Positions 1-64,000 of a stretch of DNA of 64,000 nucleotides are shown one piece after another. Below the pieces are notes generated by a model. That model did no database searches. It saw only the letters and a program-made list of their open reading frames with translations, and was not told the origin of the DNA. Positions within the stretch are counted from its first letter, which is position 1. Each line of letters begins with the position of its first letter. A program made the translations under genes and the position numbers. This DNA is from Stackebrandtia endophytica (lineage in GTDB: Bacteria; Actinomycetota; Actinomycetes; Mycobacteriales; Micromonosporaceae). The stretch spans positions 5,518,001 to 5,582,000 of the forward strand of contig NZ_VFOW01000001.1 of assembly GCF_006716355.1 (NCBI RefSeq), in the 5' to 3' direction.

Positions 1-1064
1 CCGATGAGCTCCTTGTCGAGGCGGTCCTTGACCATGCGCGCGGTCACCTTGGCGCCCTTGGCCCTCCCGGTCAGGGGCGAGGTGTTGGTGCCGATGGTCA
101 TCGAGATGGCGGGTTCGTCGACGGTGATCAACGGGAGCGGTTGCGGGTTCTCGGCGTCGGCGAGGGTCTCACCGATCATGATCTCGGGGATTCCCGCGAC
201 CGCGATGATGTCGCCGGGCCCGGCCTGTTCGGCGGGCTTGCGTTCCAGCGCCTCGGTCATCAGCAGTTCGGAGATGCGGACGTTGGTCTGGCTGCCGTCG
301 GTGCGGCACCACGTGACCGTCTGTCCTTTACGGATGATTCCCTGGCGGACCCGGCACAGTGCCAACCGACCCAGGAACGGTGAGGCGTCCAAGTTCGTCA
401 CGTGCGCCTGAAGCGGCGAGCCCTCGTCGTACTCCGGCGCCGGAATGGTGCTCAACAACGTGTCGAACAACGGCAACAGATCGGTGCTGTCACTGGGGAT
501 CTCACCGTCGGCGGGTTCGGTCAGCGAGGCGAGGCCGTCCCTGGCGCAGGCGTAGACGATCGGGAAGTCGATCTGGTCCTCGTCGGCGTCCAAATCCAAG
601 AACAGCTCGTAGGTCTCGTCGACCACCTCTTTGATGCGAGCGTCCGGCCGGTCTACCTTGTTGATGACCAGCACGATCGGCATGCGAGCCGACAGGGCCT
701 TGCGCAACACGAAACGGGTCTGCGGCAGCGGCCCCTCGGAGGCGTCGACCAGCAGGACCACACCGTCCACCATCGTCAGGCCGCGCTCGACCTCGCCACC
801 GAAGTCGGCGTGGCCGGGGGTGTCGATGATGTTGATGGTGATGTCCTCACCGGCGGGGGTGCGGTGGCGTACCGCGGTGTTCTTCGCCAGGATGGTGATG
901 CCCTTTTCACGCTCCAGATCCATGGAGTCCATGACCCGGTCGTCTACCGCCGCGCCCTCCCGGAACGCGCCGGCTTGGCGCAGCATGGCGTCGACCAGGG
1001 TTGTCTTACCGTGGTCGACATGGGCGATAATCGCGACATTGCGCAGGTCAGTGCGTTGGGCCAT
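1..1064 (-). CDS. typA: TypA/BipA translational GTPase (3' part outside the window)
   Basis: N-terminal ~354 residues of a ribosome-associated GTPase of the EF-G/LepA class, which acts in stress and ribosome assembly. Reading the minus strand gives G1 [10 protein letters not shown], switch I with GITI, G3 [14 protein letters not shown] and G4 NKVDRPDAR, then the start of domain II. The C-terminal half lies beyond base 1. The start at 1064 gives MAQRTDLRN and is preceded by GGAGG only 2 nt away; an in-frame ATG at 1073 is the alternative. Full-length TypA is about 600-640 residues, so roughly half the gene is visible. No frameshift is seen in this part. Confidence 0.95.
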
Positions 1065-1187
1065 GACCTCCATTGTCGGTTATTCCCGGCAAGCCGTTTT
1101 TAGCGGGCTGGGTGCCGCCGGTCACAGTGGCTTGACCCGGTCGTCGTCGTGGCGCGTGATGATGGGTCAAATAGGGGGCTGACCAGG

Positions 1188-1691
1188 TCAAATCGGGCGG
1201 TGACCGCGCCACCGGAACCGTTGCCGGCTTCCGCCGTCGGGTCCGGTGGGTTCGAGCCGACCGGGTTCGAACCCCAGCCGTTCGTAAAACGCGCGGGCAC
1301 CACCGTGCACCGCCGCCGGATGGTCGACGCCGAACGTCACGACGTCGACGGTGACGGCGGCTTGGACGTCCGCTGAATCGGGCGGGGCGGTGAAACGGCG
1401 CATGGCCTCGGCCACCAGCGATCGGCCGACCCCGGTGCCACGGGCCGCCGTCGCCACCACCAGCCAACCGATGTGAAAGTCGGGGAACCGGCCGCCGAAC
1501 AGCAGGCCACCGTGCAGACCGTCCTCGCCATCGGCCACCAAGGCCCGAGATTTATCCACACGGGACAAAACCGCCGCGTGAAATCCGGGTTCGTCGACCA
1601 TCGGTCCGAACCAGTGCTCGACCTCGGCGGCCAGTTTCAGGAACTCGGGCAGATCCGCCCGGGTGGCCAACCGGATGCCTTCGCCGATCAC
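1188..1691 (-). CDS. GNAT-family N-acetyltransferase
   Basis: 167-residue GCN5-related acetyltransferase. The acetyl-CoA loop is visible as VVATAARGTGVGRSLVAEAM (about residues 78-97), and the C-terminal RAFYERLGFEP is the usual beta6-beta7 signature. It starts with GTG at 1691, overlapping the stop of the esterase gene upstream (GTGA), so the two are translationally coupled and probably one transcript. The substrate cannot be read from sequence; pairing with a carbohydrate esterase suggests small-molecule or sugar chemistry, but that is inference. Confidence 0.85.
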   Translation of the reverse strand: MIGEGIRLATRADLPEFLKLAAEVEHWFGPMVDEPGFHAAVLSRVDKSRALVADGEDGLHGGLLFGGRFPDFHIGWLVVATAARGTGVGRSLVAEAMRRFTAPPDSADVQAAVTVDVVTFGVDHPAAVHGGARAFYERLGFEPGRLEPTGPDGGSRQRFRWRGHRPI

Positions 1692-2650
1692 AGTCGCCGC
1701 AACAGATCCAACTGGATCTCGGTCTGGAACGCCATCCCGCCCTCATGCTCGTTCCACGGCCACACGTCGATCTCGGCTTCGCCACCCCAGTGGTTGTAGG
1801 CGGCGAAGACCGTCGACGGTGGACATGTGGTGTCCCGCAGCGCCACCGAGTATCGCGCCGTCGTCGTGGCTCGCGCCGCGAAGTGCATTCCATCGAAGTA
1901 GGACAGTGTCCGCATGACCCGGTCGGCGTCCAACCGCTGACCCGCGAGGTATTCCACCAGTTCCGGGTAGGGGCCGGTGGAGGCGAGGTCGAGGGCACGC
2001 GAGAAATGGGACAGGAACGGCACGTCGATGAACGCCGCCAGCAGGTCGTTGCGAAGACCGGCGACCGCCTGTGCGATCGCACCGCCTTGGCTGCCACCGG
2101 CGACCACGATGCGGGCCGGGTCGATTCGGTCGTGAGCGGCGGCGACGTCGACGGCCAACACCGCATCGGTGAACAGGCGCCGGTAGTAGTAGGTGTCGGG
2201 GGAGGAGATGCCCTTGGTCATCATCCCGGAGGACTGGGCGTGATCGGTGCCGTGCGGGTCACCGGTGGCGCCGACGGCGGCGCGCGCGGAGGCGCCCTGG
2301 CCCCGCGAGTCCATGACCAGGTTGGCCCAACCGGCCGCCGCCCAGGTCAGGTGCTGGTGGGGCAGCCCTCGCCCGTGCGAGTAGCCCAGGTAGCTGACCA
2401 CACAGCCCGCGATGTCCCCCTTGGGAAGCACCAGCCACGCCCGAACCGGATCACCGTCACCACCGGCGAACTCGACGTCGTCGACGGTGACCAGCGAGAG
2501 TCCCGAGTCGACGCGGGTGAACAGGGGTGCCCCGGCGGCCTCGCGGGCCTGTGCCAGGGTGCCGTCCCAGAATGCGTCGAAATCGGCGGGCTCGTCACGC
2601 TGGGGGCGGTAGGCGCGCAGTTGCTCCAGCGGCATGTCGAACAGGGGCAT
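1688..2650 (-). CDS. CE7 acetylxylan esterase / cephalosporin-C deacetylase family protein
   Basis: 320-residue alpha/beta hydrolase of carbohydrate esterase family 7. The nucleophile elbow is GGSQGG (about residues 186-191). Family hallmarks include the RGQG motif in DSRGQGAS (near residue 115), a long loop with SPDTYYYRRLFTDAV, and the C-terminal catalytic His in NEHEGG. CE7 enzymes deacetylate xylo-oligosaccharides and other small acetylated substrates, usually inside the cell; no signal peptide is seen here, which fits. It is first in a two-gene unit with the acetyltransferase. The exact substrate is not predictable. Confidence 0.88.
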   Translation of the reverse strand: MPLFDMPLEQLRAYRPQRDEPADFDAFWDGTLAQAREAAGAPLFTRVDSGLSLVTVDDVEFAGGDGDPVRAWLVLPKGDIAGCVVSYLGYSHGRGLPHQHLTWAAAGWANLVMDSRGQGASARAAVGATGDPHGTDHAQSSGMMTKGISSPDTYYYRRLFTDAVLAVDVAAAHDRIDPARIVVAGGSQGGAIAQAVAGLRNDLLAAFIDVPFLSHFSRALDLASTGPYPELVEYLAGQRLDADRVMRTLSYFDGMHFAARATTTARYSVALRDTTCPPSTVFAAYNHWGGEAEIDVWPWNEHEGGMAFQTEIQLDLLRRL

Positions 2651-2740
2651 GGTGATGTTTCTATCACCGGTTCTTCGTCACCGGGTATCCGGTGTGATCG
2701 ACTTCGCGACATCGAGGCGCCCGGCGGCGATAATCGACCC

Positions 2741-3454
2741 ATGGGACGATTCGAGCGTCTCGACCGCGCCCGCCCGACGGTGGTGTCCGATCCGGGCTGG
2801 CTGCGGGCGCTGGTCTGGTTGGGATTCCCGTTCGCCGGAGCGATGCTCGTGTGGTTCGCCGGTCAACTGGTGGGGTTGTCGTCCGGTGAGGCGCCGAGGC
2901 CGTTGGCCGTCGTGGTCACCGCCTTTCTGGCGATCCCCGAACCGGCCAGGATCGGCGGTGCGGCCGTCATCGGCGCATTTCTGGGCGCCGGCCTGTCGTT
3001 TCTGGCGCAGTCGGAGAGTCTGACCGTGGTGGTCTCAGCCCGGGACGTGCGGATCCGACGGGGGATCAGCGGTGAACTCCGGATACCCGCCACCGAGGTG
3101 GCCGCGGTGTTCGCCGACGGCACCGATCTGGTGGTACAGGACGCCGCGGGGATGGAACCGGCGCGCGAACGACACGACCTGGCGGTGGGCAGGTTGCGGC
3201 GGGCCTTTCTGGAACACGGGTATCGGTGGAGCGACGACGGCGACCCCCACGCCGGCGACTTCCGTCGATGGTTCGACGGCACGCCCGAACTGCCCGAGCG
3301 GATCAATCGCCTCCTGCGTGATCGTGCCACCGCCTTGCGTCGCTGGACCAACGACCGTTCCGACGCCATCGCCGGGCAACTGCGCACATCGGGTGTCATC
3401 GTCCGCGATCACGACGATGCGCAGTACTGGCGAAAACAGGCCGAACCGCTGTAG
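2741..3454 (+). CDS. YqeB-like membrane protein
   Basis: 237-residue protein. The start at 2741 gives MGRFERLDR; the open frame extends much further upstream, but that part is antisense to the esterase gene. Two hydrophobic segments lie at about residues 25-45 and 65-90, followed by a soluble region resembling a PH-like domain (DVRIRRGISGELRIPATEV) and a basic C-terminal tail. This layout recalls the YqeB family of Gram-positive membrane proteins, whose function is unknown. It converges on the LysR gene with only 3 bp between the stop codons. Family assignment is from memory of the pattern, not a search. Confidence 0.6.
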   Translation: MGRFERLDRARPTVVSDPGWLRALVWLGFPFAGAMLVWFAGQLVGLSSGEAPRPLAVVVTAFLAIPEPARIGGAAVIGAFLGAGLSFLAQSESLTVVVSARDVRIRRGISGELRIPATEVAAVFADGTDLVVQDAAGMEPARERHDLAVGRLRRAFLEHGYRWSDDGDPHAGDFRRWFDGTPELPERINRLLRDRATALRRWTNDRSDAIAGQLRTSGVIVRDHDDAQYWRKQAEPL

Positions 3455-3457
3455 CCG

Positions 3458-4378
3458 CTACGACTCGATGCCGTCCTCGCGGCCGGCCCGCCGCAGGCCG
3501 TCGATCACCGCCTGGATCGTGGGACGATGGGAGCTGCCGCGCCGGGTCAACGCCACCACCTCACGGCCCACCGACGAGTCGGCGATGGACAGAACCACCG
3601 GTCCGGGTGAACCGGTCGTCGGCAACGCCGATTGCGGCAGCACCGTGACACCGTGCCCGGCGGCGACCAGCGCGTTGATGACCGTGTGGTCGGCCGAGCG
3701 GTGCATGATGTCGGGCTCGAACCCCGCTCGGCGGCACAACGACGGAACCAGCCTCCCGAAGTAGCTGTCCGGCTCACCGCTCACCCACGCGTCAGCGGCC
3801 AGTTCGGTGATCGACACCGGCTCCGTCGATCCTGCCAGCCGATGACCGGCTGGAACCACCAGTCGCACCGGGTCGCGGAAGAGGCGGGTCGCCACCAGTT
3901 GTTCCATCGGTCGCAAGGGTGTCGCCTCGTAACGCGGCACGACCGCGATGTCGACCTCCCCGGCGGGTAGCGCGATCAGTGCCTCCTCGGTGTTGAGACT
4001 TCGACACTCGACGCGAAGATTCGGATATCGCGACCGCAGCAGCGTCAACGCCCGCGGGACCACGGTGATGGCGGCCGTCTGAACCGCGGCCAGCCCGACG
4101 GTGCCCGACACCTCGCGACGAGCCCGTTCCACCACTGCGTCGGAACGTTCCACTTCGGCCAGAACCCGTTCCGCCTGGATCGCCAACGCCTCACCGGCCT
4201 CGGTCAGCCGAAGCCCTCGACCGACGCGTTCGGTCAACGGGACACCGAGGCGACGTTGCAGGCTCGCCAGTTGGTGGCTGGCCGCCGACCTGCTCAACCG
4301 CAGCGACTCGGCCGCCGCGGTCAGGGTGCCGCGCAGCCGCAACTGGTGCAGCAGGGCCAACGACGACAACGACAACAT
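3458..4378 (-). CDS. LysR-type transcriptional regulator
   Basis: 306 residues with an N-terminal winged helix-turn-helix (LALLHQLRLRGTLTAAAESL, then SRSAASHQLASLQRRLGVPL) and a type 2 periplasmic-binding-like effector domain from about residue 90. I place the start at 4378 (MLSLSSLALL), the normal LysR N-terminus; the 34 residues available further upstream do not look like protein. It is divergent from the PLP enzyme at 4479 with a 100-bp shared promoter region, the classic LysR arrangement, so the PLP gene is its likely target. The effector is unknown. Confidence 0.9.
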   Translation of the reverse strand: MLSLSSLALLHQLRLRGTLTAAAESLRLSRSAASHQLASLQRRLGVPLTERVGRGLRLTEAGEALAIQAERVLAEVERSDAVVERARREVSGTVGLAAVQTAAITVVPRALTLLRSRYPNLRVECRSLNTEEALIALPAGEVDIAVVPRYEATPLRPMEQLVATRLFRDPVRLVVPAGHRLAGSTEPVSITELAADAWVSGEPDSYFGRLVPSLCRRAGFEPDIMHRSADHTVINALVAAGHGVTVLPQSALPTTGSPGPVVLSIADSSVGREVVALTRRGSSHRPTIQAVIDGLRRAGREDGIES

Positions 4379-4478
4379 TGGTGAACTGTATCGAACGGTG
4401 ACCGGTGGAAAGTTGAGCTTGTCGCACCCACGAGTCGTTGTTTGACTGGTCGTAGTGCGAACTTCGAAGGGAATGAAC

Positions 4479-5699
4479 ATGACGACGGGTCTGCCCTACG
4501 CCTCCGGGGCGATACTGAGCGACACCTCCGACCACCTGCGCAAACTCAACCGTGCCTGGCAGCACATCGGCCGCCGCCGGGCCGCCGGCCTGCCGCTGTA
4601 CAACCTCAGCGGCCTGGAACGGGGCCTACCGCTGCCGTCGGACCTGGACGACTGGTTGCTGGATGACGAATGGGCCGGTGCCCTGTGTGTCGACCAGATC
4701 CGGCGACACGGTCTGGAGCACCTGGGCGGCGACGCCGACACCCATGACATCGCCGTCACCAACCGGTTGACCGCCGCATTGTTCGCCGCGGCCCAGGTGA
4801 TCGTGACGCCCGGTTCGACCGTTGTCGGGGTGTCACCGTCCTACAGTCACCCCGCGGTGGTCCGGGCGGTGCGGGACGCCGGTGGGCGCCTGGTCGAGAC
4901 CGTCGGCGCCGACGCCGGGATCAGCGCCATCGCCGAACACGACGACGTCTCGGTGGTGGTGGTGACCCGGCTCGCCGTCACCTACGACGCGTTGTCCACG
5001 TCGGACTTGCATCGCATCGTCGCGGCCGCCCATGACGCCGGGGCGCTGGTCCTCATCGACGACGCCGGAGGAGCCCGAGTCGGCCCGGCGATCCTCGACC
5101 AGCCCAAGACCCTTGAGTTCGGGGCCGATCTGGGCGCCACCGGATTGGACAAGTACGGCGTCAGCGGTCCCCGCGTCGGCTTGCTCGGCGGACGCACCGA
5201 CCTGGTCTCCAAGGCCAGGGCGCGGGCCTTCGAACTCGGTAGCGAGTGTCGACCGGTGCTTTACCCGGCGGTCGTTCGTAGTCTGTCGGAGTATCACCCG
5301 CAGCGGGTGCGTGACCTGGTCGAGTCGACGAAGGTCGTCGGTCGGCGACTGGCGGAGCGACTCGGCGACTGGGTGGAGGAGACGCCGTTCATCACCCGCC
5401 TCCCCGGAGAGGGGATTCTGGCCGAACTGCGCCGTCGCGGTGGTTCCTCGACGCCGATGGCTCCGATCGAGGCCACCGCCGCGCTGGCCATGCATCTGTT
5501 GTCGGAGTATGGATATCTGACCGTCCACTTCGCCGGGTTGCCGCCGGGAACCGATGCGCTGCTGGTGAAGTTCCTTCCCCCGGAGACCATCGAGGAGATC
5601 GGCGGACCCGACGCGTTCGCTCGGGCGGTGGACGAGTCGTTGACTGCCGTCGCCGATCGGATCGGTGACATCGAACAGGTTGAGGCCCTCATCCGGTGA
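4479..5699 (+). CDS. PLP-dependent fold-type I enzyme (SelA/DgaE-like)
   Basis: 406-residue PLP enzyme. The cofactor Asp is in LVLIDDAGGARV (about residues 192-203), and the Schiff-base Lys is probably in ATGLDKYGVSGPRVG (about residue 226). The overall pattern resembles the SelA/DgaE group (selenocysteine synthase-like lyases) more than classical aminotransferases. The start at 4479 has AGGG 7 nt upstream; MRTSKGMN at 4455 is an alternative. Divergently oriented from a LysR gene that probably controls it. Substrate unknown. Confidence 0.7.
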   Translation: MTTGLPYASGAILSDTSDHLRKLNRAWQHIGRRRAAGLPLYNLSGLERGLPLPSDLDDWLLDDEWAGALCVDQIRRHGLEHLGGDADTHDIAVTNRLTAALFAAAQVIVTPGSTVVGVSPSYSHPAVVRAVRDAGGRLVETVGADAGISAIAEHDDVSVVVVTRLAVTYDALSTSDLHRIVAAAHDAGALVLIDDAGGARVGPAILDQPKTLEFGADLGATGLDKYGVSGPRVGLLGGRTDLVSKARARAFELGSECRPVLYPAVVRSLSEYHPQRVRDLVESTKVVGRRLAERLGDWVEETPFITRLPGEGILAELRRRGGSSTPMAPIEATAALAMHLLSEYGYLTVHFAGLPPGTDALLVKFLPPETIEEIGGPDAFARAVDESLTAVADRIGDIEQVEALIR

Positions 5700-5704
5700 T
5701 CCTC

Positions 5705-5734
5705 CGTGCCCGACTCGGCGACGGGTCGGGCACG
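5705..5734. terminator. Bidirectional terminator between convergent genes
   Basis: A perfect 10-bp inverted repeat, CGTGCCCGAC / GTCGGGCACG, with a 10-nt loop fills the 42-bp gap between the convergent PLP-enzyme and metallo-hydrolase genes. No strong T-tract follows on either side, which is common in high-GC actinomycetes. Confidence 0.75.
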
Positions 5735-5741
5735 ACCTCGT

Positions 5742-6392
5742 TCACCAGCCGCGCTCGCGCCACTGCGCCAGCTGCGGACGTTCGGATCCCAGGGTGGTGT
5801 CGTCACCGTGGCCGGGATGAATCACGGTGTCGTCGGGAAACCGGTCGAACAGTTTGGTGACGACATCGTTGAACAGACTGGTGAAATCGTCGGGATTGGT
5901 CGTGCGGCCGACACCTCCGGGGAACAGACTGTCCCCTGTGAACACGTGATCCGGTCCATCTGGATTGGACAAATGGAGTGCGATACCGCCCGGTGTGTGC
6001 CCCACCAGATGAATGACCTTCAGTGATATTCCGCCGACCGTTATCGTGTCGCCGTCGGCGACGGTCTCGGTGACTACCGGAATCGCTGCGGCGTCGTCGG
6101 CGTGTGCCAGCGACCTGGCGCCGCCGGCCTCCACCACGGCCTTGAGTGCCCCCACGTGATCTCCGTGTCGATGAGTGGTAACCACTGTGGACAAGGCTGC
6201 CGCGTCGGCATTCGCCAGGATCCGGTCGGGTGAGTCGGCGGCATCGATCAGCAACTGTCCACCGGTGTCGCGGCACCTCAGCAGATACACGTTGTTGTCC
6301 ATGCCGCCGACGGAGAACTTAGTCAGGTCGACGCCGGGAATCGTGAGCGTGGCGGCCGGTCCGTCGGGTGTCACATGTGGGAAAGAGTTCAT
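5742..6392 (-). CDS. Metallo-beta-lactamase-fold hydrolase (glyoxalase II-like)
   Basis: 216 residues. The metal site THRHGDH lies at about residue 71, with downstream ligands in GHTPGG, FTGDSLF and HPGHG, the normal order of a two-metal MBL hydrolase. I chose the start at 6392 (MNSFPHVTPDG); the upstream extension is Arg-rich and unlike protein. Such enzymes hydrolyse thioesters or related bonds, but the specific substrate is not evident. Convergent with the PLP enzyme. Confidence 0.85.
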   Translation of the reverse strand: MNSFPHVTPDGPAATLTIPGVDLTKFSVGGMDNNVYLLRCRDTGGQLLIDAADSPDRILANADAAALSTVVTTHRHGDHVGALKAVVEAGGARSLAHADDAAAIPVVTETVADGDTITVGGISLKVIHLVGHTPGGIALHLSNPDGPDHVFTGDSLFPGGVGRTTNPDDFTSLFNDVVTKLFDRFPDDTVIHPGHGDDTTLGSERPQLAQWRERGW

Positions 6393-6677
6393 ACCGCTCA
6401 ACACCTGTCTGATCGTGGGATGGTGACGGCGGGTTCTAGGTCGCCGTTCGGCGGTGCGCCGCGGAGCACCGAACCTCACCCGACGCGGGTCGCGTCGAAT
6501 CCGCCGCCAACCGCCCCGTCGCTCAACCCGTGGGGGCGTTGAGGCGTGCGCTCAACCCGCTAGATCGGGTCGAGTAGGTGAAACCGGCTTGCCCGAAACC
6601 CTGACACAGCTTAGCCTCATAGGCGTCATCACCCGGATGACGACATGCTCGGTGGGACCCGAAGGGAGGTGGCTTGT

Positions 6678-6773
6678 ATGCCGCAGTTTGCCCCCACGGC
6701 GGGGCGATGTCCTGTCGGCCGCATCGGTATATCCGTCATGGCCACCGAACCAGTGCTGGTCTCCACTCCCTGA
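6678..6773 (+). CDS. Possible 31-residue small ORF upstream of rsgA
   Basis: In the 417-bp gap between the MBL gene and rsgA, an ATG at 6678 follows a good ribosome binding site (GGGAGG, spacer about 8 nt) and opens a 31-codon frame with residues MPQFAPTAGRCPVG near its start. It ends 36 bp before rsgA. I do not recognise it. The rest of the gap shows nothing else I can name. Confidence 0.3.
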   Translation: MPQFAPTAGRCPVGRIGISVMATEPVLVSTP

Positions 6774-6809
6774 GGTCACGGCACTGCATCACTGAGAAAA
6801 GGTGTCAAG

Positions 6810-7895
6810 TTGACCACGTCATTGGCGTCCCTTGGCTGGGACGCGAAGTTCGAAGCCGCGTATCAACGTTTTGATCGTCGCGGGAACCGGCCCGGCCGGA
6901 TCGCCCGAGTCGACCGGGGCGTGTGCACGGTGCTGACCGCCACCGGCACGATTCGCGCCAGTCTCGCCGGCCGCATGTTGGGTTTGATCGCCAAGGATCC
7001 ACTGGCGATGCCGAGCGTCGGCGACTGGGCGGCGATTCGGCGCTGGGACGACGACCGCTACACCATCGAGGCGGTCCTGCCCCGACGCAGTGCGATCGTG
7101 CGGATGACGGCCGGAAAGGCCGCCGAGGGCCAGGCCATCGCCGCCAACGCCGACACCGTCGCCGTCGTCGAATCCCTCGACCCGGACCCCGATCCGGGAC
7201 GCATCGAGAGATTGATGGCATTGGCGCATGAGTCGGGTGCGACGCCACTGTTGTTGCTGACCAAGGCCGACACCGTCGCCGACCTCGACCTGCTGATCGC
7301 CGATCTGACGACCGCCGCGCCGCCGGGAACCGAGGTCCTGGCTGTCAGCTCACACACCGGCCTCGGCCTGGACCGGTTGCGGGAGTACGTGGCCGAGGGG
7401 CGAACGCTGGCGTTGATCGGAGCCTCCGGCGCCGGAAAGTCCACTTTGGTGAACACTGTGGTCGGTGCCGACGTCATGGCCACCCGCCGACTGCGGGCCG
7501 ACGGGCGCGGTCGACACACCACGTCATACCGCGCGATGGTCCCGATCCCCGGCGGGGGAGTCATCTTGGACACGCCGGGGCTGCGAGCGGTTGGACTGTT
7601 CGATCGCCGCCCCGGCGACTCCGCCACCCCCGTCGACGGACTGGCCAAGGCGTTCGAGGATCTCGAACGGTTGGCGGCGTCCTGCCGCTTCACCGACTGC
7701 CGACACGAGGCCGAACCCGACTGCGCCGTTCAGGCGGCGGTCGAGATCGGGGACCTGACCGTCCGCCGACTGGAAAACTGGCGAAAACTGCAACGCGAAC
7801 AGTCCCGGGAACGTGCTCGTGTCTCCGCCCGCACCAAGCAGGGACGCAAGATGTTGGCGATTCACGGCCGTCGATCCCGCAACACCTGGGAGTGA
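6810..7895 (+). CDS. rsgA: Ribosome small-subunit-dependent GTPase RsgA
   Basis: 361-residue circularly permuted GTPase that helps 30S maturation. Domain order: N-terminal OB fold (about residues 30-105), then G4 TKAD (about 151), G1 GASGAGKST (about 206-214), G3 DTPG, and a C-terminal zinc motif (CRFTDCRHEAEPDC). The permuted order G4-G1-G3 defines the family. Translation starts at TTG 6810, with AAAGG about 7-8 nt upstream. Transcribed alone or with the small ORF at 6678. Confidence 0.95.
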   Translation: MTTSLASLGWDAKFEAAYQRFDRRGNRPGRIARVDRGVCTVLTATGTIRASLAGRMLGLIAKDPLAMPSVGDWAAIRRWDDDRYTIEAVLPRRSAIVRMTAGKAAEGQAIAANADTVAVVESLDPDPDPGRIERLMALAHESGATPLLLLTKADTVADLDLLIADLTTAAPPGTEVLAVSSHTGLGLDRLREYVAEGRTLALIGASGAGKSTLVNTVVGADVMATRRLRADGRGRHTTSYRAMVPIPGGGVILDTPGLRAVGLFDRRPGDSATPVDGLAKAFEDLERLAASCRFTDCRHEAEPDCAVQAAVEIGDLTVRRLENWRKLQREQSRERARVSARTKQGRKMLAIHGRRSRNTWE

Positions 7896-8043
7896 CGCCG
7901 TCGCCGTGATGGCATCCCATTTCGGTCACCGGATCGGACAACTCGGCCCAACCCGCCGAAACCGTGCGCGCGTTCAACTGACAAACTCTGGCGTCGATCC
8001 CGTCCGTGGTCGATTCGACGCGCTCAAGGAGTAGTTGAAACCT

Positions 8044-9348
8044 ATGAACCCGATGCTGTGGTCGGTGGGGTTGCCGGTGGCGGCCGCTGCGGCATACCTG
8101 GTGCTGGGGTGGCGCAACACCACCAGATGGTTCGCCGTGATGGCCGGTGGCGCAACTCTGATCTGGTCGGCGACCACCGTCGCGCTGTCGTCTCCGCAGA
8201 GCCCGCACCACGCCTCGGCGTTGTTCGTTCTCGCGATCAGCGCCGCCGCCGTACTGGCGTTCCTAGCCCTGCCCGCCCGCATCGACGCCGAGCTCGCCGA
8301 CCAGAAGATGGGGGATCGCGCGGCGGCCTGGAGCGCTGCCCTGACCGTCAGCCTGCTGGCGGTCGCCATCCTCACGGTCACCGTGACCGACCTGGGACTG
8401 AGCTGGCTGGTGCTGACGGCCGGGATCATCCCGACCGCCGCGCTGATGACCTACCAACGCACCCCCTCGGGTCGCCGGGCCGCCCGACGCCTGGTGCGTG
8501 CGAGTGTCCCCACCACGCTGGGCGGACTCGTCGCGGTCGTCCTGTACTGGTTCGGTGAGCCCTCGGCGATGGCGATGCTGCTGCTGGGCGCGGTCCTCAT
8601 CGCTCACGCCGTGGCGATGCCCGCCGCACTCGCCCGCACCGGAGTGATGAGCCAACTGCCGTCGCCGTCACCGATTCTCGTCTTCGTCACGGTGCCCGCC
8701 GCCGCCGCAGCCGTGGTGGTCCGCTGGAGCGGCCAGGCCGCGTTCGTCCTGGGCGTCACCGGGGTCCGGACCTTCCTTCTGGTGACGGGAATCGTCATTC
8801 TGTTGGCGGCGACCGCCGCGATGCTGTGGAGCCGCGATCTTCGCAGCCTGTTGGGCTACGCCGGCTGCGCCAACGGCGGATTCGCGGTGCTGCTGGCGGC
8901 CGCCGGCCCCGCCTCCGGCAACCTGGTCGCCGGTTACCTGCTCGCCTTCGGGGCGATCGCGGCCGCGCTGTTGATCGCCACCGCCGACGTGGTCACGGTG
9001 GTCGGTTCGAGTGACCTGCGGCTGGTCGGCGGCTGGTCGGGACGCAGCCGTCCGCACGCGACGGTGATGACCGTCGCGCTGGCCGCGTTGGCCGGAATAC
9101 CGATCTGGGGTGTGTGGTTGTCGACGTTCGAGCAGTGGGGTGGTGTCACCCCGCTGGTCGGCTTCGCCGCCGTCGTCATGGCGGCCGCGGTGTTCATGGC
9201 CGGTCGTCGGATCCTCGGGCAGGCCGCGGCACATCCGCATCTGGCGTCGCGTCGGTTGGCCGAACCACCGGCGGGACTGCCGGTCATGACCGCCGGAGTC
9301 GGTGCCTCGGTGCTGCTGGTGGTCACCGGATCGGTCTGGCTGGTGTGA
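8044..9348 (+). CDS. Orphan NuoN/MrpD-like multispanning membrane protein
   Basis: About 434 residues with roughly 12 hydrophobic segments. Around residues 255-290 there is RDLRSLLGYAGCANGGFAVL, which resembles the conserved helix of NuoN/NuoM/MrpD proton-translocating subunits. Later, HATVMTVALAALAGIPIWG resembles the following antiporter-type helix. No other complex I, Mrp or hydrogenase genes are nearby. Charged residues in the membrane appear sparse. AAGGAG at 8026-8031 suits either TTG 8035 or ATG 8044; I list the ATG. Homology is inferred from pattern only. Confidence 0.5.
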   Translation: MNPMLWSVGLPVAAAAAYLVLGWRNTTRWFAVMAGGATLIWSATTVALSSPQSPHHASALFVLAISAAAVLAFLALPARIDAELADQKMGDRAAAWSAALTVSLLAVAILTVTVTDLGLSWLVLTAGIIPTAALMTYQRTPSGRRAARRLVRASVPTTLGGLVAVVLYWFGEPSAMAMLLLGAVLIAHAVAMPAALARTGVMSQLPSPSPILVFVTVPAAAAAVVVRWSGQAAFVLGVTGVRTFLLVTGIVILLAATAAMLWSRDLRSLLGYAGCANGGFAVLLAAAGPASGNLVAGYLLAFGAIAAALLIATADVVTVVGSSDLRLVGGWSGRSRPHATVMTVALAALAGIPIWGVWLSTFEQWGGVTPLVGFAAVVMAAAVFMAGRRILGQAAAHPHLASRRLAEPPAGLPVMTAGVGASVLLVVTGSVWLV

Positions 9349-9484
9349 TTCGAATCGCCGTATCCGGTCCGCGGTGAGCGTGGCGACCCGGTTGTGCGGC
9401 TCCGGGGACACCCAAATCGGTGAGTAGGCTCGATGCGGGCCGGTGAGCGATGCCGCCGAATGTCATACCTGGGGGATAGGTTTC

Positions 9485-9498
9485 CGAACGTGCGTGAG
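9485..9498. promoter_or_regulatory. Weak candidate LexA (SOS) box upstream of uvrA
   Basis: CGAAC gtgc GTGAG, about 126 bp before the uvrA start. The left half-site matches the actinobacterial LexA consensus (CGAAC-N4-GTTYG) exactly; the right half matches at 3 of 5 positions. uvrA is an SOS gene in relatives. The remaining 275 bp between the membrane protein and uvrA show nothing else clear. Confidence 0.25.
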
Positions 9499-9623
9499 TC
9501 AAACCAGCTGCCAATACGACGTGACCAGGGCCCACGTCCAGTCGATCACCCGCATTCGTCCGGCGGTCGTGCGCCGGTGACCGGGTCCGATCAAAGCCAG
9601 TACCACCGATGCGAGGCCGGCCT

Positions 9624-12491
<2,868 letters not shown>

Positions 12492-12530
12492 TCCGTCAGA
12501 TCGCGCGAATCCAACGGCGATAGGGCGAAA

Positions 12531-12562
12531 CCCGGAGGTCCGACCTGCCTCGGACCTCCGGG
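12531..12562. terminator. Bidirectional terminator uvrA / transporter
   Basis: A perfect 13-bp stem, CCCGGAGGTCCGA / TCGGACCTCCGGG, with a 6-nt loop sits between the convergent stops of uvrA (12491) and the YfcC-family gene (12569). Confidence 0.88.
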
Positions 12563-12568
12563 CGTTCA

Positions 12569-14134
12569 TCAACCCATGACCGCGCCGAGGATCATGAATC
12601 CGCAGATCAGCACGAACAGGATCAACAACAACGGCGCCACGAACCGGATGTAGCGGTCGTATCGCACCTTCGCCAGCGCGAGACCACCCATGACCACCGC
12701 CGTCGTGGGCGTCACCAGATTCATCCAGCCACTGGCCGACTGCCAGGCGGTAATCACCAGCGACCGGGGGACACCGGCGAAGTCCGCCAGCGGCGCCAGG
12801 ATCGGCATCGCCAGGGTCGCGTGTCCCGATGTGGACGGGATCAGGAAGGCCAGCGGAATGTTCACGATGAACATCACGATGGAGAAGATCGCCGACGACG
12901 TCCCCGACACCACGTTCTCCAACGAGTGCAGGACGGTGTCGGTGACCTCCGCGTTGTTCATCAACACCGTGACCCCGCGAGCCAGCATGATGACCAGCCC
13001 GGCGCCCACGAAGTCGCCGAACCCGGCGACGATCTTGCCGGTCAGCTTCTCCTCACCCAGCGACCCGATGACTCCGACGACCACCGAGGTCACCAGGAAC
13101 AACGCGGTCAATTCGGGGAAGTACCAACCCAGCTCCCAGGCGAAGGGCGCCGCATCGGGACCGTTGATGACACTGGACCACGGAATGATGGAGAAGATCA
13201 TCAACAGGAACGTCGCGCCGACCAACCACAGCACCAACTGCTGACGACCGGTCAACGGCGGTGGTTCGGATTCGGCGATGGCGGCCGCCTGATCGTGATC
13301 GCCGGGCAGGTGCCCCGACAACGAACGGGTCGGGTCCGCCTTGATCCGCTTGGCGTACCGCAGGACGTATCCGATGGTGACCAGCGTCAGGACGACCAGC
13401 ATGATCACGCGTAGCTCGATACCGTCCCCGATGGACACCCCTGCCGCCGAGGAAGCCGTGCCGGTGGCGAACGGGTTCACCGTCGAACACAGCACACCGA
13501 TGCCGGCGCCGAGAATGATCGCCCCCACCGCCGTCATGCGGTCATATCCCAGTGCCAGGACCAACGGAATGATCAGGCCGTAGAACCCCAGCGTCTCCTC
13601 GGCGAAGCCCTCCACGGTCCCCGCCACGGCGAACACCGCCATGATCCCGATGATCAACAGCAGCCCCCGGCTGCGCAGTCGGTGCGCCAGCCGACCGATG
13701 CCCCGATCCAGTGCACCGGTGGCGAAGGTGACCGTGATGAAGGCACCGACGGCGAGTACGAACAGGAACACCGCCGCGCTTCCGTACAGCGTTCCGGTGG
13801 CGTCGGGTCCAACGGCGCCCGAGTCGGAGGACTGGATGCCGTAGAGCCCGTTGACGGGGGAGATGAACAGGTCGTGCAACCGGTCCATGAAACTCTGGGA
13901 GTTCTCGACCTCGTGGTAGCTGCCCTGCACCGGTCGCCCGTCTTTGTCCACATCGTAACGACCGGACGGGATGATGAAGGTCAACACCCATACGAGGAGC
14001 GTGACGATCGCCAGTACGGTGTACGCGCTGGGAAAGCGCATCGTCTTGGCGGTGGGTTCCGCATCGGAGGCCGCACCGTCATCGGGTCGTGCGGAACCAC
14101 TGGTCGATTTCGGGTCGTCGTCGGCTTCGGCCAT
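12569..14134 (-). CDS. YfcC-family membrane transporter
   Basis: 521-residue polytopic membrane protein with an acidic cytoplasmic N-terminus, then about 12 helices starting at YTVLAIVTLLVWVLTFIIPS. VEGFAEETLGFYGLI and STVNPFATG match the YfcC group (short-chain fatty acid / arginine-ornithine antiporter-like carriers). ATG 14134 follows AGGAGG with a 5-nt spacer. It lies 40 bp downstream of an M20 peptidase on the same strand, so a peptide or amino-acid substrate is plausible; that is inference. Confidence 0.8.
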   Translation of the reverse strand: MAEADDDPKSTSGSARPDDGAASDAEPTAKTMRFPSAYTVLAIVTLLVWVLTFIIPSGRYDVDKDGRPVQGSYHEVENSQSFMDRLHDLFISPVNGLYGIQSSDSGAVGPDATGTLYGSAAVFLFVLAVGAFITVTFATGALDRGIGRLAHRLRSRGLLLIIGIMAVFAVAGTVEGFAEETLGFYGLIIPLVLALGYDRMTAVGAIILGAGIGVLCSTVNPFATGTASSAAGVSIGDGIELRVIMLVVLTLVTIGYVLRYAKRIKADPTRSLSGHLPGDHDQAAAIAESEPPPLTGRQQLVLWLVGATFLLMIFSIIPWSSVINGPDAAPFAWELGWYFPELTALFLVTSVVVGVIGSLGEEKLTGKIVAGFGDFVGAGLVIMLARGVTVLMNNAEVTDTVLHSLENVVSGTSSAIFSIVMFIVNIPLAFLIPSTSGHATLAMPILAPLADFAGVPRSLVITAWQSASGWMNLVTPTTAVVMGGLALAKVRYDRYIRFVAPLLLILFVLICGFMILGAVMG

Positions 14135-14174
14135 CGGTCCTCCTGCTGAGTTCGGATACGGGCCGCCGGGAGGG

Positions 14175-15521
14175 TCAGTCGCGGAATCGCCGCGCGAACT
14201 CGTCGAAGAAGGCCGCCTCGGCGATGACCGTCTTGGCCAGCTCGTCGTAGAGGACTCGCTCATTCGGCGCGTGGAGTCCACAGTGACCGTCCTCGGCGCC
14301 GAACATCAGGATCTCGGCGTCGGGTACCGCCTTGGACAATGCATTGACCAGCGGAATCGAACCACCCGAGGCCATCTCTACGGGTCGGCTTCCCCACGCG
14401 GTCTCCATCGCCGAACCCATCGCCGTGTAGGCGGGGCCACCCAGCGTGGCGGCGAACCCGGCGCCGGCGTCACCGGCGGTCACGGTCAGCCGCTGTCCCA
14501 TCGGCCGCAGCTTCTCCAGGTGTTTCACCAGTGCCCGCTGCGCTGCCACCACGTCCTGTTCGGGATGAACCCGCAGGTTCAACGCCGCCCTCGCGTACGG
14601 AACCACCGCGGCCGCCGCAGTGTCCACCGCCGGCGCGTCCAACCCGATCACCGTGATCGCCGGACCGTGCCACAGTCGCTCCCCGATGGGGCCGGTGCCG
14701 ATCTGGCGCGCCTCGGGCGTCATGCCCGCCAGCTCGGCGAACTCCTCGTCGGTGTAGGAGGTCCCCTCCCACGCGTCGCGCCGCAACCCCTCGACGGCGA
14801 CGTTCCCGTCGGCGTCGTGCAGCGTCGCCAACGCCGCGATCATCGCCAGCAGCGCGTCGGGGGCCGCGCCCCCGAACTCACCGCTGTGAACGGGCTGCTT
14901 GAGGGTGCGCAACTCGACGACCAGGTCGGCGGCGCCGCGCAATGCGACCGTCAACGTCGGTTCACCCGGACGGACGTTACCCATGTCGGCCACCACCATC
15001 GCATCGGCGGCGAACAACTCCGGCTGTTTGGGCGGGTAATCGTCGAAGGCGGAGCCGTATTCCTCCTGGCCCTCGAAGACGATCCGGATACCCACCGGCG
15101 GACGACCGCCGTGGACCCGCAACGCACCGATGTGCGCGATGATGTTGGCCTTGCAATCGGCCACGCCCCGGCCGCGCAGCCCCTTTCCGCCCTCGATCTC
15201 GGTGGGCGTGAACGGCGGCGAATCCCACAACGACTCGTCACCGGCCGGTTGGACGTCGTAGTGGCCGTAGAGCAGCACCGTCGGCGCGCCCTCGGGCGCC
15301 GGAATATGTCCGGTGATCACCGGGGAGGTGTCGGGCAGATCCAATCGATCGATCCGGTCGACACCGGCGTCCCGCAGCAGGTTCACCACCTCGTCGTGTG
15401 CCCGATGCACCTCCTCGGCCGGGTAACCGGGAAAGGCGATCGAGGGGATCGACGCCAGATGCTTGAGGTCCTCCCGAAGCCGAGGCATGAGCTCCGCCGT
15501 GACGGTCGCGAAATCGGTCAC
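14175..15521 (-). CDS. M20-family metallopeptidase (dipeptidase-like)
   Basis: 448 residues of the M20 peptidase family. Metal and catalytic motifs: GHYDVQP (about residue 86), GRGVADCK (about 116), EGQEEYGS with the catalytic and metal Glu pair (about 150), and a late His in EDGHCGLHAPNE. A dimerisation lid with KQPVHSGEFGG lies between. Starts at GTG 15521 with GGGAGGGG upstream. First gene of a two-gene unit with the YfcC transporter, suggesting peptide cleavage coupled to transport of products. Confidence 0.88.
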   Translation of the reverse strand: MTDFATVTAELMPRLREDLKHLASIPSIAFPGYPAEEVHRAHDEVVNLLRDAGVDRIDRLDLPDTSPVITGHIPAPEGAPTVLLYGHYDVQPAGDESLWDSPPFTPTEIEGGKGLRGRGVADCKANIIAHIGALRVHGGRPPVGIRIVFEGQEEYGSAFDDYPPKQPELFAADAMVVADMGNVRPGEPTLTVALRGAADLVVELRTLKQPVHSGEFGGAAPDALLAMIAALATLHDADGNVAVEGLRRDAWEGTSYTDEEFAELAGMTPEARQIGTGPIGERLWHGPAITVIGLDAPAVDTAAAAVVPYARAALNLRVHPEQDVVAAQRALVKHLEKLRPMGQRLTVTAGDAGAGFAATLGGPAYTAMGSAMETAWGSRPVEMASGGSIPLVNALSKAVPDAEILMFGAEDGHCGLHAPNERVLYDELAKTVIAEAAFFDEFARRFRD

Positions 15522-15647
15522 CGATGTCCCCTCCCGGACGTGCCGATCCGTATGGCGCGGAGGTCTCGTGCGCTCATCCGGTCGGCGATGGTGTGATCAG
15601 CCACAACAGCCAACCGATCGGATCGATTCAAACACGATGAGCCACAT

Positions 15648-15677
15648 TGGGCGATGAGATTCGGCAAACATCGCCCA
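15648..15677. promoter_or_regulatory. Inverted repeat in a divergent promoter region
   Basis: TGGGCGATG / CATCGCCCA, a perfect 9-bp inverted repeat with a 12-nt spacer, lies in the 207-bp divergent gap between the peptidase and the GT-C-like gene. Candidate operator or RNA hairpin; no regulator is encoded beside it. Confidence 0.4.
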
Positions 15678-15728
15678 CGCTCGATGCGACGCGAACAGTG
15701 AATGTCGGCTGCGTAGGATCAGCCAACG

Positions 15729-17303
15729 ATGAGCCCCGTGATCGCCCGGAATCGCCCCACGAGCTCTGAAGGCGTGCCCGGGAACCGTCCGATGCGCCAC
15801 CGGTGGTATCGAAGGCTGCGGTCGCCGTACTTCTTGGTGGCCGCCGTTCTGGTGGTGTGCACGATCGGATTGGCGGTCCGACGTCCATGGGGGATCGATT
15901 TCTGGGTGCACGCCACCGCCGTGGAGCGGTTGAGCACCAACCTGCTGGCCCCCGGTGGGCTCCAGATCGCCGGTACCGTCGGTGATTCCTCCTACTATTC
16001 GCCCTACACGGTGTTGTTGGCGGTCATCTCCCAGACCACCGGTTTGTCCGCGGTGGCGGTGCTGTCCCTGGTCTCACCGCTGATAGTCGCGCTGTTCTGC
16101 TACGCGTTCTGGCGATTCTGTCGACTGTTTCGCACCGGGGCCTGGTTCACGGTCATGGCCTTGGGCGTGGTGCTCACCCTGTGGGGTGTGCGCATGTGGG
16201 CGTGGAGCGGTTTCCTGTCGGTGTTCAGTCTGCCGGTCACGTTGCCGCTGCCGTCCACGGTGGCCTCGGCGTTCATGTTGTTGCTGTGGGCGTTGCTGGC
16301 CGAGGCGCTGGCCCGGTCGAGGTGGTCGTTGTGGGGGTGGATCACGTTGGCCGCCACCGCGATCGTGCTCACCCATCAACTCACCGCGGTCAACACCGCG
16401 ATCGGCTGCGTCGCGATCCTCGTATGGCGATGGCACCACATTAGACGCTCCCAGTTCGTGGCGGGGCTGGTGAGCGCGGCGGTGGTGATCGGAGCAGTGG
16501 CCACCTGGCCCTATTATTCGGTGTGGGAGCTCCTCGGTTCGCCGGCCATCGACTCACCACAACAGACGCTGTACACCGCTCCGCTGTGGTACCAGGGGCT
16601 GGTGCTTCTGGCGATCCCCGCGCTGTGGTCGCGGTGGCGGGCCGACCGACGTGACGTCCTCGTGCTGATGACGGCCATCGCGATGACCGTGGTGGTCCTC
16701 GGTGGAGTCACCGGAAATTACACCTATGTGCGCATGTTGGCACCGGCGATGTTGGCGGCACAGATCGCGGTGGCGGTCACGCTGCATCAACGATGGCGCG
16801 ATCGAGCCCTCGGTTGGCGGGTATGGCGGAATGCCACCGTCGTGGCCTGCCTGGGCTCGCTGTTGGTCAACGGTGGCAACGTGTTGTATGCCCTGCCGCC
16901 GGCGGTGCCCGTTGAACAGATCCAGGCGAAGGTGGGCCGCAACCCCGTTCCCCCGGACTACTCGTGGCTGTCCGGCTACCTCTCTCGCGGCGATGTGGTC
17001 ATCACCAATGACACCACCGCCCGCCGCATCATCACCGCCTACGGTTTCTACACCGTGATGCCGGGATGGGAGGACCCGGTCGTTCCCGAGACCTCGGCCA
17101 GAGTCGCCGATGTCGCGCTGTTCTTCAATCCCGACACCGACGCGGCCACCAAGGCCCGTGTCACCGCGACCTGGTCGGTCTCCTGGGTGCTGCTGGTACC
17201 CGACCACGAGAACGCCACGACCGGTCTCGGGCCCTCGGCGACGCTGGTCACCGTGGGGCCTGACGGACAGCGGTTGTACGCAGTGCAAAAGTCGAGTGAC
17301 TGA
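15729..17303 (+). CDS. Multispanning GT-C-like membrane protein
   Basis: 524 residues. Basic N-terminus, then RSPYFLVAAVLVVCTIGLA as first helix, followed by an extracytoplasmic GIDFWVHATAVERL loop. About 11 membrane segments run to residue ~400, and a soluble C-terminal domain follows. The acidic loop after helix 1 and the overall form resemble GT-C glycosyltransferases such as arabinofuranosyl- or mannosyltransferases using lipid-linked donors, but I cannot identify the family securely. The following prepilin peptidase gene begins 29 bp downstream. Confidence 0.5.
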   Translation: MSPVIARNRPTSSEGVPGNRPMRHRWYRRLRSPYFLVAAVLVVCTIGLAVRRPWGIDFWVHATAVERLSTNLLAPGGLQIAGTVGDSSYYSPYTVLLAVISQTTGLSAVAVLSLVSPLIVALFCYAFWRFCRLFRTGAWFTVMALGVVLTLWGVRMWAWSGFLSVFSLPVTLPLPSTVASAFMLLLWALLAEALARSRWSLWGWITLAATAIVLTHQLTAVNTAIGCVAILVWRWHHIRRSQFVAGLVSAAVVIGAVATWPYYSVWELLGSPAIDSPQQTLYTAPLWYQGLVLLAIPALWSRWRADRRDVLVLMTAIAMTVVVLGGVTGNYTYVRMLAPAMLAAQIAVAVTLHQRWRDRALGWRVWRNATVVACLGSLLVNGGNVLYALPPAVPVEQIQAKVGRNPVPPDYSWLSGYLSRGDVVITNDTTARRIITAYGFYTVMPGWEDPVVPETSARVADVALFFNPDTDAATKARVTATWSVSWVLLVPDHENATTGLGPSATLVTVGPDGQRLYAVQKSSD

Positions 17304-17331
17304 CGGTGATGTATTCGGTATACCTGGTCGG

Positions 17332-17901
17332 ATGACTCATCAACGGCATCGGCGAGCCCTGCCGGTGACCACCGTGGCCCACTACACGGGACGGCCCCCG
17401 TCACGGACCCGGTTGACGGTCGCGGTGCTGATTCTCTGTCTGAGCCTCATCGTGCAGCACGATCTCACGATGGTGCTGGTGATCGCGGTCTCGGCGCCGC
17501 GCCTCATCGTGCTGGCGCTCATCGACGTCGAGATTCGGCGCCTTCCCGATCGCATCCTGCTGCCGCTTTACCCGCTGACCGCGGCCATCCTGATCCCGGC
17601 GGGGATCTGGACCGATAACGCCGACGCACTCGTGCGAGCCGCGGTGACGGCGTCTGTCGCCCTGGTCGGTTACGCGATTCTCTGCGCTGCCACGGGAGCG
17701 ATCGGATTCGGCGACGTCAAACTGGCCGGACTGCTGGGACTGATCACGGGTTGGGTTGGGTGGTCGGCGACCCTGTTCGCGACCGTCGCGGCCATGTTCC
17801 TTGGCGCGGTCGCCGGTGTCGTGTCGTTGCTCGGTGACCGGACCCGTCGAACGGTCCCCTACGGTCCGGCGCTGATCGCCGCCTTCCCGTTCGGTTTGTG
17901 A
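17332..17901 (+). CDS. Prepilin peptidase-like A24 aspartic protease
   Basis: 189 residues with about 6 hydrophobic segments. The two catalytic Asp motifs of family A24 are present: LIDVEIRRLPD (about residues 63-73) and GFGDVKL (about 124-130). It lacks the N-terminal methyltransferase domain of long PilD proteins, like the short TadV/CpaA type. No tad, pil or com genes are in the window, so it would serve a pilus locus elsewhere. A GTG at codon ~12 (VTTVAHYTG) is another possible start. Confidence 0.75.
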   Translation: MTHQRHRRALPVTTVAHYTGRPPSRTRLTVAVLILCLSLIVQHDLTMVLVIAVSAPRLIVLALIDVEIRRLPDRILLPLYPLTAAILIPAGIWTDNADALVRAAVTASVALVGYAILCAATGAIGFGDVKLAGLLGLITGWVGWSATLFATVAAMFLGAVAGVVSLLGDRTRRTVPYGPALIAAFPFGL

Positions 17902-17925
17902 CAGGCTTTGGCGAGAATCCGGCCG

Positions 17926-18303
17926 CTAGCGCGGGGAATCCAACGGACTGACGATGACCGCGGTGCCGTAGGCGCAGACCTCGGTGGCGGACTCGCCGGC
18001 CTCGGTGACGTCGTATCGCATCGCCACCACGGCATTGGCTCCGCGAGCGTGCGCCTGCTCCAACAGTCGTTCCATGGCCTGATTTCGGCTTTCGACCAGT
18101 GTCTTCGACAATCCCCGCAACTCGCCGCCGAACATCGATTTGAATCCGGCTCCGATCTGGCTTCCCAGATGCCGAGACCGAACCGTCAATCCGAAGACCT
18201 CGCCGATGACCCGATCGATGCGATACCCGGGCAGATCGTTGCTGGTGACCACCACGATTCCGGTCGTCGGATCCACTCCACCGCCGTAAGACTCGTTCGC
18301 CAT
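17926..18303 (-). CDS. YbjQ/UPF0145-family protein
   Basis: 125 residues of the YbjQ family (heavy-metal-binding-like fold, pentameric in known members, function unknown). Recognisable are VVVTSNDLPGYRI (near the N-terminus), VIGEVFGLTVRS, and ARGANAVVAMRYDV. Start at 18303 has GGAGG with a 4-nt spacer, better than the upstream GTG/ATG options. Convergent with the prepilin peptidase. Confidence 0.8.
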   Translation of the reverse strand: MANESYGGGVDPTTGIVVVTSNDLPGYRIDRVIGEVFGLTVRSRHLGSQIGAGFKSMFGGELRGLSKTLVESRNQAMERLLEQAHARGANAVVAMRYDVTEAGESATEVCAYGTAVIVSPLDSPR

Positions 18304-18553
18304 GCCGCCTCCCACCACCCGCGTCCACAATCACGTGACGCAGAGCATATCGACGATTGCATCGGTGTGGAGCACGGCATGGAACGTGCTCGGCCTCGGC
18401 GGTATGGGCCGACCGGCGTCGAGTCTTCAACGAAAAAGCGCGGTGACGCGGGTGTTCGACGTCGCCGACACCGACCCGCGGCCGACCCGACACGGCCCAT
18501 GAGTTGACCGACCGCAGTGGTCGGCCAGCTCGTGGCCGTGACAGACTTGCCCC

Positions 18554-19732
18554 GTGCTGCGCTGGATGACTGCTGGAGAATCACACGGCCCCGCCTTGGT
18601 CGCGATCATTGACGGGCTTCCCGCCGGAATCGAGATTTCGAGCGAGGACGTCAAGGCCGAGCTGGCGAGGCGGCGGCTGGGGTATGGCCGCGGCGCCCGG
18701 ATGAAGTTCGAACAGGACGTGGTGGAGTTCATCGGGGGAGTGCGCCACGGCTCCTCCCTCGGTTCGCCCGTCGCCATCCGGGTCGCGAACTCCGAATGGC
18801 CCAAGTGGGACCGGGTCATGTCCCCCGATCCGGTCGATGAGGCCGAACTCGCCGGGCTGGCCCGAAACGCCCCGCTGACCAGGCCCCGGCCGGGCCATGC
18901 CGATCTCGCGGGCATGCAGAAGTATCACCACGGCGACGCCCGCCCGATTCTGGAGCGCGCCTCGGCGCGTGAGACCGCAGCCCGGGTAGCCGTCGGCACG
19001 GTCGCCAAGGCGTTCCTGTCGCAGGCTCTGGGCATCGAGATCGTGTCCCATGTGGTGGAACTCGGTTCGGTGGCCGCCAAGCCGGGCCTGTTGCCGACAC
19101 CAGCCGATCGGGAGGCCGTTGACGCTGATCCGTTGCGTTGCATGGATCCTGACGCTTCAGCCAAAATGGTCGCCGAAGTCGACGCGGCCAAAAAGGATGC
19201 CGACACCCTCGGTGGCATCGTCGAGGTGGTCGTCTACGGCGCACCGCCCGGGCTGGGATCACACGTTCAGTGGGACCGCAAGCTCGATGCCCGGTTGGCG
19301 ATGGCGCTGACGTCCATTCAGGCCATCAAGGGCGTTGAGATCGGTGACGCCTTCACCCAGGCGCGTTCTCGGGGGTCGCAGGCGCACGATGAAATGGTTC
19401 CCACCCCCGACGGCGTCAAACGGGTCACCGATCGCGCCGGCGGACTGGAGGGCGGCATCACCACTGGTGAACCGATCCGGGTGCGAGCCGCGATGAAGCC
19501 GATATCCTCGCTGACTCGTCCACTGGCAACCATCGATGTGGTGACCGGCGAGAAGGCCGAGGCGATCAACCAGCGCTCCGACGTGTGCGCGGTTCCGGCG
19601 GCCGCCGTCGTCGCCGAGTCGATGACCGCGTTCGTGTTGGCCGAAGCCGCACTGGAGAAGTTCGGTGGCGATTCGGTGGGGGAGATCTCCCGCAACCTGG
19701 CCGGCTACCTCGAGGGACTGATCATCCGATGA
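18554..19732 (+). CDS. aroC: Chorismate synthase
   Basis: 392 residues; converts EPSP to chorismate with reduced FMN, last common step of aromatic biosynthesis. Visible family signatures: [20 protein letters not shown] at the N-terminus, [38 protein letters not shown] and, late, GGITTGEPI. Full length. Starts at GTG 18554. Its stop overlaps the ATG of aroKB (ATGA), so translation is coupled through aroC-aroKB-aroQ. Confidence 0.97.
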
Positions 19733-21291
19733 GCCCGGTGCTGGTGCTGGTCGGCCCGCCCGGAAGCGGAAAGACCACAGTGGGTAAACGGTTGGCCGAC
19801 AAACTCGGAGTTTCCTTTCGTGACACCGATGTCGACATAGCCGAGGCCGCCGGATCCCCGATCCCCGACATCTTCGTCGACCACGGTGAGGAGCACTTCC
19901 GCAGCCTGGAACGCGAGGCGGTGGCCGCCGCGTTGTCCGAACACGACGGGGTCCTCGCGCTCGGTGGGGGTGCGGTTCTGGCCGAGTCGACCCGAGCCCT
20001 GCTGGCCGACGCGGACGTGGCGTTTCTGTCGGTGGAGCTCTCCGCCGCGGTCGCCCGAGTGGGCTTGGGCGCGGGGCGGCCGCTGTTGGCGATGAATCCG
20101 CGGGCGACGATGAAGGTCCTGCTGGACCAACGTAAGCCGCTGTACCGCGAGGTCGCCGACGTCACCGTCGACACCGACGACCGCACACCCGACGAGGTCG
20201 TGTCGGAGCTGGCGCAGTGGTTGGGTGGTCCCGCCGTGGTCACGGTGGGGTCGGCGTCGCAAAGCTATGACGTCGTGATCGGTGCCGACGCCACCGTGGC
20301 GTTGGTCGATCAGTTGACGGGTGCGCGCCGCGCGGCGATCCTGTACTCCGCGCCGATGGCCGAACACGCCACTCGAGTCGCCGCCTTCATCGCCGATGTG
20401 GTCGAACCGGTCGCGATCGAGGTTCCCGACGCCGAAGCCGGCAAGACCATCGAGGTCGCCGCCCGGTGTTGGGATCGATTGGGCGAGGCCGGATTCACCC
20501 GAACCGACGTGATCATCGGGATCGGTGGCGGTGCCGTCACCGACCTCGCCGGATTCGTGGCCGCGTGCTGGCTGCGCGGCGTCGATGTGATTCAACTGCC
20601 CACATCGGTATTGGGCATGGTGGACGCGGCGGTCGGTGGAAAGACCGGCGTCAACACCGGAGGTGGGAAGAACCTGGTCGGCGCGTTCCATCCGCCACGG
20701 TCAGTCCTGTGTGATCTGTCGATCCTGGACACCTTGCCGCGGGTCGACCGGGCGGCGGGTCTCGCCGAGGTGATCAAGTGCGGTTTCATCGCCGACCCGA
20801 AAATCCTCGACATCATCGAGGCCGACCCGAAAGCGGCCTTGGACCCGTCGTCACCTCAGCTGGCCGAACTGGTGCGACGCGCCATCGCCGTCAAAGCCGA
20901 GGTCGTCACCGAGGACCTGACCGAGGCGGGCCGCCGAGCATTCCTCAACTATGGACATACCTTCGCCCACGCGATCGAGAAGGTCGAGCGATACGAACGC
21001 CGACACGGCGAGGCCGTCTCCATCGGAATGATGTTCGCCGCGGTACTGGGCCGGATGACCGGACGAGTCGACCTGGTTGAGCGCACCCGCGCGATCCTGG
21101 AGTCGGTCGGCCTGCCCACCGGCTACGTAGATGGACGATTCGACGACCTGGCCGCGGCGATGCGGCTGGACAAGAAGAACACCGGACACACCCAGCGGTT
21201 CGTGTTGCTGGACGACCTCGTTGCACCCGCATTGGTGGACGACGTCACCGTGGAGCAACAGGCGGCCGCCTACCGGGAGATCACGACGTGA
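19729..21291 (+). CDS. aroKB: Fused shikimate kinase - 3-dehydroquinate synthase
   Basis: One 520-residue frame carrying two enzymes. AroK, residues ~1-165: Walker [29 protein letters not shown] and the lid-region [11 protein letters not shown]. AroB, residues ~170-520: [45 protein letters not shown] and the metal ligands in [12 protein letters not shown]. All expected catalytic motifs are present in both halves. Genes are usually separate or merely overlapping in actinomycetes. Starts at 19729, overlapping the aroC stop; the stop overlaps the aroQ GTG. Confidence 0.93.
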
Positions 21292-21716
21292 CCGTATTCG
21301 TCCTCAACGGACCCAATCTCAACCGCCTCGGCACCCGGGAACCGGACATCTACGGTAGTCGGACCTATCAGGACCTTGTCGAGCTGTGCGAACGCGAGGC
21401 GGGCCGTCTCGGCCTGTCGATCCGGGTCGAACAGTCGAACGCCGAGTCACAGTTGATCGACTGGTTGCACGAGGCCGCCGACGCAGGCGCCGACGTCGTC
21501 CTCAACGCCGCCGGGTACACCCACACCTCGGTGGCGATCGGTGACGCGTGCGCGTCGTTGCCCGGTCGCCTCATCGAGGTGCACATCTCCAATGTGCACC
21601 GACGCGAGGCCTTCCGGCATCACTCCTACCTCTCGGCGCACGCCGACGGAATCATCATCGGGTGTGGAATCGACGGCTATCGGTTGGCGTTGGAGCATTT
21701 GGCGCTCGCCGGTTGA
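21288..21716 (+). CDS. aroQ: Type II 3-dehydroquinate dehydratase
   Basis: 142 residues, dodecameric type II DHQase that makes 3-dehydroshikimate. Motifs: [18 protein letters not shown] with the catalytic Tyr, [46 protein letters not shown]. Starts with GTG overlapping the aroKB stop (GTGA). Only aroG/aroE/aroA of the pathway are not in this block. Confidence 0.96.
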
Positions 21717-21732
21717 TCGGAGACAATGTGGC

Positions 21733-22254
21733 ATGACGTCCGAATCGCCCGCCACCGTCACCGTCACCGTTCGACGAGCCACCATTGAGGATGATGCCGG
21801 CCTGCGCGAGATCGACCGGACGGCATGGACACCCGAGTCGGGATTCCCGTCGCTGGCCGCGCGGGAACGTGACAGGTTCTTCTTCGACGAGGCCCACCAA
21901 CCCGATTCGTTTTGGGTCGCCCAATACGCCGACCGCCTCGTCGGTTTCGCCCAACTCGTGCCGGTGACACCGATAGCCGAGGCCGCTCACGTCCTCCTGT
22001 TGCAGGGTTTGGCGGTGTCTCCCACGGCCCGAGGGATAGGCGTTGCCGGGCGAATGATCGATCATCTCCTCGCCGAGGTGCGCCGCCGGGGCGGTCGCAA
22101 ACTCATGCTCTACGTCTTCGCCACCAACACCGCCGCGATTCGGCTGTACGAACGCTGCGGATTCGTCATCGAAGCCCGATTGCGCGATCAGTTCCGCATC
22201 GGCGACGGATACGTCGACTCGATCACGATGGCACGCCACCTGGCCGACGACTGA
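21733..22254 (+). CDS. GNAT-family N-acetyltransferase
   Basis: 173 residues with LQGLAVSPTARGIGVAGRMI (acetyl-CoA loop, about residues 93-112) and AAIRLYERCGFVIEARLRDQ near the C-terminus, similar to the RimI / phosphinothricin class. Begins 17 bp after aroQ, so probably on the same transcript although unrelated in function. Convergent with the MFS gene, 4 bp between stops. Substrate unknown. Confidence 0.85.
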   Translation: MTSESPATVTVTVRRATIEDDAGLREIDRTAWTPESGFPSLAARERDRFFFDEAHQPDSFWVAQYADRLVGFAQLVPVTPIAEAAHVLLLQGLAVSPTARGIGVAGRMIDHLLAEVRRRGGRKLMLYVFATNTAAIRLYERCGFVIEARLRDQFRIGDGYVDSITMARHLADD

Positions 22255-22258
22255 GACG

Positions 22259-23500
22259 TCAGCCGGCCTTGGCGGCCAGTTCGTCCTCCAGGTAGCGATC
22301 GGAGGTGGTCGTCCAGCTGCTGAACAGGTGCACCACCGCCGAACCCAACAGGATGCAGAACGGCGCCGTCCAGTCGCCGGTCACCTCGTACAGCACCCCG
22401 ACTAGGATCGGGCCGACACCCGACATGAGATAACCGCCGCTCTGCGCGAACGCCGACAACGCCGCGGTCCCGCCGGCGGTCCTCGTGCGCAACACGAACA
22501 ACGTCAACATCAGCGGGAAGGTCCCCATACTGATCGCGGTGAAGACCAGGCCAGCCCACGAGACCCACGACTGGCCGCCCAGCCACAGGGCGGGCATGCC
22601 CACGAAGTAGCCGCTCACCAGGAACACCATCAACGCGCGCTGGTTTGGGCGGCGGGTCGCCAGGATCGGGGTGATCAACGCGACCGGGACACCGATGGCG
22701 GTGAAGACTCCCAACATGACACCGGCCTGGGCCGCCGAGAAACCGTGATCGCGCATGATCTCGGGCAACCAGCCGAACATGACGTAGGCGATCAGCGACT
22801 GGCTGCCGAAGGCGATCAGCATCATCCAACCCAGCTTGCTGCGGGTGATGCCGCGAATCGGCTTGTTGGCGCCGGTGGCGCGTCGACGGGCGTCGCCGCG
22901 GGTGGTGAGGAACAGCCACGGCACCATCGCGATGATCGCCGGCACCGCCCACAGTCCCAGCGCCCACTGCCAACTGCCGCCTGCCAACTGCTCCAGCGGA
23001 ACCGTGAAGGAGGCCGCCAGCATGCTACCCAGCGCCAATGAGGTCGAATAGGTCATCGTGAGTGCCCCGACGCGGTCGGGGAAATGATGCTTGACGATCG
23101 TGGGGATCGCGACGTTGCCGATGGCCCCGCCGGCCAGCGCCGCCGTCGAGGCCAGCAGGAAGACCGGGACCGACTCGATACCGGCTCGAAGGATGAGCCC
23201 GGTGGCGGTGGCGCCCAACGCCACCAGGAGGACCGCGCGGTCACCGAACCGGCGGACCAATGCCGGGGTGACACCACCCATGACGGCGAAGCAGATCACC
23301 GGCAGGGTCGTCAACACCCCCGCGATCGCGGCGGACATGCCGAGGCCGTCCTGAATCTCCGACAGGACCGGCCCCACGCTGGTGACCGCGGTGCGCAGGT
23401 TGAGCGCCGCCAACAGGACACCGCTGATGATGAGACCGGCCATCGGCGTGGCGGGCAGCCGTTTGGCGGTTCTCCGGGCGGAGTCGTGGGTAGCGGTCAT
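22259..23500 (-). CDS. CynX/NimT-family MFS transporter
   Basis: 413 residues, 12 predicted helices. ALNLRTAVTSVGPVL in helix 1 is the hallmark of the CynX/NimT (cyanate / 2-nitroimidazole transporter) group of the major facilitator superfamily. A charged central loop (RGDARRRATGANKP) separates the two halves. The gene is divergent from efp, and a 16-bp palindrome lies 81 bp upstream of its start. Probable efflux or uptake of small anions or drugs; substrate not determinable. Confidence 0.85.
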   Translation of the reverse strand: MTATHDSARRTAKRLPATPMAGLIISGVLLAALNLRTAVTSVGPVLSEIQDGLGMSAAIAGVLTTLPVICFAVMGGVTPALVRRFGDRAVLLVALGATATGLILRAGIESVPVFLLASTAALAGGAIGNVAIPTIVKHHFPDRVGALTMTYSTSLALGSMLAASFTVPLEQLAGGSWQWALGLWAVPAIIAMVPWLFLTTRGDARRRATGANKPIRGITRSKLGWMMLIAFGSQSLIAYVMFGWLPEIMRDHGFSAAQAGVMLGVFTAIGVPVALITPILATRRPNQRALMVFLVSGYFVGMPALWLGGQSWVSWAGLVFTAISMGTFPLMLTLFVLRTRTAGGTAALSAFAQSGGYLMSGVGPILVGVLYEVTGDWTAPFCILLGSAVVHLFSSWTTTSDRYLEDELAAKAG

Positions 23501-23581
23501 GAGGCGTGGCCTTTGAGTCGGTTCAGTGGAAGGGCACCGGTAGAGGCGGCAGCCACAGGGCCTGAACTGTAACGATCATCC

Positions 23582-23597
23582 CGGAATGATCATTCCG
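23582..23597. promoter_or_regulatory. 16-bp perfect palindrome, candidate operator
   Basis: CGGAATGATCATTCCG is its own reverse complement. It lies between the MFS gene and efp in a 225-bp divergent region that otherwise shows no feature. Size and symmetry suit a dimeric repressor site (for example GntR or TetR type), but no regulator gene is adjacent. Confidence 0.5.
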
Positions 23598-23725
23598 TGG
23601 CGGAGGGAATGTGGGCAAGGTCAACCCCCGGGGCCGTTGTCGGCGGTCGCCGCAGGTGCTTCGGCGCCGGTCGGTACACTTGTTCGTCGCCTTTCAACCT
23701 CCACGGCAGAGAGATCTCTAAACAC

Positions 23726-24283
23726 ATGGCAACGACCAACGACCTGAAGAACGGCCTAGTGCTCAGCCTCGATGGCGTGCTGTGGACCGTAGTCAAATTC
23801 CAGCACGTGAAGCCCGGTAAGGGTGGCGCGTTCGTGCGGACCACCTTGAAGAACGTGCTGTCGGGCAAGGTCGTGGACAAGACGTTCAACGCCGGGACCA
23901 AGGTCGACACCGCGACCGTCGACAAGCGCAGCATGCAGTACCTGTACTCCGACTCCGACGGCTTCATCTTCATGGACCTGGACACCTACGACCAGATCAC
24001 CGTGTCGACCGAGACCGTCGGCGACGCGCAGAATTACCTGCTGCCCGAGGCCGAGGTCATCGTGGGTATCCACGAGGGCACGCCGCTCTACGTCGAGTTG
24101 CCCGCTTCGGTCGAACTTGAGGTGACGCACACCGAGCCGGGCCTTCAGGGCGACCGCTCCTCCGGTGGCACCAAGCCGGCCACCGTGGAAACCGGTGCGA
24201 GCGTTCAGGTTCCGCTGTTCATCGCCAACGGCGAGAAGATCAAAGTGGACACCCGTGACGGCAAGTATCTGAGCCGCGCGTAA
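23726..24283 (+). CDS. efp: Translation elongation factor P
   Basis: 185 residues, three beta-barrel domains. Relieves ribosome stalling at polyproline. Domain I tip is [12 protein letters not shown] (about residues 29-40); C-terminal domain ends [17 protein letters not shown]. The tip Lys (about residue 32) is the position modified in other phyla. The residue after PGKG is Gly, whereas many actinobacterial EF-Ps, as I recall, have Pro (PGKGP). Followed by nusB after 2 bp, as in other actinomycetes. Confidence 0.96.
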
Positions 24284-24285
24284 CC

Positions 24286-24735
24286 GTGTCGGAAAAGACT
24301 CTGGCGGCGTTCCCCGCCCGGCGAAAGGCCCGCAAGCGGGCTGTCGACGTCCTCTACGAGGCCGAGCAGCGCGACCAGCCGATCCGGCAGGTGCTGGATG
24401 CTCGCCGCCGCCTGGCGATGAGCGACCCTCAGATGCCCGGTATCCCGGCGTACACGATGACACTGGTCACCGGGGTGGCCGAGCATCTCGACCCCATCGA
24501 CGAAGCGATCGACGCCTGTCTCGACGGTTGGGAACTGGATCGGTTGCCCGCCGTGGACCGGAACATCCTGCGGGTCGGCGCCTACGAGCTGCTGCACGGT
24601 GACGAGCCCGTCGACGCCGCCGTGGCCATCAGTGAGGCGGTCAAGATCGCCGATGTGCTGTGCGGCGCCGACTCCCCGTCATTCATCAACGGTGTCCTAC
24701 AGAGTGTCGCGAAACTGAAGGGCACATCCGGGTAA
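24286..24735 (+). CDS. nusB: Transcription antitermination factor NusB
   Basis: 149 residues, all-helical. N-terminal ARRKARKRAVDVLYEAEQR is the RNA (boxA)-binding Arg-rich helix; LPAVDRNILRVGAYELL and AVAISEAVKIADVLCG.. SPSFINGVLQSV are the usual C-terminal signatures. GTG start 2 bp after efp, presumably one operon. Acts with NusE in rRNA antitermination. Confidence 0.95.
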   Translation: MSEKTLAAFPARRKARKRAVDVLYEAEQRDQPIRQVLDARRRLAMSDPQMPGIPAYTMTLVTGVAEHLDPIDEAIDACLDGWELDRLPAVDRNILRVGAYELLHGDEPVDAAVAISEAVKIADVLCGADSPSFINGVLQSVAKLKGTSG

Positions 24736-24769
24736 TTCCACCCATCACCGAGACTCACGGGAGGCCCGA

Positions 24770-25162
24770 ATGGCCCAATTGGACGGTTTCCATCACGTGT
24801 CGTTGACGGTGTCGGACCTGGCGCGGTCGGTGGCGTGGTATCGCGAGGTTCTGGGGCTGACCGTGGCCTCCGTCCGGGAGCAGCCGGGCCTGCGCAAGAC
24901 GATGCTGCGCGACTCGGGGGCGTCGATGACTCTGGTCCTGGTGGAACATCAGGATCTCGACGGTGACGAGTTCAGCGAGTTTCGACCGGGCCTGGACCAT
25001 CTGTCGTTCGCGGTGGCCGATCGCGCGGCGTTGTCGGCGTGGCGGGATCGGCTGGATGCGCTCGGAGTGGAACATTCGGGCGTGGTGTCGGGCTCCGTCG
25101 GCGACCTCATCGCCTTTCGTGATCGCGACAACATCGCGGTCGAGTTGTACACGCGCGTCTGA
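24770..25162 (+). CDS. VOC-family (glyoxalase/dioxygenase-like) protein
   Basis: 130 residues with a betaalphabetabetabeta repeat pattern: LDGFHHVSLTVSDLARSVAW at the N-terminus (metal His), LDHLSFAVADRAALSAW in the second module and IAFRDRDNIAVELYTR with the C-terminal metal Glu. These are vicinal-oxygen-chelate metal sites. 34 bp after nusB with an AGGCCC-containing leader; may be in the same transcript. Specific reaction unknown. Confidence 0.82.
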   Translation: MAQLDGFHHVSLTVSDLARSVAWYREVLGLTVASVREQPGLRKTMLRDSGASMTLVLVEHQDLDGDEFSEFRPGLDHLSFAVADRAALSAWRDRLDALGVEHSGVVSGSVGDLIAFRDRDNIAVELYTRV

Positions 25163-25211
25163 CCGTTTTACGGTGTGGTCCTCACTCCATACGTCCCGCA
25201 GACGGCGAAAG

Positions 25212-25233
25212 CCGCCCCGCGCGAGGTGGGCGG
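25212..25233. terminator. Candidate terminator between VOC gene and bldD
   Basis: CCGCCC / GGGCGG stem with a 10-nt loop in the 185-bp convergent gap. Modest length and no T-run, so tentative. No other feature is seen in the gap. Confidence 0.4.
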
Positions 25234-25347
25234 AGCCTTTGGGGAAGGCCGTCGTCCCGGGGTGAAGATCATGCCTCGCGTTTCGGAGCGGCTGTCACGA
25301 CGTGCGCCATCGGGGGTCAGCAGAACACCGATGGTGGTTTCGACTGG

Positions 25348-25857
25348 TTACTCGGCGTCCTTGAGCTCGGCGAAGAACTTCGCCGGGTCCGAGATGAGCA
25401 CACCGAGCTCGCTCAACTTCTCCAGCAGCGACGACGGGGTGGTGTCGTAGATGATGGCCAGAGCGGCCAGGTCGTCGGCGCGGATCGAGAGGATCCGGCC
25501 GTTGTAGTCGCCGCGACGCTGCTGAATTCCGCGGGCGTAACGGGCGACGTGGGTCAGCTCCGGGGAGCTGTGGTCATACAGAGCGGCAAGGTCGAGGGTG
25601 AGCTTGCTGCCGGGCTCCACGGGAAGCGGTGCACCGTCGGGGAGGAGCTCGGCGACCGGCACGCGGTAGAACACGGCCAGTTCCGCCAAGCGAGCCACGG
25701 TGATGGCACGGTCGCCCCGCTCATACGAACCGATGACGACGGCCTTCCACTTACCGCCGGACTTGTCTTCGACACCCTGCAGAGACAGGCCCTGCTGGAT
25801 GCGGATGTCGCGCAAGCGGTTTCCGAGGAATTTCGCGTACTCGGGTGACGAAGCCAT
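25348..25857 (-). CDS. bldD: BldD, c-di-GMP-responsive developmental master regulator
   Basis: 169 residues. N-terminal XRE helix-turn-helix (FLGNRLRDIRIQQGLSLQGV through GSYERGDRAITVARLAEL), then a C-terminal domain with the c-di-GMP signature RGD-X8-RxxD seen as RRGDYNGRILSIRADD (about residues 113-128). In Streptomyces a c-di-GMP tetramer bridges two such domains and locks BldD on DNA, repressing sporulation genes. Divergent from pyrR as in related genomes. A BldD-box-like site lies ~106 bp upstream, suggesting autoregulation. Confidence 0.95.
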   Translation of the reverse strand: MASSPEYAKFLGNRLRDIRIQQGLSLQGVEDKSGGKWKAVVIGSYERGDRAITVARLAELAVFYRVPVAELLPDGAPLPVEPGSKLTLDLAALYDHSSPELTHVARYARGIQQRRGDYNGRILSIRADDLAALAIIYDTTPSSLLEKLSELGVLISDPAKFFAELKDAE

Positions 25858-25962
25858 TCGATGTACTCCAGTTTATGGGGGATAGGACGTAACCGGTTTC
25901 TGGCTACGCAGCGTGACTCTAGGCGATGGCGAAAACGGGTGCAAGTGGGGGTCGGCACAATT

Positions 25963-25977
25963 CTCACAATGCGTGAC
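25963..25977. promoter_or_regulatory. BldD-box-like pseudopalindrome in the bldD-pyrR gap
   Basis: The 15-mer cTCACaatgcGTGAc fits the BldD consensus nTnACnCnGnGTnAn at 7 of 8 fixed positions. bldD represses itself in Streptomyces coelicolor, so a site here is expected. It could also affect the divergent pyr operon. Otherwise the 267-bp gap holds the PyrR RNA element and presumably both promoters. Confidence 0.6.
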
Positions 25978-26082
25978 CGGATTTCCCCCTCAAATTGGAC
26001 CATTTGGGTGTAAAACGTCCTTACTCTGGGTTGATGTCGTGAGGGTCTTCCACAACTGCCGAGGTAGCATTCTCGACGGCCA

Positions 26083-26123
26083 TTCTTTAACGGACCGTCC
26101 AGTGAGGCGGAGAAGGAGGTCGG
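26083..26123 (+). promoter_or_regulatory. PyrR-binding RNA hairpin over the pyrR ribosome binding site
   Basis: GTCCAGTGAGGC (26097-26108) matches the PyrR-binding loop core (ARUCCAGNGAGGYU). CCG 26095-26097 pairs with CGG 26108-26110 as upper stem, and TTCT 26083-26086 with AGAA 26111-26114 as lower stem, leaving an internal bulge as in Bacillus binding loops. The ribosome binding site (AAGGAGG, 26113-26119) overlaps the 3' arm, so UMP-bound PyrR would block translation, as described in mycobacteria. No attenuator terminator is seen. Confidence 0.75.
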
Positions 26124-26124
26124 T

Positions 26125-26700
26125 GTGGCAGACGCTGCCCACGACCAGGTCGGCGAGGTCCGACCTGACCGACAAATATTGTCCCCATCGGATATTTCCC
26201 GGGTGATCGACCGGATCGCCCACCAGATTCTCGAGAAGACCCGCGGTGCGACCGACACCGTTCTATTGGGCATTCCCACACGGGGTGTCCCACTGGCGAC
26301 CCGGTTGGCCGAACGCATTGCGACCTTCGAGGGGCTGACCATTCCACACGGTGCCCTCGACGTCACGCTCTACCGGGACGATCTGCGAATTCGGGGAGCC
26401 CGAGCACTGGGCCCCACCGACGTTCCCGCCGCTGGCGTCGACGGTCGTCGCGTCATTCTCGTCGACGACGTCCTCTACTCCGGTCGTACCGTTCGCGCCG
26501 CCCTCAACGCGTTGTACGACCTCGGTCGTCCCTCCCAGGTGCAGTTGGCCGTCCTGGTCGACAGGGGGCACCGCCAGCTTCCGATTCGCGCCGACTACGT
26601 CGGCAAGAACATTCCCACCGCCGCCAGCGAGACGGTGTCGGTCCTGCTCAGCGAACACGACGGCGTCGACGCCGTTCGTCTGTCCGGAGGTGCCACATGA
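26125..26700 (+). CDS. pyrR: PyrR bifunctional regulator / uracil phosphoribosyltransferase
   Basis: 191 residues. PRPP-binding motif [20 protein letters not shown] (about residues 112-131) and the family's [20 protein letters not shown]. PyrR binds UMP and pyr mRNA to shut down pyrimidine genes; it can also have weak UPRTase activity. Starts at GTG 26125 with AAGGAGG upstream, inside the hairpin described separately. First gene of pyrR-pyrB-pyrC-orf-carA-carB-pyrD-pyrF. Confidence 0.95.
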
Positions 26701-27626
26701 TTCCGCACCTGCTGTCGGCATCCGATCTGGATCGCGACACCGCGACCCTGGTGCTCGATACCGCCCAGGGCATGGCCTCGGCCATGACCGGGCGTGAGGT
26801 CCGCAAGCTACCCACCCTGCGGGGCCGGACCGTCGTCAATCTGTTCTTCGAGGACTCCACCCGTACCAGGGTCTCCTTCGAAGCCGCCGCCAAACGGTTG
26901 TCGGCGGACGTGGTCACCTTCTCCGCCAAGGGATCCAGTGTCAGTAAGGGCGAGAGCCTCAAGGACACCGCGCTGACCCTTCAGGCCATGGGAGCCGACG
27001 CGGTGGTCGTGCGGCACTCGGCCTCCGGGGCACCGCACCGGCTCACCGGTTGGCTGAACGGCAGCGTCATCAACGCCGGTGACGGCACCCATGAACATCC
27101 CACCCAGGCGCTGCTGGACGCCTACACCATCCGGCAGCGGATGGGAAGGTTCGACGGGCTGCGCGTCACCATCGTCGGCGACGTCCTGCACAGCCGAGTC
27201 GCTCGGTCCAATGTGGCGTTGCTGACCACCTTCGGGGCCCGGGTCACCCTCGTGGCGCCACCCACCCTGCTTCCGGTGGGGGTGTCGGCCTGGCCGGTCG
27301 AGGTCTCCTACGACCTGGACTCGGTCCTGCCCGACACCGACGTGGTCATGATGTTGCGAGTCCAGCGCGAACGGATGGGGGACTCCTTCTTCCCGTCGGC
27401 GCGGGAGTACAGCCGCCGCTACGGCCTGGACGTCACCCGAATGGGTCGCCTTCCCGAAGAGTCCATCGTGATGCACCCCGGTCCCATGATCCGGGGAATG
27501 GAGATCGCCGCCGACGTCGCCGACTCCGAGAGATCGGTGATCGTCGACCAGGTCACCAACGGTGTCCTGGTGCGCATGGCCGTCCTCTACCTGATGCTGT
27601 CCGGCGAGAAGGGAACAATGCTATGA
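26697..27626 (+). CDS. pyrB: Aspartate carbamoyltransferase catalytic subunit
   Basis: 309 residues. Carbamoyl-phosphate motif [19 protein letters not shown] (near residue 50), [12 protein letters not shown] (near 130), and [20 protein letters not shown]. Makes carbamoyl-aspartate. No pyrI regulatory gene is present, as in other actinobacteria. ATG overlaps the pyrR stop (ATGA), indicating coupled translation. Confidence 0.97.
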
Positions 27627-28921
27627 CCGAGTGGCTGATCAAGGGTGCGTCCCCGCTGGGCGACGACCCCGTCGACGTTCTGATCCGAGACGGCGCGATC
27701 ATCGAGATGGGCGTGGTCGACGCCCCCGGCGCGACTGTCGTCGACGCCGAGGGGCTGATCCTGCTTCCCGGCCTCGTCGACCTGCACACCCACCTGCGCG
27801 AACCCGGTCGGGAGGACGCCGAGACCGTGCTGTCGGGCAGCCAGGCGGCCGCGCTGGGCGGGTTCACCGCGGTGTGCGCGATGGCCAACACCGACCCCGT
27901 CGCCGACACCGCTGGAGTCGTGGAGCAGGTGTGGAGCCTGGGCCGCGACGCCGGATATGTTGACGTGCAACCGATCGGTGCGGTCACCGTCGGACTGGCC
28001 GGTGAGCAGCTCGCCGAACTGGGCGCGATGGCGTCCTCGGCGGCGAAGGTGCGGGTGTTCTCCGACGACGGTCACTGTGTCTCCGACCCCCGATTGATGC
28101 GCCGCGCCCTGGAGTACGTGAAGGCCTTCGACGGTGTCATCGCCCAGCACGCCGAGGAACCGCAGTTGACGGTGGGCGCCCAGATGCACGAGGGCGTGGT
28201 GTCGGCGAAGCTGGGACTGGCCGGTTGGCCGGCGGTGGCCGAAGAGGCCATCATCGCCCGTGACGCGCTGCTGGCCGGTCACGTCGGCTCGCGGCTGCAC
28301 GTCTGCCACGTCTCGACCGCCGGCAGTGTCGAGATTCTGCGTTGGGCCAAGCGAAACGGCTGGCGGGTGACCGCCGAAGTCTGTCCGCACCACCTGCTGC
28401 TGACCGATGAGCTGGCCACGTCGTACGACCCGGTGTACAAGGTCAACCCGCCGTTGCGCACCGCCGAGGACGTCGCGGCACTGCGGCAGGGGCTGGCCGA
28501 AGGTGTCATCGACATCGTCGCGACCGACCATGCGCCGCATTCCCTGGAGGACAAGGAATGTGAGTGGAGCGCCGCCCGGCCGGGCATGATGGGGCTCCAA
28601 ACCGCACTGTCGATTGTGATCAAAACGATGGTGGAGTCGGGCGCGATCGACTGGGATGGTGTCGCGCAACGGATGAGCCGCACCCCGGCCCGCATCGCCG
28701 GTCTCGCCGACCACGGCCACGATCCGGCCGTCGGGGGTCAGGCCAACCTCACCCTGGTCGACCCGAACGCCGAATGGACGGTGGTGGGCGCCGAACTCGC
28801 CGGTCCCAGTCGCAACACGCCCTACGCCGGAATGACACTTCCCGGCGCCGTGCGGGCCACCTTCCTGCGTGGTCGGCCGACCGTGCTCGACGGCAAGTTG
28901 ACCGAAGGAGTGTCGGCATGA
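27623..28921 (+). CDS. pyrC: Dihydroorotase
   Basis: 432 residues, type I dihydroorotase of the amidohydrolase superfamily. Zinc ligands in [19 protein letters not shown] (near residue 55), a His in CHVSTAGS, and Asp in [15 protein letters not shown]. Closes carbamoyl-aspartate to dihydroorotate. Starts at 27623 overlapping the pyrB stop; ends overlapping the ATG of a 31-codon ORF. Confidence 0.97.
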
Positions 28922-29013
28922 CCCGTTTGACGACCGGGAACATCTCGATGGAGCGATGTGCCCACGCGAATCGGCAGGACCTGGCCACGAAGTTGACGGA
29001 GGGCGTGAAATGA
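28918..29013 (+). CDS. Coupled 31-residue micro-ORF between pyrC and carA
   Basis: An ATG at 28918 overlaps the pyrC stop (ATGA) and the ORF's own stop at 29011-29013 overlaps the carA ATG at 29010 (ATGA). Upstream AAGGAG at 28904-28909 provides a ribosome binding site. The 31 residues ([20 protein letters not shown] at the start) match nothing I know. In Streptomyces, as I recall, a PH-domain membrane protein gene occupies this slot, so this may be its remnant or a pure coupling ORF. Confidence 0.55.
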
Positions 29014-30218
29014 CCAGACGAGCACCGGCGATCCTGGTATTGGAAGACGGCCGGGTATTCCACGGTGAGGCCTACGGCGCAGTGGGGGAGACCTTCGGCG
29101 AGGCGGTCTTCACCACCGGAATGACCGGTTACCAGGAGACTCTGACCGACCCGTCGTACCACCGACAGGTGGTCACCATGACCGCCCCACACATCGGTAA
29201 CACCGGTGTCAACCGTGAGGACGACGAGTCCGACCGCATCTGGGTTGCCGGATTCGTCATCCGAGAGGCGGCGCGGATCGCGTCGAACTGGCGGGCCGAC
29301 GGCGGCCTTGAGGACGAGTTGGCCACCCAGGGAATCGTCGGCATCTGCGAGGTCGACACCCGGGCATTGACCCGCCACCTGCGGGAACGCGGTGCGATGC
29401 GGGTGGGTATCTCCAGTCGGGAACTCGACCCGGAGCGGTTGCTGGCCAGGGTTCGTCAGTCACCGTCGATGGTGGGTGCGAACCTGGTCGACGAGGTCAC
29501 CACTGGACAGTCCTATGTGATACCGGCGGACGGCGAGAAGCGGTTCACCGTGGCCGCGTTGGACCTGGGCATCAAACGCAACACGCCCCGCCGGATGGCG
29601 CGGCGTGGTATCGAGACCCATGTCTTCCCCGCCACGGCCACCGTCGAGGAGATCCTCTCGGTTTCGCCGGACGCGGTGTTCCTGTCCAACGGTCCCGGAG
29701 ATCCGGCGACCGCCACCGAGCAGGTCGACCTCACGCGGGAACTGCTGCGTCGTCGCGTACCGATCTTCGGCATCTGCTTCGGCAACCAGGTGCTGGGACA
29801 GGCACTGGGCCTGGGCACCTTCAAACTCAAGTACGGTCACCGCGGTGTCAACCAGCCGGTCGCCGACCTGGCCACCGGCAAGGTCGAGATCACGGCCCAC
29901 AATCACGGCTTCGCCTTGGGCTTGCCCCAAGCGAAGAATGAACACGGTGCGCTGGGCTTGCCCCAAGCGAAGAATGAACACGGTGCACCCGCCGCGGACG
30001 GCTCACCCGCCGACGTGGTCTTCGAGACCGAGTTCGGTCGCGCGCAGGTCAGCCACATCTGTCTCAACGACAACGTGGTCGAAGGGGTCCGCTGTCTGGA
30101 CGTTCCGGCGTTCTCGGTGCAGTACCACCCCGAGGCGGCGGCGGGGCCGCACGACGCCGACTACCTGTTCGACCGGTTGGTCGAACTGATTGAGGGTGGT
30201 GTTCGTGTCGCGAGTTGA
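29010..30218 (+). CDS. carA: Carbamoyl-phosphate synthase small (glutaminase) subunit
   Basis: 402 residues; class I glutamine amidotransferase domain in the C-terminal half: FLSNGPGDP (about 229), the nucleophile Cys in [13 protein letters not shown] (about 255), and HPEA near the end. N-terminal CarA domain has [15 protein letters not shown]. Residues ~303-326, beyond the active site ITAHNHGFA, contain a 12-residue exact tandem repeat ([12 protein letters not shown] twice) that is unusual for CarA; see the separate repeat entry. Starts at 29010, overlapping the micro-ORF stop. Confidence 0.95.
29917..29986 (+). repeat. 36-bp tandem duplication inside carA
   Basis: TGGGCTTGCCCCAAGCGAAG and the next 14 bases are identical at 29917-29950 and 29953-29986 (34 of each 36-bp period). 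It adds 12 codons in frame. Each copy contains a short hairpin (GGG cttgc CCC core). Both copies lie where CarA normally has a variable loop between the glutaminase strands. Confidence 0.9.
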
Positions 30219-30322
30219 CACGATGCGGTCCGCGTCGAGGAATGACGCGGTGCCTTCGGTGATCGTGCGGTGTCGGCGGGTCGGTTCGCATCCGGCCCAG
30301 GGGATGATGAAAGCGGAGAACT

Positions 30323-33636
<3,314 letters not shown>

Positions 33637-33640
<4 letters not shown>

Positions 33641-34749
33641 CGATGCTGTATGAACGCGCAGTCCGGCCCGTACTGTTTCGGGTCGGACGTGGTGACCCGG
33701 AGACGGCCCATGAGAAGACGCTGGGCTGGTTGAGCGGAATCGGACGACAGCCGTGGCTGTTGAAGGCGCTCACGAAGGTCAACCAGGTGAAGGACCCGTG
33801 TCGGCTGTTCGGGCTGGATTTCCCGAACGTGGTCGGGCTGGCGGCAGGCATGGACAAGAACGGTGTCGCCGTTCAGACCTGGTCGGCCCTCGGGTTCGGT
33901 TTCATGGAGATCGGCACGGTGACCTGGCGTCCCCAGCCGGGCAATCCACGGCCGCGGCTGTACCGGCTGCCCACCAGCAAGGCGCTGATCAACCGCATGG
34001 GCTTCAACAACGAGGGCGCCCAGGCGCTCGCCCGCCGGCTCGGCAGCGGCGTCAAGCCGCCCATTCCGGTGGGGATCAGTCTGGGCAAGTCCAAGTCCAC
34101 CCCGTTGGAGCAGGCCGCCGACGACTACGTCGCCTCCTTCGTGGAGCTTTATCGGTTCGCCGATTACTTCGCCGTCAACGTCTCCTCACCCAACACGCCC
34201 GGGCTGCGCAATCTCCAGGATGCCGAGGGACTGAGCACGATTCTGCGTGCCCTGCGGGACCAGAACACGCGTCTGGCCGGTGGCGGTCCGGGCAGACCGA
34301 TCCTGGTCAAGATCGCACCCGATCTGACCGAGACGGCCATCTCGCAGGCGCTGGAGGTGTGCCTGGCACACGGCGTGTCGGGCATCATCGCCACCAACAC
34401 GACCCTCGGACGTGACGGGGTGGTCTCGGTGGATCGGGAGCGCGCGGCGCAGCCGGGCGGCCTGTCCGGTGGGCCATTGCGCAACATCGCGTTGCCGGTG
34501 GTCTCGTTCGTTCAACGGGAAACCGGCGGGCGGCTGCCGGTCGTGGGGGTCGGTGGTATCACCGAGCCCCGCCACGCCGCCGAACTCATCGACGCGGGAG
34601 CCAGCCTGGTGCAGCTGTACACGGGATTCGTCTACTCGGGTCCCAAACTGGTGCGTCGATCCGCAAAGGCGGCGCGTCAGGCGTTGCAGGCCCGGCAGAC
34701 GCCGCGTCCGTATCCCCATGGTCCCCAGGGAGGTGGCCACTATGGCTGA
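33637..34749 (+). CDS. pyrD: Quinone-dependent dihydroorotate dehydrogenase (class 2)
   Basis: 370 residues. N-terminal membrane-association helices (residues 1-45), then an FMN-binding barrel: [23 protein letters not shown], catalytic Ser in [23 protein letters not shown] and [15 protein letters not shown]. The catalytic Ser instead of Cys, with the N-terminal extension, marks class 2. Oxidises dihydroorotate to orotate with quinone. Overlaps carB by 4 nt and pyrF by 8 nt. A second ATG at 33643 is possible. Confidence 0.96.
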
Positions 34750-35656
34750 GAAGAGTTTCGGTGCCAGATGCGTCGAGGCGTTGGAACGTCGCGGTCCACT
34801 GTGCGTCGGCATCGACCCACACGACGACTCGTTGCGCGAGTGGGGGCTGTCGGTCGACGTCGCCGGAGCCGAACGGTTCTGTATGACCCTGGTCGAGGCG
34901 TTGGCCGACGAGGTGGCGGTACTCAAACCGCAGTCGGCGTTCTTCGAACGCTTCGGCTCGGCGGGCATCGCCCTGCTGGAGCGGGTCGTGCAGGCGGCAC
35001 GTCAGGCGGGTGCACTGGTGCTTTTGGACGTCAAACGCGGCGACATCGGCTCCACGGTCCGGGCCTACGCACAGGCCTATTTGGACCCGTCGTCGCCGTT
35101 GGCGGTCGACGCGGTCACGGTCAGCCCGTTCCTCGGGGTCGGCTCGTTGCGGCCGATGTTCGAGATGGCCGAGGAACACGGTGGTGGAGTCTTCGTACTG
35201 GCGTTGACTTCCAATGCCGAGGGGATCACCGTACAGCGTGCCCGTCGCAAGGACGGAAGGACGGTCGCCCAGTCCATCATCGACGAAGTTCGGACCCTCA
35301 ACGAGGAGGCCACCGGGCTCGGTTCGATGGGCCTGGTCATCGGGGCAACGGTCGGTGACTGTCGGTCACAGTCGATGCCGCCGGGTCGTCAGAAGACCTA
35401 CGGAATCACTCACACCGGCATCTCATCCGGTGAAACGGCTCACGACTTGTCCGGATTGAACGGGCCGATTCTGGTCCCGGGTATGGGCGCCCAAGGTGGA
35501 AAGCCGAGCGATCTTCGTCGGGTGCTGGGCAGTGCGACAAAGTACGCGATCCCTTCGTATTCAAGGGAAATCGCAAGTCAGGGGCCATCCGTGACGGCTC
35601 TGCGAGCCGCGGCGACGACCGCGGTGGAGGCCTGTCGAGAGGCAATACGGGCATAG
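34742..35656 (+). CDS. pyrF: Orotidine 5'-phosphate decarboxylase (type 2)
   Basis: 304 residues. The active site [10 protein letters not shown] (about residues 97-106) and LCVGIDPH near the N-terminus identify the longer type 2 PyrF. Last step to UMP. Starts at 34742, with AGGGAGGTGG upstream, inside the end of pyrD. Last gene of the pyr operon; the orotate phosphoribosyltransferase gene pyrE is not in the window. Confidence 0.96.
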
Positions 35657-35730
35657 CCTGGGGGGATACCGTGCGAAGTTGGCACGTACCCCGAGTTGCG
35701 ACGCCTTTGGTCGTGTGGTTACGTTTCCCG

Positions 35731-35751
35731 CGCTGGGTTATAAAACCAGCG
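35731..35751. other. Imperfect inverted repeat upstream of mihF
   Basis: CGCTGG...CCAGCG with the A/T-rich centre GTTATAAAA (one internal mismatch). It may act as a pyrF terminator or lie in the mihF promoter region. The 169-bp gap also holds an A/T-rich stretch near 35783-35800 that could contain the -10 element. Confidence 0.4.
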
Positions 35752-35825
35752 TGTGGGAGGGGCCGACGCGATCGGGCCCTCTACATAGTCCTTAATAGAC
35801 CAATCACCTCACCCTAGGAGACCCC

Positions 35826-36149
35826 GTGGCGCTCCCGCAACTCACGCCTGAGCAGCGCGCCGCAGCCTTGGAAAAGGCCGCAGCCGCCCGTAAGGCCCGC
35901 GCTGAGCTCAAAGAGAAGCTCAAGACCGGTGAGCTGTCGCTGGCCGACGTTCTCGCCTCCGCTTCCGAAGACGACATCTCGGGCAAGATGAAGGTCACCG
36001 CTGTGCTGAAGGCTCTTCCTGGCATCGGGGACAAGCGCACCGTCCAGATCATGGAAAAGCTGAAGATCGCCGACACCCGCCGGCTGCGCGGACTCGGAGA
36101 GCACCAGCGGCAGGCTCTTCTTGCCGAGTTCGCCGACAACGACGCTTAG
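35826..36149 (+). CDS. mihF: Actinobacterial integration host factor (mIHF)
   Basis: 107-residue nucleoid-associated protein unrelated to proteobacterial IHF. N-terminal helix (TPEQRAAALEKAAAARKARA), then a helix-two-turn-helix with LPGIGDKRTVQIMEKLKI (about residues 63-80) for non-specific DNA binding. Bends DNA and is essential in mycobacteria. Starts at GTG 35826 after a CTAGGAG ribosome binding site. Its position between pyrF and gmk is conserved in actinobacteria. Confidence 0.95.
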   Translation: MALPQLTPEQRAAALEKAAAARKARAELKEKLKTGELSLADVLASASEDDISGKMKVTAVLKALPGIGDKRTVQIMEKLKIADTRRLRGLGEHQRQALLAEFADNDA

Positions 36150-36169
36150 TCGTCCGGTAGAAAAAACAC

Positions 36170-36781
36170 GTGAGCTTTGACGAACACCGCCATTCGGCGG
36201 CCCGCCTAACGGTTCTCTCCGGGCCGTCAGGTGTCGGCAAAGGCAGCGTGAAGGCGCTCATCCGAGAGCGATACCCCTGGGTATGGTTCTCGGTGAGCGC
36301 CACCACGCGTTCGCCACGGCCTGACGAGATTCCCGGTTTCCACTATCACTACTACGATCGAGCCCACTTCGAGAAGCTCGCCGGCGACGGCCAGTTCCTG
36401 GAATGGGCGCAATACGCCAACAACCTCTACGGAACCCCCCGAGGTCCGGTCGAGGAACGGCTTGCCGCCGGATACCCCGCGGTCATGGAGGCGGACCTCC
36501 AAGGGGCTCGGCAAGTCCGCAAGGCGATGCCGACGGCGCAACTGGTCTTTCTCGCTCCACCGAGCTGGGACGAACTGGTGCGACGCCTCAAGGGGCGTGG
36601 CACCGAGGACCCGGAGACCATCAAACGTCGCCTGGCACTGGCGGAGGAGGAACTTGCCGCCGAAGCCGAGTTTGACCACACGATCGTCAATCACTCGGTC
36701 GAGCAGGCCACCGAAGAGCTGGTAAGCTTGCTCAGTTCGCCGGTAGAGTCGTCAGCGGCCTGTCCGGCTTCCAACTTGTGA
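36170..36781 (+). CDS. gmk: Guanylate kinase
   Basis: 203 residues. P-loop [10 protein letters not shown] (about residues 17-26), GMP-binding [11 protein letters not shown] and [12 protein letters not shown], and the lid [17 protein letters not shown]. Phosphorylates GMP to GDP. GTG start 20 bp after mihF. The C-terminal ~15 residues are a poorly conserved tail. Confidence 0.96.
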
Positions 36782-36819
36782 ATCTGATTCTTTCCAAACC
36801 TGTAGAGGGCTGAAAGCGC

Positions 36820-37101
36820 GTGTCTGGAACCGTCGCCGACCCCATCGGCATCACCAAACCGCCCATCGATGACCTGCTGGAGAAGTCGAACTCGAAGTAC
36901 CAGCTGGTGATCTACGGCGCCAAGCGGGCCCGTCAGATCAACGCCTACTACAGCCAGCTCGGTGAGGGTCTGCTGGAGTACGTCGGCCCGTTGGTCGAGA
37001 CCACACCGCAGGAGAAGGCGCTGTCCATCGCGCTGCGAGAGATAGACCAGGACCTGCTGGTGACCGAGCCGCTGGAACCAGGCTCCCCTGACGCCGCCTG
37101 A
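36820..37101 (+). CDS. rpoZ: RNA polymerase omega subunit
   Basis: 93 residues; helical assembly factor that embraces the beta' C-terminus. [20 protein letters not shown] and [17 protein letters not shown] are the conserved actinobacterial segments; [16 protein letters not shown] follows. GTG start 38 bp after gmk, GAGGGC upstream. Confidence 0.94.
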
Positions 37102-37186
37102 TCGACAAGGCCAGGGATTTCCACCGTCAGCGGCGGCCACCGGGCGAGTCCGGGCCGCCGCGGACGCGGTTGAAAGGTGGACACAG

Positions 37187-38392
37187 TTGCGCGATCACAC
37201 CGATGCCAGACCCGAGATCGTCCTCGGCGTCGCGGGAGGGATCGCCGCCTACAAGGCTTGCGAACTGCTGCGACTGTTCACCGAATCCGGCCACGGTGTC
37301 ACCGTGATACCGACCGAGTCGGCACTCAACTTCGTGGGGGAGGCCACCTGGGCGGCGCTGTCCGGCCGCCCGGTGGCCACCGAGGTGTTCGAGGACGTGC
37401 ACCGGGTTCCCCACGTCGCACTCGGGCGGCAGGCCGATCTGCTCGTGGTCGCTCCGGCGACCGCTGACCTGTTGGCGCGTGCTGCCGCCGGCCGAGCCGA
37501 CGACCTGTTGACCAACACCCTGTTGACCGTCTCCGGTCCGGTGTTGTTCGCTCCCGCCATGCACACCGAGATGTGGGAGAACCCCGCGACCGTCGACAAC
37601 GTCGCCACATTGCGTCGCCGGGGCCACATCGTGTTGGAGCCGGCCGTCGGGAGACTGACCGGCGCCGACACCGGCAAGGGACGACTCCCCGAACCGGAGG
37701 AGATCTACGCGACCGCGACCCGGCTGCTGCGACGCGGCGCCGATAAACCCGATCTGACCGGCCGTCACATCGTGGTGACCGCCGGAGGGACTCGGGAGCC
37801 ACTCGACCCGGTTCGTTTTCTGGGCAACCGTTCCAGCGGAAAACAGGGCTATGCGCTCGCGCGGGCCGCGGTGGCGCGGGGAGCCCGGGTCACCGTGATC
37901 GCCGCCAACGTGGGCCTGCCCGATGTGGCCGGGGCGAGCACTCGCACCGTGACCACCACCGCTCAACTGCACGAGGCCACCATGGCGGCGGCCGCCGACG
38001 CCGACGTGACCGTCATGGCCGCGGCCCCGGCCGACTTCCGGCCCGCCGACTACCGGGATCGAAAGATCAAGAAGTCCGAGGGGCTGAAGCTCGACCTGGT
38101 CACCAATCCCGACATAGCCGCCGATCTGGGGGCGTCCAAACGGCCGGACCAGTTGTTGGTCGCGTTCGCCGCCGAGACCCAGGACGGTGTGAGCAACGCC
38201 CGCGCCAAGCTCGTCGCCAAACGGGCCGATCTGATCGTCCTGAACGAGGTCGGCGACGGTAAGGCGTTCGGAACCGACGACAACGCGGTGACCTTGATTA
38301 CCGCCGACTCCGACCCGGTCGAGGTCGCCCTGGCGAGCAAGGACGACATCGCCGACGCGATCCTCGACGTCGTGGTCAAGCGGCTGGGTTGA
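37187..38392 (+). CDS. coaBC: Bifunctional CoaBC (PPC synthetase / decarboxylase)
   Basis: 401 residues for coenzyme A synthesis. CoaC flavoprotein (residues ~1-190): GVAGGIAAYKACELL, the active-site His in VHRVPHVALG, and PAMHTEMWENPAT. CoaB (residues ~195-401): ITAGGTREPLDPVRF-like start (VTAGGTREPLDPV) and NRSSGKQGYALA. Starts at TTG 37187 with AAAGGTGG 6 nt before it. Same strand as rpoZ and metK, the typical actinobacterial order. Confidence 0.95.
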   Translation: MRDHTDARPEIVLGVAGGIAAYKACELLRLFTESGHGVTVIPTESALNFVGEATWAALSGRPVATEVFEDVHRVPHVALGRQADLLVVAPATADLLARAAAGRADDLLTNTLLTVSGPVLFAPAMHTEMWENPATVDNVATLRRRGHIVLEPAVGRLTGADTGKGRLPEPEEIYATATRLLRRGADKPDLTGRHIVVTAGGTREPLDPVRFLGNRSSGKQGYALARAAVARGARVTVIAANVGLPDVAGASTRTVTTTAQLHEATMAAAADADVTVMAAAPADFRPADYRDRKIKKSEGLKLDLVTNPDIAADLGASKRPDQLLVAFAAETQDGVSNARAKLVAKRADLIVLNEVGDGKAFGTDDNAVTLITADSDPVEVALASKDDIADAILDVVVKRLG

Positions 38393-38531
38393 CCTGGTTT
38401 CATGGACGGCGGACACTGGTCATCACGCCGGTATCGACACTCCCGCAACGGCTGGATGGTGTGATATCGCCTGGCAGGCCGCTGGCTAGACTCGTCATTG
38501 TCATCCACCGATTGATCAACCTAGGAGCACC

Positions 38532-39719
38532 GTGTCACGACTATTCACCTCGGAATCGGTAACCGAGGGGCACCCCGACAAGATCGCCGACCAGATCAGT
38601 GACGGCGTGCTCGACGCGTTGCTCGCCCAGGATGCGACCAGCCGGGTGGCGGTGGAGACCCTGATCACCACCGGCCAGGTTCATGTCGCCGGTGAGGTCA
38701 CCACGGGTGCTTACGCCGACATTCCCGCGATCGTCCGGGAGACCATCCTGGGCATCGGATACGACTCGTCCAAGAAGGGCTTCGACGGCGCGTCCTGCGG
38801 CGTCAGCGTTTCGATCGGTTCGCAGTCTCCCGACATCGCGCAGGGTGTCGACAAGGCACTCGAGTCGCGTTCCGACGCCGGAGACCGTGACGAGCTGGAC
38901 CTCCAGGGCGCCGGTGACCAGGGCATGATGTTCGGTTTCGCCTGCCGCGAGACCCCGGAACTGATGCCGCTGCCGATCGCGCTGGCCCACCGGATGTCGC
39001 GTCGCCTGTCGGCGGTGCGTAAGGAGGGGATCGTTCCCTACCTGCGTCCCGACGGTAAGACTCAGGTGACGATCGAATACGACGGCCTCAAGCCGGTCAA
39101 GCTGCACACCGTCGTGGTGTCCAGCCAGCATGCGCCCGACATCTCGCTCGACACGCTGATGACCCCCGACATCGCCGAGCACGTCGTCGCCGCCGAACTG
39201 CCCGACTTGGACATCGACACCAGCGACTTCCGCCTGCTGGTCAACCCGACGGGTCGGTTCGAGATCGGCGGCCCCATGGGCGACGCCGGTCTCACCGGAC
39301 GCAAGATCATCGTCGACACCTATGGCGGCTACGCCCGCCACGGTGGTGGCGCGTTCTCCGGCAAGGACCCGTCCAAGGTGGACCGTTCGGCTGCCTACGC
39401 GATGCGTTGGGTCGCCAAGAACGTCGTCGCCGCCGGCCTCGCCGAGCGCTGCGAGACCCAGGTCGCCTACGCCATCGGAAAGGCTCACCCGGTGAGCATC
39501 CGGGTGGAGACCTTCGGGACCGAGACCGTCGCGGTGGAGAAGATCGAATCGGCCATCAGCAAGGTCTTCGACCTGCGTCCGGCCGCGATCATCCGGGACC
39601 TCAACCTGTTGCGTCCCATCTACCGTCAGACCGCCGCCTACGGTCACTTCGGGCGGGAACTGCCCGAACTGACCTGGGAGGCCACCAACCGTGTCGACGC
39701 GCTGAAGGGCGCCGTCTGA
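38532..39719 (+). CDS. metK: S-adenosylmethionine synthetase
   Basis: 395 residues. [16 protein letters not shown], the P-loop-like [13 protein letters not shown], and [19 protein letters not shown] are diagnostic. Makes SAM from methionine and ATP. GTG start with AGGAG upstream. The 139-bp gap from coaBC shows no recognisable SAM riboswitch. Confidence 0.97.
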
Positions 39720-39735
39720 CGCGAGGACGATCCTT

Positions 39736-39769
39736 CGACGGCCATCACCGGTATCGGTGGTGGCCGTCG
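39736..39769. terminator. Terminator downstream of metK
   Basis: CGACGGCCATCACC / GGTGGTGGCCGTCG, 14-bp stem with one wobble pair and a 6-nt loop, 17 bp after the metK stop. Confidence 0.85.
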
Positions 39770-39820
39770 GGCGTTCGGTGGGGGATCCGACCGGCTTGAC
39801 GGTGACGGCATAATCGAGGC

Positions 39821-40048
39821 GTGGGAACACCTTCAGGCTTCGACTACGTCACGCGCAAGGACGGCACCGTCGTCATCACTCATCACGGAAAGGCGGCGAC
39901 TCGACTGCGCGGCCCCCGTGCCGCCGAGTTCCTGGACGAGGCGGAATACGGGGATCCTCAGGAGGTCATGGCCCGCTGGACCGGCAATTACAAGCACGGC
40001 AACGAGCGCATGGGCCGCAACACCGCGAAGTACCGCGCCGGTCGCTGA
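39821..40048 (+). CDS. Conserved-looking small hypothetical protein
   Basis: 75 residues, GTG start at 39821. Begins GTPSGFDYVTRKDGTVVITH, then HHGKAATRLRGPRAAEFLDE and a basic end. Similar short proteins occur across actinomycetes as I recall, with no known role. No domain recognised. Preceded by the metK terminator and followed by a 154-bp gap with nothing distinct. Confidence 0.65.
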   Translation: MGTPSGFDYVTRKDGTVVITHHGKAATRLRGPRAAEFLDEAEYGDPQEVMARWTGNYKHGNERMGRNTAKYRAGR

Positions 40049-40202
40049 GACCGAAGCGCGAGAAGTTCCGGGTTTCCTTGCCCAGATTCGATAGGTATAT
40101 CGGTGCCGAGGTAATCGTCTCGGTGGCCCCGCGGACACTCGGCACCCGTGAAACCGCCGGGCTGCGGCCACGCGGTGAGCACCGACAGGGCAATATCGTG
40201 GA

Positions 40203-40595
40203 ATGAAGACTCTGCTCAATGTGATCTGGTTGGTGCTGTCCGGATTCTGGATGGCACTGGGGTACGTGGTAGCCGGCATCGTCTGCTGCATCCTCATCAT
40301 CACGATTCCGTTCGGCATTGCGTCGTTCCGCATCGCCGGGTATGCACTGTGGCCATTCGGACGCACCGTGATCCGCGATCCCCGGGCGGGAGTCATGTCG
40401 ACGATCGGCAACGTCATCTGGTTGATCGTGTCCGGTATCTGGTTGGCGATCGGTCACGTCATATCGGGTGTGGCGTTGTGCATCACGATCATCGGGATTC
40501 CGTTGGGAATAGCCAACTTCAAGATGATTCCGGTCTCGCTGCTGCCGTTGGGCGCCCGGATCGTGCCGACCTCCGAGGTCCGGTTACGACGATGA
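40203..40595 (+). CDS. YccF-family membrane protein
   Basis: 130 residues built from two similar halves: NVIWLVLSGFWMALGYVVAG (residues ~6-25) and NVIWLIVSGIWLAIGHVISG (residues ~71-90), each followed by a TIPFGIASF / GIPLGIANF segment. Such tandem halves define the YccF (DUF307) family, function unknown. Its stop overlaps the next gene's ATG (ATGA). Confidence 0.85.
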   Translation: MKTLLNVIWLVLSGFWMALGYVVAGIVCCILIITIPFGIASFRIAGYALWPFGRTVIRDPRAGVMSTIGNVIWLIVSGIWLAIGHVISGVALCITIIGIPLGIANFKMIPVSLLPLGARIVPTSEVRLRR

Positions 40596-41242
40596 CCTGG
40601 GATCGGATCGACGATCTGGCGACCGATGCGGCACGCCTCGCCCCGCACAGCGGCAGGGCGATCCTGGCGTTGGCCGGACCCCCGGGCGCCGGGAAGTCGA
40701 CCCTGGCGACACGACTGGTCGAGGTGGTCAATCGGGGACATCCCGAGCCGATATGCGGATACGTACCGTTGGACGGATTCCATCTGTCGAATCGTCAGCT
40801 GCGACGCCTTGGGCGTTCCGATCGCAAGGGCGCCGTGCACACCTTCGACGTGTGGGGCTACGTCGCCCTCCTGCGACGGTTGTCGACCGAGACCGATCGG
40901 CCGATCTACGTGCCCGACTACGACCGCAGACTGCACGAACCGATAGCAGCACGGCACGTCGTGGCACCGACGGTCCGACTCATCATCACCGAGGGAAACT
41001 ACCTGGCCGCCGATCGGCCCGGTTGGCGCGAGGTCGGCGAACTCGCCACTCAATTGTGGTACGTCTCCGCCGACGCGAGCCTGCGGGATCGTCGACTCAT
41101 CCGACGCCAAGTGGCCGGCGGACGCAGTCAGATCGAGGCGCGTTCCTGGGTGGACAACAACGATCGGCTCAACGCCGCCGCGGTCGAGGCGGACCTGTCC
41201 CGCTGCGACCGGATCGTCGCCGTGGCCCCGGTTGATCGTTAA
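40592..41242 (+). CDS. P-loop nucleoside / small-molecule kinase
   Basis: 216 residues. Walker A GPPGAGKST (about 28-36), GYVPLDGFHLSNRQL and a lid with PDYDRRLHEP, resembling the phosphoribulokinase / uridine kinase / PanK-like group of actinobacterial kinases. IITEGNYLAADRPGW carries the catalytic acid. Translationally coupled to the YccF gene. Substrate unknown (pantothenate, fructose or nucleoside-like are possibilities). Confidence 0.75.
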   Translation: MTWDRIDDLATDAARLAPHSGRAILALAGPPGAGKSTLATRLVEVVNRGHPEPICGYVPLDGFHLSNRQLRRLGRSDRKGAVHTFDVWGYVALLRRLSTETDRPIYVPDYDRRLHEPIAARHVVAPTVRLIITEGNYLAADRPGWREVGELATQLWYVSADASLRDRRLIRRQVAGGRSQIEARSWVDNNDRLNAAAVEADLSRCDRIVAVAPVDR

Positions 41243-41411
41243 CCACGGTTACTCCAGTGAGGCGATCGCAACACTGAGACCCTGAGGGGCGACCGGCTGA
41301 TCTCACCGCGTCGAGGGCTCCCTGATTCATGTCCGTTGACCAGCTGTTTCATGGTAATTTTCGTTCGTGCGAGGGGATGCGATGAACTGAGAATCATTGG
41401 GGGGCAGCGCC

Positions 41412-41915
41412 TTGAGACTCAAGCGATTGCTGGTGAGCGCGGCGGTCACGGCGGCCGCGGCCACCGTGCTGTTGCCGGGGGTGGCGACGGCAAAGGTGTC
41501 GAACGTGTCGGTCTCGCCGCAGACCGTTGAAGCCGGACACCACATCACCATCACCGGTGCCTGCGACAACGGCGCCACCAGCGCCACCATGTGGTACGGC
41601 AATCTCGACGGTGACGGAGAACCGTTCGTCCAGTTGGACAACGTCAAGGGAGACGACGAGAGCATCAGCGGCACCCTGCTCATCAGTGACGCCACCGCGC
41701 CCGGTTCGTACCTGGCCGTGATGCAGTGTTCCGCTCAGGCCACGGTTCTGGGTACCGCACAGTTCAACGTCGCCTCCGGGGGCACCAACGCCGGAGGCGG
41801 GTCGGCCGCCGAAGGTGTCGACCTCATCCTGTTCATCGGTGGTGGCATGTTGCTGCTGGCCGCAGTAGCCGGAACGTTCTACTACCGCCACAATGAGCGC
41901 ACCTCGACCGGCTGA
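41412..41915 (+). CDS. Exported protein with C-terminal membrane anchor
   Basis: 167 residues from TTG 41412 (LRLKRLLVSAAVTA), which has a GGGGGG ribosome binding site about 9 nt upstream. Signal peptide to about VATA; then an Ig-like beta domain (KVSNVSVSPQTVEAGHHITI and CDNGATSATMWYG); a Gly/Ser linker; and the helix LILFIGGGMLLLAAVAGTF with a short basic tail. No LPxTG-type sorting motif. The gene overlaps the sortase gene by 23 nt, so a joint role at the cell surface is likely but unproven. TTG 41397 is an alternative start. Confidence 0.7.
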   Translation: MRLKRLLVSAAVTAAAATVLLPGVATAKVSNVSVSPQTVEAGHHITITGACDNGATSATMWYGNLDGDGEPFVQLDNVKGDDESISGTLLISDATAPGSYLAVMQCSAQATVLGTAQFNVASGGTNAGGGSAAEGVDLILFIGGGMLLLAAVAGTFYYRHNERTSTG

Positions 41916-42588
41916 CCGATCCAATCGACAACGACGGACCAGGAGTCGCCGACTCCTGGTCTACTCGCTGCTTGTCGCCATCGGAACCGGCGGCGTCGGC
42001 ATGATGGTCGGCGGCCTGAGTCCCTGGGGCGGCCCAGCACCGCAACCGGCCGCCGTCGCCGCACCCGACCGGATCCCGCCGGTACCCACACTCGCGCCCG
42101 GGCAGACCCCACCCGTGACACTGGAACGCGCTCGCCCCACCCACATCGATATCGCCGACCTGGACGTTCACGCCGAGGTCAGCGAAGTCGGGCTCGAGAC
42201 CGACGGATCGATCGAGGTGCCCGACCTGTCCTCACCCGACCTCACCGGATGGTTCAACCTGGGGCCGAGCCCCGGTGAGGTCGGTCCAGCCGCGATCGTG
42301 GGACACGTCGACAGCCGACGTAGCGGAGCGGCGGTCTTCTATCCGTTGGGCGGCACCGCCGCCGGAACCCACATCGAGGTGACCCGCTCCGACGGCACCG
42401 TCGCGGTGTTCACCGTCGACATCGTCGAGTCCTACGACAAGGAATCCTTCCCCTACGACGCGGTGTTCGCCGACACCGGATACCCGACACTGCGGCTGAT
42501 CACCTGCGGCGGTTCCTTCGACGACCGTCGCGGCAGCTACAGCCACAACATCGTGGTGTACGCGACCTTGACCACCGTCGTGAAGTGA
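41893..42588 (+). CDS. Class F sortase
   Basis: 231 residues. Short cytoplasmic basic N-terminus, membrane anchor LLVYSLLVAIGTGGVGMMVG (residues ~21-40), Pro-rich stalk, and the catalytic core with His in AAIVGHVDS (about 136) and Cys in LRLITCGGSFD (about 200), followed by YSHNIVVYA. These match actinobacterial class F sortases, whose substrates are mostly unknown. Start ATG lies inside the preceding gene. Confidence 0.85.
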   Translation: MSAPRPADRSNRQRRTRSRRLLVYSLLVAIGTGGVGMMVGGLSPWGGPAPQPAAVAAPDRIPPVPTLAPGQTPPVTLERARPTHIDIADLDVHAEVSEVGLETDGSIEVPDLSSPDLTGWFNLGPSPGEVGPAAIVGHVDSRRSGAAVFYPLGGTAAGTHIEVTRSDGTVAVFTVDIVESYDKESFPYDAVFADTGYPTLRLITCGGSFDDRRGSYSHNIVVYATLTTVVK

Positions 42589-42592
42589 CCGG

Positions 42593-44491
42593 TCACCGCC
42601 GACGCACCCGCCTGGGCGGCGGCCCGGCCACCAGCCGATAGTCACCCGGATGCGAGGTGAACTCGGCATCCCCGGACGCCAGCACCGGAAGCCGCTGCTC
42701 GAAGCCGTGGATCGCCGAGGCGGGGAGCGTGCCGGTCAATCGGGAACGCGACCCCGTCACCGCATGCCCGGTGATCGACGCGCCGGCGGCCGACAGTGCG
42801 GGCAGTACGGCGGCGGTGTGCGATTCGGGGAAGGTCAACACGAACTCGTGGAGCGGCTCGTAGACCCGGGTGCCCGACTGCTCCAACAGGCGTCGCACCA
42901 GAACCGAGGTCAACCCCCGAAAGTCACCGCCGTTGCTCAACGCGTTGTCGAAACCCGAATGGGTCAACGTGATCCGGCAATCGGTGACCTCCCAACCGAA
43001 CGGGCCTTTCTGCAACCGTCCGCGAACCGTCTCCTCGATCACCGAGTGAAACGCCGCCGGCAGCGAACCGCGTTCGACACCCATCCGATAGGCCACACCG
43101 GTTCCCGGTCCCGCAGGCTCCAGCGCCAGCCCGATCGTGGCCAGGTAGTGGGTGCCGGCCCACTGACCCATCTCCTCCACGGCGTGGGCCTCGGCGATCG
43201 GTCGTTCAATATGGATTGTCCGGGTTCGCTCGAAACCGACCTCGATGCCGAACTCGGTCGCCAGCAGAGAGGCGATGACCTCCTTCTGCACCTCGCCGTA
43301 CAGCTTTACGGAGATGTCGGTGGACTCCGGATCACGATGCGGCGCCACCAGCGGGTCGCGGTCGGCCAGATCGCACAGCGCCGGAAACAGCGCCATCCGC
43401 TGCGCCGGATCAACCGCGGTCACCACCGTTTCCAAGGTGGGGCGGGTGAAGAGGACGTCCGTCGCCTGCGGGGCGTCGCCGAGTCGGTCGCCGATGGCGA
43501 CATCGCGCAGTCCGCCCACCGTCGCGATCGCACCACAGGAGGCGTTGCCGGGCACCGGGGTCCCACCGCGCCGAAATACCGCCACCGAGGATGGTTTCGC
43601 GGTGAATTCCACCCGACCCTCCGCCGTGTCACGATGCAACGTGATGTGACTGCGGGGCTGAATCGATCCGGATCGCATCCGAAGATAGGCGACCTTTCTG
43701 CCTGCGGAGTCGCGGTCGACCTTGAAAACCGTGCCCGTCGCCGGGCCACCGTCGTCGGGGGCGCTGGGAAGGAACCGGTCGATCGCGGTGGCGAGCTCGG
43801 GGATGCCCGCACCGGTGGCCGCCGATCCGAAGCACACCGGGTGGAGCAGGCCCGCTCGGGCCTGCCGGGTCAGCTCCGCCATCCCGGTCGAGTCGTCGAG
43901 GCCACCGTCGACATAGCGCTTCAGCAGATCGTCACTGTGGTCGGTCAACAGCTCCAACGCCTCCTCATCGAGGATGCGCCGTGGAACCGGACGAGCGTCG
44001 CCGGTACCGAGATTGATCACCGTGGACAATGCGACGACCCTATCGGTGAGCTCAGCGCGAATCCGCCGCACCATGGCGTCGCCTTCGGCGCCGACACGGT
44101 CGATCTTGTTGACGAAGATCAACACCGGGATGCCGAGGCGATCGAGGGTACGCAACAGAACGCGGGTCTGCGCCTGCACACCCTCCACCGCGGACACCAC
44201 CAACACCGCGCCGTCCAACACGCGAAGAACGCGTTCGACCTCCCCGATGAAGTCGGAGTGCCCCGGGGTGTCGATGAGGTTGACGGTTCGATCGCCCAGC
44301 GGAAACGACACGACCGCCGCGCGGATGGTGATACCACGACGTCGTTCCAGATCCATGGAATCGGTTTGGGTGTCGCCGGAGTCGACGCTACCCACGCGGT
44401 CGATGACACCGCTGTGGAAGAGCAGACGTTCAGTCAGGCTGGTCTTTCCGGCATCCACATGCGCGAGGATGCCGAGGTTGAGATAGGTCAT
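42593..44491 (-). CDS. Tet(M)/OtrA-type ribosomal protection protein
   Basis: 632-residue GTPase related to EF-G. G1 AHVDAGKTSL, GITI in switch I, DTPGHSDFIGEV and NKIDRVGAEG. Lacks the EF-G insert and has domains III-V like Tet(M)/OtrA, including YGEVQKEVIASLLATEFGI. Such proteins eject tetracycline-like drugs or otherwise act on the ribosome. ATG 44491, with AAGGA about 13 nt before, is weakly placed; the upstream leader (separate entries) probably controls initiation. Chromosomal, GC-rich like its neighbours, so likely ancestral. Confidence 0.9.
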   Translation of the reverse strand: MTYLNLGILAHVDAGKTSLTERLLFHSGVIDRVGSVDSGDTQTDSMDLERRRGITIRAAVVSFPLGDRTVNLIDTPGHSDFIGEVERVLRVLDGAVLVVSAVEGVQAQTRVLLRTLDRLGIPVLIFVNKIDRVGAEGDAMVRRIRAELTDRVVALSTVINLGTGDARPVPRRILDEEALELLTDHSDDLLKRYVDGGLDDSTGMAELTRQARAGLLHPVCFGSAATGAGIPELATAIDRFLPSAPDDGGPATGTVFKVDRDSAGRKVAYLRMRSGSIQPRSHITLHRDTAEGRVEFTAKPSSVAVFRRGGTPVPGNASCGAIATVGGLRDVAIGDRLGDAPQATDVLFTRPTLETVVTAVDPAQRMALFPALCDLADRDPLVAPHRDPESTDISVKLYGEVQKEVIASLLATEFGIEVGFERTRTIHIERPIAEAHAVEEMGQWAGTHYLATIGLALEPAGPGTGVAYRMGVERGSLPAAFHSVIEETVRGRLQKGPFGWEVTDCRITLTHSGFDNALSNGGDFRGLTSVLVRRLLEQSGTRVYEPLHEFVLTFPESHTAAVLPALSAAGASITGHAVTGSRSRLTGTLPASAIHGFEQRLPVLASGDAEFTSHPGDYRLVAGPPPRRVRRR

Positions 44492-44555
44492 TCGTAGGTG
44501 AGGTCCTTGATGCGAGCGACAGATGGACGCGGAAGCGGGTTGTCTGTCGGCGCAT
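44430..44555 (-). CDS. Possible 41-residue leader peptide of the ribosomal protection gene
   Basis: ATG 44555 follows GGTGAGGAG with a 7-nt spacer, a better ribosome binding site than that of the main gene. The frame (MRRQTTRFRVHLSLASRTSP...) runs past and out of frame with the 44491 start, ending at 44430 inside the coding region. This is the arrangement of a regulatory leader, though expression is not shown. Confidence 0.5.
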   Translation of the reverse strand: MRRQTTRFRVHLSLASRTSPTNDLSQPRHPRACGCRKDQPD

Positions 44556-44593
44556 GTCGGAACTCCTCACCTGTTCGTCCGGTCGATCCGGAC
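44496..44593 (-). promoter_or_regulatory. Leader RNA with long-range pairing (candidate attenuator)
   Basis: On the minus strand AGGTGAGG (44572-44565), the leader ribosome binding site, is complementary over 8 bp to CCTCACCT (44503-44496), which lies just before the main start codon. Upstream there is a GTCCGG / CCGGAC hairpin at 44577-44593. The pairing encloses the leader peptide. Confidence 0.5.
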
Positions 44594-44733
44594 ACGGAGG
44601 CCGTCGCGTGCTCGATGTGGCACGCCGGGCAGCCTGAACCCGGTCACCGACCCCGGCGATGCGAGGGCGACGATGGGGCGAGGTTAGATGGGTGTCATCG
44701 GTCGGGCAACCGATTAATCGCTGAGCGGTCGGA

Positions 44734-45507
44734 TCAGCAGTCGAGCATTCGGCGCACTATGGACAGGCCGACGACCTCGCCGGGCCCGGCCTGCGGCACC
44801 AGGTAGACCGGGCAACCCAGTTCCTGAGCGCCCGCATCGGCCAGCGTGTCGCCGACCATCAGGCAATCCTCCGGGTCGGTCTTCAACCGGACGCACGCCT
44901 CACGGAAGATCGCCGGTTCAGGCTTGGCCCAACCGACTTCATAGGAGAGCACCCAGTGGTCGATCAGGTCGTCGAACCCGAGGTGTTTGACCACCGGTCG
45001 GATGTCGAACCCGATGTTGCTCACCAAAGCGACCGGGATACCCGCCTCACGCAACGCCCTCAACGTCGGGATCGTGTCGGGGTAGGCCACCCAGCCCTCC
45101 GGAGTGCACAGCCGGTCGTACATCGCCTCGGCGAAACCGTCGAACGCTCCCGAGGTCTGTGAGGCCAGACCGACGAACGCCTCTCGATGGTCGGCCTCGG
45201 TGAGGTCACGGTCGGCCCACGCGGCGGCGAAGGACGGTTGAATCTTCGGCGGTAGGCCCGAACCCACCCACCCCAACGCGCCGAGCGCGTCGGCCAACAC
45301 GGTTGATCGGTACTCGGGCAGTTCGACACCACACCGCGAAGCGGCCTCTTCCACAGCTCTGGGAAGCGGTTCAAGCTGTGCCACGGTGCCGTGGAAGTCG
45401 AACATGACCGCTCGTATCGGCCGAACGGGTGAAGAACTGCTGGCTTCATCACTGTCGTCGGGTCGCACGAATGGGACAATACGGCTGCCGATTCCACCGG
45501 TCTCCAC
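44734..45507 (-). CDS. HAD-family hydrolase
   Basis: 257 residues. Motif I is VMFDFHGTVAQLE (about residue 34-46): the usual DxD is DFH here, so the acid/base Asp+2 is replaced by His. Motif II VSNIG, motif III around WAKPEPAIF, motif IV VGDTLADA. The fold is a Cap-1 haloacid dehalogenase-like hydrolase. The N-terminal ~30 residues before motif I are poorly conserved, so a later start is possible. Substrate unknown. Confidence 0.8.
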   Translation of the reverse strand: METGGIGSRIVPFVRPDDSDEASSSSPVRPIRAVMFDFHGTVAQLEPLPRAVEEAASRCGVELPEYRSTVLADALGALGWVGSGLPPKIQPSFAAAWADRDLTEADHREAFVGLASQTSGAFDGFAEAMYDRLCTPEGWVAYPDTIPTLRALREAGIPVALVSNIGFDIRPVVKHLGFDDLIDHWVLSYEVGWAKPEPAIFREACVRLKTDPEDCLMVGDTLADAGAQELGCPVYLVPQAGPGEVVGLSIVRRMLDC

Positions 45508-45563
45508 CGACCCCGCCGCGCGGCGGGGTCCACCTGCTTGGACGCGGCGATTAGTCTTTGAAC

Positions 45564-48269
45564 ATGACCACTCCCGCCGAACAATATGCCGCTTCCCGGC
45601 GGAGGGCCGCCTACCCCCAACTCACCGATTTCGCTGCCGACTACTCATTCGGCCTGGACGAGTTCCAACAGCGGGCCTGCGAAGCGTTGGAGGAGGGATC
45701 GGGCGTACTCGTGTGTGCCCCCACCGGCGCGGGAAAGACCGTGGTGGGGGAGTTCGCGGTGCACCTGGCGCTGTCCTCAGGACGCAAATGCTTCTACACC
45801 ACCCCCATCAAGGCACTGTCGAACCAGAAGTTCCACGACCTGCAGCGCATCCACGGCGAGGACAAGGTCGGCCTGCTCACCGGTGACACCGTGATCAACG
45901 GTGAGGCGCCGGTGGTGGTCATGACCACCGAAGTGCTGCGCAACATGCTCTACGCCGGCTCCAACACCCTCGGCGGTCTCGGTTTCGTCGTCATGGACGA
46001 GGTGCACTACCTCGCCGACCGGTTCCGTGGCGCGGTGTGGGAGGAGGTCATCATCCATCTGCCCGCCTCGGTGAGCCTGGTGTCGTTGTCGGCGACCGTA
46101 TCCAACGCCGAGGAGTTCGCCGACTGGCTGGTCTCCCTTCGCGGCCACACCGAAGTCGTGGTGTCCGAGCACCGACCCGTCCCACTGTGGCAACACATGT
46201 TGGTCGGACGACGCATGTTCGACCTGTTCGCCGACTCCGAGGCCGCCGCCGGCCAGGAGGCGCATCCCCAACTGCTGCGGTACATCCGGGAACAGGAGCG
46301 GCGCCTGGGATACGACCGACGGGGCCGCCCCCGACGAGGGAAACCCACCTACCGAAGTGACGTCGTCGCCAAACTCGACGGCGAGGGCCTGCTCCCGGCG
46401 ATCGTGTTCATCTTCAGCCGGGCCGGTTGCGACGCCGCCGTCGGGCAATGCCTCGCCGACGGCATCCGGCTGACCGACCCCGGCGAACTCGCCGAGATCA
46501 CCGCGCTGGTCGAGGAACGCACCTCCCACATCACCGCAGCCGACCTCAACGCATTGGGCTACTACCCCTGGCTGGAGGGCCTGCAACGCGGATTGGCCGC
46601 CCACCACGCGGGTCTGCTGCCGGTGTTCAAAGAGATCGTCGAGGAACTGTTCCTACGCGGCCTGGTCAAGGTGGTCTTCGCCACCGAGACCCTCGCGTTG
46701 GGTATCAACATGCCCGCCCGTTCGGTGGTCCTGGAACGTCTCGTCAAGTACAACGGCGAAGAGCACGTCGACCTCACCCCCGGCGAATACACTCAGCTGA
46801 CCGGTCGTGCCGGTCGACGCGGCATCGACGTCGAAGGCCACGCCGTCACCATCTGGACCCCCGAAATCGACCCCCGGCACGTCGCCGGGCTCGCCTCGAC
46901 CCGCACCTATCCGCTGAATTCCAGCTTCACACCGTCCTACAACATGGCGGTCAACCTGGTGACCACAGTGGGTAGTGACAAGGCGCGGGAACTGTTGGCG
47001 TCCAGCTTCGCCCAGTTCCAAACCGACCGCAAAGTCGTCGGACTCGCCGAACAGGCCAAGGCCGCCAAACGTGCCGCCGCCGAATTCGACGCCGCCATCG
47101 AATGCGACCAAGGCGACTTCGAGGAATACTTCGAACTGCGCATTGCCGTGGTCGACCGGGAGAAACGGGCGTCCAGGCAACGCAAAGCCGACGCCCGAAG
47201 CCAGGCCCAGACCTCACTGTCCCGACTGCGCGTCGGCGACGTCATCCGTATCCCCTCCGGGCGACGTGCCGGCCTGGCGGTCATCCTGGACCCGGGAGTC
47301 GGCCGCGGTGGCCGACACGGCGAGATCCGACCACTGGTCGTCACCGAAGCCCGTTGGGCCGGCCGCCTGGCCGGATCGGCCTTCCCGACCGAAGTGGACT
47401 CGATCGCCCGAATCAAGATCCCCAAGAACTTCAACCACCGCAACCCCGCCGCTCGCCGTGACGTCGCCGCCCAGCTGCGCGCCGCCGCGGCAACCGCACC
47501 GGAGGGCCGCCGCCGACGTCGAGGTGCCGCGCAGGGCGACCCGGAACTCGACGACCTGCGAGCCCGGTTGCGGGCACACCCCTGCCACCAATGCCCCGAC
47601 GTCGAAGACCACGCCAGACAGGCCGGTCGACGTTACCGGCTGCTCGCCGACTACCGCCGACTCCAGAAACGGGTCAACGAACGCTCCGGATCACTGGCAC
47701 GCACCTTCGACCGAGTCTGCGACATGCTCGCCGAATACGGCTACATCGCCGCCGGTCACGTCACCGCCGACGGCGCGATCCTGTCCCGCATCTGGTCCGA
47801 GGCCGACCTCCTGGTGGCCGAATGCACCCGGCACGGCGACTGGTCGCATCTCAACCCCGCCGAACTCGCCGCCGTCGCCAGCACGGTCCTATACGAATCC
47901 CGCAGAGACGGCGACATGTCACCGACACTGCCCCAGGGATCGATAGCCACCGCCGTAGCCGCGACCCAACTGCGATACGACCACATCGCCCGCGACGAAC
48001 GCGAACGAGGACTCTCCCTCACCCGCGAACCCGATCTCGGCTTCGTCTGGCCGATATACCGTTGGGCCCGCGGCGAACCCCTGGCCAAGGTCCTGGCCTC
48101 CGGCGACGGACCCGACGGCTTCATGCCGGCCGGTGACTTCGTCAGGTGGACAAGACAAACCATCGACCTCCTGGGACAACTCGCCGAAGCCGCCGGCGGA
48201 GACTCCCCGCTCTACCAAACCGCCCGGGATGCGGCCGAGCTCATCAAACGCGGAATCGTTGCGGGCTGA
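45564..48269 (+). CDS. helY: Ski2/Mtr4-like DEAD-box helicase HelY
   Basis: 901 residues. Helicase motifs: APTGAGKT (Walker A), TTPIKALSNQKF (Ia), DEVH (II, in VVMDEVHYLADR), SLSATVSN (III), ATETLALGINMPARSVV (V), QLTGRAGRRGID (VI). The C-terminal half resembles the ratchet/DSHCT domains of Ski2-like RNA helicases. HelY is widespread in actinobacteria, often linked with proteasome genes; it probably unwinds RNA. ATG 45564 preferred; TTG 45558 possible. Confidence 0.92.
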   Translation: MTTPAEQYAASRRRAAYPQLTDFAADYSFGLDEFQQRACEALEEGSGVLVCAPTGAGKTVVGEFAVHLALSSGRKCFYTTPIKALSNQKFHDLQRIHGEDKVGLLTGDTVINGEAPVVVMTTEVLRNMLYAGSNTLGGLGFVVMDEVHYLADRFRGAVWEEVIIHLPASVSLVSLSATVSNAEEFADWLVSLRGHTEVVVSEHRPVPLWQHMLVGRRMFDLFADSEAAAGQEAHPQLLRYIREQERRLGYDRRGRPRRGKPTYRSDVVAKLDGEGLLPAIVFIFSRAGCDAAVGQCLADGIRLTDPGELAEITALVEERTSHITAADLNALGYYPWLEGLQRGLAAHHAGLLPVFKEIVEELFLRGLVKVVFATETLALGINMPARSVVLERLVKYNGEEHVDLTPGEYTQLTGRAGRRGIDVEGHAVTIWTPEIDPRHVAGLASTRTYPLNSSFTPSYNMAVNLVTTVGSDKARELLASSFAQFQTDRKVVGLAEQAKAAKRAAAEFDAAIECDQGDFEEYFELRIAVVDREKRASRQRKADARSQAQTSLSRLRVGDVIRIPSGRRAGLAVILDPGVGRGGRHGEIRPLVVTEARWAGRLAGSAFPTEVDSIARIKIPKNFNHRNPAARRDVAAQLRAAAATAPEGRRRRRGAAQGDPELDDLRARLRAHPCHQCPDVEDHARQAGRRYRLLADYRRLQKRVNERSGSLARTFDRVCDMLAEYGYIAAGHVTADGAILSRIWSEADLLVAECTRHGDWSHLNPAELAAVASTVLYESRRDGDMSPTLPQGSIATAVAATQLRYDHIARDERERGLSLTREPDLGFVWPIYRWARGEPLAKVLASGDGPDGFMPAGDFVRWTRQTIDLLGQLAEAAGGDSPLYQTARDAAELIKRGIVAG

Positions 48270-48284
48270 TTCGCTCGTCCAGGC

Positions 48285-48640
48285 ACGTGTCTGGCTGCGT
48301 CGCAGGCTTCCTTGCCTACCAAAACCGTAGGTGGCGGAAGTCTGCGTCTTGCCATACGCGCACCTGGACGGGCGAATCCCGGGTTGGGGTACGTGTCTGG
48401 CGGCGTTGCGGGGTTCTTTGCCTACCGAAACCGTAGGTGGCGGAAGTCTGCGTTTTGTGCTGCGCTTTTGGTTTGCCTTCGGCAGGACGCCGCACCTGGA
48501 CGGGCGAATCCGTGGGCCAGCATGTGTCTGGTGGTGTTGTGGTCTGGATTGCCCTATGGGGACTGTGGGTAGCGCTGGTCCACGTCTCGCGTTCTGCGGC
48601 GGCCAGCGGAACGCTGTACCTGGGTGCGGTGCGCTTGGAT
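48285..48640. repeat. Degenerate ~106-bp tandem repeat block
   Basis: Three related units start at ACGTGTCTGG (48285), ACGTGTCTGG (48391) and ATGTGTCTGG (48532). Units 1 and 2 share long stretches such as CCGTAGGTGGCGGAAGTCTG and GCACCTGGACGGGCGAATCC. Unit 2 carries ~35 extra bp; unit 3 is more diverged. Each contains CCTAC...GTAGG, a small hairpin. The 507 bp between helY and the MBL gene have no convincing gene otherwise. Confidence 0.8.
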
Positions 48641-48776
48641 GCCGTCCCCGGGTTGGCGAGCGTTGATCGGTGGCGCCGTGTGACGAACCGACGGGTGCGG
48701 TCGCGTTGTCGTGGCGGGAAGCGGATGCCGAACTGTTAGCTTGATGGGACGAAGTGGAGGGGAGCGACCGAGACCG

Positions 48777-49403
48777 ATGAAGATCACAAAGTTCACCCAC
48801 GCGTGTGTCCGCATCGAGTGGCGGGATCGAAACCTCGTGATCGACCCTGGAGTGTGGAGCGAACCCGGCGCCCTGTCGGGCGCCGACGCGGTGCTGGTCA
48901 CCCACGAGCACATCGACCACATCGACGTGATGCGCCTGGCCGGGTGCGGAGTACCCGTGTTCCTACCCGAGGACGCCGAATTGGGCCCCTCCGACATCGC
49001 CGACCGGTTGGCGATCACCAGGGTCTCCAGCGGACAGACCTTCACCGCAGCGGGATTCCCGATCACCGCGGTCGGAGGGCGGCACGCCACGATCTACGGA
49101 GACAAGCCCGACTGCGCGAACCTCGGGTACATAGTGGCCGATCAGCTGTATCACCCGGGTGACTCGCTGCACGTCCCCGCCAAGCCCGCCGAAGTCCTGT
49201 GTGTACCGCTGCAGGCGTCATGGCTCAAAACCGATGAGATGATTGACTTCGTCAAAGCCGTCAAACCGGCCCAGTCATTCGGCATCCACGACGGACAGGT
49301 CAACGATCGAGGCCTCGAATCATTGAACGGTTGGCTGGCCGCCGAAGTCGACGGCTACCGCTACCTGCGTCCCCGTCAATCCCTCATCATCGATCACCTG
49401 TGA
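48777..49403 (+). CDS. Metallo-beta-lactamase-fold protein (UlaG-like)
   Basis: 208 residues. Metal motif VTHEHIDHIDV (about residues 40-50), preceded by LVIDPGVW, and GIHDGQVNDRG near the end, as in UlaG-type hydrolases. ATG 48777 follows a purine-rich GGAGCGACCGAGACCG leader. Not in an operon. Substrate unknown. Confidence 0.82.
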   Translation: MKITKFTHACVRIEWRDRNLVIDPGVWSEPGALSGADAVLVTHEHIDHIDVMRLAGCGVPVFLPEDAELGPSDIADRLAITRVSSGQTFTAAGFPITAVGGRHATIYGDKPDCANLGYIVADQLYHPGDSLHVPAKPAEVLCVPLQASWLKTDEMIDFVKAVKPAQSFGIHDGQVNDRGLESLNGWLAAEVDGYRYLRPRQSLIIDHL

Positions 49404-49594
49404 CGGAACCGCCGTAGAAACCGATCGGGCGCGGTCCCTTGTCGAAATTCACGGCGGTAATGACGGGCCAGCGGCATCTCGGCGCCACCTGACGCCCGCG
49501 CGGGCCACGGGACTGCCGCAATCTATCGACGAAGGGCATGTCATGCGGTGAGCGTCCGATTGTGACGGCGACGGGCTTTCCGATCGCTGAGCTG

Positions 49595-49626
49595 TCATGG
49601 TGCCGAACCGATGCTCGGCACCATGA
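49595..49626. terminator. Terminator downstream of kamA
   Basis: TCATGGTGCCGA / TCGGCACCATGA, perfect 12-bp stem with an 8-nt loop, 9 bp beyond the kamA stop codon (kamA reads toward it). The remainder of the 232-bp gap shows no feature. Confidence 0.85.
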
Positions 49627-49635
49627 ACACGTTGA

Positions 49636-51063
49636 TCAGGCGCTGGCGGCGCGGGAGACGGCGGCTTGGGCGTTGCCGTCGGCCGTCACCTGCTGCGCCG
49701 AGTGGCGGTCGGACCACCACTTCCGGCCTGCCTCCGGCAACGTGTCGATCGGGTCGTAGTACGGGTACTCCCGCTGCAATGCCTCCGCATCGTCCATCTC
49801 GATGGAGGTCCGGTAGTTCTTGGTCCAGTAGGAGATTCCCCGCTCCTGGTCGTAGCGACCCAGCTGGTGCACCCAACGCTTTCCGACGAACGGCACGTCG
49901 CAGATGATGCGCGGCGTGGCATAGCCGGGCAGGTAACCCATGATGGCCGTCTGCAGGTCCTGGGCGGCAGCGACCGAGGTGCGCCAGTGTTCCGAGTTGG
50001 GGATCATGTCGCACATGTAGAAGTAGTACGGCAGGATGTTCGCCTCACCCTGCAGTGCGAAGCACAGGTCGAGCAGGTCCGCGGCGGTGTCGTTGACCCC
50101 GCGCATCAGCACTCCCTGATTGCGGACGTCGCGGACTCCGGCGTCCAACATGGCCGCCGCGGCGCGAGCCACCGTCGGCGTCAGTGACTGGACGTGGTTG
50201 ACGTGGGTGTGGATCGCGAGGTTGACACCCCGGTCACGGGCCGTCTTGGCGATGCGCCCCATCCCGTCCACGACGTCGGCCTGCAACCAGTGCTGCGGCA
50301 GACCCATGAGCGCCTTGGTCGCCAACCGGATGTCGCGGATCGTCTCGATGTCGAGCAGACGCGCCAGGAAGTTCTCCAGGTTCTTCCACGGCACGTTGGC
50401 CACGTCGCCGCCGGAGACGACGACGTCGCGGACCCCCGGATGTTCCTGGAGGTAGGAGATCATGTTGTCGTACCGGGCGGTCGGCTTGAGCTTGAGCTTG
50501 AGCTTGTCCACGGTGGGGGTGGAGTTGCCCACCAGGTCCATGCGGGTGCAGTGACCGCAGTACTGCGGGCAGGTCGACAGCAGCTCGGCGAGCACCTTGG
50601 TCGGGTAGCGGTGGGTGAGTCCCTCGGCGACCCACATGTCGTGCTCGTGGAGCGAGTCGCGAGTCGCATACGGGTGGGACGGCCAGTCGGTGCGCCGGTC
50701 CGACAGCACCGGCAGCATGTACCGCCGAATCGGGTCGGAGTAGTAGGCATCGGTCCACGACCCGGCGGCGGTGTCGGTCAGGGTCGGAGCCATCGTGTTG
50801 AGCATCTGCGGCGGCAGCAGCATGGACATCGTGGCGCGCTGCTCGCCGTCGGCGGCGAGGTCCTCGTAGAAGCGTTCGTCAACGCGATCGCCGAGCACCT
50901 TGCGCAACTGGTTGACGTTCTTCACGCAGTTGACGCGCTGCCACTGGGCGCTGGCCCAGTCGGCGTCGCTGACATCGGCCCAGCCGGGAAAACGGCGCCA
51001 ATCCGGTTCGACCAACTCGGCGCGAGCGTATTCATACGGTTGTCCGGTCTGAACAGTCGCCAT
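49636..51063 (-). CDS. kamA: Lysine 2,3-aminomutase (radical SAM, PLP)
   Basis: 475 residues; converts L-lysine to L-beta-lysine. Radical SAM triad TCPQYCGHCTRMD (CxxxCxxC, about residues 160-168), VRDVVVSGGDVANVPW (SAM-binding GGD), IHTHVNHVQSLTP and the PLP region with GVLMRGVNDTA. Near residue 185 an alternating KLKLKLKP, encoded by a 6-bp tandem repeat, is unusual. Start 51063 (MATVQTG) has AAGGTGG upstream. Divergent from kdd, with an inverted repeat between. Confidence 0.95.
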   Translation of the reverse strand: MATVQTGQPYEYARAELVEPDWRRFPGWADVSDADWASAQWQRVNCVKNVNQLRKVLGDRVDERFYEDLAADGEQRATMSMLLPPQMLNTMAPTLTDTAAGSWTDAYYSDPIRRYMLPVLSDRRTDWPSHPYATRDSLHEHDMWVAEGLTHRYPTKVLAELLSTCPQYCGHCTRMDLVGNSTPTVDKLKLKLKPTARYDNMISYLQEHPGVRDVVVSGGDVANVPWKNLENFLARLLDIETIRDIRLATKALMGLPQHWLQADVVDGMGRIAKTARDRGVNLAIHTHVNHVQSLTPTVARAAAAMLDAGVRDVRNQGVLMRGVNDTAADLLDLCFALQGEANILPYYFYMCDMIPNSEHWRTSVAAAQDLQTAIMGYLPGYATPRIICDVPFVGKRWVHQLGRYDQERGISYWTKNYRTSIEMDDAEALQREYPYYDPIDTLPEAGRKWWSDRHSAQQVTADGNAQAAVSRAASA

Positions 51064-51133
51064 GGTGCCACCTTCGCTAGATTTCACGGCCTGGGCGGAA
51101 GAATAGCGTAAGTCTTCCAGGTGTCAAGCTACC

Positions 51134-51165
51134 TTACCGAAGGATTTTCGGCTATCCTCCGATAA
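51134..51165. promoter_or_regulatory. Imperfect inverted repeat between kamA and kdd
   Basis: TTACCGAAGGAT and ATCCTCCGATAA form a 12-bp dyad with two mismatches and 8-nt spacer, in the centre-right of the 126-bp divergent promoter. A smaller GGAAGA / TCTTCC dyad lies at ~51100-51115. Good candidate operator controlling lysine catabolism in both directions. Confidence 0.5.
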
Positions 51166-51189
51166 ACGTCAATCAGTTCGGAGCTTGTC

Positions 51190-52248
51190 ATGTCTGCCGC
51201 GCCTTTGTCCCCGATCGGGCTTCATCGGGTCGTCAGCCCGCCGGGAGTTCTGCCGCAGGCGGCGACCCGCCTCGACGCCGACCCCACCCCGGGCCGTGAC
51301 GAGGTGCTCATCCGGGTGCAACGGCTGAACCTCGACGCCGCCTCATACCGTCAACTGCACACCGCCCACGACGGCGACGGCACCGCCATCCGGGACGCGG
51401 TCGCCGGGATAATCACCGAGCGCGGCAAGATGCACAACCCGGTCACCGGCTCCGGCGGAATGCTCATCGGCACCGTCGAGGCGGTCGGACCCGACTCCCC
51501 GCTGGGACTGGCGGTGGGCGACCGCGTCGCCACCCTGGTATCTCTGACCCTGACCCCGCTGCGCATCACCGACGGCCTCGCCGACTGGGACGGACTGTCG
51601 GAACAGGTGCCCTGCGACGGGCACGCGGTCCTGTTCGCCCGCTCGATCGCCGCACGACTTCCCGACAATGAGTCGGACGAACTCGCGTTGGCCGTCTTCG
51701 ACGTATGTGGCGCGCCCGCATTGACCTCACGCATCGTTCGGCGCCACCGCACCCTCACCGGACAATCGCCCACGGTCGCGGTTCTGGGTGCGGCCGGAAA
51801 GAGCGGCAGCCTGTCGTTGGCCGCAGCCCGTGACGGCGACGCCGCCCAGACCATCGCGCTCGTCCGGGACGACGCCGAGGCGGGGTTGATTCGTGAGGCC
51901 AAGTTGGCCGATCACGTCGCCGTCGCCGACGCCACCAACGCGGTCGCCACCGCCGAAGCGGTCACCGCGGCAACCGGTTCCGGCGCCGACATCACCGTGG
52001 TGTGCGTGGACGTCCCCGGCTGCGAACACGGCGCCATCCTGTCCACCGCCCAGGGTGGCACCATCATCTTCTTCTCCATGGCCACCTCCTTTCCCGCTGC
52101 CGCGTTGGGCGCGGAGGGGCTGGCCGCCGACGTCGAGATGATCATCGGCAACGGTTACACCCCCGGCCACGCCGATTACGCGCTCTCCCTGTTGTCGACC
52201 GTTCCCTCGATCCGCTCGATGTTCGAAGCCAGGTTGGCGGCAGACTAG
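51190..52248 (+). CDS. kdd: L-erythro-3,5-diaminohexanoate dehydrogenase
   Basis: 352 residues. Kdd oxidises 3,5-diaminohexanoate to 3-keto-5-aminohexanoate with NAD(P). A Rossmann motif VAVLGAAGKSGSLSLAAARD (about residue 196-215) and the N-terminal HRVVSPPGVLPQAATRLDAD are typical of the family. First gene of the kdd-amidohydrolase-kamD-kamE-[rloAB]-kal-mutL unit. Confidence 0.9.
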   Translation: MSAAPLSPIGLHRVVSPPGVLPQAATRLDADPTPGRDEVLIRVQRLNLDAASYRQLHTAHDGDGTAIRDAVAGIITERGKMHNPVTGSGGMLIGTVEAVGPDSPLGLAVGDRVATLVSLTLTPLRITDGLADWDGLSEQVPCDGHAVLFARSIAARLPDNESDELALAVFDVCGAPALTSRIVRRHRTLTGQSPTVAVLGAAGKSGSLSLAAARDGDAAQTIALVRDDAEAGLIREAKLADHVAVADATNAVATAEAVTAATGSGADITVVCVDVPGCEHGAILSTAQGGTIIFFSMATSFPAAALGAEGLAADVEMIIGNGYTPGHADYALSLLSTVPSIRSMFEARLAAD

Positions 52249-52398
52249 AGCCGGTCTGGTAGATCCAGACGGGTTCCCATCGACGTGAGTGGGTTGTAGG
52301 TGGCAGAGGCGTCAAGTCCGGTGGCGGCCCCGGTGGCTGCGCATGGATTCGCGTCGAACCATCCTCGACACACGATGATCAGACAGGCTTAAGGCACC

Positions 52399-53937
52399 AT
52401 GACTGACAAGACCACCCTGTATCGCAACGGACACGTTCTCAGTCCGGCCTTCCCCGCCGCCACCGCGCTGGCGGTGACCGGGACCAAGATCAGTTGGCTG
52501 GGCGTCGACGCCGACGCACCCTCCTGCGACGAGACCGTCGATCTGGCCGGGCGCCTCGTGACTCCCGCGTTCGTCGACTCGCACGCCCACGTCACCGGTA
52601 CCGGCAGTTCGTTGTCGGGCCTGAACCTGTCGCGGGTCAAGAACGCCACCGAGTTGCTGGACGCCGTGTCGGCTGCCGCCGAGAAACTGCCGCGCACCGC
52701 GATCGTGATCGGGGCCGGATGGGACGAGACCGAATGGGACGATCCGCGCCTGCCCACCCGTGAAGAGGTGACCCGGGCCGTCGACGGTCGTCGGGCATAC
52801 CTGTCACGCACCTGCGGGCACACCGGGATCGCTTCGGCGGCGCTGTTGTTGGAGCGCCCCGAACTCTCCGAAATGGAGGGTTACCACGAGACCGGCGTCC
52901 TCACCCTCTACGCGCACCGCCACGCACGCACCGCGGCGTCGGCGGCGATTCCGGAGACGCAGCGCACCGACTGGCAGCGTGCCGCGCTGCGGCGGGCGGC
53001 CGAACTGGGAATCGCCGCGATCGTGGAATGCGGTATGCCCTCCGACGGATCGGGTGGTGGCGAGGCCGACTTCACCGGTCTGCTGGCACTGGCCGATGCC
53101 GAGTCACTGCCCCGGGTCTACGGCTACTGGGGCGAGTTGGCCGCCGCCGGCAAGGCCCGTGAACTGGGTGCCCACGCGTGTGCGGGCGACCTGTCGGTGG
53201 ACGGATCGATCGGCGCGCACACCGCCGCGCTACGCGACCCTTACTCCGACGCCGACACCTCCGGCCACGCCTACCTGTCGGCGGAGGACGTCGAGCAGCA
53301 CATCATCAACTGCGCCGGATACGGCATGCAGGGCGGTTTCCACGCCATCGGCGACCAGGCCATCCAGAACGTGATCACCGGTGTCGCCGCGGCGGCCCAG
53401 ACCCTGGGGTTGGAGACGGTGCGCGCCGGACGCCACCGCGTCGAGCACGCCGAGATGCTGGACAAGTCGTTGATCGCCGGGTTCGTCACCTTCGGGTTGT
53501 ACGCCAGCGTCCAGCCGTCGTTCGACGCCCGTTGGGGCGGTGCCGACGCCATGTACGCCACTCGGTTGGGAACCGAGCGCGCGATGGCCTCCAACCCGTT
53601 CGGCTCGCTGGCCGGTGTCGGTGTGCCATTGGCCCTGGGGTCGGACTCCCCGGTGACACCGTTGGATCCGTGGGGCGGTGTGGCGGCGGCGGTCAACCAC
53701 CGCAACCCCGTCCAGGGACTGTCACCGACGGCGGCCTTCGCGGCGCACACCCGCGGCGGCTGGCGCGCCCTCGGTGACGACAGCGCTGGCGTTCTGGTGC
53801 CGGGCAGCCCCGCCACCCTCGCGGTGTGGGACCGGACCGAGGCGGGACTTCCCGATCTGTCGGGTGACGCGCCCCTGCCAACCTGCCGTCGTACCGTGCT
53901 CGACGGTGAAACCATCTTCGACGAGGAGAATCAGTAA
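52399..53937 (+). CDS. YtcJ-like amidohydrolase of the kam cluster
   Basis: 512-residue metal-dependent hydrolase. VTPAFVDSHAHVTG carries the first metal His pair (about residue 60), GGFHAIGDQA a later ligand, RHRVEHAEML another, and LGSDSPVTPLDPW the final Asp. The form matches the YtcJ group of amidohydrolases. Its role in lysine breakdown is unclear; it may deacylate or hydrolyse an intermediate or a related amide. Shares one base (TAATG) with kamD, so it is tightly coupled. Confidence 0.75.
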   Translation: MTDKTTLYRNGHVLSPAFPAATALAVTGTKISWLGVDADAPSCDETVDLAGRLVTPAFVDSHAHVTGTGSSLSGLNLSRVKNATELLDAVSAAAEKLPRTAIVIGAGWDETEWDDPRLPTREEVTRAVDGRRAYLSRTCGHTGIASAALLLERPELSEMEGYHETGVLTLYAHRHARTAASAAIPETQRTDWQRAALRRAAELGIAAIVECGMPSDGSGGGEADFTGLLALADAESLPRVYGYWGELAAAGKARELGAHACAGDLSVDGSIGAHTAALRDPYSDADTSGHAYLSAEDVEQHIINCAGYGMQGGFHAIGDQAIQNVITGVAAAAQTLGLETVRAGRHRVEHAEMLDKSLIAGFVTFGLYASVQPSFDARWGGADAMYATRLGTERAMASNPFGSLAGVGVPLALGSDSPVTPLDPWGGVAAAVNHRNPVQGLSPTAAFAAHTRGGWRALGDDSAGVLVPGSPATLAVWDRTEAGLPDLSGDAPLPTCRRTVLDGETIFDEENQ

Positions 53938-55511
53938 TGACCCAACCGGCTCGGCTGCCATTGGACGCCGAACTCATCGCCCGTGCTCGCCGGCTGGCAC
54001 AGCGGGCCGGTCAACCGGTGGTCGATCTGGCCACCAGCCACACCACGGTGGCCGTGGAACGCGCGATGCTGCGGTTGGCGGGACTGTCGGGTGCCGACCC
54101 GGACGGCATTCCGTGGGTGAACCGGTTGCTGGATGCGGTGCGCTCCGATGTGGGCATCGCCCACGGTGCCGCACTCCCGGTGTTCCATTCGCTGTTGAGC
54201 GAAGGACACCAGGATCTGACCCTGTTGGCGCACAAGGCGGCGGCCGGGGCGGTCACCTTCACCATGCCCACCGGAGCCGAAGCCGACGCGGCGCGGGAGG
54301 CGTCCCGCTCGGCGGTGGCCGGCGGGCTGGCACGAGTCGACGCCGGTCGGCTCGAACGTGACCGGATGGTTGGTGAGATCGGTGACCCGCCACAGCGCCC
54401 CTGGATCTACCTGATCGTCGCCACCGGTGACATCTACGAGGACATCCCGCAGGCGCAAGCCGCCGCGCGGGCCGGGGCCGACGTCATCGCGGTGATCCGT
54501 TCGACAGGACAGTCTCTTCTGGACTATGTTCCGGAGGGCGCCACCCGAGAGGGATTCGCCGGAACCTATGCCACCGGCGAGAACTTCCGCCTCATGCGGG
54601 CCGCACTCGACGAGACCTCCCGCGAACTGGGCCGCTACGTCCGGCTGTGCAACTACGCCTCCGGCCTGTGCATGCCCGAGATCGCGGCGCTGGCCGGAAT
54701 GCACCGGCTGGACATGATGCTCAACGACTCGATGTACGGCATCCTGTTCCGCGACATCAACCCGATCCGCACCTTCGTCGACCAGCGCCTGTCCCGCCAG
54801 ATCCACGCGCGGGCCGGAATCATCATCAACACCGGTGAGGACAACTACCTCACCACCGCCGACGCCGTCGAAGCCGCGCACACCGTCACGGTCTCGCAGT
54901 TGCTGAACGAGTTCTTCGCCCACGAGGCCGGACTACCCGATCAGTTGTTGGGCCTGGGACACGCCTTCGAGATCAATCCCGATCTGACGGACTCGTTCCG
55001 GATGGAACTGGCCCACGCCATGCTGGCGCGGCAGCTGTTCCCCGACTGCCCGTTGAAGTGGATGCCGCCGACCCGTCACATGACCGGCGACGTCTTCAAG
55101 GGCAACCTCCTGGACGGTTTCTTCAACCTCGCCGGTGCCATGACCGGGCAGGGAATCCTGTTGGTGGGCATGATGACCGAGGCCGTGGTGACGCCGTGGC
55201 TGTCCGACCGTGACATCGCGTTGCAGAACGTCCGGTACGTGCTCAACGCGTGCGGCGGGTTGGTCGAGGACTTCCATCCGCCGGCCGACGGCTTCATCGC
55301 GCGGCGGGCTCAGCAGGTTCTCGGCGAGGCGGTGGAACTGCTGGAGAAGATCGTCGACGACGGGCTGCTCCGCGCGATCGGAGAGGGCACCTTCGGCATC
55401 ATGAAACGCCCCGCCGACGCCGGACGAGGCCTGGACGGCGTGGAGAAACACGCCGAGGACTACTACAACCCCGCCAGCGACCTGTTGGAGAACTCCTCCG
55501 GCGAGGAGTGA
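53937..55511 (+). CDS. kamD: Beta-lysine 5,6-aminomutase alpha subunit
   Basis: 524 residues; large subunit of the B12- and PLP-dependent 5,6-aminomutase that moves the terminal amino group of beta-lysine. Recognisable: GADVIAVIRSTGQSLLDYVP, ATREGFAGTYATGENFRLMR, and the C-terminal barrel with KWMPPTRHMTGDVFKGNLLD. Length matches clostridial KamD. ATG shares a base with the previous stop. Confidence 0.94.
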   Translation: MTQPARLPLDAELIARARRLAQRAGQPVVDLATSHTTVAVERAMLRLAGLSGADPDGIPWVNRLLDAVRSDVGIAHGAALPVFHSLLSEGHQDLTLLAHKAAAGAVTFTMPTGAEADAAREASRSAVAGGLARVDAGRLERDRMVGEIGDPPQRPWIYLIVATGDIYEDIPQAQAAARAGADVIAVIRSTGQSLLDYVPEGATREGFAGTYATGENFRLMRAALDETSRELGRYVRLCNYASGLCMPEIAALAGMHRLDMMLNDSMYGILFRDINPIRTFVDQRLSRQIHARAGIIINTGEDNYLTTADAVEAAHTVTVSQLLNEFFAHEAGLPDQLLGLGHAFEINPDLTDSFRMELAHAMLARQLFPDCPLKWMPPTRHMTGDVFKGNLLDGFFNLAGAMTGQGILLVGMMTEAVVTPWLSDRDIALQNVRYVLNACGGLVEDFHPPADGFIARRAQQVLGEAVELLEKIVDDGLLRAIGEGTFGIMKRPADAGRGLDGVEKHAEDYYNPASDLLENSSGEE

Positions 55512-55531
55512 CACCACCGTCACGGGAGGAC

Positions 55532-55597
55532 CATCGAAAACCACCCTCCACCCGGGTGTGGAGACTCGTCGAATCGACCATGGAGAAACCACGATGA
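55532..55597 (+). pseudogene. Fossil 3' end of an rloB gene at the kamD-kamE junction
   Basis: The core 55550-55590 matches the last part of rloB (58343-58384) with 4 mismatches and one 1-bp indel over ~42 bp. It reads PPSTRVWRLVESTMEKPR then stop, versus rloB's NPSTGVWRLVESIMEETRG then stop: same frame, same final motif. Its TGA overlaps the kamE ATG, and it supplies the kamE ribosome binding site (GGAG). Not a gene now; probably a relic of a former rloB. Confidence 0.65.
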
Positions 55598-56340
55598 GCA
55601 ACATCATTCGGCCTTACGGCGACACCACCGGAGACGGCATGGTGCAGCTGTCGTTCACGCTTCCGATACCGCACGACAAACGGTCGGAGGGTGCCGCCGC
55701 GCAACTGGCGGGAAAGATGGGCCTCGATCCGGTGATGGTGGTCCACGCCAGCCAGATCGGTACGTCGCACACCTTCTTCGTCGTGTACGGCAAGGCCAAT
55801 CACCTGGTCAACCTCGACGACGTCAACGTCGTCGAACGCGACTACCCGCTGTTGACCTCCAAGGAGGTCAACTCGCTGGTGAAGGAACGGCTGGGACGCA
55901 AGCTCGTCGTGGTGGGCGCGTGCATCGGAACCGACGCCCACACCGTGGGAATCGACGCGATCCTCAACATCAAGGGATTCGCGGGGGAGAAGGGTCTGGA
56001 GTACTACCGCGAGCTGAAGGTGCTGAACCTCGGCGCCCAGGTCGCGGTACCGGATCTGGTCAACCGGGCGATCGCGGAGAAGGCCGACGCGGTCCTGGTC
56101 AGCCAGGTCGTCACCCAACGCGACGCCCACCTCCACAACACCCGGGAACTGTCGGCGGCCTTCCGTGAGGCGCTGTCGCCGCAGGATCGACCCCTGTTGA
56201 TCATCGGCGGCCCCCGGTTCGACGAGACCATGGCCGACGAACTGGGGGTCGACCAGATCTTCAGCCGGGGAACCACCCCCGCCGATGTCGCCTCATACAT
56301 CACTCATCGGCTCGTCAGTAGTAAGGAACTCGTCTCATGA
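55594..56340 (+). CDS. kamE: Beta-lysine 5,6-aminomutase beta subunit (B12-binding)
   Basis: 248 residues. Cobalamin motif DAHTVGIDAILNIKG (DxHxxG, about residue 112) and a Rossmann-like B12 fold; N-terminal PYGDTTGDGMVQLSFTLPIP. Partner of KamD. The last 55 bp (ASYITHRLVSSKELVS stop) are repeated exactly after the rloAB cassette. Its stop is followed at once by the cassette's left-end hairpin. Confidence 0.94.
   Translation: MSNIIRPYGDTTGDGMVQLSFTLPIPHDKRSEGAAAQLAGKMGLDPVMVVHASQIGTSHTFFVVYGKANHLVNLDDVNVVERDYPLLTSKEVNSLVKERLGRKLVVVGACIGTDAHTVGIDAILNIKGFAGEKGLEYYRELKVLNLGAQVAVPDLVNRAIAEKADAVLVSQVVTQRDAHLHNTRELSAAFREALSPQDRPLLIIGGPRFDETMADELGVDQIFSRGTTPADVASYITHRLVSSKELVS
56286..56340 (+). repeat. 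55-bp direct repeat, left copy (kamE 3' end)
   Basis: Identical over 55 bp to 58422-58476. Contains the last 18 codons of kamE. Flanks the rloA-rloB cassette together with the right copy. Confidence 0.98.
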
Positions 56341-56373
56341 TTCGAGGCGCTTACTGACGGTGGGCGCCTCGAA
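56341..56373. terminator. Inverted repeat at the cassette's left boundary
   Basis: TTCGAGGCGC / GCGCCTCGAA, perfect 10-bp stem with a 13-nt loop, starting on the base after the 55-bp repeat and the kamE stop. May terminate upstream transcription or mark the cassette end. Confidence 0.6.
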
Positions 56374-56400
56374 ACTGCTGTTCATGCTAGATTTCAGGGT

Positions 56401-56427
56401 GATTCGCGCAGATTTTCTGCGTGAATC
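56401..56427. promoter_or_regulatory. Inverted repeat upstream of rloA
   Basis: GATTCGCGCAGA ttt TCTGCGTGAATC, a 12-bp stem with a single G-T mismatch, 29 bp before the rloA start. Candidate operator or hairpin controlling the defence genes. Confidence 0.5.
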
Positions 56428-56455
56428 AAGGTCTGACCTACGGTGAGGAGGGGCG

Positions 56456-57796
56456 GTGCTGCTGAGCTTTCGAGTGGCGAACCATCGGTCGCTGCGGGAG
56501 GAACAGGAACTCAACCTGCGCCCCGTCTACGACAAGGTTGAGACGGCACTTCCCGTCGCCGCGATCTACGGCGGCAACGCCGCTGGGAAGTCCAACCTGC
56601 TGGACGCGTTCCGGTACATGCGGGAGATGGTGCGTCCCGGGCGGGCTTTTCGTCCGGAGGAGGTGCCGTTTCGAACACCGTTTCGCCTCGATCCGTCGGC
56701 ATCCACCGAGGAATCTTCCTACGTGGTGGATCTTCGGTTGGGCGACGTCCTGTACAACTACGGTTTCGCCGTCGATGACGAGCAGGTAACCGAAGAATGG
56801 CTGTTCGCATATCCGCAGGGGCGGAAACGGCTGCTGTTCGAACGATCGGAATCCGGCGTCTCCGTCGGATCAGGAGTGCAGGGTTGGCGGGCCTTGCAAA
56901 CTCTGGCGAACAAGACGCAGCCGGATCGGCTGGTTCTGTCGGGAGTTGCCCAGTTCAAGGCTCCGGAATGGGAACCGGTGGCGAGTTGGTTCAAATCGGG
57001 GCTGTCGGTTCCTCGTCTAACGGGCTCCGTGTCTTCGGCGGCTACAGCATTCGAACAGCACCCCGAGCTAGCAGGGCTGTTGAGTGTTGCGGACGTCGGC
57101 ATCCGTGAAGTTATCGTGGAGGAGCGCGCCCTGGCGTGGCCAAAGGTGAACGACCAAAATCTGGCGCTGCTACAAACGGAGATAGCGGATCAGCGTTTGA
57201 TAGAGGCTGAGCGCCGCATTGGCGAAGAATCAGCCGGAGGTTCTGCAGAGCAAGAGTCGATTGCCCTTCAACGAATTAAAGAACACTTCTCTGCGATCCT
57301 CGCTCGTACTACTGGCTATCACCTCCTCTTCTACCACAACCGAAGCGCCGCACCACTTTCGTTGGATGAGCAGTCCGACGGGACCGTCAGGTTCATCCAC
57401 TTCATGGCCGAGGTCTTGGACGCCCTGAAACAGGGCAAAACCCTTCTCGTCGACGAGATCGAGGCCAGCCTGCATCCCCGACTGTTGTTCCGGGTGATCG
57501 AGCTGTTCCGGGATGAGCGAACCAACACCGGTGGCGGTCAGCTGGTTTTCACCACCCATGACACCTCCCTGTTGGGCACTAGCTTCGGTGAACCGGTGCT
57601 CCACCGTGACGAGGTCTGGTTCACCGAGAAGGACGAGAACGGCCAGACCAAACTCTTCCCGTTGAGCGAGTTCAAACCCCGCAAGGGGGAGAACGCGGAA
57701 CGGCGCTACCTCGGCGGCAGTTATGGCGCGGTCCCCGCCGTGTTCCCCGATTCGTTGGTGGACGCCGTGTTGGCGGCTCGCGAGGCATCGGAATAG
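56456..57796 (+). CDS. rloA: RloA/AbiLi-like AAA ATPase
   Basis: 446 residues of the AAA15/OLD-like ATPase class. Walker A AAIYGGNAAGKSNLLDAF (about 36-53), the ABC-like signature LSLDEQSDGTVRF, Walker B TLLVDEIEASLHPRL and a His switch FTTHDTSLL. RloA-type ATPases pair with RloB in AbiL-like phage defence. GTG 56456 follows GAGGAGGGG. The middle (57100-57340) is visibly poorer in GC and richer in A than the neighbours, suggesting transfer. Not part of lysine metabolism. Confidence 0.85.
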   Translation: MLLSFRVANHRSLREEQELNLRPVYDKVETALPVAAIYGGNAAGKSNLLDAFRYMREMVRPGRAFRPEEVPFRTPFRLDPSASTEESSYVVDLRLGDVLYNYGFAVDDEQVTEEWLFAYPQGRKRLLFERSESGVSVGSGVQGWRALQTLANKTQPDRLVLSGVAQFKAPEWEPVASWFKSGLSVPRLTGSVSSAATAFEQHPELAGLLSVADVGIREVIVEERALAWPKVNDQNLALLQTEIADQRLIEAERRIGEESAGGSAEQESIALQRIKEHFSAILARTTGYHLLFYHNRSAAPLSLDEQSDGTVRFIHFMAEVLDALKQGKTLLVDEIEASLHPRLLFRVIELFRDERTNTGGGQLVFTTHDTSLLGTSFGEPVLHRDEVWFTEKDENGQTKLFPLSEFKPRKGENAERRYLGGSYGAVPAVFPDSLVDAVLAAREASE

Positions 57797-58393
57797 ATGG
57801 CGCGCAGGGGAGCCGGCCGTCGCCGGTCACGTCAACCGACCCGACTGACCCATCGGCGGCTGTTGGTGGTGTGCGGCGGTCAGGTGACGGAACCGCAGTA
57901 CTTCCAGGGACTTCGTGATTTCGTCGGAAACCGGGGCGTGCACGTCAAAGTCGTCATCGAGGATCGTTCGCCGCACTACATCGTCAAGAAGGCGGCGGAG
58001 AGCCTGAAGACCGACGACTTCGATCAGGTCTGGTGTGTCTTCGATGTCGATGATTTCGACTGCACGGCGGCGCTCACCGAGGCGAGGCGACGTGGCGTGA
58101 ACATCGCGATGTCCCATCCGTGCTTCGACCTGTGGCTTCTGCTTCACTTCGAGGACTGCCTGACGCATGTCGACGGATATCAGGCGATCAAACCCAGGCT
58201 TCGCCGTCACATCCCGGACTACGGAACCTCGAAGTCCGGCAAGTCCGTTGACTTCGCGATGTACCGGGACCGAATCAGTCACGCGCTTCGTCGTGCGAAG
58301 GACCTGGACCAGAACCACGAGCGACCACATGCGAACCCCTCGACCGGGGTGTGGCGACTCGTCGAGTCGATCATGGAGGAAACCCGTGGCTGA
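57797..58393 (+). CDS. rloB: RloB/AbiLii-like protein
   Basis: 198 residues. RloB landmarks: LLVVCGGQVTEPQYFQGLRD near the N-terminus, VWCVFDVDDFDC in the middle and SHPCFDLWLLLHFED, the S-P-C-F-[ED]-W-L-L-L-H-F motif. The C-terminus NPSTGVWRLVESIM is the usual family tail. In the first motif the residue often Glu in relatives (VCEG) is Gly here, which may matter for the TOPRIM-like site. Begins directly after the rloA stop (TAGATG). Predicted effector of the AbiL-like pair. Confidence 0.82.
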   Translation: MARRGAGRRRSRQPTRLTHRRLLVVCGGQVTEPQYFQGLRDFVGNRGVHVKVVIEDRSPHYIVKKAAESLKTDDFDQVWCVFDVDDFDCTAALTEARRRGVNIAMSHPCFDLWLLLHFEDCLTHVDGYQAIKPRLRRHIPDYGTSKSGKSVDFAMYRDRISHALRRAKDLDQNHERPHANPSTGVWRLVESIMEETRG

Positions 58394-58476
58394 CTCGTTT
58401 CGCACCAACCGAGGCACCCCCTGTCGCCTCATACATCACTCATCGGCTCGTCAGTAGTAAGGAACTCGTCTCATGA
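58386..58476 (+). pseudogene. Internally deleted kamE remnant after rloB
   Basis: From GTG 58386 the sequence reads VADSFRTNRGTP, aligned positionally with the KamE start MSNIIRPYGDTT after an 88%-identical upstream stretch. It then jumps to the exact 55-bp 3' end of kamE but out of frame (stop TAG near 58455). CACCCCC just before the junction also matches kamE (56274-56280). Similarity of the first 12 codons alone is only about half, so the 5' part is a suggestion. Confidence 0.5.
58422..58476 (+). repeat. 55-bp direct repeat, right copy
   Basis: Exact copy of the kamE 3' end (56286-56340). It provides kal with its ribosome binding site (AAGGAA) and ATG, recreating the original kamE-kal ATGA overlap. 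Confidence 0.98.
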
Positions 58477-58874
58477 CTCAGGCAAGTCGGGCCACCGAAG
58501 GCTTCAGCGTCACCCATCGGCGTTATGTCTCCTACGACCACGCCCACTATGCGGGCAACCTCGTCGACGGTGCCTACTCGCTGGCGATGTTCGGCGACGT
58601 CGCCACCGAACTGTGCATCCAGACCGACTCCGACGAGGGTCTGTTCGCGTCCTATTCGGATGTCCAGTTCAAGGCGCCGGTGCGCGCCGGCGACGTAGTG
58701 GAGGCCACCGCGGTCATCACCCGGGTGGGAACCCGCAGCCGCACCGTGGACTTCACGCTGTCGGTCGTGTGCCGTGGCCGCCCGGAGAACGGGGTGTCGG
58801 CCGCCGAAGTCCTTTCCGAACCGATCGTGGCCACCACGGCCACCGGAACCGTCGTGGTGCCGGTGACGTCGTGA
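58473..58874 (+). CDS. kal: 3-aminobutyryl-CoA ammonia-lyase
   Basis: 133-residue hot-dog-fold enzyme. RRYVSYDHAHYAGNLVDGAY, then FGDVATELCI and VQFKAPVRAGDVVEATAVI match Kal, which eliminates ammonia from 3-aminobutyryl-CoA to crotonyl-CoA. The start sits at the end of the right 55-bp repeat. Its GTGA stop overlap couples it to the reactivase gene. Confidence 0.9.
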   Translation: MTQASRATEGFSVTHRRYVSYDHAHYAGNLVDGAYSLAMFGDVATELCIQTDSDEGLFASYSDVQFKAPVRAGDVVEATAVITRVGTRSRTVDFTLSVVCRGRPENGVSAAEVLSEPIVATTATGTVVVPVTS

Positions 58875-60256
58875 CCGCCCTGTTGTGCGCCGATGTCGGC
58901 TCCACCTACACCAAGGTCGCCGCCATCGGCCCCGACGGCACCCTCTTGGCGGCCGCCAGCCACCACACGACCGCCGATACCGACGTTCTGGATGGCTTGT
59001 CGGCCGCCTGTGACGCCGCCACCGCGCAGCTTCCCGCCGACGTCGAGGTGGGGGAGCTGCGTGTCTGTTCATCGGCCGGCGGCGGACTGCGACTGGCGGT
59101 CATCGGGAACGAGCCACTGGTCACCGCGACCGCCGCGCATCGGGCCGGTCTGTCGGCCGGCGCCCGAGTCGTGCACATCGCCGCCGGAGTCATCGGGACG
59201 GCCGAACTGTCCGACCTGGCGCGGTCGCGGCCGGATGTGATTCTGCTCGCTGGAGGCACCGACGGCGGCGACGAGACCGTGGTGCGCGATCACGCCACCG
59301 TCCTTGCCCGGGGGTTCGCCGAGGATCCGCGTCTGCGCGTGCCGGTGGTCGTGGCGGCCAACAACGCCGCCGCCGGTGACATCGTCACCCAGCTGACCGC
59401 GGCCGGTGGGGTGGCTCAGCAGGTGGACAACGTGCTGCCGATCATCGGAACCCTGCAACCGGGACCGGCCAGGACCGCGTTGCGGGAGGTCTTCCTGCGG
59501 CACGTGATCGCCGGGAAACGGCTGTCCAGTTCGTCGCGTTTCGAGACGATGGTTCGCGCCGCCACCCCTGATGCGGTGTTGGCCGGGGTCGAACTGCTCG
59601 CCGACGGATCCGGCGGCGCGGATGCGGTCGCCGACCTCGTCGTGGTGGACGTCGGTGGCGCCACCACCGATGTCTACTCGGTGCTGACCCCCGATGCCGA
59701 GCTGACCGGGCCGCGACGCGAGGTCGCCGGTACCGCATGGCGTTCCCGGACCGTGGAGGGCGACTTGGGGCTGCGGCACACCGCAGCCGGCATCCTGGCC
59801 GCCGCCGTCGACGAACAGCTCATCACCCGGGAGTTCGAGGCGGAGCTGGCGCCGGCGGTCGCCTGGCGAACCGGCCGCCCGGATTGGCTGCCCGACAGCC
59901 CTCAGGAGACCGCGATCGACCTGAGGCTGACCGAGCTGGCGATCATGATCGCTCTGCGACGCCACGCCCGTGGAGAGCGCCTGGGAGGCCCGCAATCGCC
60001 GCTTCGCGGTGGCAAGGACCTCAGAGCGGTCCGACTGATCGTCGGGTCCGGTGGCGTGCTAAGAAACCACCCCGAAGCGGTCTCGGTGCTGCGTTCGGCG
60101 ACGGCCGCCGATACCGCCGGTGGATACCCTCTTCCGGAGGACCCAACGGCTGTCATCGATGTCTCCTATGTGTTGGCCGCGGCTGGACTGTTGGCCGATG
60201 AACATCCCCGAATCGCTCTTGACCTGCTGAAACGTAATCTCACGAGTCACAGCTGA
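58871..60256 (+). CDS. MutL/GlmL-type reactivase for the B12 mutase
   Basis: 461 residues, actin-like ATPase fold (ASKHA): CADVGSTYTKVAAIGPDG phosphate 1, VVVDVGGATTDVYSV phosphate 2 and VRLIVGSGGVLRNHPEAVSV adenosine. Homologues near glutamate mutase or lysine aminomutase genes (GlmL, KamB) likely reactivate the cobalamin enzyme. GTG start overlapping the kal stop. Last gene of the unit. Confidence 0.85.
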   Translation: MTALLCADVGSTYTKVAAIGPDGTLLAAASHHTTADTDVLDGLSAACDAATAQLPADVEVGELRVCSSAGGGLRLAVIGNEPLVTATAAHRAGLSAGARVVHIAAGVIGTAELSDLARSRPDVILLAGGTDGGDETVVRDHATVLARGFAEDPRLRVPVVVAANNAAAGDIVTQLTAAGGVAQQVDNVLPIIGTLQPGPARTALREVFLRHVIAGKRLSSSSRFETMVRAATPDAVLAGVELLADGSGGADAVADLVVVDVGGATTDVYSVLTPDAELTGPRREVAGTAWRSRTVEGDLGLRHTAAGILAAAVDEQLITREFEAELAPAVAWRTGRPDWLPDSPQETAIDLRLTELAIMIALRRHARGERLGGPQSPLRGGKDLRAVRLIVGSGGVLRNHPEAVSVLRSATAADTAGGYPLPEDPTAVIDVSYVLAAAGLLADEHPRIALDLLKRNLTSHS

Positions 60257-60264
60257 CCCACTGG

Positions 60265-60291
60265 TATGGAATTGGCACAGCCAATTTCATG
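60265..60291. terminator. Hairpin after the lysine cluster
   Basis: AATTGGC ACA GCCAATT core (60270-60286), extending to a ~12-bp stem with two wobbles. Located 8 bp past the MutL-like stop; no T-tract. Confidence 0.55.
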
Positions 60292-60841
60292 GACCCGGTT
60301 GACAACCATAGGGGGGCAGGGCTTACCGTTTCTAACGTCCAAGGCGACGGGTCTTTACCGGGTTCGTCGTCTTATGTCGGGGGCGACTCGACTCGCTTTG
60401 CTCCTTCGCTGACTGGACCAATCGGTCATGACGCGGCCGCATCGTGACCGGCGGCCAGGTCCAGCGCGCGGGGGTCGGCGGAGCGGTGCGAGACGGTCGC
60501 CGTGTGGCATTGCCGCGATGGACGCGCGTCACCAGTAGACAACAGCTCGCTGCCGGACAGCCGGTCGGTATCGGGTTGGTCCGAAGGCGGTGCGAAGAGA
60601 TCATGGCGGTGCCGGCCGTACAGGGACTGGGAGAAACCGTGCGAGGGGCGTGGCGGAAACAAGCTACGCCCCTTTGCCGTCCCTCCACCATCTTTCGACG
60701 ACACCGATTCCGTTGACCAGGTGATCGATACGGGTGGAATCCGCACCTCGGCACCGGCATCGAGTCAGTTCGATCCGCCGGGGAAGATGGGCAGTCGACG
60801 ATCGTGAGTCATGATCGTAGAAACCCTGTCGAGGAGTATCT
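60292..60841. other. Gap of ~550 bp before lnt with one hairpin
   Basis: No gene I can defend. AGGGGCGT / ACGCCCCT (60644-60651 and 60666-60673) followed by TTT could be a terminator or part of an RNA. A 37-codon frame from ATG 60603 overlaps it but lacks convincing support. Promoter signals for lnt are presumably here. Confidence 0.4.
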
Positions 60842-62506
60842 GTGACCGCTGTAGTCGACGCGCCGGACAAGCCGTCCCCGAAAGACGACCCGCCGGCGCC
60901 GCGAAGTCTGACGACCCGGGTCGGTCCCGACGGTCGCCGTCTCCGGTTGCCGGTTGCGTTGGCCGTCGCCGCCGCGTCGGGGGTACTCCTGCTGCTCGCG
61001 TTTCCGCCGTTCGATCTGTGGTTCCTGGCCCCGGTCGGTGTCGCAGGGTTGACCGCCGCCTGTCATCGCCGCAAGATCCGCGGCGGGTTGGGACTGGGAT
61101 TCGTCGCGGGCTTGACGTTCTTCGTGCCACTGCTGAGCTGGACCTCCACTCAGGTGGGGTCGGTGCCGTGGGCGGCGTTGTCGCTGCTCGAATCGCTGTA
61201 CTTCGCCCTGTTGGGTGGCGCGATCGCCTACACCAGCCGTCTCATCGACCGGCGACCACTACTGTGGGCGACTGTCACCGCGTTGTTGTGGGTGGGACAG
61301 GAGGCGCTGCGGGGCCGGACACCGTTCGGCGGATTCCCGTGGGGCAGGCTCGCGTTCAGCCAGGCCGACTCGCCGTTGGCGAACTTCGCGTGGCTTGCCG
61401 GCGCACCGATGGTCACCTTCGCCACGGCGTTCATCGGGGGCGTTCTGGTCGTGCTGACGTGGCGTACCCGTCGGCAGTTGGCCGCCACCGTCAAGCAGAC
61501 CGGCGCCTGGGCGGGCGCGATCGCCGCGGTGTTGCTGCTGGGGTTGGTCATGCCCATCGGATTGACCTCACCGGGGGGAGAGACGGTCACGGTGGCCGTG
61601 GTGCAGGGCAGCGTTCCCCGCCTCGGGCTGGACTTCAACGCTCAACGCCGGGCGGTCCTGGACAACCACGTCGATGCGACCATCGATCTGGCCAACGCGG
61701 TCGCGGCGGGCGAACAGAAACAACCCGACATCGTGGTGTGGCCGGAGAACTCCTCCGACATCGACCCCATCGCCAATCAGGACGCCGCCGACCGGATCAC
61801 CGAGGCCGCACAGGCCATCGGTGTGCCCATCGTGCTGGGGACGCTCCAGCGCCTGCCCGACGGCCAGAGCCTCAACCTCAGTCTGGTCTGGGACCCCGAG
61901 ACCGGACCGGGCTTCGAGTACGTCAAGCAGCACCCGGTGCCGTTTGCCGAATACATCCCCATCGAATCGTTCGTACGCACTGTCGGTGGCTGGTTGGACC
62001 CACGTATCGTGGAGGGCATCGACCGGGTGAACGGGTTCCAACCCGGAACCGAGCCCGGCATCATTCCAGTGGGGGATCTGGTCATTTCCGGCGTCATCTG
62101 CTTTGAGGTCGCCTATGACGATCTGGTTCGTGAATCAGTCGTCGAGGGGGCGCAGCTGGTCGCGGTGCAGACCAACAACGCGACGTTCAACAATGCCGAG
62201 GCGACGCAGCAGATGGCGATGGTGAGGTTGCGGTCGATCGAACACGGCAGGGCCGGTTTGATGGCCTCGACGGTGGGAGTCTCCGGATTCACCGACGCTT
62301 CCGGAGCGGTTCACGATTTGACCACCTTCGACACCCAGGCCGTTATCGTGTCGGACCTTACACTGGGAGACGGCACCACCCCGGCGACGACCTTGGGCGC
62401 ACTGCCTGAGCTTTTGGCTTGTGCCGCAGCGGTTCTGGTGCTGCTGGCCTCCGGAATCAACCGACGCCGCGCTGGGTCACGCCCTCTCGAAACCGCCAAC
62501 GGTTGA
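60842..62506 (+). CDS. lnt: Apolipoprotein N-acyltransferase
   Basis: 554 residues. About 7-8 helices in the N-terminal ~225 residues, then a nitrilase domain: VWPENSSDIDP with the catalytic Glu (about 300), KQHPVPFAEYIP with Lys (about 361), and GVICFEVAYDDL with the nucleophile Cys (about 421). N-acylates lipoproteins. In mycobacteria Lnt is fused or paired with Ppm1; here separate and adjacent. GTG 60842 with GAGGAG upstream. Confidence 0.93.
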   Translation: MTAVVDAPDKPSPKDDPPAPRSLTTRVGPDGRRLRLPVALAVAAASGVLLLLAFPPFDLWFLAPVGVAGLTAACHRRKIRGGLGLGFVAGLTFFVPLLSWTSTQVGSVPWAALSLLESLYFALLGGAIAYTSRLIDRRPLLWATVTALLWVGQEALRGRTPFGGFPWGRLAFSQADSPLANFAWLAGAPMVTFATAFIGGVLVVLTWRTRRQLAATVKQTGAWAGAIAAVLLLGLVMPIGLTSPGGETVTVAVVQGSVPRLGLDFNAQRRAVLDNHVDATIDLANAVAAGEQKQPDIVVWPENSSDIDPIANQDAADRITEAAQAIGVPIVLGTLQRLPDGQSLNLSLVWDPETGPGFEYVKQHPVPFAEYIPIESFVRTVGGWLDPRIVEGIDRVNGFQPGTEPGIIPVGDLVISGVICFEVAYDDLVRESVVEGAQLVAVQTNNATFNNAEATQQMAMVRLRSIEHGRAGLMASTVGVSGFTDASGAVHDLTTFDTQAVIVSDLTLGDGTTPATTLGALPELLACAAAVLVLLASGINRRRAGSRPLETANG

Positions 62507-62526
62507 CCGCATCGAAAGCGAGAAAC

Positions 62527-63351
62527 GTGACCGACGACCAGACAACGCCGGTTCCCGACACCGACAGCTATCCCGGAGTCGGGCGCGTCCTGGTGATCAT
62601 CCCGACGTACAACGAGGCCGACAACGTGGCGCTCATCACCGAGCGGGTCCGGCAATCGGTTCCCTCGGTTCACGTGCTCATCGTCGACGACTCCAGCCCC
62701 GACGGCACCGGTGACATCGCCGACCGTATCGCCCGGCTCGACGATCACGTCCACGTCCTGCACCGCACCGGGAAGGAAGGGCTGGGTAAGGCCTATCTGG
62801 CCGGATTCGACTGGGCGCGTGAACACGACTTCGACGTCGCCTGCGAGATGGACGCCGACGGATCGCACGCCCCCGAACAGCTGTACCGGCTGTTGGACGC
62901 GTTGCGGTCGGCGGACCTGGTGATCGGTTCCCGCTACGTCTCCGGCGGCATGGTCGTGAACTGGCCCATGCACCGGCAACTCATCTCACGCGGCGGCAAC
63001 CTGTACACCCGGATGGCCACCGGCCTGCGGGTGAAGGACGCCACGGCGGGTTACCGGGCCTACCGGATGCCGGTGCTCGACAAGATCACCCCGGGGTGGG
63101 AGCCGCCGCAGGGGTATTGTTTTCAGATCGAGTTGGCTTGGCGGGCGGCGTCCGCCGGGTTCATCGTCAAGGAAGTACCCATCACGTTCGCCGAACGGGA
63201 ACGTGGCGAGTCGAAGATGAGTGGCTCGGTGGTCCGCGAGGCCCTGTGGCGTATCACGGCGTTGGGGGCGGCCGACCGCCTTCGGCGCGTCAGTTCTCGG
63301 TTCAACGGAAGGAAACCGACGCCATCGTTACCGTGCCGCCTCCGCAGCTGA
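62527..63351 (+). CDS. ppm1: Polyprenol monophosphomannose synthase (Ppm1-like)
   Basis: 274 residues, GT2 family. VLVIIPTYNEADNVALI at the N-terminus, DDSSPDGTGDIAD, MDADGSHAPEQL as the DxD-like motif, and KDATAGYRAYRMPVLD. Transfers mannose from GDP-mannose to polyprenyl phosphate. GTG 62527 with GAGAAAC upstream, 20 bp after lnt. Its end overlaps fxsA by 19 nt. Confidence 0.92.
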   Translation: MTDDQTTPVPDTDSYPGVGRVLVIIPTYNEADNVALITERVRQSVPSVHVLIVDDSSPDGTGDIADRIARLDDHVHVLHRTGKEGLGKAYLAGFDWAREHDFDVACEMDADGSHAPEQLYRLLDALRSADLVIGSRYVSGGMVVNWPMHRQLISRGGNLYTRMATGLRVKDATAGYRAYRMPVLDKITPGWEPPQGYCFQIELAWRAASAGFIVKEVPITFAERERGESKMSGSVVREALWRITALGAADRLRRVSSRFNGRKPTPSLPCRLRS

Positions 63352-63902
63352 GTTATCGAGCCAGGCTGAGCCTGGCGATCTACCTCTTGGCCGAGTTGGC
63401 TGCGGTGGTGGCAGTGGCGATGCTGGTGGGCATCGGCTGGACCATCGTCCTGTTGCTGGGTACCGGTTTGATCGGTGCCGTCCTGTTGCGGATCAACGGT
63501 GTCAAGGCGATGCGTTCGTATCGCGAGGCCGTGACCGAATCCAAGCCGCCCGGGCCGGCCGTGGTGTCGGGGGTCCTGGGGGTCGCGGGTGCGGTTCTGT
63601 TGTTGCTGCCGGGCTTCGTGTCCGATGTGGCGGGACTGATGTGCGTGTTGCCGGGTACCCGGTCACTGCTTCGTCCCCTCGTGACCCGGTTCCTGGAGAA
63701 ACGGGTCGACTCGCCGTCGATGAACCGGTTCTTCGGTCCCAGGGTGGTACGGCCGCAGCAGTCGCATCAGCACCGCGCCGACCCGTCGTTCGACGCCGAT
63801 GAGGTCATCGAGGGCGAGGTCGTCGACGGTGACGTCGAGTCACCACCGCGTCGGCGCCCCGACGAGGGTGGAAACGGAACCGGGCCGAAGCCACTGACGT
63901 GA
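63333..63902 (+). CDS. fxsA: FxsA-family membrane protein
   Basis: About 189 residues. Helices SLAIYLLAELAAVVAVAMLV, WTIVLLLGTGLIGAVLL and VLGVAGAVLLLLPGFVSDVAGLM, with the G.LLLPGFVSD signature of FxsA. C-terminal soluble tail with EVIEGEVVDGDVE. Start uncertain: GTG 63333 has AAGGA 20 nt upstream, further than usual. Function unknown (suppresses F exclusion of phage T7 in E. coli). Confidence 0.85.
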   Translation: MPPPQLSYRARLSLAIYLLAELAAVVAVAMLVGIGWTIVLLLGTGLIGAVLLRINGVKAMRSYREAVTESKPPGPAVVSGVLGVAGAVLLLLPGFVSDVAGLMCVLPGTRSLLRPLVTRFLEKRVDSPSMNRFFGPRVVRPQQSHQHRADPSFDADEVIEGEVVDGDVESPPRRRPDEGGNGTGPKPLT

Positions 63903-63933
63903 CTTCGACCCGGGTCGGAGTATTGGTGTGCGA

Positions 63934-64000
63934 TCACTCGCCTCGACGAGCGCGCATCTCGGTGAGGCGCTCGTTCAGAATCTCTTCAAGCTCGTCCATG
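63934..64000 (-). CDS. rbpA: RbpA C-terminus (5' part outside the window)
   Basis: Minus strand reads MDELEEILNERLTEMRARRG then E stop, like the sigma-interacting C-terminal helix of actinobacterial RNA polymerase-binding protein RbpA. Only 22 codons are in the window; the gene extends beyond 64000. Confidence 0.75.
   Translation of the reverse strand, partial: MDELEEILNERLTEMRARRGE

Follow-up and report, generated by a model that had tools for sequence, protein, structure and literature searches.

The closest described relatives of the RloAB cassette analysed here are AbiL and PARIS. AbiL of Lactococcus lactis is described as a plasmid-encoded, bicistronic abortive-infection system, and RloB as being related to OLD_TOPRIM (PMC10440598). 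In PARIS (AriA/AriB), according to the same account, the AAA ATPase and the Toprim-type nuclease are products of separate genes (PMC10440598), and AriB is reported to cleave tRNA (PMC12409363). Phages and satellites, too, are described as having hotspots that carry defence genes (PMC9122126).

In the window, i.e., the whole 64,000-nucleotide stretch of Stackebrandtia endophytica DNA that was analysed, an rloA-rloB pair lies between kamE and kal (Table 1). It has the gene order common to AbiL (AbiLi/AbiLii) and RloA/RloB, an AAA ATPase gene followed by a RloB-domain gene, and PADLOC matched it to AbiLi and AbiLii. Whereas AbiL is described from a plasmid, this pair sits inside a chromosomal metabolic operon. 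The RloB domain is full length (1-195 of the 195 positions of the Pfam model), and the best stretch of the AbiLii match covers part 20-89 of a 170-position profile. As described for PARIS, there are two separate genes, and rloA also matches the AriA profile, more weakly than AbiLi (PADLOC, 7.4e-39). However, rloB gave no AriB match, AbiLii being its sole PADLOC match at E<=0.001, and the predicted RloB structure (pLDDT 77) matched nothing in the PDB at E<=0.001, the matches being weak and mixed. RloB may be a Toprim-like nuclease, and by analogy with AbiL and PARIS the cassette would act as an abortive-infection pair in which RloA would sense infection and RloB would kill or stall the infected cell. 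A search of the genome for further copies of the 120-bp rloA leader found none (next match 20 nt, E 0.09), and there was no near plasmid-borne relative of RloA among 178 plasmid records, all below 60% identity. At about the position of the inverted repeat upstream of rloA, many relatives share a conserved GTGC-GGTTTACTT-GCAC motif, present before rloA at 56 of 131 loci, with the window among the 75 without it. An RNA hairpin was our first reading of this motif; covariation was weak.

Table 1. Features at the kam locus, in window coordinates
Feature	Position	Strand	Evidence
kamD, lysine 5,6-aminomutase alpha subunit	53937..55511	+	Pfam Lys-AminoMut_A 8.3e-242
Relic of rloB 3' end, PSTRVWRLVESTMEKPR	55544..55597	+	84% over 50 bp vs window's rloB end
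kamE, lysine 5,6-aminomutase beta subunit	55594..56340	+	Pfam OAM_dimer 3.8e-31, B12-binding 2e-12
Repeat copy 1, kamE 3' end through stop codon	56286..56340	+	exact 55 bp
Inverted repeat, 10-bp arms, right behind kamE stop; left end of insert	56341..56373	.	sequence
Inverted repeat, ~28 nt upstream of rloA	56401..56427	+	sequence
rloA, AbiLi-like AAA ATPase	56456..57796	+	PADLOC AbiLi 8.9e-87; Pfam AAA_21 1.2e-42
rloB, AbiLii-like, RloB family	57797..58393	+	Pfam RloB 3.1e-40; AbiLii 4e-28
28-bp junction segment, right end of insert	58394..58421	.	not significantly similar to kamE starts or to window's kamE
Repeat copy 2, kamE 3' end, now kal leader	58422..58476	+	exact 55 bp
kal, 4HBT-domain protein (gene name from the original prediction)	58473..58874	+	Pfam 4HBT 2.6e-06

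The original prediction, made from the sequence alone, was that the terminal 55 bp of kamE recur exactly on either side of rloAB, and this was confirmed: positions 56286-56343 and 58422-58479 are 98% identical over 58 bp, of which the first 55, ending with the kamE stop codon, are exact. The second copy supplies the AAGGA ribosome-binding-like site of kal. The prediction that the kamD-kamE junction (a gap of 82 bp) resembles the rloB end, in the RloB frame, also held, with 55544-55593 matching 58337-58386. The local alignment score of this relic against the window's rloB end was 34, compared with 16 or less for shuffled sequences (n = 2000), and among 137 rloB tails its best match was the window's own rloB (34; runner-up 21). 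Translation of the relic in the RloB frame gives PSTRVWRLVESTMEK, versus PSTGVWRLVESIMEE at the end of rloB; there are six codon differences, three of them synonymous, so that coding divergence is not demonstrated. The TGA stop of the relic overlaps the ATG of kamE, and the relic carries the GGAG ribosome-binding-like site of that gene. The window's RloB ends in NPSTGVWRLVE, and whether its homologues end likewise had been suggested as a check. They do: of 137 rows, truncated ones included, 119 had NP[SATG][SAT] close to the C-terminus and 97 had a stricter version of the pattern. Also as predicted, no recombinase was found by Pfam among the nine proteins of 49636-60253, two of which had no match of any kind.

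An ancestral position of rloAB between kamD and kamE was supported by ten other genomes. Of 98 kam operons, 10 had the order kamD-rloA-rloB-kamE (nine from the 97 family genomes and one from an Actinomycetota MAG), and no other insert was seen at this junction in the 98. As with the phage and satellite hotspots described, a passenger cassette thus recurs in a fixed slot; unlike those hotspots, the slot is a single junction within a catabolic operon. In nine of the ten genomes the RloB-type ending shares the frame of the relic and its stop overlaps the start of kamE; in the tenth, L126, rloB ends about 20-35 nt further upstream. Two draft genomes show an rloB that has decayed at this site but retains its tail, being frame-shifted in L035 and internally shortened in L036. 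Around the ten copies there were no flanking exact repeats of 12 bp or more, and one 11-mer, in L031. In the 88 genomes without rloAB at the junction (window included), the kamD-kamE gap was 0 or less in 76 and 1-130 bp in 12. Among these 12 gaps, the window's alone contains an RloB-like ending, and no rloB relic was detected in the other 11 (lowest uncorrected p 0.013; 11 gaps x 11 tails). The kamE-kal gap is 65 bp or less in all 97 genomes besides the window. A motif search for the relic and a separate repeat search for the 55-bp copy found neither in the 87 other kam operons lacking rloAB, and the counterexample that had been envisaged, an operon with these sequences and no rloAB, was therefore absent. 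Four congeners have a kam operon with neither rloAB nor relic, and no intermediate of the window's lineage was found in the relatives. Among 396 sampled genomes from the phylum, six had a match at E<=1e-20, including the window's, and no kam genes lay within about 1.5 kb on either side of the other five matches. Because the scan of relatives' contigs retained 80 of 416, kam-lodged copies beyond the family are undercounted.

RloAB trees were built from 67 rows with 8 left out, from 88 of 137 rows (broken or truncated rows, two long-branch rows and most of the remote free rows being dropped) and from 39 of those 88; the large KamDE tree contained 97 rows, 14 of 111 having been dropped as genome duplicates. 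In the 39-row tree, nine of the ten RloAB copies at the kamD-kamE junction (L036 was left out) formed one clade (100/97). Their topology conflicts with that of KamDE (p-AU 1e-5 with RloAB data, 0.02 with KamDE data), which suggests that cassettes moved from one kam operon to another, into a single slot. For these nine, KamDE itself gives a weakly resolved tree, with bootstraps of 43-69 and one of 100. On the large KamDE tree, the kam-lodged label was slightly more clustered than chance would give (18 of 500 shuffles reached so low a value). The window's RloAB grouped with free g11 (Glycomyces-type) cassettes (100/99), outside the kamD-kamE clade, and the ten genomes are therefore precedents rather than direct ancestors. 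Forcing it into that clade gave a borderline result (p-AU 0.0506), and joining the two clades as a single group was not rejected (39 rows, p-AU 0.303). In the window the intact cassette is downstream of kamE, and the kamD-kamE junction holds the relic alone.

The account that we regard as probable is that a resident rloAB was lost from the kamD-kamE junction save for its tail, and that a sibling rloAB was later inserted after kamE. RloAB (AbiL-type) cassettes recurrently occur at this junction in the Micromonosporaceae, the family of the window, where the rloB end mostly overlaps the kamE start and contributes the ribosome-binding-like site of that gene. In the lineage leading to the window, the resident cassette would have been deleted and the last 17 codons of rloB spared, presumably because the start signals of kamE lie there. 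A sibling rloAB would then have entered behind kamE, in an event that also left a second copy of the final 55 bp of kamE and thereby let kal retain its own start signals. The arrangement, the relic and the duplication are directly visible; we infer the order of loss and insertion. Entry was probably by one-sided recombination or fragment capture, with incoming kam DNA as a guide.

A tandem duplication of rloAB-kamE within one genome, after which the first rloAB was deleted along with most of the second kamE (or, equivalently, a shift of kamE plus a piece of rloB to a place upstream of rloA), seems to us unlikely, if still worth weighing: a single ancestor would account for both repeats, an outside donor would be unnecessary, and the rloB-before-kamE order exists in other genomes. 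However, it requires three events, and it predicts repeats of the same age, whereas identity is 84% between the rloB tails and 100% between the kamE ends; it is because of this difference that loss plus sibling insertion is preferred. The original prediction had allowed for either a duplication or recombination with a related allele, and of these, recombination with an allele agrees better with repeat pairs so unequal in likeness. There was no support for a second kamE whose 5' end survives, supposed to begin just behind rloB. Positions 58388-58421 (34 nt) showed no detectable similarity to kamE: the best score was 11 when kamE starts from 111 rows were compared (reached by 10% of 200 shuffles), and the kamE of the window itself gave 8 (reached by 81% of 500 shuffles).

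The repeats behind this age argument are short, and the 55-bp pair could have been made alike by gene conversion. Also counted against loss followed by insertion were the 28-bp right junction, which that account leaves unexplained, the lack of an intermediate among the relatives, and the position of the window's cassette outside the kamD-kamE clade.

More doubtful again is a plain insertion in which a free cassette landed behind kamE and duplicated a 55-bp target, the relic stemming from an unrelated earlier insertion and being nearby by coincidence. The grouping of the window's RloAB with free cassettes and the resemblance of the flanking repeat to a target duplication would fit, but the relic is most like the window's own rloB and ten other kam operons hold RloAB, which makes chance neighbours unlikely. 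That the relic is a chance or convergent kamE leader, not derived from rloB, is barely credible: GGAG does precede the start codon in relic and rloB end alike, but 0 of 2000 shuffles attained its score, it shares frame, stop overlap and motif with real rloB ends, and the motif is missing from the other 87 kam operons that lack rloAB.

A wider interpretation, offered tentatively, is that the kamD-kamE junction is a docking slot for RloAB at which at least two lineages have arrived, with swaps between genera by recombination in the conserved kam flanks; phage defence, being swapped into this slot, would thereby be co-translated with lysine catabolism. If so, the two might possibly be functionally joined, e.g., by RloB hitting a lysine-linked target, much as tRNA is the target of AriB.

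RloAB (AbiL) is already known, and its repeated lodging in the kam operon seems to be new; RloAB in kam operons was not found among the literature matches listed, from a search that mostly excluded subscription journals. Islands and prophages are the usual places to look for defence genes. In this case a known defence type recurs at one junction within a metabolic operon, where it overlaps the gene that follows. RloAB appears to spread between genera within the kamD-kamE slot, leaving readable fossils when it is lost. Such fossils would allow past defence repertoires to be read, and suggest how an operon hosts a passenger while coupling persists.

The rloAB genes, an AbiL-type two-gene anti-phage cassette, lie in the window in the interval between kamE, which encodes the β subunit of lysine 5,6-aminomutase, and kal, a 4HBT-domain gene. 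As originally predicted, the last 55 bp of kamE are present as two identical copies, one on each side of the rloAB segment. A second repeat pair is formed by the end of rloB and the space before kamE, which are 84% identical over 50 bp with a local alignment score of 34 (best of 2000 shuffles, 16); the predicted likeness of the kamD-kamE junction to the rloB end, in the RloB frame, was thus confirmed. Translated in that frame, the stretch preceding kamE reads PSTRVWRLVESTMEKPR, then a stop overlapping the kamE ATG. The GGAG site ahead of kamE falls within this relic, and the AAGGA site ahead of kal within the second 55-bp copy. A possible kamE 5' start after rloB, also predicted, was not detectable in the 28 bp 3' of rloB, which matched no sequence tested. 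Immediately after the kamE stop, where the inserted segment begins on its left side, lies a perfect 10-bp inverted repeat; the window's own genome has no second good copy of this leader.

Features of the rloAB locus in the window
Feature	Position	Remarks
Relic	55544-55597	RloB-like ending in kamD-kamE gap
Pre-kamE repeat	55544-55593	Pairs with rloB-end repeat
kamE	55594-56340	Upstream neighbour of rloAB
Post-kamE inverted repeat	56341-56373	10-bp arms, after kamE stop
Counterpart of motif before rloA	56401-56427	Different inverted repeat
rloA	56456-57796	PADLOC AbiLi, 8.9e-87; Pfam AAA_21
rloB	57797-58393	AbiLii, 4e-28; whole Pfam RloB model, 1-195
rloB-end repeat	58337-58386	Pairs with pre-kamE repeat
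kal	58473-58874	Downstream neighbour of rloAB

When the relic was compared with 137 rloB tails, some of them from truncated genes, the nearest by far was the window's own (score 34; next 21), from which it differs at six codons, three of them synonymous, a number too small for further inference. The homologues proved to share the terminal motif: 119 of 137 rows carry NP[SATG][SAT] close to the RloB C-terminus, and 97 carry a stricter version of it. On sequence comparison the relic motif is a normal RloB ending.

An RloB match was found in 80 of 354 genomes of the family, and the surroundings of every listed place were inspected for kam genes, some stretches reaching a contig end. The order kamD-rloA-rloB-kamE occurred in nine family genomes from six genus codes, and kamE-rloAB-kal in the window only. 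A scan of named genomes, which kept 80 of 416 relatives, yielded a further case of the former order in an Actinomycetota MAG whose family is not stated (L126, about 2914-7669, from groundwater; RloA 46% like that of the window). Counted by genome, with the window and MAG included, 98 kam operons had both kamD and kamE, and the scar search covered these rather than all 354 genomes. Ten carried rloAB at the kamD-kamE junction; among the other 88, the kamD-kamE gap was ≤0 in 76 and 1-130 bp in 12 (82 bp in the window), and an RloB-like ending occurred in the window's gap only. Relatives combining absence of rloAB with the relic and the 55-bp repeat were sought: other gaps held no such ending, and a downstream repeat of the kamE end was present in none of 111 rows (stretches of ≤3 kb, often about 1.5 kb; duplicate rows of genomes are counted, and the window's own row ends before its second copy). 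The kamE-kal gap was ≤65 bp in all 97 other genomes, and both the relic and a kam-lodged rloAB were absent from the four congeners. In six operons lacking rloAB (L002, L003, L005, L019, L030, L050), kamD and kamE, which overlap in most others, are 36-115 bp apart; these gaps hold no rloB trace and could be older scars. In L027 (genome G040), one of the 76 with a gap ≤0, KamD and KamE share one open frame with no stop between, a possible fusion of the two subunits.

In nine of the ten junction copies, the RloB-type ending runs in the same frame as the window relic and its stop overlaps the start of kamE; in L126 the ending stops some 20-35 nt short. Two of the nine are broken, yet keep the tail and overlap: L035 has a frame shift close to the rloB end, and L036 lacks the middle of rloB. 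From their sequences both look to have decayed in place, although these are draft genomes and sequencing error is possible. The kam-lodged states can be arranged in order as intact, broken and reduced to a relic.

The junction copies formed one clade in three trees, all excluding L036 (support 97 with 8 rows, before L126 was added; 98 and 100/97 with 9 rows). In the KamD+KamE tree, the ten rloAB-bearing operons were scattered, requiring 8 changes, 7 of them forced (shuffles: mean 9.7; 18/500 as low as 8). With nine rows, RloAB data rejected the KamDE topology (p-AU 1e-5) and KamDE data rejected the RloAB topology (p-AU 0.02), the KamDE topology itself being weakly supported; distances were not significantly correlated (Mantel r 0.08, p 0.28; minus L126, r 0.29, p 0.07). 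On these sequence comparisons, the simplest interpretation has the cassette moving from one kam operon to another and landing each time at this junction; many losses from a single common ancestor would not alone account for the conflicting trees. The window RloAB grouped with three free cassettes of genus code g11 (Glycomyces-type), which have no kam genes to a distance of about 6 kb (L063, one of the three, and L154, named Glycomyces buryatensis, are one and the same stretch). Forcing the window into the kam clade was borderline (p-AU 0.0506), and a position of its entire clade next to the kam clade was not rejected (p-AU 0.303). Either the slot has hosted two lineages, then, or the free relatives departed from it.

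An earlier rloAB between kamD and kamE, as originally predicted, is supported by the ten operons with that order and the RloB-like ending in the window's gap. The resident cassette would have been lost first, leaving the last 17 rloB codons; later, a sibling cassette would have inserted 3' of kamE, duplicating 55 bp. Relic and second copy would have been retained because each starts the next gene. Of the predicted routes, arrival of a related allele fits such a sibling insertion; the unequal likeness of the repeat pairs (84% versus 100%) favours two ages rather than one duplication. By our own arithmetic, the chance of 55 unchanged sites at tail-like divergence is about 0.84^55, near 7e-5, although this argument would lose force under constraint or gene conversion.

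A GTGC-GGTTTACTT-GCAC motif is conserved 22-69 nt upstream of rloA in 56 of 131 loci, occurring in both free and kam-lodged actinobacterial loci (chance occurrence, about 0.01 per 100 nt); in the window, another inverted repeat takes its place. The flanking pairs covary weakly (2/16 at p<=0.007), so the motif may be either an operator or a leader hairpin.

AbiL has been described as an abortive-infection system of two cistrons whose toxic effector is of the TOPRIM_OLD type, with RloB as a relative of OLD_TOPRIM (PMC10440598); in PARIS, a Toprim nuclease is described to cut tRNA (PMC12409363). In the window, rloA and rloB are full-length open frames, and their products should, by analogy, act similarly. 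A predicted RloB structure (pLDDT 77) had no PDB match at E<=0.001. We found no description of RloAB in kam operons in the limited library searched; the cassette represents a known type of defence in a recurrent, apparently mobile place.
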